The notes under the pieces are model-generated. The model saw only the letters and a list, made by a program, of their open reading frames with translations, did no database searches and was not told where the DNA came from. The translations under genes were made by a program, and so were the position numbers. Shown here one piece after another: positions 1 through 39,796 of a stretch of 39,796 nt of DNA. The DNA comes from Flavobacteriales bacterium. GTDB taxonomy: Bacteria; Bacteroidota; Bacteroidia; Flavobacteriales_F; PHOS-HE28. Positions within the stretch are counted from its first letter, which is position 1; every line of letters starts with the position of its first letter. The DNA is taken from contig JAHDVX010000009.1 in NCBI GenBank assembly GCA_023382455.1, positions 80,701-120,496 of the forward strand, in the 5' to 3' direction.

Positions 1-2465
1 TCGCACAGTTCATCGTCTTGGTGGACAAGTACGATGGAGCTGTACGGGGCCAGTTGGATCTGGCCGGAGAACAGGTTCCCCTCCAGGTCCGCCCAGCAGC
101 CATCCAAGGCGAACCATTCGTCGGAGGGTTGCTCATTGTAGACCAGTTTATGCTTGTCCGCCGGGTCGAGCGCTTGTACCTGCACTTGCTTCACCGAAAC
201 GTTGTCCAGCCAGTACATCGGATTTTGCACCGTGTTGGTGAACTGGACCATGGCCTGGTCCGTGGCACTGGCTTGGAAGATGAACTCGATGTCTCGGCGA
301 TCAGTGCCGAACGGGTAGTCCCGCTTGCCGATGGTCTCGAGGCCGGTAAGCTGGCCTTGCCCTTTCAGAGCGGCGTTGAGCTGGCCTTCCTCATTGCTGA
401 GCAGGCTGAATGAAAGCTTGTACCACAGGCCTTGTTGCACGGGGATGCTTACCGGGCTGCGCAGGCTGAATTCCGGGTAGATGTTCGCATTGGGCAGGAA
501 GGCCTTCAGCGCCCCGTTGTCCAAATGGCCGCCATCGTGGGTCACTTGGGCGTTGGTCGGCCAGCCGCCCCACCCGTTCACATTATTGTTGAAGTTGCCG
601 TTCTGCACCTGCTCGGAGGTGAGCTCAGCAGTGACGGCGACATCATTCAGATGCAGCGGGCTGGCCGTGGATCCCGCATCCTCGGACCTGGTGGCCTGCC
701 ATTCCTTCAGCGTGTAGTTGCGTTGCTCACCGGAGAACGTGTTGTGGTACCGGATGCTCAGCTCGTTGTAGGGGTTGTGGTACAGGTTATTGCTGAACGT
801 GCCGAAATCAACCGGTGCGGTGGAGCGGCAGGTGTATTGAAGCATGCAGTACTGGTCCTTGTTCAGGCAGTACAGGGTATTGCCGTAGTAGGCCTCGTTG
901 TAGGAGCTGAGGTAGTACGGCGGGGCAGCGGCGGGGCCGAGGTTGCTGGAGTAGTCGGATATGCTGATCTGCACGCCGTTGTTGAACAGCACGTTGTTGC
1001 GGATGATGTTGCCGGTGGAGGCCATGGTGTGGTCCACGTGGATGCCGCTCGACGCACAGTTGGTCACGGTGTTCCCTTCCACGATGGTGTTCTTGATGGA
1101 CGTGTTGCCGAAGTAGATGCCGTGCGAGATCTTCAGGTAGTTGGGGAAATTCGGCGCGGAGCTCTCCAGGTCGCCGTCCACGTCGAGCACCAGGTTGTTG
1201 CGGATCACCATGCCGTCCGCGTTGTCAAAGGCGATGCCCGAACCGTCGTTGAGCAGGGCCAGGCAGTGGTGCAGCACGTTGTTCTCGATCAAGGCGTCCT
1301 TGTCGGCCACGATGCCGATGTACCCCACGGTGTTGAACCGGTTGCCGGTGATGCTGTTGCCGACACCGATGGTGCGGATGCCGAAATAGCCCCAAGTGGT
1401 CTCACCCTCTCCGGGGCGCATGGCGATGTTCTCCAACGTGTTGCCCGAGAAGGAGGTGTGGTCGTCGATGATCAGCACGGCGGATCCGTCCGTGCGGGAG
1501 TATTCGCAGTTGACATAGGAATTGTACGAGCCGCTGCTGCGGATCCCGTGGTAGAGGTCCTGGAACTTGCAGTCCGTAACGGTGATGTGGTTGGCACCGC
1601 CGTTGTCCACCCCGGCGAAGGTCTGGTGCTTGAACACGATATCCTTGATGCGCACATAGGAGCGGTTCCAGGCCACGGTGGCCCCGGCCGGCCGTACGGC
1701 AGCCTCGATCATCAGGGAGTTCGGGTCGGCATTGCCGGGCGGCTGGAAGTAAAGCGTGCCGGTGTTCTCGTCATAGTACCATTCCCCGGGTGCATCAAGC
1801 TCGCTCAGCTTGTTGCGCAGGAAATAGCCCCATTGGTAGTTGCCGGGGTTGTCGTAGATGGTGGGAAAGCTCAGGGTGCCGCCGCTGAAGCCCGTGATGT
1901 TGCCCAGGTCGAAGTTCCAGTTGCTGGCCCGGATCACCGCTGTGGCACCGACCCAATACCCGTCGGGCTGGTCCAGGTCGGCATCGTGCAGGGTGGTGCT
2001 GGTGCCTTGGTCCATCCGCAGCCACCCGGTGTTGGGGAATCGGGCAAGGGTCTGGGGCTGGCCGTCCACGTAGAGCTGCTTCACCGGCCCCGTGATCTGT
2101 GTGCGCCAGATGTTGCCTTGGTGCACCACCCAGTTGCCCGGCAGGTCACTGCCCGCCACAATGGGTTTCGCCCCATTCCCGTATGCGCCGAAGAGCACTT
2201 GGGCTCCGGCCGTGCCGGAAGAGCTGACCGGCAGGGTGCCCCGGTAGATGCCACCGCGCTTCAGCAGCACTTTGTCGCCGGGTTGCAGGGCGTATTGCAC
2301 TTGGGCCAGCCGGTCCAGGGTCTGCCAGGCTTGCGCTTCACTGGTGCCGGAGTTGGCATCGTTCCCGGTGGGGGAGATGTAGTAGTTGGTCGCCTTCGTT
2401 GGTGTGGGGCACAGCAGCAAGGCGAGGCCAAGAGGCAGAAGGAGGCGAAGCGTTCGTTCGGTCAT
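1..2465 (-). CDS. Secreted right-handed parallel beta-helix protein (C-terminus off window)
   Basis: The minus-strand frame is open from an ATG at 2465 to the left edge, so about 821 residues are visible and the C-terminus is missing. It starts with a signal peptide (charged MTERTLR, then a leucine-rich core) followed by YYISPTGNDANSGTS, the usual opening of secreted beta-helix proteins. The middle is rich in Asn/Val/Ile turns such as NNLVLDVDGD and GNTVTNCASSGIHVDH, which are pectate-lyase-like beta-helix coils. Near the edge it reads PYSSIVLVHQDDELC, like the end of a jelly-roll carbohydrate-binding module. The family includes polysaccharide lyases, C5-epimerases and noncatalytic adhesins; I cannot assign a reaction. 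It diverges from the polysaccharide locus across a 119-bp gap, which suggests, but does not show, a role with that glycan. A sorting domain may lie beyond the edge. Confidence 0.85.
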   Translation of the reverse strand, partial: MTERTLRLLLPLGLALLLCPTPTKATNYYISPTGNDANSGTSEAQAWQTLDRLAQVQYALQPGDKVLLKRGGIYRGTLPVSSSGTAGAQVLFGAYGNGAKPIVAGSDLPGNWVVHQGNIWRTQITGPVKQLYVDGQPQTLARFPNTGWLRMDQGTSTTLHDADLDQPDGYWVGATAVIRASNWNFDLGNITGFSGGTLSFPTIYDNPGNYQWGYFLRNKLSELDAPGEWYYDENTGTLYFQPPGNADPNSLMIEAAVRPAGATVAWNRSYVRIKDIVFKHQTFAGVDNGGANHITVTDCKFQDLYHGIRSSGSYNSYVNCEYSRTDGSAVLIIDDHTSFSGNTLENIAMRPGEGETTWGYFGIRTIGVGNSITGNRFNTVGYIGIVADKDALIENNVLHHCLALLNDGSGIAFDNADGMVIRNNLVLDVDGDLESSAPNFPNYLKISHGIYFGNTSIKNTIVEGNTVTNCASSGIHVDHTMASTGNIIRNNVLFNNGVQISISDYSSNLGPAAAPPYYLSSYNEAYYGNTLYCLNKDQYCMLQYTCRSTAPVDFGTFSNNLYHNPYNELSIRYHNTFSGEQRNYTLKEWQATRSEDAGSTASPLHLNDVAVTAELTSEQVQNGNFNNNVNGWGGWPTNAQVTHDGGHLDNGALKAFLPNANIYPEFSLRSPVSIPVQQGLWYKLSFSLLSNEEGQLNAALKGQGQLTGLETIGKRDYPFGTDRRDIEFIFQASATDQAMVQFTNTVQNPMYWLDNVSVKQVQVQALDPADKHKLVYNEQPSDEWFALDGCWADLEGNLFSGQIQLAPYSSIVLVHQDDELC

Positions 2466-2569
2466 GACCACGGATAATGGGCCGGTGTACGCCCGGAAGG
2501 GGGCGGGGTTCCCCACTTTTCGACGGATCCCGCCTGGGCGGGGATGAAAGCATCTTTCAGCCCTTGGGA

Positions 2570-2577
2570 TAGCTTTG
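2570..2577 (+). promoter_or_regulatory. TAnnTTTG box just upstream of the GT4 gene
   Basis: TAGCTTTG matches the Bacteroidetes -7 element exactly. No TTG lies at the expected -33 position, and the box ends only 7 bp before the ATG at 2585. Transcription from it would give a leaderless or nearly leaderless mRNA. It lies in the 119-bp divergent gap between the beta-helix gene and the polysaccharide locus. It could be chance. Confidence 0.3.
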
Positions 2578-2584
2578 GCCGCTG

Positions 2585-3706
2585 ATGTCCGCACCCCTGC
2601 GCGTCCTCGTGGTAGGCCAAACACCGCCCCCTTTCGGCGGGCAGGCCATGATGGTGCAGGCCTTGTTGGACGGGCGATACGAACGGGTCGAGCTGCACCA
2701 TGTGCGCCTCCGTTACTCCGACGACATGGACAGCGTGGGCAAATTCGCCTTGCGCAAGGTGGCCGTGCTCTTTGCCACCATCCTTGATGTCTGGGTCGCG
2801 CGGTTTCGCCACGGCACCCGCATGCTCTACTATCCGCCCAGCGGGCCCAACATGGTGCCGGTGCTGCGCGATATCGTATTTCTCTGCGCCGTCCGGCCCT
2901 TCTTCAAATGGACCGTCTTCCATTTCCATGCCGGCGGGGTTTCCGGTTTCGAGCCGCACCTGCCCGCCGTGTTGCGTCCTTTCTTCCGCTGGGCCTATCG
3001 CGGCGCAGACCTTGCCATTCGTACCGCGCCGCAGAACCCGGAGGACGGCATCGCGCTTTCCGCAAAGCGGTCCATCGTGGTGCCCAACGGCATCCCCGAC
3101 ATGCGTGGCAGCGTGGTTGAGGGCACCGCTGCGGAAGGTGGACCGCTCACCATCCTTTTCACCGGCGTGCTGATCCCCTCCAAGGGCGTGCGCGTCCTGC
3201 TGGAAGCCTTCCGGCAGGTAGTGGCCCAAGGGGCCGATGTGCGGTTGGAGTTGATGGGCCGCTGGGGCGATCCGGCATTTCAGGGCGAATGCGAGGGATT
3301 CCTGCGCAACCACGGGTTGGCCGGACGGGTGACATTTCTGGGCGTGATGCACGACCGGGAGAAGCTCGAGCACTTCGCGGGTTGCGACATCTTTTGCTTC
3401 CCGAGCCATTTCGAGGCGGAGAGCTTCGGCCTGGTGCTGGTGGAGGCCATGCAATTCGCCAAGCCCGTGGTCTCCACGCATTGGCGCGGCATTCCCTCGG
3501 TGGTGCAGGACGGGGTGAACGGATTCCTGGTGCCCGTGGAGGACCCCGCCGCCGTGGCCGACCGCCTCTTGCGCCTGGTGCGGGACAAGGAACTGCGCTT
3601 GCACATGGGCATGGAAGGGCGCCGCATCTTTACCGAGCAGTTCACGTTGGAAGGGTTCCGCCGGAACATGGAGGAGGCGTTATCGGGCATTGGCGAACAG
3701 GACTGA
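2585..3706 (+). CDS. Glycosyltransferase family 4 (GT-B)
   Basis: This 373-residue cytoplasmic or membrane-peripheral enzyme should transfer a sugar from a nucleotide-sugar donor to a lipid-linked glycan. The N-terminal Rossmann half opens with LRVLVVGQTPPPFGGQ, the glycine-rich start typical of GT4. A linker near residue 180 (VVPNGI) leads to the donor half, with TGVLIPSKGV and the family's E-x7-E motif (ESFGLVLVE) near residue 280. The ATG at 2585 is required to keep the first beta strand. It is the first plus-strand gene of the polysaccharide locus; its stop is 4 bp before the ATG of the epimerase gene. The donor and linkage cannot be told from sequence. Family assignment is firm. Confidence 0.93.
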   Translation: MSAPLRVLVVGQTPPPFGGQAMMVQALLDGRYERVELHHVRLRYSDDMDSVGKFALRKVAVLFATILDVWVARFRHGTRMLYYPPSGPNMVPVLRDIVFLCAVRPFFKWTVFHFHAGGVSGFEPHLPAVLRPFFRWAYRGADLAIRTAPQNPEDGIALSAKRSIVVPNGIPDMRGSVVEGTAAEGGPLTILFTGVLIPSKGVRVLLEAFRQVVAQGADVRLELMGRWGDPAFQGECEGFLRNHGLAGRVTFLGVMHDREKLEHFAGCDIFCFPSHFEAESFGLVLVEAMQFAKPVVSTHWRGIPSVVQDGVNGFLVPVEDPAAVADRLLRLVRDKELRLHMGMEGRRIFTEQFTLEGFRRNMEEALSGIGEQD

Positions 3707-3710
3707 GCAC

Positions 3711-4730
3711 ATGAGATTGCTTGTTACCGGTGGATCCGGATTCATCGGCACCAACCTGGTGCAGCATGCGTTGGACCACGGCGTGGAGGTCCTCAATCTG
3801 GATTGGAATCCGCCCTTGAAGGCGGCCCATACACCTTGGTGGCGTGAATGGGACATCATGGACCGCGAAGCCACCAAGCGCCACCTCGCGGAGTTCAAGC
3901 CCACCCACTTGGTGCATCTGGCGGCCCGCACGGATACCGATGTGCAGGACGATATCGATGCCTATCGCCAGAACCACGAAGGCACAGCCTTGTTGCTGCA
4001 GGCCATCAAGGAATTCGGCGGTGTGGATCGACTGGTGATCACCAGCACCCAGTTCGTCTGCGAGGCCGGATACCAGCCCAAGCATGACCTGGACTTCAAA
4101 CCATTCACGCTTTATGGTGAGACCAAGCGCCGGTGCGAGATCGCCACGCGTGATGCGGGCCTGACCTGTGTGTGGAGCATCATCCGCCCCACCACCATCT
4201 GGGGGCCCTGGAGCCTTCGCTACCGCGATGTGATGTTCAAGGTGATGCGCAAGGGCCTCTATTTCCACCCGGGCAAGGCAAAGGTGGTGCGCTCTTATGG
4301 CTACGTGGGCAACGTGGTTTGGCAGATCATGCGGATCCTCGCCGCGGACCCCGCCACGGTGAACGGAAAAGTGCTCTATGTGGGCGACCCTCCCATGGAC
4401 CTGCGCGTGTGGGTGGAGGCCGTATCGCGGGAGCTGGTCCACAAGCCGGTGCGCTACATCCCCACATGGATGGTGAAGGCCCTGGCGATCACCGGTGACG
4501 TCCTGAAGTTCTTCCGCCTGCCGTTCCCCATCACCAGCGGCCGCTTCCGCAGCATGACCAGCGACTACATCACCCCGATGGACGCCACGGAAGCCGTATT
4601 GGGCAAGGCTCCCGTGGGTTTGGAGGAAGGCGTGAAGGCCACCGTGGTGTGGTATGATTCGGAGAGTGCCGCCGCACGGAAGCCCACCTTGATCGATACC
4701 CGCCAAAAGCCGATCACGCCGCATCCATGA
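3711..4730 (+). CDS. NAD-dependent nucleotide-sugar epimerase/dehydratase (extended SDR)
   Basis: This 339-residue extended short-chain dehydrogenase is likely to convert one nucleotide sugar into another in the cytoplasm. It has the NAD-binding glycine motif GGSGFIG at residues 7-13, a Ser/Thr-rich catalytic strand (ITSTQF, about 110-115) and the YxxxK pair in YGETK (Y135, K139). I chose the ATG at 3711 because the longer frame begins with a TTG inside the upstream gene and would put extra residues before the Rossmann strand MRLLVTGG. The stop overlaps the next start as ATGA, indicating translational coupling to the GT26 gene. The C-terminal substrate half is too divergent to name the sugar; UDP-glucose or UDP-GlcNAc 4-epimerase-like activity is possible but unproven. 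Confidence 0.9.
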   Translation: MRLLVTGGSGFIGTNLVQHALDHGVEVLNLDWNPPLKAAHTPWWREWDIMDREATKRHLAEFKPTHLVHLAARTDTDVQDDIDAYRQNHEGTALLLQAIKEFGGVDRLVITSTQFVCEAGYQPKHDLDFKPFTLYGETKRRCEIATRDAGLTCVWSIIRPTTIWGPWSLRYRDVMFKVMRKGLYFHPGKAKVVRSYGYVGNVVWQIMRILAADPATVNGKVLYVGDPPMDLRVWVEAVSRELVHKPVRYIPTWMVKALAITGDVLKFFRLPFPITSGRFRSMTSDYITPMDATEAVLGKAPVGLEEGVKATVVWYDSESAAARKPTLIDTRQKPITPHP

Positions 4731-5476
4731 ACGGCCTTTCCACGTCGGAGATCTTCGGTCTGAGGCTGAGCACGGGTCCGTTCAAGGACCATGTGCAGGC
4801 CATCATGGACCTTGGCCGCGCACACCGTTCTTCCTATGTCTGTTGCGTGAACGTGCACATGTGCATGGAGGCCCAGAAGGACAGCGGCTTCATGGCCGTG
4901 GTGAACGGGGCCGACCTGGCCACGGCGGACGGCATGCCCATCCTGAGAAGCCTGAACCGGTTCAACAAGCTGCGGCAGGAGCGGGTGGCGGGCAATGACC
5001 TGATGCCCGCAGTGATGGCCGAGGCGGAGAAGCAGGGCTTGTCCATTTTCCTCCAGGGTGGCGAGCAGTCGGTATTGGATACCATCCAGGCCCGTGCGCG
5101 GAAGGATTTCCCCACGTTGCGTATTGCCGGGGCTTGGTCCCCACCGTTCCGCCAGCCCACCGCCGAGGAGGAGGAGGCCGGGGTGCGGCGCATTGAGGCC
5201 AGCGGCGCCCACATCGTGCTGGTCAGCCTGGGGTGCCCGCGCCAGGAGAAGTGGATGGCCGCCATGAAAGGCCGTGTACCAGCCGTGATGCTCGGGGTTG
5301 GCGGCGCCTTCCTGCTGTATGCCGGTGTGGACAGCCGGGCACCCAAATGGATGCGCGATGCGTCATTGGAATGGCTGTACCGCTTGGCCTTGGAGCCCGG
5401 GAGGCTGTGGAAACGCTACCTGGTCACCAATTCGGCATTCATTTTGCTCTACGCGAAACGTCTGGTTCGCGGATAA
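4727..5476 (+). CDS. WecG/TagA/CpsF-family glycosyltransferase (GT26)
   Basis: This 249-residue GT26 enzyme belongs to the family that transfers N-acetylmannosamine or its uronic acid onto a GlcNAc-type polyprenyl-diphosphate acceptor, at the inner face of the cytoplasmic membrane. Family landmarks are ATADGMPI near residue 65, where the Asp is the proposed catalytic residue, and LGCPRQEKWMA near 168-178, matching the conserved GxPxQExW. The C-terminus is basic and aromatic (RLWKRYLVTN), as in membrane-associated members. It starts by a 4-bp ATGA overlap with the epimerase gene. The wecB gene at 7972 would provide UDP-ManNAc, the expected kind of donor, so ManNAc transfer is the best inference. 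ManNAcA transfer would also need a dehydrogenase, which is not seen here. Confidence 0.92.
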   Translation: MNGLSTSEIFGLRLSTGPFKDHVQAIMDLGRAHRSSYVCCVNVHMCMEAQKDSGFMAVVNGADLATADGMPILRSLNRFNKLRQERVAGNDLMPAVMAEAEKQGLSIFLQGGEQSVLDTIQARARKDFPTLRIAGAWSPPFRQPTAEEEEAGVRRIEASGAHIVLVSLGCPRQEKWMAAMKGRVPAVMLGVGGAFLLYAGVDSRAPKWMRDASLEWLYRLALEPGRLWKRYLVTNSAFILLYAKRLVRG

Positions 5477-5526
5477 GCTTCATCGAGCGACTTCATAGGT
5501 TTGTCGGCAATTTATCTTCGACCAAC

Positions 5527-5558
5527 TTGACAAAAGCATCGACGAAACGATACCTTTG
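5527..5558 (+). promoter_or_regulatory. Bacteroidetes-type promoter for the sugar transferase gene
   Basis: TTG at 5527-5529 and TACCTTTG at 5551-5558 are 21 bp apart, an exact match to the TTG/TAnnTTTG consensus. Transcription should start a few bases after 5558, which rules out the TTG codon at 5556 as the translation start and favours the ATG at 5601. Confidence 0.75.
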
Positions 5559-5600
5559 GTGCTCCGTATAAATCGTCGTGTGCGGCTATCCAGTGAAGCG

Positions 5601-6761
5601 ATGGAGAAATTGACTACCCAGACCATGGCTGATGCCCATGCACTTCCCGGGCAAAGCCATCGCCATCACCGTCCGGACCTCAACCAGGAGCTGGCCACCC
5701 TGCTTCGCTCCAGCCGCCAGCAGTTGCACAACGTGCAGCACGGCTTGCAGCGGGTGATCACGTTTGAGCCGCTCACTTCGGTAAAGGACCTGATCATCGT
5801 GGGGGAGGGGCCGGCTGCGGAGGAGATCTTCCAGTACTGTGAGGACCAGACGGTGCGGGGTTATCGCTTCCGCGGGGTTTTCCACGACCAGAGCCTTCAG
5901 GGCCCCTTGGCACCGCACCAGTTGGGAGGCATTGAGGCGGCCAAGGCCTTCGCCGTACAGAACCGGATCGATATCCTGTACTGCGCCCTGCCTGCGAAAT
6001 ACCGGGAGGAGATCACGGACCTCATGGAGTTCTGTGAACGGAACACCATCCGCTTCCGGGTCATCCCGGGCCCGGACAGCTTCATCTCCCTGGTGGAGGC
6101 CACGGACCTGACCTTCCATGGTGCCGTGCCGGTGAGCAGGCTGCGCAACGAACCGCTGGACCGCCGCGGCAACCGCCTGCTGAAGCGCTCCTTCGACATC
6201 GTCTTTTCTTTCCTGGTGATCACGCTGGTGTTCACCTGGCTCTTCCCCTTGTTGGCCCTGATGGTGAAGCTCTCCTCCAAGGGGCCGGTCTTCTTCAAGC
6301 AGACGCGTTTGGGCGAGCGCAAGAAGAAATTCACCTGCTACAAGTTCCGCAGCATGCAGATGAATGAAGAGGCGGACAGCAAGCAGGCCACCAAGGATGA
6401 TCCCCGTGTGACCCGCGTGGGCGCCTTCCTGCGCAAGAGCAACCTGGACGAGCTGCCGCAGTTCTTCAATGTGCTCCTCGGCCAGATGAGCGTGGTGGGC
6501 CCGCGGCCGCACCCCCTGAAGCTCAACGACCAGTTCCGTGACATCATCGACAAGTACATGGTGCGCCATTTCGTGCGGCCGGGCATCACCGGCTGGGCGC
6601 AGGTGAACGGCTTCCGCGGGGAGACCCGCACCCCCGAGCTCATGGAAAAGCGCGTGGAGCTCGATGTCTGGTACCTGGAGAACTGGTCCTTCAAGCTCGA
6701 CCTGAAGATCGTGGTGAAGACCGTGACCAATATGTTCCGGAAGGACGAGATGGCCTATTGA
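5601..6761 (+). CDS. Polyprenyl-phosphate sugar-1-phosphate transferase (bacterial sugar transferase)
   Basis: This 386-residue membrane enzyme would start a glycan by moving a sugar-1-phosphate from a nucleotide sugar to undecaprenyl phosphate. Residues about 60-180 form a soluble Rossmann-like CoA-binding-type domain ([14 protein letters not shown]). A hydrophobic hairpin follows at about 198-222, then the catalytic domain: KFRSMQ (248-253), LDELPQ (282-287), VVGPRPH (298-304) and [12 protein letters not shown] (326-337). WcaJ/WbaP proteins usually carry four or more N-terminal membrane helices; here they are absent and a hydrophilic, His-rich stretch (QSHRHHRP) takes their place. The ATG at 5601 is chosen because a strong promoter overlaps the longer frame. 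It has its own promoter but clearly belongs to the polysaccharide locus. Confidence 0.93.
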
Positions 6762-6810
6762 GCCTGCGCAAGGCTGAACCGGGTGAAAAATCGATCATTT
6801 CCAGGGTGCG

Positions 6811-6841
6811 TTTGACCGTACGGTGAATACCGCTATATTTG
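6811..6841 (+). promoter_or_regulatory. Promoter of rpsT
   Basis: TTTG at 6811-6814 and TATATTTG at 6834-6841 are separated by 19 bp, a textbook Bacteroidetes sigma-A promoter. It leaves a leader of under 20 bases before the rpsT ATG at 6864. Confidence 0.8.
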
Positions 6842-6863
6842 CCGCCCCTATCGAGAAAAGGAC

Positions 6864-7118
6864 ATGGCCAATCACAAGTCTTCGGAGAAACGCATTCGCC
6901 AGACCGCGACCCGCAACGAGCTGAACCGCTATCAGCACAAGACCGCCCGCAATGCGGTCAGGGCCCTGCGTGCCTCGGCCGGCAAGAAGGAGGCCGAGGA
7001 AATGCTGCCCAAGGTGAACAGCCTGTTGGACAAGCTGGCCAAGCGCAACATCATCCACAAGAACAAGGCCGGCAACCTGAAGAGCAGCCTGCAGAAGCAC
7101 GTTGCCACGCTGAAGTAA
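6864..7118 (+). CDS. rpsT: 30S ribosomal protein S20
   Basis: This 84-residue, very basic protein binds 16S rRNA early in 30S assembly. It has the S20 signature: start MANHKSSEKRIRQ, the helical TARNAVRALR segment, and the end KNKAGNLKSSLQKHV. Length is normal for the family. It has its own promoter (6811-6841) and is followed by a hairpin terminator (7141-7164), so it is a single-gene transcript lodged between polysaccharide genes. The leader before the ATG is A-rich (GAGAAAAGG), which could serve as a weak ribosome-binding site. Confidence 0.97.
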   Translation: MANHKSSEKRIRQTATRNELNRYQHKTARNAVRALRASAGKKEAEEMLPKVNSLLDKLAKRNIIHKNKAGNLKSSLQKHVATLK

Positions 7119-7140
7119 GGCACCCCCTTTCCCACATCGG

Positions 7141-7172
7141 AGCAGGTCCCTTCGGGGGCCTGTTCGCATTTT
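7141..7172 (+). terminator. Hairpin terminator after rpsT
   Basis: A ten-pair stem (7141-7150 with 7155-7164, including two G-T pairs) closes on a TTCG tetraloop, about 22 bp after the rpsT stop. The following T tract is short and interrupted (TTCGCATTTTC), so efficiency may be moderate. Confidence 0.65.
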
Positions 7173-7257
7173 CGGCGGTCCGGTTTTCGGGCCGCTGGTG
7201 CGAAAGGGGGCGGCGGCCGGGCAGGAAGGGAAAAATCATGGCATCTTTGGCCAATCC

Positions 7258-7971
7258 ATGGAAGGTGGGGATCAACCGGCCAGGCACCGCCTGACCATTC
7301 CGGAGTGGGACGAGGGCGACCGCCCGCGGGAGCGGATGCTCGCCCACGGTGCCAAGGCCTTGTCCGATGCCGAGCTGGTGGCCGTGCTGCTCCGCTCGGG
7401 CACCCGCGACCTCAGCGCCCTGGACCTGGCCCGCCATCTACTGAACGAGGCCGGCAACGACCTGAACAAACTGGCGGCCCGCACACCCGCCGAACTGATG
7501 AAGCGCAAAGGCGTGGGCGAGGCCAAGGCCTTGGCCATCGTGGCCGCGCTGGAACTGGGCATGCGCCGCAGGAGTACCGGCGCCCCGGAGCGCGAACGCG
7601 TACACACCAGCGCCGTGGCCCATGAAGTGCTGCGCCCCAAGATGGCCGACCTGCCCCATGAGGAGTTCTGGGTGATCCTGCTGGACCGGGGCTTGCGCGT
7701 CCAGGCGGTGCAGCGGGTCAGCATCGGCGGCATCCACGGCACGGTAGCCGACCCCAAGGTCATCTTCCGCATGGCACTCGAGAAGGGGGCCTCCTGCCTG
7801 GTCCTGGGCCACAACCACCCGAGCGGGCAGCTGCAGCCCAGCGAGGAAGACATCCGCCTGACCCGGAAGCTGGTGGAAGGCGGCCGCATGCTCGATATCC
7901 TCGTCCAGGACCACCTCATCGTCACCTCGGCAGGCTACTACAGCTTCGCCGACAACGGACAATTGCATTGA
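7258..7971 (+). CDS. radC: RadC family JAB/MPN-domain protein
   Basis: This 237-residue protein has an N-terminal helix-hairpin-helix part (RKGVGEAKALAI, about 82-93) and a C-terminal JAMM domain. The full zinc-site motif is present: HNHPSG followed by S and D at the correct spacing (H-x-H-x7-S-x2-D). RadC was once tied to DNA repair, but its true substrate remains unsettled. I prefer the ATG at 7258; upstream in-frame sequence back to a GTG at 7198 shows no conserved residues. Its stop codon directly abuts the ATG of wecB at 7972, so the two are probably cotranscribed. A CATCTTTG sequence at 7242-7249 resembles a -7 box but lacks a -33 partner. Confidence 0.93.
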   Translation: MEGGDQPARHRLTIPEWDEGDRPRERMLAHGAKALSDAELVAVLLRSGTRDLSALDLARHLLNEAGNDLNKLAARTPAELMKRKGVGEAKALAIVAALELGMRRRSTGAPERERVHTSAVAHEVLRPKMADLPHEEFWVILLDRGLRVQAVQRVSIGGIHGTVADPKVIFRMALEKGASCLVLGHNHPSGQLQPSEEDIRLTRKLVEGGRMLDILVQDHLIVTSAGYYSFADNGQLH

Positions 7972-9129
7972 ATGGAACAACCGCTTCGCGTGCTCACCGT
8001 CATCGGCGCACGCCCGCAGATCATCAAGGCCGCTGCAATCAGCCATGCCGTTCGCACCCGGTTCGCGGGCCGCATTACCGAGACCTTGCTGCATACCGGC
8101 CAGCACTATGACGCCAACATGTCGCAAGTCTTCTTCGACGAACTGGGCATCCCGAGGGCGGATATTTCCCTGGGTGTCGGCAGCGGAGCGCACGGGGTGC
8201 AGACCGCCCGGATGATCGAGGGCATCGAGAACGAACTGCGCAGCGGCAACCATGACCTGGTACTGCTTTACGGCGACACCAACAGCACCCTGGCCGGGGC
8301 CGTGGCAGCCGCCAAGCTCCATGTGCCGGTGGCCCACGTGGAGGCTGGCCTGCGCTCCTTCAACAAGGACATGCCCGAGGAGATCAACCGCATCCTCTGC
8401 GACCACTGCAGCACCTGGCTGTTCTGCCCCACGCAGACCGCAGTGGACAACTTGCGGCGCGAGGGATTCGCCTTGGAGGCCACGGGTCCGGCATCCATCG
8501 ACAGGCCGCATGTGGTGGCCAGCGGTGATGTGATGTATGACAACAGCATGCGCTTCGCCGAACTCGCCGAACAGCGCTCCTCCATACTGGACAGCCTGGG
8601 CCTGCAACCGGGCGGGTTCATCCTGGCCACGGTCCACCGGGACCACAACACGGACGACCCCGTCCGGATCACGGCCATCTTCACCGCCATGCTCGACCTG
8701 CACGCGCACCACGGGCTCCCCGTGGTGCTCCCGCTCCACCCGAGGACCCGGAAGATGATGGCCACGCTGCTGCCCGCCGAGCTGGATAAGGCCGTCCGTT
8801 CCTCCTCGGGCCTGCACTTGGTACCTCCGGTCGGTTTCCTGGACATGATCGCCTTGGAACGTGGTGCCCAACTGGTGGTCACCGATAGCGGCGGCGTGCA
8901 GAAGGAAGCCTATTTCTTCGGAAAGCCGGTGGTGGTGCTGCGCCCCGAAACGGAATGGGTGGAACTGGTGGAGCGCGGGCAGGCGGTGCTTGCCGACGCC
9001 GACCAAGGCCGTATCGCGGCCGCAGCCGCCGCTTTCCTGCGGGATGGCGTTCCCGAATGCCCGCCCATCTTCGGTGATGGACATGCCGCGGAGGCTGTAT
9101 GCATGGAACTGTTGCGTTTCCGCCCCTGA
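7972..9129 (+). CDS. wecB: UDP-N-acetylglucosamine 2-epimerase (non-hydrolysing)
   Basis: This 385-residue cytoplasmic enzyme interconverts UDP-GlcNAc and UDP-ManNAc. Landmarks: IGARPQIIKAAAI at the N-terminus, TGQHYDANMS near residue 43, LYGDTNST near 97, HVEAGLRSFNKDMPEEINR near 119-137, TVHRDHN near 220, and VTDSGGVQKEAYF near 300, which together cover the catalytic acids and UDP-binding residues of the family. Length is typical. The start abuts the radC stop and the stop overlaps the next ATG by one base. Its product is the expected donor for the GT26 enzyme at 4727. No UDP-ManNAc dehydrogenase is visible in the window. Confidence 0.94.
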   Translation: MEQPLRVLTVIGARPQIIKAAAISHAVRTRFAGRITETLLHTGQHYDANMSQVFFDELGIPRADISLGVGSGAHGVQTARMIEGIENELRSGNHDLVLLYGDTNSTLAGAVAAAKLHVPVAHVEAGLRSFNKDMPEEINRILCDHCSTWLFCPTQTAVDNLRREGFALEATGPASIDRPHVVASGDVMYDNSMRFAELAEQRSSILDSLGLQPGGFILATVHRDHNTDDPVRITAIFTAMLDLHAHHGLPVVLPLHPRTRKMMATLLPAELDKAVRSSSGLHLVPPVGFLDMIALERGAQLVVTDSGGVQKEAYFFGKPVVVLRPETEWVELVERGQAVLADADQGRIAAAAAAFLRDGVPECPPIFGDGHAAEAVCMELLRFRP

Positions 9130-10313
9130 TGCTCCGTTCCGTCCTCCAGTATGCCTCGTGGTTCTCCGTTGCCCTGCGGGATTCGCGGCTGCGCACCGTG
9201 TTGCGCTCGCATGCGAGGCCCGTGGACCCTGCCGGGGAGCCGCTGGACACCTTGGTGCCGGCTGCATTGGGCGCGCTTGCCGGCCACCTGCGGAAAGCGC
9301 AGGACAGCGGCCCCGATCGCGGCTTGGGCAGCTTCCACTTGGTACAGGGCTGGGGGGGCTCCTATCCCGAAACCACCGGATACCTGGTGCCCACCATGCT
9401 GGCCATGGCGCGGCGGCTCGGGGATGACGACCTGCGCAAACGTGCCCTGGCGGCAGCGGATTGGCTCGTTTCCATCCAGCGGCCAGACGGCGGGTGGCAG
9501 GGGGGGCGTGTGGGGGAGGACCGGCCTTCGGTGGTGTTCAACACCGCGCAAGTGGTGCGCGGCCTGATGGCGGTCCATGATGCGGATGGCGGCGCCGGAT
9601 ACATGAAGGCGGCGGAGCGGGCATGCGAATGGATCCTGCGTGTGCAGGAGCCGGACGGTTCCTGGGCCGGCCACAATTTCCTGGGTGTTCGCCGGGTTTA
9701 TGACACGTACGTAAGCGCGCCCTTGCTGCACATGGCTGAACGGACGGGAAGGAATGCATTCCGCGAGGCGGCGCTGCGCAACCTGCGGTGGGTCCTCTCC
9801 CGGCAGCAGCCCAACGGCTGGTTTGCCGATGCGGACAATACCGTGAAACACAATGCCCGGCCCATCACCCACACCATCGCCTACACGGTGGACGGCCTGC
9901 TGGAATGCCACTTGCGAACGGGGGACCGGCAGTGGCTGGACGCCGCGATACGGCCCGCGCAGGCCATGTTGGATGAGTACGGGCGGATCGGCCTGCTGCG
10001 TGGGCGGTACAATGCGCAGTGGCATGGCACCGAGGCCGCCATCACCACAGGCTGTGCCCAGTTCGCCATCGTATGGGCACGGCTCCACCGGCTCACCGGC
10101 GATCCGCGTTGGCAGCAGGGTTGCGAAGGCATGGTGCGGTGGCTGGTGGCCATTCAGCGGCGTTCAGCGGCGGGACCTGATCCCATGCATGGCGCCGTCA
10201 CCGGGTCTTTTCCCTTCTGGGGGCGCTATGAGAAGTTCGCTTGCCCGAACTGGGCCCAGAAGTACTTCGCGGATGCCCTACTTTGCACCGAAGGCCAGCT
10301 TCCCCGCCATTGA
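9129..10313 (+). CDS. Alpha/alpha-toroid protein of unknown function in the glycan locus
   Basis: This 394-residue protein shows repeated helical hairpins with QxxDGxW-like turns: SIQRPDGGWQGG, RVQEPDGSWAGH and RQQPNGWF, at intervals of about 60 residues. That pattern is shared by squalene-cyclase/prenyltransferase-fold proteins and six-hairpin glycosidase and lyase toroids. No signal peptide is clear, so it is probably cytoplasmic. The terpene cyclase DxDD motif was not found. Start options are the ATG at 9129, overlapping the wecB stop by one base (TGATG), or the ATG at 9099; I chose 9129. Placement between wecB and the adenylation gene suggests a role in making or modifying the glycan, such as epimerase, lyase or hydrolase. 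That is inference; I do not recognise a specific family. Confidence 0.8.
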   Translation: MLRSVLQYASWFSVALRDSRLRTVLRSHARPVDPAGEPLDTLVPAALGALAGHLRKAQDSGPDRGLGSFHLVQGWGGSYPETTGYLVPTMLAMARRLGDDDLRKRALAAADWLVSIQRPDGGWQGGRVGEDRPSVVFNTAQVVRGLMAVHDADGGAGYMKAAERACEWILRVQEPDGSWAGHNFLGVRRVYDTYVSAPLLHMAERTGRNAFREAALRNLRWVLSRQQPNGWFADADNTVKHNARPITHTIAYTVDGLLECHLRTGDRQWLDAAIRPAQAMLDEYGRIGLLRGRYNAQWHGTEAAITTGCAQFAIVWARLHRLTGDPRWQQGCEGMVRWLVAIQRRSAAGPDPMHGAVTGSFPFWGRYEKFACPNWAQKYFADALLCTEGQLPRH

Positions 10314-10319
10314 CGGTAG

Positions 10320-11792
10320 ATGAACACACCTTCCTTCGATCCCGTGGACCTGTTCCTGGCCTCCGTGCGGGCCGTGCCTGACAGGCCGGCCTTGGAGGTG
10401 GACGGCCGGGCGTGGACCTATGCCGAGCTCGACGAGCTTTCCCGACGCGTTGCGGGCTGGTGCGAGGCCAACTGCGGCGGTGTTGGGCGAGTGGCCGTGC
10501 ACGGCGCCAAGACCGTGCTCGCCTATGCGGGCATCCTCGGTGTGCTCCGCTCGGGCCGGGCCTATGTGCCGCTTCACCCCGATCACCCCGCCGGGCGTTG
10601 GCAAAGCATCCTGCAGCGCTCCGGTGTGCGGTCGGTGATCGCCCCGGCCGAAGCCCAAGCCGATCTTCGCGTTGCAGGTGCCGGGCATTTCCTGGACCTT
10701 GAAAGCTTGCCAACGGCATTGGCAACAAGCACCGCGCGGCACACGGACGAGGCCTACGTCATGTTCACCTCGGGCAGCACCGGCGAGCCGAAAGGTGTAC
10801 CGGTGGGCCGGGTGCAGTTGACGGCTTACCTGCGGCACGTGTGCACGGCCTATTCATTCACTTCCACGGACCGGTTTTCCCAGTTCTTCGCCCTTTCCTT
10901 CGACCTGAGCGTGCACGACCTATTTGTCTGCTGGTCCGCCGGTGCCTGTCTCTGTGTCCCGCCCGGCGACGGTGCCCTCCAATCCAAGGCGTTCATCCGC
11001 GACCAAGGCATCACCGTGTGGTTCTCCGTCCCTTCCCAAGCGGCGCTGCTCCAGCGGATGAAGGCCTTGCAGCCGGGATCGATGCGGCTGCTTCGCCGCG
11101 CATTTTTCTGCGGGGAAGCGCTGACCGCCGACCTCGCCCGGGCTTGGGTGCAGGCGGCACCCGAAGCCGAGGTGGTGAACCTGTACGGCCCCACGGAGAC
11201 CACGATCGCCATCGCGGAGCAGAAGGTCTTACCAGGCCATTGGGAAGTGCCCGGCGGCATCATTCCCTTGGGCAAACCCTTCCCGGACCATATCGCCCGG
11301 GTCAGGGATGGGAACGACTTGCACGAACAGGGCGAAGGCGAGCTCGTGTTGTCCGGGCCGCAGGTGAATGCGGGCTACATCGGCGATGCTGCTCGATCCA
11401 AGGCGTTTTTCGTTGCAGAGGGCAGGAAGTGGTATGCCACGGGCGACCGCGTGTTGGTGGATGAAGCGGGGGTGTTGCACTTCCTGGGCCGCATGGACGG
11501 GCAAGTGAAGCTGGCCGGACACCGCGTGGAGCCGGGGGAGATCGATGCATTGTTGGGGCCCAAGCTCGGCGGCGGCCGTGCGGTCACGGTGGCGGTCCAG
11601 CGTTCCGGGGCCACGGAGCTCGCTACCTTTATCGATGTGGAAATGGACCCGGTGGTGCTGTATGCCGCGCTGCGCGAGAAGTTGCCGGCCTACATGCTGC
11701 CGGCGCGCATTCTTTTCGTGGACCGGTTCCCGTTGGGCCCCCACGGGAAGCTGGACCGAAAGGCATTGATCGAACGAGCAACCCATGGATAG
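10320..11792 (+). CDS. Amino-acid-type adenylation enzyme (ANL superfamily, stand-alone)
   Basis: This 490-residue enzyme should activate a carboxylic acid with ATP and load it on the phosphopantetheine arm of the carrier protein encoded next. The adenylation core motifs are intact: MFTSGSTGEPKG (148-159), FDLSVHDLF (194-202), NLYGPTETT (287-295), YATGD, GRMDGQVKLAGHRVEPGEID, and the catalytic lysine in GPHGKLDRKAL near the C-terminus. The Asp in FDLS (D195) sits where NRPS adenylation domains and DltA hold the substrate alpha-amino group, so an amino acid is the likely substrate. It begins 6 bp after the toroid gene and overlaps the carrier-protein gene by 8 bp. No condensation or thioesterase domain is present. 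The substrate cannot be read reliably by eye. Confidence 0.92.
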   Translation: MNTPSFDPVDLFLASVRAVPDRPALEVDGRAWTYAELDELSRRVAGWCEANCGGVGRVAVHGAKTVLAYAGILGVLRSGRAYVPLHPDHPAGRWQSILQRSGVRSVIAPAEAQADLRVAGAGHFLDLESLPTALATSTARHTDEAYVMFTSGSTGEPKGVPVGRVQLTAYLRHVCTAYSFTSTDRFSQFFALSFDLSVHDLFVCWSAGACLCVPPGDGALQSKAFIRDQGITVWFSVPSQAALLQRMKALQPGSMRLLRRAFFCGEALTADLARAWVQAAPEAEVVNLYGPTETTIAIAEQKVLPGHWEVPGGIIPLGKPFPDHIARVRDGNDLHEQGEGELVLSGPQVNAGYIGDAARSKAFFVAEGRKWYATGDRVLVDEAGVLHFLGRMDGQVKLAGHRVEPGEIDALLGPKLGGGRAVTVAVQRSGATELATFIDVEMDPVVLYAALREKLPAYMLPARILFVDRFPLGPHGKLDRKALIERATHG

Positions 11793-12033
11793 GCAGGAAG
11801 TGAGGAAATGGATCGTGGACCATGCCGGTGAGCGCTTCGCGCGCATCGGGCTGCACGCGGACGAGGTGACCGATGACCTTGACCTGCTGCACACCGGCGT
11901 GCTGGATTCCTTGGCCTTCGTGGACCTTTTCGCTGCCCTGATCGATGCCACGGGGAAGGACCTCGACCTGGAGTCGTCCTTGGCAAAGAGCGGTTCCACC
12001 ACACTCGGCGGCCTGGTGAAGCTGTTCACCTGA
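11785..12033 (+). CDS. Acyl/peptidyl carrier protein
   Basis: This 82-residue carrier protein has the phosphopantetheine attachment site in TGVLDSLAFVDLF (Ser42 within DSL) and the usual four-helix pattern. It overlaps the adenylation gene by 8 bp, so the two are translationally coupled and almost certainly a functional pair, like DltA with DltC. It is not a fatty-acid AcpP by sequence; no fab genes are near. No phosphopantetheinyl transferase is seen, so a genome-encoded one must activate it. The GNAT gene follows after 4 bp. Confidence 0.92.
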   Translation: MDRQEVRKWIVDHAGERFARIGLHADEVTDDLDLLHTGVLDSLAFVDLFAALIDATGKDLDLESSLAKSGSTTLGGLVKLFT

Positions 12034-12037
12034 AGGA

Positions 12038-12514
12038 ATGGAACAGGTGGCGTACAAAGTGATCGTGGACGAACGGGACCCGGCATTGCCGGCCGTACAG
12101 GACCTGTTCACACGGATGCACCACGAGATGGCCTCCCAGGGCATGGGCCTGTCCTTGGCCGAGGGTGGGGCGGGGCTGTGGTGCGCGTCCGTGTCCCGCG
12201 GACTGGAGCGCTTCAACAGGCTGGTGATCGCCATGCACGGCGAACGCGTGGTGGGCTTCGCCCACGGGGCCGTGAAGCTGGCCCCGGAGCATCTGGGCGG
12301 CATGCGGTTGGGCCACATTTCCCACGTGCACGTGGCGGTTGATGCGCGCGGAAAGGGGATCGGCCGGGGCATGGTCGACCTGCTGCATGCATGGTTCGCC
12401 GACCGGGAAGTGGCCTCCATTGAATTGCACGTACTGGCCGGCAACGATGCGGGCCAGGCGTTCTGGCGATCATTGGGCTACCGTGTGGAACTCCTTCAAC
12501 TGCGCAAGGGCTGA
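12038..12514 (+). CDS. GNAT family N-acyltransferase
   Basis: This 158-residue protein is a single-domain GNAT. The acyl-donor pyrophosphate loop is VDARGKGIGRGM (about 101-112, matching R/QxxGxG/A), and the C-terminal signature is NDAGQAFWRSLGYR. The family transfers acyl groups from CoA, or in some cases from carrier proteins, to amines. Given the carrier protein 4 bp upstream, a role in moving or capping the activated acyl group on an amino sugar is plausible. Acceptor and donor are inferred, not visible. Start is the ATG at 12038; no other early Met would retain the fold. The next gene starts 3 bp after the stop. Confidence 0.9.
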   Translation: MEQVAYKVIVDERDPALPAVQDLFTRMHHEMASQGMGLSLAEGGAGLWCASVSRGLERFNRLVIAMHGERVVGFAHGAVKLAPEHLGGMRLGHISHVHVAVDARGKGIGRGMVDLLHAWFADREVASIELHVLAGNDAGQAFWRSLGYRVELLQLRKG

Positions 12515-12517
12515 GAG

Positions 12518-13366
12518 ATGGACGTGATGGGCTGGCCCGCACGGTGCGGCATAGGCACAGGGAGCACCGTGCTGCTAATGGCCGACCTGACGCGCATGGC
12601 CTGGCGTGCGCGCCGGGCCGGGTCGCGCTTGGGGGCGGAGCTCCTGCTCGATGCTTTCCTTGGGGCCGTGGGTCCCGCTGGAACGCTGCTGGTGCCCACC
12701 TACAACTTTGACCTGCGGAGCGGGGAGCCGTACGACCCCGGGCACACACCGCCGATCACCGGGGTCTTGGGCGTTGCGGCCTTGGCCCATCCCGCATTCA
12801 AGCGGACCCCCCACCCGCTGCATTCCTTCGCCGTTGCGGGCGGTGGGGCGCAAGCCTTCCTGGAGGCAAGCGATCCCAGCAGTTTCGGTCCCGCATCGGC
12901 CTTTGCCCTGCTCCGCAGGAATAAGGCGCTCCAAGTGATCCTGGATCTTCCGCTGAACGATGCGCTCACCTATGTGCACCACGTGGAGGAATTGGAGCGT
13001 GTGCCCTACAGGCGATGGCGCACGGTGCATCTCCGCGTCACCGGTGCCGCGGACGGGCCGGAATCACGGGCTTACCGGCAGTTCGCCAAGAAGCCGGGGC
13101 ACAGCAACCGTTTGCACACCTTGGAGCCTGCACTGGTTTCCGCCGGTGCCCTGCACACGGCATCCTTGGACGGTACGGAAGCGCTGATAGTGGACCTGGC
13201 TGCAGCGCACGAGGTGATCGCCACGGACATCCGTACCAACCAGGCGCGCCGCATCCACGCTTTCAGTCGGGAGCGCTGGTTGCGGGATATATTGAAGCCG
13301 CTTCTGGGGCGCGAACCGTCGCGCTCCGCACGGATGCTTGAGAACCATGCTGCTCGTCAAGCTTGA
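12518..13366 (+). CDS. AAC(3)-like N-acyltransferase (antibiotic_NAT fold)
   Basis: This 282-residue protein matches the aminoglycoside 3-N-acetyltransferase fold: VGPAGTLLVPTYNFDLRSGE (about 50-69), PYDPGHTPPITGVLG, the active-site segment RTPHPLHSFAVAG (about 93-105), and FGPASAFALL. The usual N-terminal HSSL is replaced by MADL, so this is a divergent member. Family enzymes acylate amino groups with acyl-CoA; in glycan clusters the acceptor is more likely a nucleotide-linked or lipid-linked amino sugar than a drug. Resistance is therefore not the expected role. It lies 3 bp after the GNAT gene and overlaps the following gene by 20 bp. Two different acyltransferases beside one carrier protein suggests a two-step or two-site decoration. 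Confidence 0.88.
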   Translation: MDVMGWPARCGIGTGSTVLLMADLTRMAWRARRAGSRLGAELLLDAFLGAVGPAGTLLVPTYNFDLRSGEPYDPGHTPPITGVLGVAALAHPAFKRTPHPLHSFAVAGGGAQAFLEASDPSSFGPASAFALLRRNKALQVILDLPLNDALTYVHHVEELERVPYRRWRTVHLRVTGAADGPESRAYRQFAKKPGHSNRLHTLEPALVSAGALHTASLDGTEALIVDLAAAHEVIATDIRTNQARRIHAFSRERWLRDILKPLLGREPSRSARMLENHAARQA

Positions 13367-14639
13367 TGATCCCGGCCCCCGCGCGCGCTATGCCGTGAAC
13401 CATCTGCTGGGCCGCATGACCGGCTGGCCGCTGCGGTTTGCCGGCAGTGAGGAGGAGTTCAGAAGCAGTTCGTTGCCCAAGGTGCGCTACGGTGAACCGG
13501 ACGATGAGGCCACGGTGTACACCATTCACGCCAGCGGCGGACTGATACCGGGCCGATCCGATGAACCTGCCGTGGGTACGGTGGAAGGGTTTCCGGTGCT
13601 CTTTCCTTCAGCCCACGGACACGATCCCATCGCGGGTGCCTTTTTCCTGCTGGCCCGTTCGGAGGAGTATGGGGCTCATGTTCGCGATACGCACGGCCGA
13701 CTGCCGTCTGCGGAACATTTTTCGGTGAGGCACGGTTTCGAGCAGGTCCCGGTGGTGGACCATTGGGCGGGGAAGCTCGCCATGGACCTGCGGCAACGGT
13801 ATCCGGGTTTACCGCCGACCACGGCCCAGTATCGCCATGTGTTGACCGTGGACGTGGACAACGGCTTGATGGTGCTGGGCCGGCCTGCATGGAAACAGGC
13901 CGGTGCCGTGGCCCGCGATGCCTTGCGTGGCGATGTGCGCCAGGCCATGTTGCGCATGCGGGTGATCAGGGGTTCGGCCGCCGATCCATTCGATCGCTAC
14001 GAAAGTCTTGGGGACCTTGCGCGTTCCGGTGCCGTGGACCGGTTGATCGTCTTCATGCTCATGCGCGGCAACGGTGCGAACGATCATGCCTCCGATCCCC
14101 GGCATCCCGTGATGGCCCGGCGGCTGAAAGCCATGGATGGCGCACTCGAGCTGGGCCTGCATCCGTCCTACCGGAGCAGCGGGGATCCACGGGTCATGCA
14201 AGGAGACCTTCAAGCATTGGTGGAGTTGCTGGGGCGCCCGGTCCGCATCAGCAGGCAGCATTTCCTCCGATGGAGGCTGCCCGAAACACCGCGTGACCTG
14301 CTCGGCCTTGGGATCAAGGAGGACCACACCATGGGTTTTGCCGATAGGCCCGGATTCCGCTGCGGAACCTGTACGCCCTTCCCCTGGTATGACCTCGGCC
14401 AGGAGCGGGAGACCGACCTGATGCTCTGGCCGTTCGCCGCCATGGACAGCGCGTTGCACGATCGCATGGGGCTCGCACCTGCCGAGGCGGCCAAGGTGAT
14501 GGGCACGTTGAGCGACCGGGTGCGTGCCGTGAAGGGCACGTTCGTCAGCGTATGGCATGATCGCTTCCTCAGCGGTTACGGCCCTTGGCGCGGTTGGCCG
14601 GAGGCCATGCAGGAACTGGTGGAAAAGGCGAGGCCATGA
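13347..14639 (+). CDS. Polysaccharide deacetylase-like protein with N-terminal accessory domain
   Basis: This 430-residue protein resembles Bacteroidetes polysaccharide-deacetylase family proteins. Its first roughly 140 residues form an accessory domain (IAGAFFLLARSEEY is characteristic). The C-terminal half has the NodB-like landmarks: LTVDVDN near residue 170, taking the place of TFDDG, and GLHPSYRS near 270, taking the place of the HxxxH metal pair. RQHFLRW and IKEDHTMGFADRPGFRCG follow. Only one His is clear in the HxxxH position, so catalysis is uncertain. The ATG at 13347 overlaps the upstream gene by 20 bp; a TTG at 13338 is less likely. It would expose an amine for acylation if active on N-acetylhexosamine. 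Membership is fairly sure; activity is not. Confidence 0.82.
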   Translation: MLLVKLDDPGPRARYAVNHLLGRMTGWPLRFAGSEEEFRSSSLPKVRYGEPDDEATVYTIHASGGLIPGRSDEPAVGTVEGFPVLFPSAHGHDPIAGAFFLLARSEEYGAHVRDTHGRLPSAEHFSVRHGFEQVPVVDHWAGKLAMDLRQRYPGLPPTTAQYRHVLTVDVDNGLMVLGRPAWKQAGAVARDALRGDVRQAMLRMRVIRGSAADPFDRYESLGDLARSGAVDRLIVFMLMRGNGANDHASDPRHPVMARRLKAMDGALELGLHPSYRSSGDPRVMQGDLQALVELLGRPVRISRQHFLRWRLPETPRDLLGLGIKEDHTMGFADRPGFRCGTCTPFPWYDLGQERETDLMLWPFAAMDSALHDRMGLAPAEAAKVMGTLSDRVRAVKGTFVSVWHDRFLSGYGPWRGWPEAMQELVEKARP

Positions 14640-15535
14640 TCGAGCATCTGGAACATCGGGCGATCGACCGCGAGGAATGGGACCGCACCTTGGCCGGCTG
14701 TGCCAACCGGAACTGGTATGCGCGTTCCTGGGTGCTCGATATCGCCTCTCCCGGCTGGAACGCCCTGGTGGACCGCGAGCGCGGTGCCATCATGCCCTTG
14801 ACCTGGCGGTCGCGCTGGGGCATCCGCTACCTGCATCAGCCTTTCGGGTTGCAGCAGCTGGGCGTTTTCGCCCGCGACCCGGACCACGGTGTATCGGATG
14901 CATTCCTGCGCGCCGTGCCTGCGAGCTACCGGTACTGGGACATTTACCTGAATGAGGCCATAGGCGGCGTCCCTGTGGGCCGCACGCAGCCATGCACCCA
15001 GCAAGTGGTGGACATCACCGGCGATGCGGCCGTGCAGCGTGCGGCCTATTCACAAGGGCATCGGCGCAACCTGCGCAAGGCGGAGCCGTTCCGCGAGCTG
15101 ATCACCGGGGCCATCTCGGCGCGTGAGTTCACGGCGTTGTTCACGGCCACCACCGGTGCGCGGTACGGCATACCGGACCGCGACCTGCAGATGATGGAAC
15201 TGCTCATCGATAAGGCCATCCTGCGGGGCGAAGCATGCATGCTGGGCATGCGCGATGGCGGGCAAGTGGTGGCCGCGGCCTGCATCGTGGAGGCCGAAGA
15301 CCGAGCGATCTTCCTGAAATCCGCCGCCAATGAGCGTGGCCACGAGCTGCACGCGATGTTCCTGCTGGTGGACCATTACCTCACCCGCATGGGGCGTGCC
15401 GGCCGGGTTTTCGACTTCGCCGGCTCCAACACCCCGTCCGTGGCGCGCTTCAACGCCGGGTTCGGTGCACGGTCGGCGATATATTTACGCCTGCTGCGGA
15501 ACGCGCTCCCCGCGCCGCTCCGATGGCTCAAATGA
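14636..15535 (+). CDS. FemAB-like GNAT acyl/aminoacyltransferase
   Basis: This 299-residue protein looks like the FemAB/Acetyltransf_6 branch of GNAT. Characteristic pieces are the mid-protein GHRRNLRKAE (about 142-151) and the C-terminal FDFAGSNTPSVARFNAGFG (about 261-279), equivalent to the YDFGGS..FKxxFG signature. Relatives in polysaccharide and peptidoglycan pathways transfer amino acids or acyl groups to amine acceptors. The start overlaps the deacetylase stop as ATGA, so it is coupled to the decoration run. A TTG 51 bp upstream is rejected for the same reason. With the adenylation enzyme and carrier protein upstream, this is the most plausible aminoacyl transfer enzyme of the set, but the link is inference. 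Confidence 0.86.
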   Translation: MIEHLEHRAIDREEWDRTLAGCANRNWYARSWVLDIASPGWNALVDRERGAIMPLTWRSRWGIRYLHQPFGLQQLGVFARDPDHGVSDAFLRAVPASYRYWDIYLNEAIGGVPVGRTQPCTQQVVDITGDAAVQRAAYSQGHRRNLRKAEPFRELITGAISAREFTALFTATTGARYGIPDRDLQMMELLIDKAILRGEACMLGMRDGGQVVAAACIVEAEDRAIFLKSAANERGHELHAMFLLVDHYLTRMGRAGRVFDFAGSNTPSVARFNAGFGARSAIYLRLLRNALPAPLRWLK

Positions 15536-16197
15536 CCGACAAGCGCATGGTGGTTGAACTGGACCAGGTGAATACGGTGGCGAACCGCTTTCTGGCGGAG
15601 TTGCGTGATGTGGATGTGCAGAAGGACCCGTTGCGTTTCCGCCGCAACCTGGAGCGTATGGGCGAGGTGTTCGCCTATGAACTGAGCAAGACCCTCGACT
15701 ATGAGGAGCGCGAGGTGGTGTCTCCCTTGGGCGTGGCCAACGTCCGCCTGCCGGCCGACCAGCCGGTGTTGTGCACCATCCTGCGGGCCGGCCTGCCGCT
15801 GCACCAAGGCTTGCTGAATTATTTCGACCGTGCGGACAATGCCTTCGTGAGCGCCTATCGCAAGCACCGGAAAGGGGAGGATGGATTCGACGTGGAGGTG
15901 GAGTATCTCAGCAGCCCGTCCATCGACGACCGCGTACTGATCATCAGCGACCCCATGCTGGCCAGCGGGCGTAGCATGGTCCTGGTGTACAAGGCCATGC
16001 TGCGCATGGGCAAGCCCAAGGCCATCCATGTGGTCTCCGTGATCGCGAGCACCGAGGGCGTGGAGTATGTGAAGAAGCATTTCCCACCGAACACCCGCTT
16101 CTGGCTGGGTGCCGTGGACGAGGAGATGACCGCGGAGGCCTACATCGTTCCCGGCCTGGGCGATGCCGGCGACCTGGCCTACGGCTGCAAGGTGTGA
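15532..16197 (+). CDS. upp: Uracil phosphoribosyltransferase
   Basis: This 221-residue enzyme makes UMP from uracil and PRPP in pyrimidine salvage. The PRPP-binding loop is VLIISDPMLASGRSM (about 134-148) and the uracil-binding C-terminus is VPGLGDAGDLAYG. LCTILRAGLPLHQG near 78-91 is also conserved. Two starts are possible: ATG at 15523, or ATG at 15532, which overlaps the upstream stop as ATGA; I chose 15532. The housekeeping gene is thus physically coupled to the end of the polysaccharide decoration run, probably by shared transcription rather than by pathway. Confidence 0.95.
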   Translation: MTDKRMVVELDQVNTVANRFLAELRDVDVQKDPLRFRRNLERMGEVFAYELSKTLDYEEREVVSPLGVANVRLPADQPVLCTILRAGLPLHQGLLNYFDRADNAFVSAYRKHRKGEDGFDVEVEYLSSPSIDDRVLIISDPMLASGRSMVLVYKAMLRMGKPKAIHVVSVIASTEGVEYVKKHFPPNTRFWLGAVDEEMTAEAYIVPGLGDAGDLAYGCKV

Positions 16198-16199
16198 CC

Positions 16200-16655
16200 A
16201 TGGAGGCATGGCACGCCATGGCGGTGATGTCCGCGGGGATGTTGAAGTTCCTGTTCTCGCCGATCGTGTCGTACCAGTTCGGCCACAACTATCTCGAAAC
16301 AGTGCTGCTCACCGGCTTGGGCGGCGGCCTGGGCATGCTGATCTTCTTCAGGGGTGGGCAACAGGTGCTCGAGTGGTTCCGGAAACGCTCGCTGCGCAGG
16401 AGGGCCGAGGCCGTGGCCCAAGGGAAGCCCGCAAAGCGCGTTTTCACGCGCTCCAACCGCATGATCGTGCGCCTCAAAGGCATGTACGGGCTCTATGGCG
16501 TGGCCTTCATCCTCACGCCTATTCTTTCCGTTCCGCTGACGGCCTTGGTGGCGGCGAAGTATTTCCGCCACGATGAGAGGACACTTCCCGCCTTGCTTTC
16601 CGCGGTCGTGGTCTGGTCTTTCCTGCTTAGTGCCCTATGGAAATTCACGGATTGA
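16200..16655 (+). CDS. Small integral membrane protein, unknown
   Basis: This 151-residue protein is not recognised. Three hydrophobic segments are visible: around 30-50 (ETVLLTGLGGGLGMLIFF), 97-120 (YGLYGVAFILTPILSVPLTA) and 127-147 (LPALLSAVVVWSFLLSALW). A strongly basic loop (KRSLRRRAEAVAQGKPAKR) separates the first two and should face the cytoplasm. It lies 2 bp after upp and overlaps the HAD gene by 19 bp, so it is part of the same transcript. I chose the ATG at 16200; a GTG at 16194 overlaps the upp stop. No function is inferred. Confidence 0.78.
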   Translation: MEAWHAMAVMSAGMLKFLFSPIVSYQFGHNYLETVLLTGLGGGLGMLIFFRGGQQVLEWFRKRSLRRRAEAVAQGKPAKRVFTRSNRMIVRLKGMYGLYGVAFILTPILSVPLTALVAAKYFRHDERTLPALLSAVVVWSFLLSALWKFTD

Positions 16656-17389
16656 GCCCATACCGCCATCTCTTCTTCGACCTGGACCGCACCTTGTGGG
16701 ATTTCCAGGCCAACTCGCGCGCCGTGCTCGATGAGCTCTGCACCGAGCTCATCACCGGACGGCATGGTGTGCCCACCGGGGCGTTCATTCCCGTGTACGA
16801 GGAGGTCAATGCCGCCTTGTGGGAGCAGCTCGATGGCGGGGTCATCCCCAAGGAAACATTGAGGGCCACCCGGTTCCGCGAAACCTTGCGGCGGCTCGGG
16901 GTGGATGATGCCCCCTTGGCCCGCCAGTTGGAGGAGCAGTACCTGGAGCGCTGCCCGCGCCGGGCCATGCTGATGCCTGGGGCTTTCAACCTGTTGCGGG
17001 ACCTCCATCCGCATTACCGGTTGCACATCATCACCAACGGGTTCACCGAGGTGCAATGGTTGAAGTTGCAGGCCGCCGGTATCCGCGGCTTCTTCGCCGT
17101 GGTGCTCACCAGCGAGATGGCCGGTGCCTCCAAACCGTCGGAGCGGATCTTCAGGCACGCCCTCCGTTCCGCCGGGGCCAAGGCCGGTGATAGCCTGATG
17201 ATCGGCGACAGTGCCCGTGCCGACGTGGCCGGTAGCCGCAAGGCCGGCATGGACCAGGTCCATTTTGTGCCCGAAGGGGAAGGCGATCCCGATGCCACTT
17301 ACTGCATTCGCCACCTGGACGAATTGCGCGCGATCCTGCTCCCCGAAGGTCAAGGGGTGATTATCTCCGGGTCCGGGATGAAGCCGTAG
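16637..17389 (+). CDS. HAD-superfamily phosphatase, YjjG-like nucleotidase
   Basis: This 250-residue HAD hydrolase carries the four motifs: FFDLDRTLWDF (motif I, nucleophile Asp in DLD, about 13-23), ITNGF (motif II), KPSERIF (motif III lysine) and IGDSARADVAGSRKAGM (motif IV). The DLDRTLWDF form and total length match the YjjG group, which dephosphorylates noncanonical pyrimidine nucleoside monophosphates. That would fit its place two genes after upp, though substrate choice among HADs is hard to predict. It overlaps the membrane-protein gene by 19 bp. Its 3' end overlaps the lipoprotein gene on the opposite strand by 40 bp. Confidence 0.88.
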   Translation: MEIHGLSPYRHLFFDLDRTLWDFQANSRAVLDELCTELITGRHGVPTGAFIPVYEEVNAALWEQLDGGVIPKETLRATRFRETLRRLGVDDAPLARQLEEQYLERCPRRAMLMPGAFNLLRDLHPHYRLHIITNGFTEVQWLKLQAAGIRGFFAVVLTSEMAGASKPSERIFRHALRSAGAKAGDSLMIGDSARADVAGSRKAGMDQVHFVPEGEGDPDATYCIRHLDELRAILLPEGQGVIISGSGMKP

Positions 17390-17895
17390 GCGATCCGGGC
17401 CTTCTTGCCGGTGATCTTGCTTTCCTTCAGGAACCGCACGCTGTCGCCTTCCACGGCGCCTGCGTAGGTGATGGCGCCGCGCGTGGCCATGGTGGTGAAG
17501 AACAGGCTGTCGTTGCGCCAGGTCACGGGGGCGTTGTGCACGTTGTTCTCCCCGCTCTTGGCATTCTGCCCGAGGAAGGAGCGCAGGTCCACGGTGTCGC
17601 CGGGTTCCTGCCGGCCGGCGATCAGCACCACGTTGCCGCGCTCATGGAACCGCATGTAGTACTGAATGCCACCCGCCCTATGCCCGTATGTGCCGTTGAA
17701 TTTCAGCCCGGTGCCCGCCAAGCTGTGCAACTGCACCATGCCTTCCGCCGCGGCTGGTGCGGGGGGAGGAGCAGGCTGGGCCAAGGTGTCCGCCTGGCCC
17801 ACGGGCGCAGGGGTTCCGTCAGGGCTGTTCCCGGTGCATGCGGCCAAGGCGATGAGGCCTACGGAAATAAGGATGATGCTTGCACGGATCTTCAT
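17350..17895 (-). CDS. Small lipoprotein of unknown function
   Basis: This 181-residue protein starts with a lipoprotein signal peptide ending in the lipobox LAAC (Cys20). A Pro/Ala-rich linker (LAQPAPPPAPAAAEG) follows, then a globular beta-rich domain of about 120 residues with short strands such as GGIQYYMRFHERGNVVL and DSLFFTTMATRGAITY. This resembles small periplasmic beta-sandwich domains but no family is recognised. It is the last gene of the rsfS-ftsH-cdsA-psd operon, joined to psd by a 4-bp ATGA overlap. Its 3' end overlaps the convergent HAD gene by 40 bp. Confidence 0.82.
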   Translation of the reverse strand: MKIRASIILISVGLIALAACTGNSPDGTPAPVGQADTLAQPAPPPAPAAAEGMVQLHSLAGTGLKFNGTYGHRAGGIQYYMRFHERGNVVLIAGRQEPGDTVDLRSFLGQNAKSGENNVHNAPVTWRNDSLFFTTMATRGAITYAGAVEGDSVRFLKESKITGKKARIAYGFIPDPEIITP

Positions 17896-18545
17896 GGCAT
17901 GGAGGCAATGGAGGTGACGGCACCCTGCACCGTGTCGCCCACACGTACCGCCACCCGGGCGTTCAGCGGCAGGAACAGGTCCACACGGGAGCCGAACTTG
18001 ATGAAACCGAGCTCACTTCCCTGTACCACGGCATCGCCCGGGCGCGGGTAGGTGCAAATGCGGCGGGCCAACGCGCCGGCGATCTGGCGGATGAGCACCT
18101 GGCCGATGCGGGGGTGCTCCACCACCACGGTGCACCGCTCGTTCAGGGTACTGCTCTTCGGGTGCCAGGCCACCAGGTACTTGCCCTTGTGGTACTGATG
18201 GAACCGGGTGGTGCCCGTCACCGGATGGTAGTTCACGTGCACGTTCAGCGGGCTCATGAAGATGGACACCTGGATGCGCTTGTCCTTGAAGTATTCGGTC
18301 TCCGTGGTTTCCTCCACCACCACCACTTTGCCGTCGCAAGGTGATATCACGGCCGTCTCATCCTGGCGAAGGGGCCTGGAGGGTACGCGGAAGAACCAGA
18401 GCACGATGCCGAGCAGGGCGGCCATGCAGATCGTGATCGGCAGGGCGGCGATCATGGGCAGGCGCAGGCAGGCTGCACCGGACACGATACCGGCCAAGGC
18501 CAGGATAAGCAGGATGGTGGGGGTTCCTTCGCGGTGAAGACGCAT
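17892..18545 (-). CDS. psd: Phosphatidylserine decarboxylase (short proenzyme form)
   Basis: This 217-residue enzyme should convert phosphatidylserine to phosphatidylethanolamine at the inner membrane. Two N-terminal hydrophobic segments (about 10-28 and 32-52) anchor it. The core includes SPCDGKVVVVEE, SIFMSPLNVHVNYHPVTG and the self-cleavage site IKFGSRVDLF, where the Gly-Ser bond would be cut to give the pyruvoyl cofactor (Ser near residue 187). This is the short type common in Bacteroidetes, lacking the long E. coli N-terminal part. It lies 44 bp after cdsA, which makes CDP-diacylglycerol for the same pathway. A TATATTTG box lies 8 bp upstream of the ATG. Confidence 0.93.
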   Translation of the reverse strand: MRLHREGTPTILLILALAGIVSGAACLRLPMIAALPITICMAALLGIVLWFFRVPSRPLRQDETAVISPCDGKVVVVEETTETEYFKDKRIQVSIFMSPLNVHVNYHPVTGTTRFHQYHKGKYLVAWHPKSSTLNERCTVVVEHPRIGQVLIRQIAGALARRICTYPRPGDAVVQGSELGFIKFGSRVDLFLPLNARVAVRVGDTVQGAVTSIASMP

Positions 18546-18553
18546 GGGGCGGC

Positions 18554-18561
18554 CAAATATA
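18554..18561 (-). promoter_or_regulatory. TAnnTTTG box just upstream of psd
   Basis: On the minus strand TATATTTG matches the -7 element exactly and ends 8 bp before the psd ATG. No TTG is found at the -33 distance. It could be a weak internal promoter giving a nearly leaderless psd-lipoprotein mRNA, or chance. Confidence 0.35.
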
Positions 18562-18589
18562 GCGGCCGCGCCATGGCTGCCCGGGCTGC

Positions 18590-19393
18590 TCAGCGCATCA
18601 GGTTCACGGCGATCACCATGGCCGGCATGGCCAGGAGAAAGCCGTCGAACCGGTCCAGTATGCCTCCATGGCCTGGGAGCAAGGTGCCGGAATCCTTAAC
18701 ACCGGCATTGCGCTTGAAGGCCGATTCCAGCAAGTCGCCGAGCGTGGAGGTCACGGCCACCACCACCGCACAGCCGATCCACTGCCCGGGGGAGAGCACG
18801 GGCCAGGCACGGGCCAAGAGCCAGCCGGCAGCCATGGCAAGCCCGATGCCGCCGATCAGGCCCTCAACGGTTTTTTTCGGGCTGATCCGGGGCAGTAGCT
18901 TGGTGCGCCCCATGGCCCTTCCCACGAGATAAGCTCCGGTGTCGTTGGTCCACAGCATCACCATGAAACCAATGAAGAGCTCCGGGCCTTCGCGAAGAAG
19001 GGAGGGGGCCACGCCGAAGGGGATGGCCACCAGGAAGTACACGAGCAAAGCGGTACCTGTCCGACGGAGGGCGCCCTCGCCACCTTCAAGGAGGAGCTTC
19101 ACCACCGCAAGCATGATCACCGAGAAAAGCACCGCCACCGCGAACATCGGTGTGATGCGGGGCACCACCACCGGCAAGGCAAAGGCGAGGTAAACGGCGG
19201 CGCCGGTGATCTGCAGGAACCCATCGGGTCCGGCATGGCCCACGGGGTGTGCCAGGCGCAACAGCTCGGCCACCGCCAGCAGGCAAACCGGCAGGAACAG
19301 CAGGGTGGTGGTGACGGGACCCGCCCAGGCCGCACCCAAGGTGAGCAGAACGTAGATCGCGCCTGTGATCGCCCGATTGGCCAGTTCGCTCAT
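18590..19393 (-). CDS. cdsA: Phosphatidate cytidylyltransferase (CDP-diacylglycerol synthase)
   Basis: This 267-residue integral membrane enzyme makes CDP-diacylglycerol from CTP and phosphatidate. It has about seven or eight hydrophobic segments, and the C-terminal family signature is clear: GDLLESAFKRNAGVKDSG followed by LPGHGGILDRFDG, with the catalytic Lys and Asp pair. TNDTGAYLVGRAMGR near 165-179 is also typical. The frame extends upstream to 19537, but the extra 48 residues are low-complexity and lie within ftsH. The ATG at 19393 (MSELANRAITG) is 16 bp after the ftsH stop and gives the normal length. Confidence 0.95.
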   Translation of the reverse strand: MSELANRAITGAIYVLLTLGAAWAGPVTTTLLFLPVCLLAVAELLRLAHPVGHAGPDGFLQITGAAVYLAFALPVVVPRITPMFAVAVLFSVIMLAVVKLLLEGGEGALRRTGTALLVYFLVAIPFGVAPSLLREGPELFIGFMVMLWTNDTGAYLVGRAMGRTKLLPRISPKKTVEGLIGGIGLAMAAGWLLARAWPVLSPGQWIGCAVVVAVTSTLGDLLESAFKRNAGVKDSGTLLPGHGGILDRFDGFLLAMPAMVIAVNLMR

Positions 19394-19409
19394 GGGCGAT
19401 GCGGATGGG

Positions 19410-21416
<2,007 letters not shown>

Positions 21417-21426
21417 GGCAGGGGGG

Positions 21427-21804
21427 TCAGGCTACGTTCTCGAAATCGATCCGAAGAGCATCGGCCCAGAGTTGGTCCAGGCCGTAATGGGCGCGTACGT
21501 CGCGCAGGAAGATGTGCGCCACCACGTCCACGAAATCCAGGAGGATCCAGCCGGCATTCTCCTTGCCTTCCGTGTGCCAGGGCTTCTCGTGGCACCGGGT
21601 GAGGGTGAACCGCTCCACGCTGCGCGCGATGGCCTCCACTTGGGTGGAGGAGTCCCCATGGCAGATGATGAAATGGTCGCATACGGCGTTGGGGACCCCG
21701 CGCAGGTCCAGGTGTACGATGTCCTTCGCTTTTACTTCCTGCATGCCGAGCACCACGGCTTCCACCAAGGGGTTGGGCGAGGAGGGTCGGCGGGCTTGCT
21801 TCAT
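21427..21804 (-). CDS. rsfS: Ribosome silencing factor RsfS
   Basis: This 125-residue protein (DUF143/Iojap family) binds ribosomal protein L14 and blocks subunit joining in starvation. Family landmarks: VKAKDIVHLDLRGV near 24-37, CDHFIICHGDSSTQVEAIA near 42-60, KENAGWILLDFVDVVAHIF near 81-99, and the C-terminal YGLDQLW. The ATG at 21804 gives the expected length; the frame stays open upstream but is not conserved. It leads the ftsH-cdsA-psd operon and diverges from birA across 75 bp, where a TACCTTTG box is found on this strand. Confidence 0.95.
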   Translation of the reverse strand: MKQARRPSSPNPLVEAVVLGMQEVKAKDIVHLDLRGVPNAVCDHFIICHGDSSTQVEAIARSVERFTLTRCHEKPWHTEGKENAGWILLDFVDVVAHIFLRDVRAHYGLDQLWADALRIDFENVA

Positions 21805-21824
21805 GCGGTCTATACTTGCGCGTT

Positions 21825-21832
21825 CAAAGGTA
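21825..21832 (-). promoter_or_regulatory. Probable -7 box for the rsfS-ftsH-cdsA-psd operon
   Basis: TACCTTTG on the minus strand matches TAnnTTTG exactly and ends 20 bp before the rsfS ATG, a good distance. No TTG is present at -33, so this is a partial match. Confidence 0.5.
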
Positions 21833-21879
21833 CGCAACGGCCCGCGCGCTTGGCACGCGGTGCCTTCTTCCCCGCATCC

Positions 21880-22647
21880 ATGAAAACCGGGCCGGTCATC
21901 GGGCATGAAGTGATCAGGCTGGATGCGGTGGACAGCACGAACAATTATGCGGCCGATCGGCTGGCGCGCCAGGAATTGCGCCACGGAACTGCCATCGTGG
22001 CCATGGAGCAAACGGCGGGCCGGGGCCAGCGCGGCCGCCAATGGGACACGGCCAAAGGGCTGGACCTCGCGCTCAGCGTGGTGTTGTTGCCGGAGCAACT
22101 GGCGGCCATGGAGCAGTTCGGCTTGGCCAAGGCGGCCGCATTGGCGGTACATGACGTAGTGGCCGATTGCCTGGCCCAGGCAGGTGCCGACCCGTCGGAG
22201 GTACGCATCAAATGGCCGAACGATGTCCTGGTGGGGCGGAAGAAGATCGCGGGCATCCTGATCGTGAACGAACTCTCCGGCGGGCTGGTGGCCTCTTCCA
22301 TTGTCGGTATCGGCCTGAACGTGAACAGCCGGGGTTGGCCGCAGGAGCATGGGGCCACCAGCGTGGCGTTGGCCACGGGCCGGCCACAGGACCTGGATGG
22401 CGTGCTTGGCCGGCTATGCGGGCGGATGGAGCATTGGTGGTGCACGTTGTTGCAAGCACCCGCACGTGTTGCGGCGGCATACACGGCCTGCCTCTGGGCG
22501 CGGGACCGCTTCTGCAACTTCACCTTGGATGGTGAGCCCTTCAACGCAAGGCCGTTGGATGTGGACGGCACCGGCCGGTTGCTTGTGGAAACTGCGGACG
22601 GCGTGGTGGCCGCCTATCACCTGGACCGCCTGCGCTTCCAACGGTGA
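21880..22647 (+). CDS. birA: Biotin--[acetyl-CoA-carboxylase] ligase (monofunctional)
   Basis: This 255-residue enzyme activates biotin as biotinyl-AMP and attaches it to carrier proteins such as AccB. Motifs: LDAVDSTNNYA near 13-23, the biotinyl-AMP loop AGRGQRGRQW near 46-55, and KWPNDVLVGRKKIAGIL near 111-127. The N-terminal helix-turn-helix of E. coli BirA is missing, so it should be a ligase only, not a repressor. The ATG at 21880 begins just before the conserved core; the open frame further upstream runs antisense through rsfS. It is divergent from rsfS. Confidence 0.95.
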   Translation: MKTGPVIGHEVIRLDAVDSTNNYAADRLARQELRHGTAIVAMEQTAGRGQRGRQWDTAKGLDLALSVVLLPEQLAAMEQFGLAKAAALAVHDVVADCLAQAGADPSEVRIKWPNDVLVGRKKIAGILIVNELSGGLVASSIVGIGLNVNSRGWPQEHGATSVALATGRPQDLDGVLGRLCGRMEHWWCTLLQAPARVAAAYTACLWARDRFCNFTLDGEPFNARPLDVDGTGRLLVETADGVVAAYHLDRLRFQR

Positions 22648-22722
22648 ACGGGCCACCCGGGCCAGATGGCTGGCCTGGAAAGCGTTGAATCTGTCCGGAT
22701 TCCGGGGATCTGCGCCGGAATG

Positions 22723-22752
22723 TTGCACGGATCGGCCGAAGCACTATCTTTG
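22723..22752 (+). promoter_or_regulatory. Promoter of rpmH
   Basis: TTG at 22723-22725 and TATCTTTG at 22745-22752 are separated by 19 bp, an exact Bacteroidetes consensus promoter. The ATG of rpmH lies 30 bp beyond the box. Confidence 0.82.
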
Positions 22753-22782
22753 CGCTCCCTTTCAAGAAAAAAGCGAACGGCC

Positions 22783-22941
22783 ATGAAGCGCACTTACCAG
22801 CCCAGCAAGCGCAAACGCGTGAACAAGCACGGTTTCCGTGAGCGGATGAGCACCCCGGCAGGCCGTGCCGTATTGGCCAGCCGCCGCGCCCAAGGGCGCC
22901 ACAAGCTCACGGTGAGCGACGAGCGCATCGGCCGGAAGTAG
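22783..22941 (+). CDS. rpmH: 50S ribosomal protein L34
   Basis: This 52-residue, highly basic protein belongs to the large ribosomal subunit. It has the L34 hallmarks [19 protein letters not shown] and the [17 protein letters not shown] block. Bacteroidetes L34 is slightly longer than the E. coli form, as here. It has its own promoter at 22723-22752, an A-rich leader (AAGAAAAAAG), and a strong terminator at 22964-22996. The frequent neighbours dnaA and rnpA are not next to it here. Confidence 0.97.
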
Positions 22942-22963
22942 GCCCGGGTATCCGCATACAACC

Positions 22964-22996
22964 AGGCCGTTCCACCGCAGTGGGGCGGCCTTTTTT
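22964..22996 (+). terminator. Rho-independent terminator after rpmH
   Basis: AGGCCG (22964-22969) pairs with CGGCCT (22986-22991), with an inner CCAC/GTGG stem, followed at once by a run of six Ts. It lies 23 bp after the rpmH stop. Confidence 0.88.
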
Positions 22997-23003
22997 GTTG
23001 TCA

Positions 23004-23076
23004 GTTGTTGGTTGTCTGTTGCCGGTTGTCCGGCGGTATGGTCTGCCACACTCGCCCCCCCCCGACAACCAACAAC
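23004..23076. repeat. 13-bp inverted repeat in GTTG-rich intergenic DNA
   Basis: GTTGTTGGTTGTC at 23004-23016 is exactly inverted as GACAACCAACAAC at 23064-23076, leaving a 47-bp loop. The surrounding sequence is rich in TTG/GTT steps and includes a run of nine Cs (23055-23063) abutting the right arm. The right arm ends one base before the stop codon of the 23078 gene. It may act as a transcription terminator on the minus strand or be a copy of a dispersed repeat; neither can be shown here. Confidence 0.7.
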
Positions 23077-23077
23077 C

Positions 23078-25123
23078 CTACTTCCCTTCCAACCCCTTCA
23101 GCCGCTTCTCCACCAGGAATTGCTGCAGTGCATCCATCCGGGCGTTGAGCTCCTGGATGTACAGGGCCTGGTCCTCCACCGCCACCCACAGCTGATTGGT
23201 GATCTGGTCGAGGCTGAAGGAACCCTGGCTGTTCCACGCATGGCGGCCGTCCACATTGGGCATGCGCCGCTGGTTGGCCACGAATGCAGGGTAATCCTTC
23301 AGGGGGGTATACATGTAGTTGTCGGCCGCCTTGGAATCCTCCGGCCTGACCTGGCCGTCATAGTACAGGTCGAATACATAGTCGTTGAGCAGGGAGATGT
23401 TGGACCAGGCGCTATGCTGCGCCGTGATGGTGCCAGGGCCGCGGAAACTGTAGGTGGGGAAGGCGCCTGAAGCGGCCCAAGCCGCATCGCCCACCATCAC
23501 ACCCTCCTCGGCAAACATGTAGTTGCCCACGTCATACGCCGCCCCGCCACCGGTGTATTTGGCCAGGAAGGCCACGCGGGGCAGGGAATTGCGCAAGGCC
23601 GTGCCGCCGCTGCCACCCCAGTTCGCCGGGTCCCCATCACAAGCCAAGGTGCTGGTGGCCTCGGTAAGCGACCAACCACCCACATACCCCCAGCCCATTG
23701 CCAAAGCATTTGTGCCGGGCATGCCATTGGTGGGTGTGGTGGGCGGGTAATAAAAGGTTGCTGGTGGGGTGTTGTCCCAAAGGCAGGTGGAAAAACCCGT
23801 GCCTCCACAGGCATCGCAGTACATGCTGAGCATACTGGTGTAGGTGGTGTTGTAGCTCTGCACGGAGGCTTCCCTGGCCGGCCAGTCCTGGTTGTCCACC
23901 GATGCGTCGATCAGCAGGTTGTTCCCCGACCAATAGAAGTTGACGCCGACATCCGCCGGATGCACGTTCCAGCCGGTCTGCACCGTGTAGCCGGTGGCAT
24001 GGCTGGCGTTATAGGAAGGCGGCGGCCCGGCGATCTCCGGCGGATTGGGGTTGGAATATTCGACCAAAGCCACGTTGTCATAAACGGCCGCCGTGGTGAG
24101 CACCGTGTTCTTCATCCGGAAGCGGAGGAAGTGGAGGCGGTAGGTGCTGCCCGTCACGCCGGATGCGTTGAAGGCAATGGCCCGGATGGGATTGGACGGG
24201 CCTGGGCAGATGCCCGCGGCGGAGAGGTCTGCGGCCAGGAACAAGTATTGCCTGCGCGAATCTTCCCAAAGGCCATAATAGGGGGAATCCCGGCCGCCGA
24301 GCACACCAAAACCGGAGGTGGGCCCCGGGATCGGCCATGGCCTTGGGGTGGCCACCACGGCTGCCGGTGTGGTGGCCGTGTTGGTGGGGTCCTGGCACAA
24401 GGCGGTTACCTGCTGGGTCTGTTGGATCTTGCGTTCCTGGAAGTTGTTGTCGATCTGCTTCCATCCCCGAACTGTGGAGACCAGGCCGGGAACGGACATG
24501 CTATTCCAGATATAACCCTCAAAGCGCCCCCGGTCGCTTCCACCGGTGGCCGGCACGTAGCGGATGGCCCCCTCGTTGTTGCCATTGCTGCCGCCGTTGA
24601 GCTTCACGCCACCCTGCACGTGCACCAGGTCGGTGACGGGCGATGCCGCTGGTGGGGCCGGCCATGCCGGGTACTGGGAGTAAAGTTGCCAACTACCGGT
24701 CTCGGAAATACGGCCGCGATCATAGTTGGCCACGCGGAAGATCAGCGGGGCGTTGTTGGTGGTCCCGATGAACATGGTGTTCGTGGTGCCGGCATTGCCG
24801 CCGAGTTGCCAGATGCGCTCGTTCCAGACGATGTGCTTCCACCCCGCGATAGGGGTTACCGGATCGTAGTAGTAGAACCCCATGGGTTCAATGGTCACCG
24901 AATCGGTCTGGTAGATCAGCAGCCCGGCGGCAGGCGTGGGGATGGCATTGCGCTGGGCGCGTGTCATACGCGGGATGAGCAGGCCCTTTGTGGTGCTGCT
25001 GATGTCCAGCATGGCATTGACCGCCGGGGCCGCGGCACTGCTGTTGATGGCCACTTGGGCATGGAGCCGCCCCGTTATCAGGGCCAGGAGAAGTGCCAGC
25101 AGCACCAGTGCCCGGCGATGCAT
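23078..25123 (-). CDS. Tail-fibre-like surface protein, tandem paralog 3 of 3
   Basis: This is a secreted protein of about 681 residues. The start chosen is the ATG at 25123, which gives a clean signal peptide (MHRRALVLLALLLAL...HAQ). An ATG at 25207, 2 bp after the upstream gene, would add 28 residues. Then come the Bacteroidetes leader AMLDISSTTKGLLIPRM, a strand-rich region, and a central jelly-roll-like domain (RQYLFLAADLSAAGICPG ... WSGNNLLIDASVDN). It also holds a cysteine cluster, CDACGGTGFSTC. The C-terminal segment has NDYVFDLYYDGQVRPED, RRMPNVDGR and a short coiled coil (EDQALYIQELNARMDALQQF). No T9SS sorting domain or S74 autoprotease core is visible. It is the last gene of a three-gene operon; its function is unknown. 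Confidence 0.85.
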   Translation of the reverse strand: MHRRALVLLALLLALITGRLHAQVAINSSAAAPAVNAMLDISSTTKGLLIPRMTRAQRNAIPTPAAGLLIYQTDSVTIEPMGFYYYDPVTPIAGWKHIVWNERIWQLGGNAGTTNTMFIGTTNNAPLIFRVANYDRGRISETGSWQLYSQYPAWPAPPAASPVTDLVHVQGGVKLNGGSNGNNEGAIRYVPATGGSDRGRFEGYIWNSMSVPGLVSTVRGWKQIDNNFQERKIQQTQQVTALCQDPTNTATTPAAVVATPRPWPIPGPTSGFGVLGGRDSPYYGLWEDSRRQYLFLAADLSAAGICPGPSNPIRAIAFNASGVTGSTYRLHFLRFRMKNTVLTTAAVYDNVALVEYSNPNPPEIAGPPPSYNASHATGYTVQTGWNVHPADVGVNFYWSGNNLLIDASVDNQDWPAREASVQSYNTTYTSMLSMYCDACGGTGFSTCLWDNTPPATFYYPPTTPTNGMPGTNALAMGWGYVGGWSLTEATSTLACDGDPANWGGSGGTALRNSLPRVAFLAKYTGGGAAYDVGNYMFAEEGVMVGDAAWAASGAFPTYSFRGPGTITAQHSAWSNISLLNDYVFDLYYDGQVRPEDSKAADNYMYTPLKDYPAFVANQRRMPNVDGRHAWNSQGSFSLDQITNQLWVAVEDQALYIQELNARMDALQQFLVEKRLKGLEGK

Positions 25124-25209
25124 TCCCAGGTGGGGGACGGTCGCGGCCATGGCCCAAGCACGGTGCCTGCGCGCGGAAAGGAATTTCGGATGTGGAGCGG
25201 GGACCATGG

Positions 25210-27546
25210 TCAGGGTTGGGGCTGTGGTTTGGCCACACGTCCTTTCAACGTGCGGATCAGGTCGGCCTTTTCGGCATCGGTGTAGGCGGGCATGGCCTGC
25301 AACAGGTTCCGGGCGGTGCGGTATTCCTCATCGTCCAGCGGGCGGTCGCCGGCCAGGATCTCCAGTGCGTTGAGCCGGTCGTGCAGGTCGGCCAGGTAAA
25401 GGGCATGGGTTTCGGCGGTGGTCCATAGTTGGTTCGTCAGGTCGCCCAACGAAAATCCGTTGGACCGCTTCCAATCGTCGCGGCCTTTCATGGTGGGCAG
25501 GTGGCGCTGCGTACGGGTGAAGGTGGCGAGTTCGCCCACCGGAAGGGTCCGTTGCTCCCCGAAGGCGGCGGCATCCTGTGGTGCCACCCGGCCGTCGAAG
25601 GCCCGGTCGAACACGTGGTCGTTCAGGCGTACGGTATTGTCATAGATGCCGTTCTGGGCGCTGATGGTGCCCTTGCCCTTGTAGTTGAACGTGGCATGGC
25701 CCGCAGGGAAGCCGGGCCGCCAACGCCCCCAAGCGAGGCCGTTGGCCGCGTTCATCGTGGTGTCCTCCAGGATGAGTGCCCCGCCGTATTGGATGTATTT
25801 GTCGTTTCCTGTTCCACTAGTGGCTGCCGTGGTGTTCACCCCGCTCACCCCGCCCACGAACTTGATCATGGGCCGCCAACGGGAAATGCCGTAAGTGGAA
25901 GTACCGGTGGGTGCATCGATCAGCCGGGGAACGGTGCTCGGTGTTGACGGATTGTACCATTCATTGCCAGCAAGCGGGGCTGGCAGCAGGTCTGCCGGGA
26001 GTATGGAACCCTTCTGTGCACAGTAGGACACATTCACCGGTAACTGGGTAACCCAGACCGGTCCGGGGAGGCCCGTCAGATTGGGAACAGAGGACGCCCC
26101 GTATAAATAGGCCGTTGCTCCGGCGCGGACGGCCACCTCCACGATCACATTGCTCTGGCCGTCCCAGAAGAACGGGGTGGAGAGGTTGATCATCTGCCAA
26201 TGTGCGGTGGGGGCATCGGGCCATAACTGCCCGGGGGGGGTGCTAGGTGCGGCCGGTCCGGTAATGGTGCCGTAGCCCGTATTGGCATCGCGGGGCGTGT
26301 TATCGAACCCGCTCAATTGGTCCAGGCCCAAGGGTGCATTCCGGACGGTGACATCACCCCAGTGCTGGGTCGATAATATGGTTTTTTGCCACCCTGCGGT
26401 ATTGACGTAGAAACCGATCTGGGTGATGGGTTCGCCCGGGCAAAGGCCACGCAGGCCGGTACCGGTGGGGCCACCAGGGGCTGCCTGGGCCAGTTCCACG
26501 TCCAATTCGTGGGCCAAGTAAAGGAATTGGATGCGCTGGTGGTTAGCGGCATACTTTCTCCCGTAAGGGCTCACGTACTCCTGCTCGGCCGGGGCAAGCG
26601 TGTTGCTCCAAGTAGGAGTACTAACCCCCGTGGGAATGATGGCTTCGGTGAAGGAGGGGTCGCCGCAAACGGCTTCCCGGAAGCGCGACCAACTGGCCAG
26701 GAGCACCTCGTTGTACGGGTTCTCGAATGCGCGCCATCCGTTGGTTTTCGGCTGGTATATGGTGGGCGGCACCGTGGCCACGCTGTAGCCCAATTGGGCG
26801 TCCTTGCCGTTGATATTGCCCCAGTGGCCGGAGTGCATCAATGGCGCGAAGTAGTTGGTGCCCAGCACGGCTCCCCAGGTGGTGGCGTTATTGGGGGTGG
26901 TGGATGCGCCTTCCAAGGAGCCATACCGGTAGGGAGCCGTGCCCATGGTGGTCTTCCACGGCTGGTAGCGGAACACGCCCGGGGCGGCCGTCCTGCTGGG
27001 GGCTTGCCCCGCGGGATATTCATAATAGATCCCCAAGGCGCCGTTGATGTCCAACCGTTCAAGGGCGGTGGTGGCAGCCGTGTAGCCCACGCCAACGAAG
27101 CCGGTGGTGTTGTCCAGCCTTATCCGGTGTTGGTTGTTGGTCCTGAAGTAGACGTTCCTGTTATCGCTGGTCCCGAGGTAGTCGGGGTTGGGGAAGGTGA
27201 GCTGCGTGAGGCGGTTTCCGTACAGGTCCCAACCGTTCTTGCCGTGTCGGAGCAGGTGCCAAGCACCATTCTGCACCACATGGAACCCTCGGGTGTTCTC
27301 ATCGCCGGTGGTCAGGTACATGGTGAGGCCGTTGGGCAGTGCTGCTGCCGGTGGTAAAGTGCTGGTCCTGGGGACCAACAGACCTTTGGTCACCGAGCTC
27401 ACGTCCAGCAATGCAGAGGGGTCGGCCGCGGCCCCGGTCTCGTTGACGGCCACGTTCCCGTTCTGCGCGAACGCCCAAGGTGCAAGGCCGAAGGTTGCGG
27501 CCAATGCCGTGGTGCGCAGGCGATGCAGCAAGGCGGTGGCGCTCAT
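25210..27546 (-). CDS. Tail-fibre-like surface protein, tandem paralog 2 of 3
   Basis: This 778-residue secreted protein has a signal peptide ending near WAFAQ and the leader ALLDVSSVTKGLLVPR. A beta-rich segment follows (LERLDINGALGIYYEYPAGQ). The central jelly-roll-like part includes RIQFLYLAHELDVELAQ and WDGQSNVIVEVAV. The C-terminal module reads NDHVFDRAFDGRVAPQD, TRTQRHLPTM and LTNQLWTTAETHALYLADL, followed by about 55 residues more than paralog 3 (DDEEYRTARNLLQAMPAYTDAEK). Each segment aligns with its two neighbours, so all three arose by duplication. The start overlaps the stop of paralog 1 as ATGA. A run of eight Cs on the coding strand encodes part of STPPGQ near 26233-26240. Confidence 0.88.
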   Translation of the reverse strand: MSATALLHRLRTTALAATFGLAPWAFAQNGNVAVNETGAAADPSALLDVSSVTKGLLVPRTSTLPPAAALPNGLTMYLTTGDENTRGFHVVQNGAWHLLRHGKNGWDLYGNRLTQLTFPNPDYLGTSDNRNVYFRTNNQHRIRLDNTTGFVGVGYTAATTALERLDINGALGIYYEYPAGQAPSRTAAPGVFRYQPWKTTMGTAPYRYGSLEGASTTPNNATTWGAVLGTNYFAPLMHSGHWGNINGKDAQLGYSVATVPPTIYQPKTNGWRAFENPYNEVLLASWSRFREAVCGDPSFTEAIIPTGVSTPTWSNTLAPAEQEYVSPYGRKYAANHQRIQFLYLAHELDVELAQAAPGGPTGTGLRGLCPGEPITQIGFYVNTAGWQKTILSTQHWGDVTVRNAPLGLDQLSGFDNTPRDANTGYGTITGPAAPSTPPGQLWPDAPTAHWQMINLSTPFFWDGQSNVIVEVAVRAGATAYLYGASSVPNLTGLPGPVWVTQLPVNVSYCAQKGSILPADLLPAPLAGNEWYNPSTPSTVPRLIDAPTGTSTYGISRWRPMIKFVGGVSGVNTTAATSGTGNDKYIQYGGALILEDTTMNAANGLAWGRWRPGFPAGHATFNYKGKGTISAQNGIYDNTVRLNDHVFDRAFDGRVAPQDAAAFGEQRTLPVGELATFTRTQRHLPTMKGRDDWKRSNGFSLGDLTNQLWTTAETHALYLADLHDRLNALEILAGDRPLDDEEYRTARNLLQAMPAYTDAEKADLIRTLKGRVAKPQPQP

Positions 27547-29603
27547 GGGGCAGGAGTATTAGGGGTGGTCTTCCGCCCGATGATCTCCAGCAGGTGGATC
27601 TTCTGGGCCGGGGTCAGGCGGCGGCTGGCCTTCACGTCCGAGGTGAGCTGATCGGCCTCTTGCGGTGACAAGCCATCGCCGAAGCTCATTTGTTCCATCG
27701 CCGCGAGGTCTTTTTCCAGCTGGCTGATGTAGATGGCCTGGTCCTCCACGGTTTGCCACAGGCCGGTGGCGAGCTTGCCGAGGCTGGCCCCCCCGGAGGC
27801 CTCCCAGTATTGGCGGCTGGGCATATTGGGCAGGTGCCGGTCTCGCTCCAGGCGTTCGCGCAGTTCCGGCAAGCCCACATAGGCATAGCCCAAGGCGGCC
27901 TGCTCGTCCTGCGGTCGGGTGGCCCCGTCGAAATACTTGTCGAACACATGGTCGCTCAGCAGTAGGTTGCCGTCGTACAGCCCATTTTGCGCACGGATGG
28001 TGCCGGGCCCCTTGTAGTTGGCCGCAGCCCAAACGGGGTCACCAATCTGGATGCCGCCGGTGTAGAGGATGTAATTGCCGTACCCGGTGACCACATCAAG
28101 CGTCTTCACCTTGCCGCCGAACCGGGTCACCGGGCGTTTGCCATGGGCGTTGTTGGCTGTAGGTGCCACCACCATGTTCGTCGTGGGTGGTGGGGCCGGT
28201 ATCCCGCTCCCTCCGTTGGAATCGTCAAAAAGGGCGCGTTGACCGGGGGTGGTCATGGTGGAGATGGTTTCGCCCACCCATTTGGTGCAATTGAAGCCAG
28301 GTTGCATGAGTTCCACCCGTGGACCAACGCCTACCGTAACCCCGCGGTACCATACAATGTCAATGATGAGGTTGTCGGCGACACCAAGGGTGATCGGCGT
28401 GGTGAGATTGAACGTGATCCAGCCGGAGGATGCCAAGAAATTAAAGATGCTGCCGTTGACCGGTTTCGTGCGCACGGCGTCCGACATGAACGGGTAGGTG
28501 TGGTTGCCTCCGAAACTGGCGCCTGCACCGGTCAGGCCTGCTTCCACGGGTGCGCCTCCACGGATCTCTCCATTGATCTGGCAGTTCGTGTTGAGGGTCT
28601 CATCATCCAGGCAGAAGAAGGCAATGGAGTTAATTGTAGCGGGGAAGCAGAGGCCTGCATCACGCAGTTCCTGGTTGCGGTAGAGGTACTGCACCCGGTA
28701 GGTCATTCCGTTTCCGGTGGTACCGCCATTCGTGGCGAAGGGGCTGTAATAGTTGAAAGGGGTGCCGCTGAAATCCGTAACGGGTGTTGCGCTTGGTTCA
28801 CCCAGCGAGGCCAGGCCGTTCTGGCCTTGGCAGGTGAGGGTGTCCTTGGCGTACGGTTTCGGTGGTGTTACCAAGGAATCGGCGTTCTCCAAGCGTGCCC
28901 AGTAAATGGTGCCTGCGGAATCCAAGGCCCCCCAATGGAACTTGTGTTCGGTGATGGAGGGAGGCGTGACCCCGTCGAAGGTACCGTAGCGGATGGAGCC
29001 TTCCCTCGGGCTGGCGACATCGGCCGCCGGGGCCCCGTTCATGGCCATCCGGATGGCCCCTTCCACCTCCAAGCGTTCGGTGGGCGGGGCAGGGGTGCCC
29101 AGGCTTACCAGGCCTTGGTCCCAAGCCATGACATCGTAGGCCATGTACATGGTGGGGTTGGCTGGTGGGGGAACACTGCGGATCACCAGGTTCCGGTTGG
29201 TGGAGGAATTGTCGGTCCCGATGTATTCGAGGTTCCCGCCCGCGAAAGCCACATTGTTGCCGGTGAGGCTCCAGCCCCGCCGTGCGGAGGAGAGGTGCCG
29301 CCACATGGTCGCGGTTGCATCATAGTACCAGAATCCGCGTGCATTGCTGGTGTCCATGGCGGCCCCCAGGTCCGTTTGGTACACCAGTAGGGCATTATCG
29401 GCCGCAGCCACAGGGATGGCCAGGCGCTGCGCCTCGGTCATGCGGGGCACCAGCAGGCCGCGCTTCACGGGCAGGCTGGTCACATCAACATCCAAAATGG
29501 CCTCGGGGTCCGGCGTGGCGCCGTTGGTGCTGATCCCTATATTTTGCGCAAAGGTCAAGGAGCAAAGCACCCAGAAGGCGCCAAGAAGCGAAGAGCGGAG
29601 CAT
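27543..29603 (-). CDS. Tail-fibre-like surface protein, tandem paralog 1 of 3
   Basis: This 686-residue secreted protein begins the three-gene operon. The signal peptide is MLRSSLLGAFWVLCSLTFAQ. Then come AILDVDVTSLPVKRGLLVPRM, TERLEVEGAIRMAMNG, a central jelly-roll-like domain (RVQYLYRNQELRDAGLCFP ... LGVADNLIIDIVWYRG), and the C-terminal module SDHVFDKYFDGATRPQD, ERDRHLPNMP and GLWQTVEDQAIYISQLEKDL. The tail is a further helical stretch (LTPAQKIHLLEIIGRK). The leader motif and the repeating-strand layout are known from many Bacteroidetes surface proteins; the complete architecture is not one I recognise. It probably sits on the cell surface or is released. No anchoring or sorting sequence is evident. 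Confidence 0.88.
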   Translation of the reverse strand: MLRSSLLGAFWVLCSLTFAQNIGISTNGATPDPEAILDVDVTSLPVKRGLLVPRMTEAQRLAIPVAAADNALLVYQTDLGAAMDTSNARGFWYYDATATMWRHLSSARRGWSLTGNNVAFAGGNLEYIGTDNSSTNRNLVIRSVPPPANPTMYMAYDVMAWDQGLVSLGTPAPPTERLEVEGAIRMAMNGAPAADVASPREGSIRYGTFDGVTPPSITEHKFHWGALDSAGTIYWARLENADSLVTPPKPYAKDTLTCQGQNGLASLGEPSATPVTDFSGTPFNYYSPFATNGGTTGNGMTYRVQYLYRNQELRDAGLCFPATINSIAFFCLDDETLNTNCQINGEIRGGAPVEAGLTGAGASFGGNHTYPFMSDAVRTKPVNGSIFNFLASSGWITFNLTTPITLGVADNLIIDIVWYRGVTVGVGPRVELMQPGFNCTKWVGETISTMTTPGQRALFDDSNGGSGIPAPPPTTNMVVAPTANNAHGKRPVTRFGGKVKTLDVVTGYGNYILYTGGIQIGDPVWAAANYKGPGTIRAQNGLYDGNLLLSDHVFDKYFDGATRPQDEQAALGYAYVGLPELRERLERDRHLPNMPSRQYWEASGGASLGKLATGLWQTVEDQAIYISQLEKDLAAMEQMSFGDGLSPQEADQLTSDVKASRRLTPAQKIHLLEIIGRKTTPNTPAP

Positions 29604-29628
29604 GGAATGGTTTTGGGCATGGGTAGTA

Positions 29629-29662
29629 CGAAGATAATCGGACGGGGCGGATGTCCACCAAA
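29629..29662 (-). promoter_or_regulatory. Possible promoter of the three-paralog operon
   Basis: On the minus strand, TTTG (29659-29662) and TATCTTCG (29629-29636) are 22 bp apart and lie upstream of the ATG at 29603. The -7 box differs from TAnnTTTG at one position and the spacer is one base over the usual range. Confidence 0.4.
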
Positions 29663-29827
29663 TGGTGTTGAAAAGATGGTGGGGCTTCGCGAAAGACGTA
29701 GCAGGTCCCTGATGGTTGCCGCTTGTGGGGGCAACGGGTCAGGGGGCACACGCGATCCCCGGCCGTTCACCCTGCGTGGCCTGCATGGCCGGTCCAGGTG
29801 GGACCTCGCGGCGGCGTTGCGGAATGC

Positions 29828-31693
29828 CTATCGCTTCAGGAAGCGGTGGCCACGGATGGCGGAGCCGTCCGGCAGGGTGATGTCCACGGCGTAGAGGCCG
29901 TTGCTGACCTGGTCGAGCTGGATGGCGGTGTTGCACTGGCCACGGTGGGCGGTGGTTCCGTGGCGCAGCACTGGGCGGCCAGAGGCATCGGTCAGGGTGA
30001 CCACGGCCGTTCCTTCCATCGCCGAGTTGAAGATGACATTCAGCTTGTCCTGCGCCGGGTTGGGGAAGAGGTGCACGGGGCTTTGCTCCCTGTCCAGGAA
30101 CCCCACCACCGTCTGGGAATGTTTGATGGTGCCATCGAGGTCTACCTGCCGGAGCCGGTAGTAGTTGGCCCCGTCTTGCGGGTCGGGGTCGGTGAGCAGG
30201 TAGTCGGTGCGGAATTCGGCATGGCCGGCGGCCGGCAGGGAGCCGAGGTCATCGAAGTGCTCATTGTCCGTGCTGCGTTCCACCACGAAGCGGTCGGAAT
30301 TGTTTTCCGAGGCGGTGCTCCACACCACGTCGATCATGCGGTTGCGGGGCTGGGCCTCCAGGGAGAGCAATTCCACGGGCAGCACGGTGCAATCCAAGGA
30401 GGCTCCACCACTGAGTTGCCATGAAAGGGTGAAGTTCTGGCCTGATGCGGACCAGTTGTCGATGTATAGGATATAGACCTGGCCCGCGGTGACATTGATC
30501 GGTTGAACCCAGCCGTTGTTGGTGGCGGGTGGCGTATAAGCGCCCTCAGAGGGATCCGTGGCGCTGTTGCCCAAGCCCGTGACGGTGTTGTTGTAAAACG
30601 CACCGTCGTAATAGCTGCAACGGATCGGTGCATTGCTCGGGCATTGTGCCCCGGTATATGGTCCCCACAGGGCAAAGTCATAATCATCCGTGCCGTTTGC
30701 GGGGGTGATGGTGAAACCGATGCTTCCACCGGCCGAAGGGGAGAAGTAGTACCAGGATCCCTGGCGTTCGTTGTCCGATAAGCAGCCCTGTGTGGCGGCG
30801 GACAGGTCCAGGGAGCACCCCGTATGGTTGCTGGTACTGACGATATTTGCATTGCCGCACACGGTAGTAGCACCCAGGCAATCCTGGGGTTGGGCGGAGG
30901 TTGACGGAGTACAATCGGCGGTGACCGTGTATGGCAGGCCGATGTTTGGAGGCATGTATGATTCGTAGAGGCATTGGCCGGCCACCTGTAGCTCGATGGA
31001 GTTCTCGTCGTAGAACAAGGCCCCCCCGTCCGAGTAGATGACCTGTACGGTTTGGCCATCGATCACCCCGAAATCGACATATCCACTCGCCCCCCCCCCA
31101 ATCGTCCACAGGCCAAGGCTCACGCCACCGACGATGATCTCCACATAGGCGGTGCCGAAGAAGTCGTCCCAGCCGTCACTGGCACTGTCGTACAGGTACA
31201 ATCGATACAGGCATGTGGGGTTGAAGATGCACAAGGTGCCGTTCATGGCGGCGTTGCTGTTGTAGCGCTGCACACGGATGTAGTAGGTGGTGCCGGGCAC
31301 GGTGGCGATGGTGACGGTTTCCGTACCACCGCCTGCGGCCACATCTGAACAGCCCAGCAGTGCCCCTCCACAGGCGGCAAGCACTTGCAGGATGGCATCA
31401 CCGGCCGTAGGCGTGTACTGCACGGTGGTGAGGGTGCTGGTGGCAACGAATTTGCCCCAGGCATCATCATAGTTGCCGGAATTGCAGCCGCCGGGGTTGT
31501 ATGTTGCCGTGTATGTGTTGGGTTTGTTGAAGACCACGGGGACACAGGAGGTGTTCACGGGGAAGGCGTTTGCGGTGGCGCAGGTGTTGCTGGAACTTTG
31601 TGCAAACAAGCAGGGCGCAACGATCACCGCCAATGCCAAGCCGCTGAACGAATGGATGAACCTGTGATTCCGGAAAGGGTGGGGCGCCATCAT
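29828..31693 (-). CDS. T9SS-secreted multidomain protein (type A sorting domain)
   Basis: This 621-residue protein has a signal peptide (SFSGLALAVIVAPCLFAQ) and then a beta-sandwich domain of about 125 residues (CATANAFPVNTSC ... TYYIRVQRYNS), resembling bacterial PPC-like domains. A second beta domain follows (CLYRLYLYDSASDGWDDFFG), then a module with WYYFSPSAGGSIGFTITP and DDYDFALWGPYTGAQCP. The C-terminus holds a VELLSLEA...VVWSTASENNSDRFVVERS segment and a type A sorting domain (VHLFPNPAQDKLNVIF to the final HRFLKR). It should pass the outer membrane by T9SS and be surface-attached or released. The last two-thirds is closely paralogous to the next minus-strand gene upstream. A nine-G tract (coding strand, 31090-31098) lies in frame in the second domain. 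Confidence 0.93.
   Translation of the reverse strand: MMAPHPFRNHRFIHSFSGLALAVIVAPCLFAQSSSNTCATANAFPVNTSCVPVVFNKPNTYTATYNPGGCNSGNYDDAWGKFVATSTLTTVQYTPTAGDAILQVLAACGGALLGCSDVAAGGGTETVTIATVPGTTYYIRVQRYNSNAAMNGTLCIFNPTCLYRLYLYDSASDGWDDFFGTAYVEIIVGGVSLGLWTIGGGASGYVDFGVIDGQTVQVIYSDGGALFYDENSIELQVAGQCLYESYMPPNIGLPYTVTADCTPSTSAQPQDCLGATTVCGNANIVSTSNHTGCSLDLSAATQGCLSDNERQGSWYYFSPSAGGSIGFTITPANGTDDYDFALWGPYTGAQCPSNAPIRCSYYDGAFYNNTVTGLGNSATDPSEGAYTPPATNNGWVQPINVTAGQVYILYIDNWSASGQNFTLSWQLSGGASLDCTVLPVELLSLEAQPRNRMIDVVWSTASENNSDRFVVERSTDNEHFDDLGSLPAAGHAEFRTDYLLTDPDPQDGANYYRLRQVDLDGTIKHSQTVVGFLDREQSPVHLFPNPAQDKLNVIFNSAMEGTAVVTLTDASGRPVLRHGTTAHRGQCNTAIQLDQVSNGLYAVDITLPDGSAIRGHRFLKR
31090..31098 (-). repeat. 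Nine-base homopolymer inside a surface-protein gene
   Basis: Nine consecutive Cs on the plus strand are nine Gs on the coding strand, giving Gly-Gly-Gly in frame within the 621-residue T9SS protein. Tracts of this length are prone to slippage and could switch the reading frame. Confidence 0.6.
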
Positions 31694-31919
31694 GGCCTTG
31701 GGGGAATTGGTTTGGCTGCACTGTTGATGGGATCGACGTGATCGGCACAGCTTGGTTGCTTACCCGCAAGTTGGGCGTTTTATTCGCCGAAGTCCAGTTT
31801 TCGTACGATGAATTATCAACAATGTTCGCTGGATGGAGTGTTTTTGCCATTGAAATACAGTGATGCACGTAGGCGGATATCCCCCGTTTATGGGATGGGG
31901 CAGGTGGCTGGACTGGTGG

Positions 31920-31976
31920 CCGGCGGACCGGGTTGGTGGCCGGACTGGAGTCCGGCGGACCGGTCCGGCGGACCGG
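31920..31976. repeat. GC-rich hairpin repeat cluster (REP-like)
   Basis: The 12-mer CCGGCGGACCGG occurs three times (31920-31931, 31952-31963, 31965-31976). Two perfect hairpins are present: CCGGACT/AGTCCGG with a 2-base loop (31940-31955), and CCGGTCC/GGACCGG with a 3-base loop (31960-31976). The cluster ends 6 bp after the stop codon of the 31983 gene (minus strand), so it may serve as a terminator or mRNA-stabilising element, or be a REP-type repeat. The rest of the 289-bp gap (31694-31982) shows no gene. Confidence 0.75.
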
Positions 31977-31982
31977 GATGAA

Positions 31983-34900
31983 TTACTGTTTGAGGAAGAC
32001 CCCGTGGTGCAGCAGGGCGCCGCCGGGGTTGAGGATGTGCAGCTGGTACCAGCCTTTGGCGATGCCGTCCAGGGGCACCAGCGCGGTGCGCAGCCCGGGT
32101 GCGGTGGCGGCTTGCAGTGAGGAGATGACGCGGCCCGTGGCATCCAGCACCTGGAGTTGCGTGCCGGCTTGCACCGGTTCGGGGAATACCACGGAGAGTT
32201 CGTCCGCTGCGGGATTGGGGAAGATGGAGGGGTTGGTGCTGCCTTGGAACAAGGTGGCCGCTACGGTGTACGTGCGCATGGTGGTGCCGTCGTGGTCCAC
32301 CTGCTCCAGCCGGTAGTAGTTCACGCCGCGGAAAGGGTGTTGATCCACAAAGAGGTAATCGGTGCGGAACTGGCTGTTGCCTGCGGCGGGCATGGTGCCG
32401 ATGGTGCTGAAGTGAACGTTGTCGGCGCTGCGCTGCACGTTGAAGTGGCTGCTTTGCTGTTCGATGGCGGTGGCCCATTGCACATCGATCGCCGGATCAC
32501 GGGCGAAGGCCTCCAAGCTGAGCAGTTCCACGGGCAGGGTGGTGCAATCCAGGCTGCTTCCCCCGGAAAGCTGCCAGCTCAGGGTGAACGCCTGTCCGCT
32601 GGTGGACCAGTTGTCCACATACAGCACATAGACCTCGCCTGCCAGCGCATCAATGGTCTTCACCCAGCCGTCGCCCCAAGCGTCTTCACTGAGGTCGGTA
32701 GCCCCGTTGCCCAGGCCCACCTCATACGAAGGAGGGGCATTCCAACTGCAGCGCAAGGGCGGGCCTGTGGGGCATTGGGCGCTGGAGAAGGGCCCCCACA
32801 CGGCAAAGTCATAGTCGTCATTGCTTGCCGGTGTAATGGTGAATCCAATGGTGCCGGCCGTTTGCGGCGAGAAGAAATACCAAGTGCCCATGTGTTCGGA
32901 AGAGAGGCAGCCTTGATTCCCGGAGTTGAGGTCCATGGTCCATCCCCAATCGGTGCTGTTATGGGTGATGGACTGTGAGTTGCAAATGGTGATGCCGCCG
33001 AGGCAGTCCTGGGGTGGGTGGGGTGGCGGGCCGCAGGTAACCACCTGGCTCCATGCGATTCCCGGGGTGGGCGGGGTGGGGGAGGAATAGTACGGGAACT
33101 GGCCAAGCTTCGAAATGGTCCAGGAGTTCTGCCCTTGGTTGGGCCCGGAGGCCACATAGTCGATCTCGATGAGGTCTCCCATGTTCACGCCGATGAGCGC
33201 GAAGTTGTCCGAACCGGTGACGGTATGGCTTGTCCAAGCTCCACCATTGATGCGGACACGCACGGCGGAGGAGCCCCATCCGTTGCCGTTGCTGTCGTGC
33301 AATTGCAGTAAGTACACGCAATCACCGGCGGGCAAGGTCTGGCAGACCACTTGGGCGGCCCACCCCGGATTGATCACGGAACCGTCCGAATCGAACACTA
33401 CGGTGAGGCAACCGGTGGGGTTGGAGGCGATGATGGGCGGGGGCAGTGTGGTGCCGCTGTACGTGCCGATCACGGGAGCGGCGGCGGAGTTGCCGTCGTG
33501 GATGGTCAGGTCATCGAAGGATTCGGTGTGGAATTGCGAGAAAATCAGGATGGCCACCTGGCCGGCGGGGGGGCAGATCACATAGGTGAAATTCTCGTTG
33601 TTGCTGTAATTGCCGGAGGGCCCGCCGGAGTCGTAGAACATGCCTCCGCACACGGGTGGCGGGGGCGGTGAAGTGATGCACAGGTTGAAAGTTGTATTGG
33701 CGGCGGGGCTATTGGTCCAGTAGGTGTATACGCGGATCCAATAGGTGTTCCCGACGGTGAGGCCGGTGACGGTGCTCTGGTCGGCATCGCTGCAGGCGAT
33801 GTTGGTGAGGCTCCCGCAGGATCCGCTGTAGATGGCATGGTACATGTCGGTGGTGTTGCCGGCCACGTTGTTCAGGGAGATGTAATGGGTGGTGCTGGTG
33901 GCGGTGAACCGGAACCAGACATCATTGTCGGGGGTGCCGGAGCAGGGAGTTGCAGGCAGTCCGCTGGCTGTGGCACCGGCCACGGTGCCGGGAGTTTGGG
34001 TAACGCAGGTGGTACCGCTGTTCACTGCGGCCACCGTGGCGTTGCAGGGGTTGTCGTTGGCGGGGGGCGTAGGCGGGGTATAGGTTTGCGCGCAAATGCT
34101 GAAGGTGCCGGGGTTGTCATTGCTGTATTCCCAGAAGCGCACGTACACGGTGCTTCCGGGTGTGAGGCCTGCGGCGGTGATCATGGGCATCAGTCCATTG
34201 GCGCTGGCGTCATCGTCGCAGGTCACCAGGGTGAACGGTCCGCTGCATGCCGGTGCGGTATAGAGGGCCATTCCGCCATCGGTGACCACACCGGTGTTGG
34301 TGTCGAAGATGAGGCCTCCGCTCGGCGGCACCACGACCTTGAACCACACATCACCTCCGTTGTAACTGGCGCAGCCTGGTGCCGGAACGCCGGTTGTTGC
34401 CGTGGCGTTCACAGTGGTGGAGGAGGTGTAGACGCAGCTGGCATTGGCGGTGAGCGTGGTGGCGCCACACGGATTGTCGTTGGCGGGGGGCGGCGGTGGC
34501 GGCCCGATACTGAACGTGCCTGGGCAGGGACTGGCTGGTGAGGGCCAGGTATCGAACCAGATGTAGTACTGCGTGCCGGCGTTGAGGGTGACCGTTATGG
34601 TGGTGGATGCGGCGGAGTTACCGTCGCCATAGATGCAGGTGCCGCCGCTTGTGGGGCAACCGGCCCACACTTGGACCGAACTCCACGTTTGGCCCGTGAC
34701 ATTCACATTGTACAGCCCCGTGGTGGTGGGGGTCAGGGTATAGAGGGCCTCGTTGCCGTTCTTGTAGCTGTCGATGTCACCGGTGCCGCAAAGGGCACCG
34801 GGGACGTTGGTTGAATTCAGGTCGTTGGTGCCGCCGCAGACCAATGCCTGGTTGGTAATGGGCAGACTGGCCGGGTTGAGGGTGATGGCACCGGCACAGG

Positions 34901-35000
34901 TGGTGGCTTGGACTTGTCCGGTGCCCAGCCAGGCCATGGCGAGGAGGAGATAGAGGCGTGCACGAAGTCCTTGCGGAAGCTTTGCGTAGCGAGGGGTCAT
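31983..35000 (-). CDS. Large T9SS-secreted protein with three beta-sandwich repeats and a CUB domain
   Basis: This 1005-residue protein starts at the ATG at 35000; the frame's earlier TTG at 35006 is less likely. Order: signal peptide (about 10-32); three tandem domains of about 135 residues (about 33-165, 172-305, 312-445), two introduced by PPANDNPC linkers; a CUB-like domain (451-553, GGMFYDSGGPSGNYSNNENF ... SFDDLTIHDGNS); a beta domain (CVYLLQLHDSNGNGWGSSA); a WYFFSPQTAGTIGFTITP module; VELLSLEA...VQWATAIEQ; and a type A sorting domain (PSIFPNPAADELSVVF to the end). Many Cys and Asn/Thr residues fit an extracellular protein. The C-terminal half is paralogous to the 29828-31693 gene. Such mixes occur in Bacteroidetes adhesins and secreted enzymes; no catalytic domain is seen. 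Confidence 0.93.
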   Translation of the reverse strand: MTPRYAKLPQGLRARLYLLLAMAWLGTGQVQATTCAGAITLNPASLPITNQALVCGGTNDLNSTNVPGALCGTGDIDSYKNGNEALYTLTPTTTGLYNVNVTGQTWSSVQVWAGCPTSGGTCIYGDGNSAASTTITVTLNAGTQYYIWFDTWPSPASPCPGTFSIGPPPPPPANDNPCGATTLTANASCVYTSSTTVNATATTGVPAPGCASYNGGDVWFKVVVPPSGGLIFDTNTGVVTDGGMALYTAPACSGPFTLVTCDDDASANGLMPMITAAGLTPGSTVYVRFWEYSNDNPGTFSICAQTYTPPTPPANDNPCNATVAAVNSGTTCVTQTPGTVAGATASGLPATPCSGTPDNDVWFRFTATSTTHYISLNNVAGNTTDMYHAIYSGSCGSLTNIACSDADQSTVTGLTVGNTYWIRVYTYWTNSPAANTTFNLCITSPPPPPVCGGMFYDSGGPSGNYSNNENFTYVICPPAGQVAILIFSQFHTESFDDLTIHDGNSAAAPVIGTYSGTTLPPPIIASNPTGCLTVVFDSDGSVINPGWAAQVVCQTLPAGDCVYLLQLHDSNGNGWGSSAVRVRINGGAWTSHTVTGSDNFALIGVNMGDLIEIDYVASGPNQGQNSWTISKLGQFPYYSSPTPPTPGIAWSQVVTCGPPPHPPQDCLGGITICNSQSITHNSTDWGWTMDLNSGNQGCLSSEHMGTWYFFSPQTAGTIGFTITPASNDDYDFAVWGPFSSAQCPTGPPLRCSWNAPPSYEVGLGNGATDLSEDAWGDGWVKTIDALAGEVYVLYVDNWSTSGQAFTLSWQLSGGSSLDCTTLPVELLSLEAFARDPAIDVQWATAIEQQSSHFNVQRSADNVHFSTIGTMPAAGNSQFRTDYLFVDQHPFRGVNYYRLEQVDHDGTTMRTYTVAATLFQGSTNPSIFPNPAADELSVVFPEPVQAGTQLQVLDATGRVISSLQAATAPGLRTALVPLDGIAKGWYQLHILNPGGALLHHGVFLKQ

Positions 35001-35042
35001 CAACAAGGTTTTGGGGGGTGACCATCGGGGTTAATGGCCGCA

Positions 35043-35060
35043 AGCAAGTTAATACTTGCT
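35043..35060. repeat. Perfect small inverted repeat upstream of the 1005-residue T9SS gene
   Basis: AGCAAGT (35043-35049) and ACTTGCT (35054-35060) flank a TAAT loop. It lies about 43 bp upstream of the ATG at 35000 and 65 bp after the aminotransferase stop. It is AT-rich compared with its surroundings. It could be an operator or a weak terminator of the aminotransferase; there is no clear T tract. Confidence 0.5.
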
Positions 35061-35125
35061 AAAAGAATGACGCAGCCGGTTTCCCGGGTTGCCGGAAAAA
35101 TATTCACGATCCCGATGGGGCATCC

Positions 35126-36355
35126 TTATGCCTGCACGGCACCGCCGGCCTGTGCCTTGGCGGTTGTGCCGGCGTACTGCACCAGTGCCTGGCGCAGGCA
35201 CTCCACGGCCATGCGGAGCTTGTCCTGCTCCAGCACGTAGGCCAGGCGCACCTGCTTCTTGCCGGGTGCCGGATGGGCATAGAAGCCCGCTGCCGGGGCC
35301 ATCATCACCGTGTGGCCCTGGTGCTGGAATTCCTCCAGGAGCCAAACACAGAACTTCTCGGCATCATCGATGGGCAGCTCGGCCACGCAGTAGAAGGCGC
35401 CCTTCGGCATGGGGCAAAGGACTCCGGGAATGCTGTTGAGTCCCTCCACCAGGATGTTGCGGCGCTCGCGGTATTCGCGGTTCACCTCCTCGAAATAGGA
35501 CCGCGGCGCCTGCAGCGCGGCCTCGGAGGCGATCTGCCCGAAGGTGGGCGGGCTGAGGCGGGCCTGGGCGAACTTCAGGACGGCGGCCAGGAGCTCCTTG
35601 TTGCGGGTAACGAACGCGCCGATGCGCGCACCGCACATGCTGTAGCGCTTGCTCACGCTGTCCACCAGCACCACGTTCTGCTCAATGCCATCCAGTTCCA
35701 TGGCACTGATGTGGCGGGCGCCGTCGTAGCAGAATTCGCGGTACACCTCGTCGGCGAACAGGAAGAGGTCGTGCTTCTTCACGATGTCGCGGAGCGTTTC
35801 CAGTTCTTCCCGGCCATAGAGCACGCCGGTGGGGTTGCCGGGGTTGCAGATCAGGATGCCCTTGGTGCGCGGGGTGATGAGCTTCTCGAAGGCCTCGGCG
35901 GGCGGCAGGGCGAAGTTTTGCGCGATGGAGGTGGACAGGGGCACCACGGTGATGCCGGCCTGGATGGCGAAGGCATTGTAGTTGGTGTAGAACGGCTCCG
36001 GGATGATGATCTCATCCCCCGGGTTGAAGCACGCCATCAGGCCGAAGAACAGGGCCTCCGACCCGCCGGTGGTGATGATGATATCCTCGTGGGTGACGGG
36101 GATCTTGTGCTGTTGATAGTAGGCGGCAAGGCCTTTGCGGTAGCTTTCATTGCCCGCGCTGTGGCTGTATTCCACCACGTTCAGGTCGTTGTTGCGCACG
36201 GCCTCCAGCGCCACTTCCGGGCTGTAGATATCGGGTTGCCCGATGTTCAGGTGGAGCACTTCCACGCCGCGCTTGCGTGCGGCCTCGGCATAAGGGACCA
36301 GTTTCCGGATGGGGGATGCGGGCATCTGCTGCCCCTTGGAGGAGATGGATGGCAT
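35126..36355 (-). CDS. PLP-dependent class I/II aminotransferase
   Basis: This 409-residue cytoplasmic enzyme belongs to the aspartate-aminotransferase fold type I. Landmarks: the substrate strand LNIGQPDIYSPE near 36-47, TTGGSEALFFGLMA near 98-111, NPGNPTGVLY near 172-181, the PLP-contacting DEVYREF near 206, and the Schiff-base lysine in VDSVSKRYSMCGARIG near 235-250. The ATG at 36355 is chosen because the longer frame to 36544 adds 63 non-conserved residues. The amino-acid substrate cannot be predicted. It is a single gene with 274 bp upstream (36356-36629) in which I see no gene; GACCTTTG at 36373-36380 on the minus strand is a one-mismatch -7 box. Confidence 0.94.
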   Translation of the reverse strand: MPSISSKGQQMPASPIRKLVPYAEAARKRGVEVLHLNIGQPDIYSPEVALEAVRNNDLNVVEYSHSAGNESYRKGLAAYYQQHKIPVTHEDIIITTGGSEALFFGLMACFNPGDEIIIPEPFYTNYNAFAIQAGITVVPLSTSIAQNFALPPAEAFEKLITPRTKGILICNPGNPTGVLYGREELETLRDIVKKHDLFLFADEVYREFCYDGARHISAMELDGIEQNVVLVDSVSKRYSMCGARIGAFVTRNKELLAAVLKFAQARLSPPTFGQIASEAALQAPRSYFEEVNREYRERRNILVEGLNSIPGVLCPMPKGAFYCVAELPIDDAEKFCVWLLEEFQHQGHTVMMAPAAGFYAHPAPGKKQVRLAYVLEQDKLRMAVECLRQALVQYAGTTAKAQAGGAVQA

Positions 36356-36629
36356 GGCGCTGGAATAGGCGACAAAGGTCGGCGTTTTCCCGTGGTGGAC
36401 TGCACGGGAATACCGGGATGCTGGAAGAAACGATGGATGTACTGCGTTGGTGGACCAGCCTCCAAGTGGTTCGGGGAACAAGGAAAGGCCGCCCACATCA
36501 GGAACGGCCGGGCGCGGACGGTACGGCCTTGACCGTTCGGGCATGCCACCGAACGCCGACCGGCGATGGGCAACCGGCCCGGATGGATCTCAGGCCGTGG
36601 AGGCTGAACGAATAGGCTTGGGCAGGGCC

Positions 36630-36971
36630 TCAGTTCCCGGCCTTGGCGGCCTGCTGCATGGCCTTCCACCGGTCCAGCTGCTCGGGCGTGAGGATGGAGC
36701 CGTATGCACGGTTGCGAATGGCCTCCATTTCATTCCTGCGCCCTTCGCGCTCGGTCTCGTTCTTCATCGCCGCGATGTTGACCATCTGGGTCTCGTAGGC
36801 CAAGTTGATCGAGGCTGCTTTCTCGGCTTGGGTGGCGTCCAGGCCGAGTTCCCGGGTCACCAGCTCGGTCTGTTCTTTGGCCCTTTCCTGTGGCGTGGTT
36901 TGGGCGGCACGGTCCTGGGCCATTGCGGAAAGGCCGATCACGGCGGCGATGGTGACGAGCAGGGTTCTCAT
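36630..36971 (-). CDS. Small Spy/CpxP-like periplasmic protein
   Basis: This 113-residue protein has a signal peptide (MRTLLVTIAAVIGLSAMAQ). The mature part is nearly all charged helix, with two LTxxQ-like motifs: LGLDATQAEK near 45-54 and SILTPEQLDRWKAM near 93-106. This arrangement recalls the Spy/CpxP periplasmic chaperone and stress-sensor family, though identity is weak. I chose the ATG at 36971; the longer frame uses a TTG two codons upstream. A TTAAATTG sequence close upstream is a degenerate -7 box. It is a single gene, divergent from carB. Confidence 0.8.
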   Translation of the reverse strand: MRTLLVTIAAVIGLSAMAQDRAAQTTPQERAKEQTELVTRELGLDATQAEKAASINLAYETQMVNIAAMKNETEREGRRNEMEAIRNRAYGSILTPEQLDRWKAMQQAAKAGN

Positions 36972-37238
36972 GGTCAATCTGGTTGGGGCGGCAATTTAAC
37001 GGGGAGAAGACGTACGGGAAGGGCGGAAGGTTGGCCGGAGGCTCCGGAGCCGTGAAATCCGGGGAATGGCGCACCCATCCAAGCGGATGGCCGGGAGCCG
37101 GTCTTCGAGGCCCCCCGTTGGTCACGGTCTGGTGCGTCCAGTGGCGCGGATCGGCGGCCAGGGCGGTCCGTCACCGGCCACTTCCCAACAATTGGGCGCC
37201 CTTTTCCACATTCCGCCTTCCGCCGCACCGCCGGGAGG

Positions 37239-37246
37239 TAGCTTTG
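37239..37246 (+). promoter_or_regulatory. Probable -7 box for carB
   Basis: TAGCTTTG matches TAnnTTTG exactly, 21 bp before the carB ATG. The -33 position has TTC instead of TTG. The 296-bp gap (36972-37267) holds no gene that I can support; it also contains the 12-bp palindrome GGCTCCGGAGCC at 37040-37051. Confidence 0.55.
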
Positions 37247-37267
37247 CGGCCCGGAACCCTTCCGGAC

Positions 37268-39796
<2,529 letters not shown>

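Follow-up and report, generated by a model that had tools for sequence, protein, structure and literature searches.

In a 39,796-nt window of contig JAHDVX010000009.1 from a Flavobacteriales bacterium, we found a gene run with two layers: a widespread core encoding an epimerase, a VimE-like and a VimA/FemABX-like protein, and a rarer add-on encoding a barrel protein, an adenylation enzyme, a carrier, a GNAT and an AAC(3)-like enzyme. We propose, with a probability of roughly 55%, that the add-on supplies a second, glycine-derived group to the linking sugar of the Wbp/Vim pathway. If true, this would be a second way of giving an amino acid to the sugar thought to tie secreted proteins to the Bacteroidota surface. 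We regard the run as a real, conserved cassette that appears to extend a known pathway, by a mechanism deduced from sequence.

Organization and distribution of the gene run

The initial annotation had described six tightly packed genes, and all six were found where it had placed them, with Pfam and NCBIfam matches in agreement with their labels. On the plus strand, they encode a stand-alone adenylation enzyme (10320..11792; PF00501, 202 bits), a carrier protein (11785..12033; PF00550, 16.7 bits, a weak match below the gathering score of 20.8), a GNAT acyltransferase (12038..12514; PF00583, 41.8 bits), an AAC(3)-fold N-acyltransferase (12518..13366; PF02522, 79 bits), a VimE-like N-deacetylase (gene 5, 13347..14639; DUF7033, 70.9 bits) and a VimA-like FemABX aminoacyl transferase (gene 6, 14636..15535; PF13480, 34.7 bits). 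Consecutive frames are spaced by -8, +4, +3, -20, and -4 bp. The six do not make up the whole unit, as the run begins earlier with a WecB/WbpI-type non-hydrolysing UDP-sugar 2-epimerase gene (wecB, 7972..9129, +; TIGR00236, 273.9 bits, above the cut-off of 210) and a gene encoding an (alpha/alpha)6-barrel protein (9129..10313, +; frame open from 9099, likely start 9129). The latter is a seventh gene that seems to belong with the add-on and had been missed. At the other end, the FemAB-like gene is overlapped by a gene (15523..16197, +) outside the proposed pathway which we take to encode uracil phosphoribosyltransferase (upp); a homologue lies downstream in most neighbour loci compared. Rfam and tRNA scans of the whole window yielded no hits. 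Just upstream of the run, positions 2585-6761 hold an exopolysaccharide-type cluster (glycosyltransferases, epimerase, WecG-like, sugar-phosphate transferase; some labels assigned by eye), which is also present at locus L080.

The order wecB, gene 5, FemAB, upp is held in loci of the same genus wherever the contig reaches. Between wecB and gene 5, these loci carry either nothing, the barrel gene alone, the full add-on, or the barrel and AAC3 genes. The full insert of barrel, adenylation, carrier, GNAT and AAC3 genes occurs in the window and in seven other same-genus loci, as well as in L034, where it is cut by the contig end, while barrel and AAC3 without the other add-on genes occur in a single locus, L057. 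At 21 of the 30 loci of the genus, counting the window, no adenylation gene accompanies the VimE-FemAB pair, and for this reason we assign vimE-vimA to the core and the other five genes to the add-on. A profile search identified no AAC3 gene anywhere in 14 same-genus genomes that have the pair. In a sample of the phylum, the AAC3 profile at E 1e-15 matched just 5 of 296 genomes, the window's genome among them, indicating that the add-on is rare.

A GTDB genome scan using the adenylation alignment yielded 185 relatives, and the best 80 of these loci were retained. All six genes occur in the same order in 18 of these best 80 loci: 13 have titles that name Flavobacteriales or otherwise Bacteroidota, and the titles of the other five name Bacteroidales (L102, L105, L106, L111, L127; 37-41% identity). 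Seven of the 13 appear to be genomes of the same-genus set, and L100 is titled a Chryseobacterium gleum MAG. Co-occurrence of the six genes elsewhere, suggested earlier as a check, was thus observed in 18 genomes besides the window's, which by title or placement belong to two Bacteroidota orders. The block of adenylation, carrier, GNAT and AAC3 genes is also present without vim genes in the locus DNA of L098, L104, L107, L114, L130, L132 and L143. In L098 and L130 the block is unlinked, and these genomes share PorU coordinates with G007 and G026, both of which are barrel-only at the vim locus. The block may serve other acceptors and can be regarded as a portable unit.

Several loci showed further arrangements. 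L102, L106 and L136 (and L110, which is cut) carry a second VimE-like gene ahead of the barrel gene; the cassette of L102 and L106 comprises two deacetylase-like and two transferase-like genes, and that of L136 has no FemAB match and an AsnB-like gene after VimE (by eye), reminiscent of WbpS. Six myxobacterial loci (L096, L109, L113, L116, L118, L121) display the order adenylation-AAC3-carrier with no GNAT or vim match in the locus DNA. L144 and L146 (Litorilituus, Colwellia) have adenylation, carrier and AAC3 genes, in L144 near flagellin and apparent nonulosonate genes (labels by eye).

The core pair, sugar supply and PorU

According to the accessible part of PMC7468200, the proposed roles in the Wbp/Vim pathway are removal of the 2-N-acetyl group for VimE and addition of serine or glycine for VimA, an amide bond attaches the sugar to the C terminus of T9SS cargo, and the pathway of T. 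forsythia also includes a predicted epimerase, BFO_2566. A route in which an amino sugar is first deacetylated and then aminoacylated has thus already been published, and in this respect the cassette is not the undescribed one that the initial annotation had put forward as a candidate. The only NCBIfam match of gene 5 is NF053580, the VimE model (UDP-2,3-diacetamido-2,3-dideoxy-glucuronate deacetylase), at 140 bits and E 7.9e-41, well below the cut-off of 440. All 21 aligned relatives match this model at E 0.001 (best E 4.1e-56), and a homologue was found in 55 of 58 genomes, the window's genome counted. In the window's genome itself only one VimE-like gene was found. The FemAB-like gene adjoins it with an overlap of 4 bp and is predicted to encode a protein of FemABX fold, in line with the pairing of a deacetylase-like and a FemAB-like protein noted before.

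Genes for the supply of the sugar are located elsewhere in the genome. A WbpE-like gene scored 335 bits, with WbpE among the best structures; the closest structures to the WbpD- and WbpB-like genes were 3MQG (229 bits) and 3Q2I/3Q2K (199 bits), presumably the WlbA/WlbB entries. All three genes lie on contig C1, the WbpD- and WbpB-like genes adjacent to each other. The UDP-sugar dehydrogenase found in the genome resembles TuaD rather than specifically WbpA. Across the genus, the WbpD-like gene was present in 28 of 35 genomes, including all nine with the add-on and 12 of 14 that lack the barrel gene at the locus.

The sortase PorU is encoded in the window's genome (1225.8 bits, cut-off 420), and of 24 genomes whose add-on is complete or cut by a contig end, 23 exceeded this cut-off and one, G359, had weak matches only. 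Taking PorU as present at E 0.001 or better (197 of 222 genomes are over the cut-off), FemAB-like matches, of which those under about 80 bits possibly represent other FemAB families, occurred in 54 of 222 genomes with PorU vs 2 of 74 without in one sample, and within the class in 29 of 63 vs 0 of 10 (p 0.005), the genomes being related and not independent. Within the class, VimE-like genes were not associated with PorU (28 of 63 vs 5 of 10, p 0.75), and in five PorU-negative loci of the same class the VimE-like gene stands without FemAB. For these reasons, the presence of a VimE-like gene does not by itself point to the pathway. Two proteins encoded in the window on the minus strand (29831-31693 and 31986-35006) carry T9SS type A sorting domains (27.7 and 24.9 bits, cut-off 23) and are likely T9SS cargo. 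Positions 23078-29603 (minus strand) hold three adjacent large paralogues of one family with no NCBIfam match at E 0.001.

These distributions bear on whether the locus instead modifies the repeat unit of an ordinary O-antigen or exopolysaccharide, with no role in protein attachment. We consider this rather unlikely. The exopolysaccharide-type cluster just upstream, the position of the adenylation-carrier-GNAT-AAC3 block among other glycan genes in L132, and the failure of VimE-like genes to track PorU within the class all speak for it, but FemAB-like matches do track PorU (29 of 63 vs 0 of 10 in the class), the cassettes of L102 and L106 lie among non-glycan genes (labels by eye), and the Wbp-like genes are encoded elsewhere in the genome, as the locus tags of P. 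gingivalis suggest for that species likewise.

The predicted fold of gene 6 (pLDDT 94.3) matched Sbb17 (Z 23.1), FemX (22.2) and FemA (21.4). Aminoacyl-tRNA-dependent peptide synthases and FemA/FemX together occupied Z 20.4-23.1, with the next row at 16.4, at 9-16% identity over the aligned residues. TIGR03019 was matched by 7 of 20 aligned gene 6 relatives, the window's own protein not among them. Since the fold groups with tRNA-dependent enzymes and the core occurs alone, aminoacyl-tRNA is probably the amino acid source of the FemAB-like enzyme, as judged from the model, which suggests that VimA-type enzymes are tRNA-dependent, although function does not follow from a common fold. The gene run would therefore hold two routes of amino acid supply. 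The initial annotation had placed the FemAB-like protein in a carrier-dependent cassette. In one alternative the carrier replaces tRNA, the FemAB-like enzyme takes glycine from it, and the GNAT and AAC(3)-like enzymes edit elsewhere. The presence of the FemAB-like and add-on genes in one run fits such an arrangement; against it stand the 21 of 30 loci where the pair has no adenylation gene beside it and the grouping of the fold with the tRNA-dependent enzymes. As the pair also occurs without AAC3, the carrier is not required for the FemAB-like step, and we regard the alternative as improbable.

A predicted glycine branch

The adenylation enzyme scored 316.4 bits with TIGR01733 (cut-off 317.4). 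The Asp of its FDLS motif, D195, and Ser42 of the carrier are invariant in all eight aligned rows of the respective protein. The pocket code, mapped by hand onto what we take to be the GrsA positions, reads DLHSFCLIAK. The best match to the pocket region (residues 180-300) was 4OXI (E 8.8e-28); this is AlmE, the glycine enzyme of Vibrio cholerae, according to the accessible parts of PMC12930378 and PMC11253843. Next in the ranking came 8K4R, IdnL7 6AKD (Gly, Ala, Ser), and DltA. In the alignment with AlmE, whose residues are D L H T F C L I A, eight of nine compared positions are identical and the ninth is Ser for Thr. Two of these AlmE positions, L248 and C316, have been probed by mutagenesis (PMC11253843, accessible part), and D247, L248 and C316 correspond to D195, L196 and C264 in the window enzyme, a glycine-type pocket.

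The same code was present in 28 of 88 aligned adenylation proteins (seven genomes were entered twice, as same-genus genomes and as named loci), including most add-on loci, five of them titled Bacteroidales. It also occurs in the gammaproteobacterial locus L137, which is without the add-on. Among add-on loci the code deviates in L041/L092, in L106, where L replaces F, and in L136, where M replaces F. The predicted substrate is an amino acid and not a fatty acid, as had been read from the Asp alone, and glycine is our best guess for the amino acid loaded; the specificity check proposed earlier thereby gave a prediction. Loading of a fatty acid was rejected on the basis of the amino-acid-type pocket and the conserved Asp. 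A paper on the O-polysaccharide of F. psychrophilum describes, in its accessible part, a carrier-linked route for a fatty-acid-like acyl group and not for an amino acid.

The GNAT gene stands between the carrier and AAC3 genes in all 18 complete loci. Its product scored 36.3 bits with the RimI model, under the cut-off of 86.4, and possibly acetylates carrier-bound glycine. The AAC(3)-like protein matched FrbF and AAC(3) structures in a profile search, and its residues H154 and E157 are invariant in 10 rows. A role in aminoglycoside resistance was rejected, as the resistance models scored 38.5 and 38.4 bits, far below their cut-offs of 420 and 270. Enzymes of the AAC(3) type N-acylate amino sugars, which would fit a 3-N-acylation by the AAC(3)-like enzyme and the glycyl carrier in place of WbpD. 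The WbpE product does have a free 3-amine (PMC7468200, accessible part), but the WbpD-like gene is kept in all nine add-on genomes of the genus, which argues that the AAC(3)-like enzyme does not stand in for WbpD and makes this reading very unlikely.

The alignment of the barrel protein comprised 22 rows, and its structure model had pLDDT 91.3 and pTM 0.91. By VIA, the model matched unsaturated glucuronyl hydrolase with Z 33 and cellobiose 2-epimerases with Z of about 31, the two folds lying within about 2-3 Z; the AprG transaldolase, a Foldseek match to the protein, was absent among the 50 VIA matches listed. Among 35 same-genus genomes searched by profile, six of them undetermined and all related and not independent, AAC3 occurred anywhere in 14 of 15 whose locus has the barrel gene vs 0 of 14 whose locus lacks it (p 2e-7). 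The exception, G006, is an assembly 84% complete, and G024, scored as barrel-less at the locus, carries a cut barrel-like frame about 8 kb off. Because the barrel and AAC3 genes co-occur in the genus even when unlinked, the barrel protein seems to be part of the add-on.

From gene content, order, conservation, similarities and co-occurrence, we infer the reactions, their order, the acceptor, and the use of the product by PorU. Much of the reasoning in the initial annotation carries over into this proposal. Wbp-type enzymes encoded elsewhere in the genome would produce UDP-2,3-diacetamido-uronic acid, which the WecB-like enzyme would epimerise. The VimE-like enzyme would then take off one N-acetyl group, and the FemABX-like (VimA) enzyme would load the freed amine with an amino acid, most likely from aminoacyl-tRNA. 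In the add-on, the AlmE-like enzyme would activate glycine and charge Ser42 of the carrier, the GNAT may acetylate the carrier-bound glycine, and the AAC(3)-like enzyme would pass the (N-acetyl)glycyl group on from the carrier, with an amine of the sugar or of the amino acid added by VimA as the acceptor. A change to the sugar of some kind would be the part of the barrel protein, and the product would be the site where PorU joins secreted proteins. That only a single VimE-like gene was found to free an amine counts against this proposal. Some Gram-positive sortases use an oligoglycine bridge; a glycyl group on or beside the tRNA-derived amino acid placed by VimA might likewise give PorU a longer glycyl-aminoacyl nucleophile, an idea that we consider speculative and unlikely. 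The carrier-dependent branch can be tested with purified proteins.

Comparison with known systems

The likeness to Dlt-type D-alanylation pointed out in the initial annotation holds for the adenylation enzyme and carrier (DltA/DltC) and for a Cys at the position of C269 in DltA. It does not extend to the pocket, which is nearest to AlmE: the corresponding residues of DltA 3E7W are D L M S M C T V A, and four of nine positions differ (H and F each for an M, L for T, I for V). DltB and DltD had no match among the eight genes from wecB to FemAB. The AlmE/AlmF/AlmG system for lipid A glycinylation in V. cholerae likewise combines a stand-alone glycine-type adenylation enzyme with a separate carrier (PMC12930378, PMC11253843, accessible parts). 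In contrast to that system, the likely transferase here is of AAC(3) fold and sited with sugar-nucleotide enzymes. An AlmG-like lipid A glycyltransferase had no match at E 0.01 among the same eight genes. The predicted fold of gene 6 is shared with the aminoacyl-tRNA-dependent Sbb17/Sba18 of streptothricin synthesis and FemABX.

With the Wbp/Vim pathway of Porphyromonas gingivalis and Tannerella forsythia, as presented in the accessible part of PMC7468200, the locus and its genome share VimE-like, FemAB-like and epimerase genes, WbpB/D/E-like genes and PorU. The barrel protein, adenylation enzyme and carrier, GNAT and AAC(3)-like enzyme are extra, and the accessible main text of that paper makes no mention of an adenylation enzyme, acyl carrier or AMP-binding. 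Titles and opening lines of abstracts in the literature within reach, which excludes most subscription journals, held nothing that links Wbp/Vim sugars to an adenylation enzyme or a carrier protein. What seems to be new here is therefore a branch for carrier-bound glycine grafted onto the Wbp/Vim core. In Prevotella intermedia, an N-alanyl-deoxyhexose linker also places an amino acid on the sugar joined to T9SS cargo; this species is said to be without VimA and VimE, its alanine transfer is described as unexplained, and several pathways are expected (PMC11969387, accessible part). The locus described here names candidate genes for one variant of amino acid supply to T9SS linking sugars.
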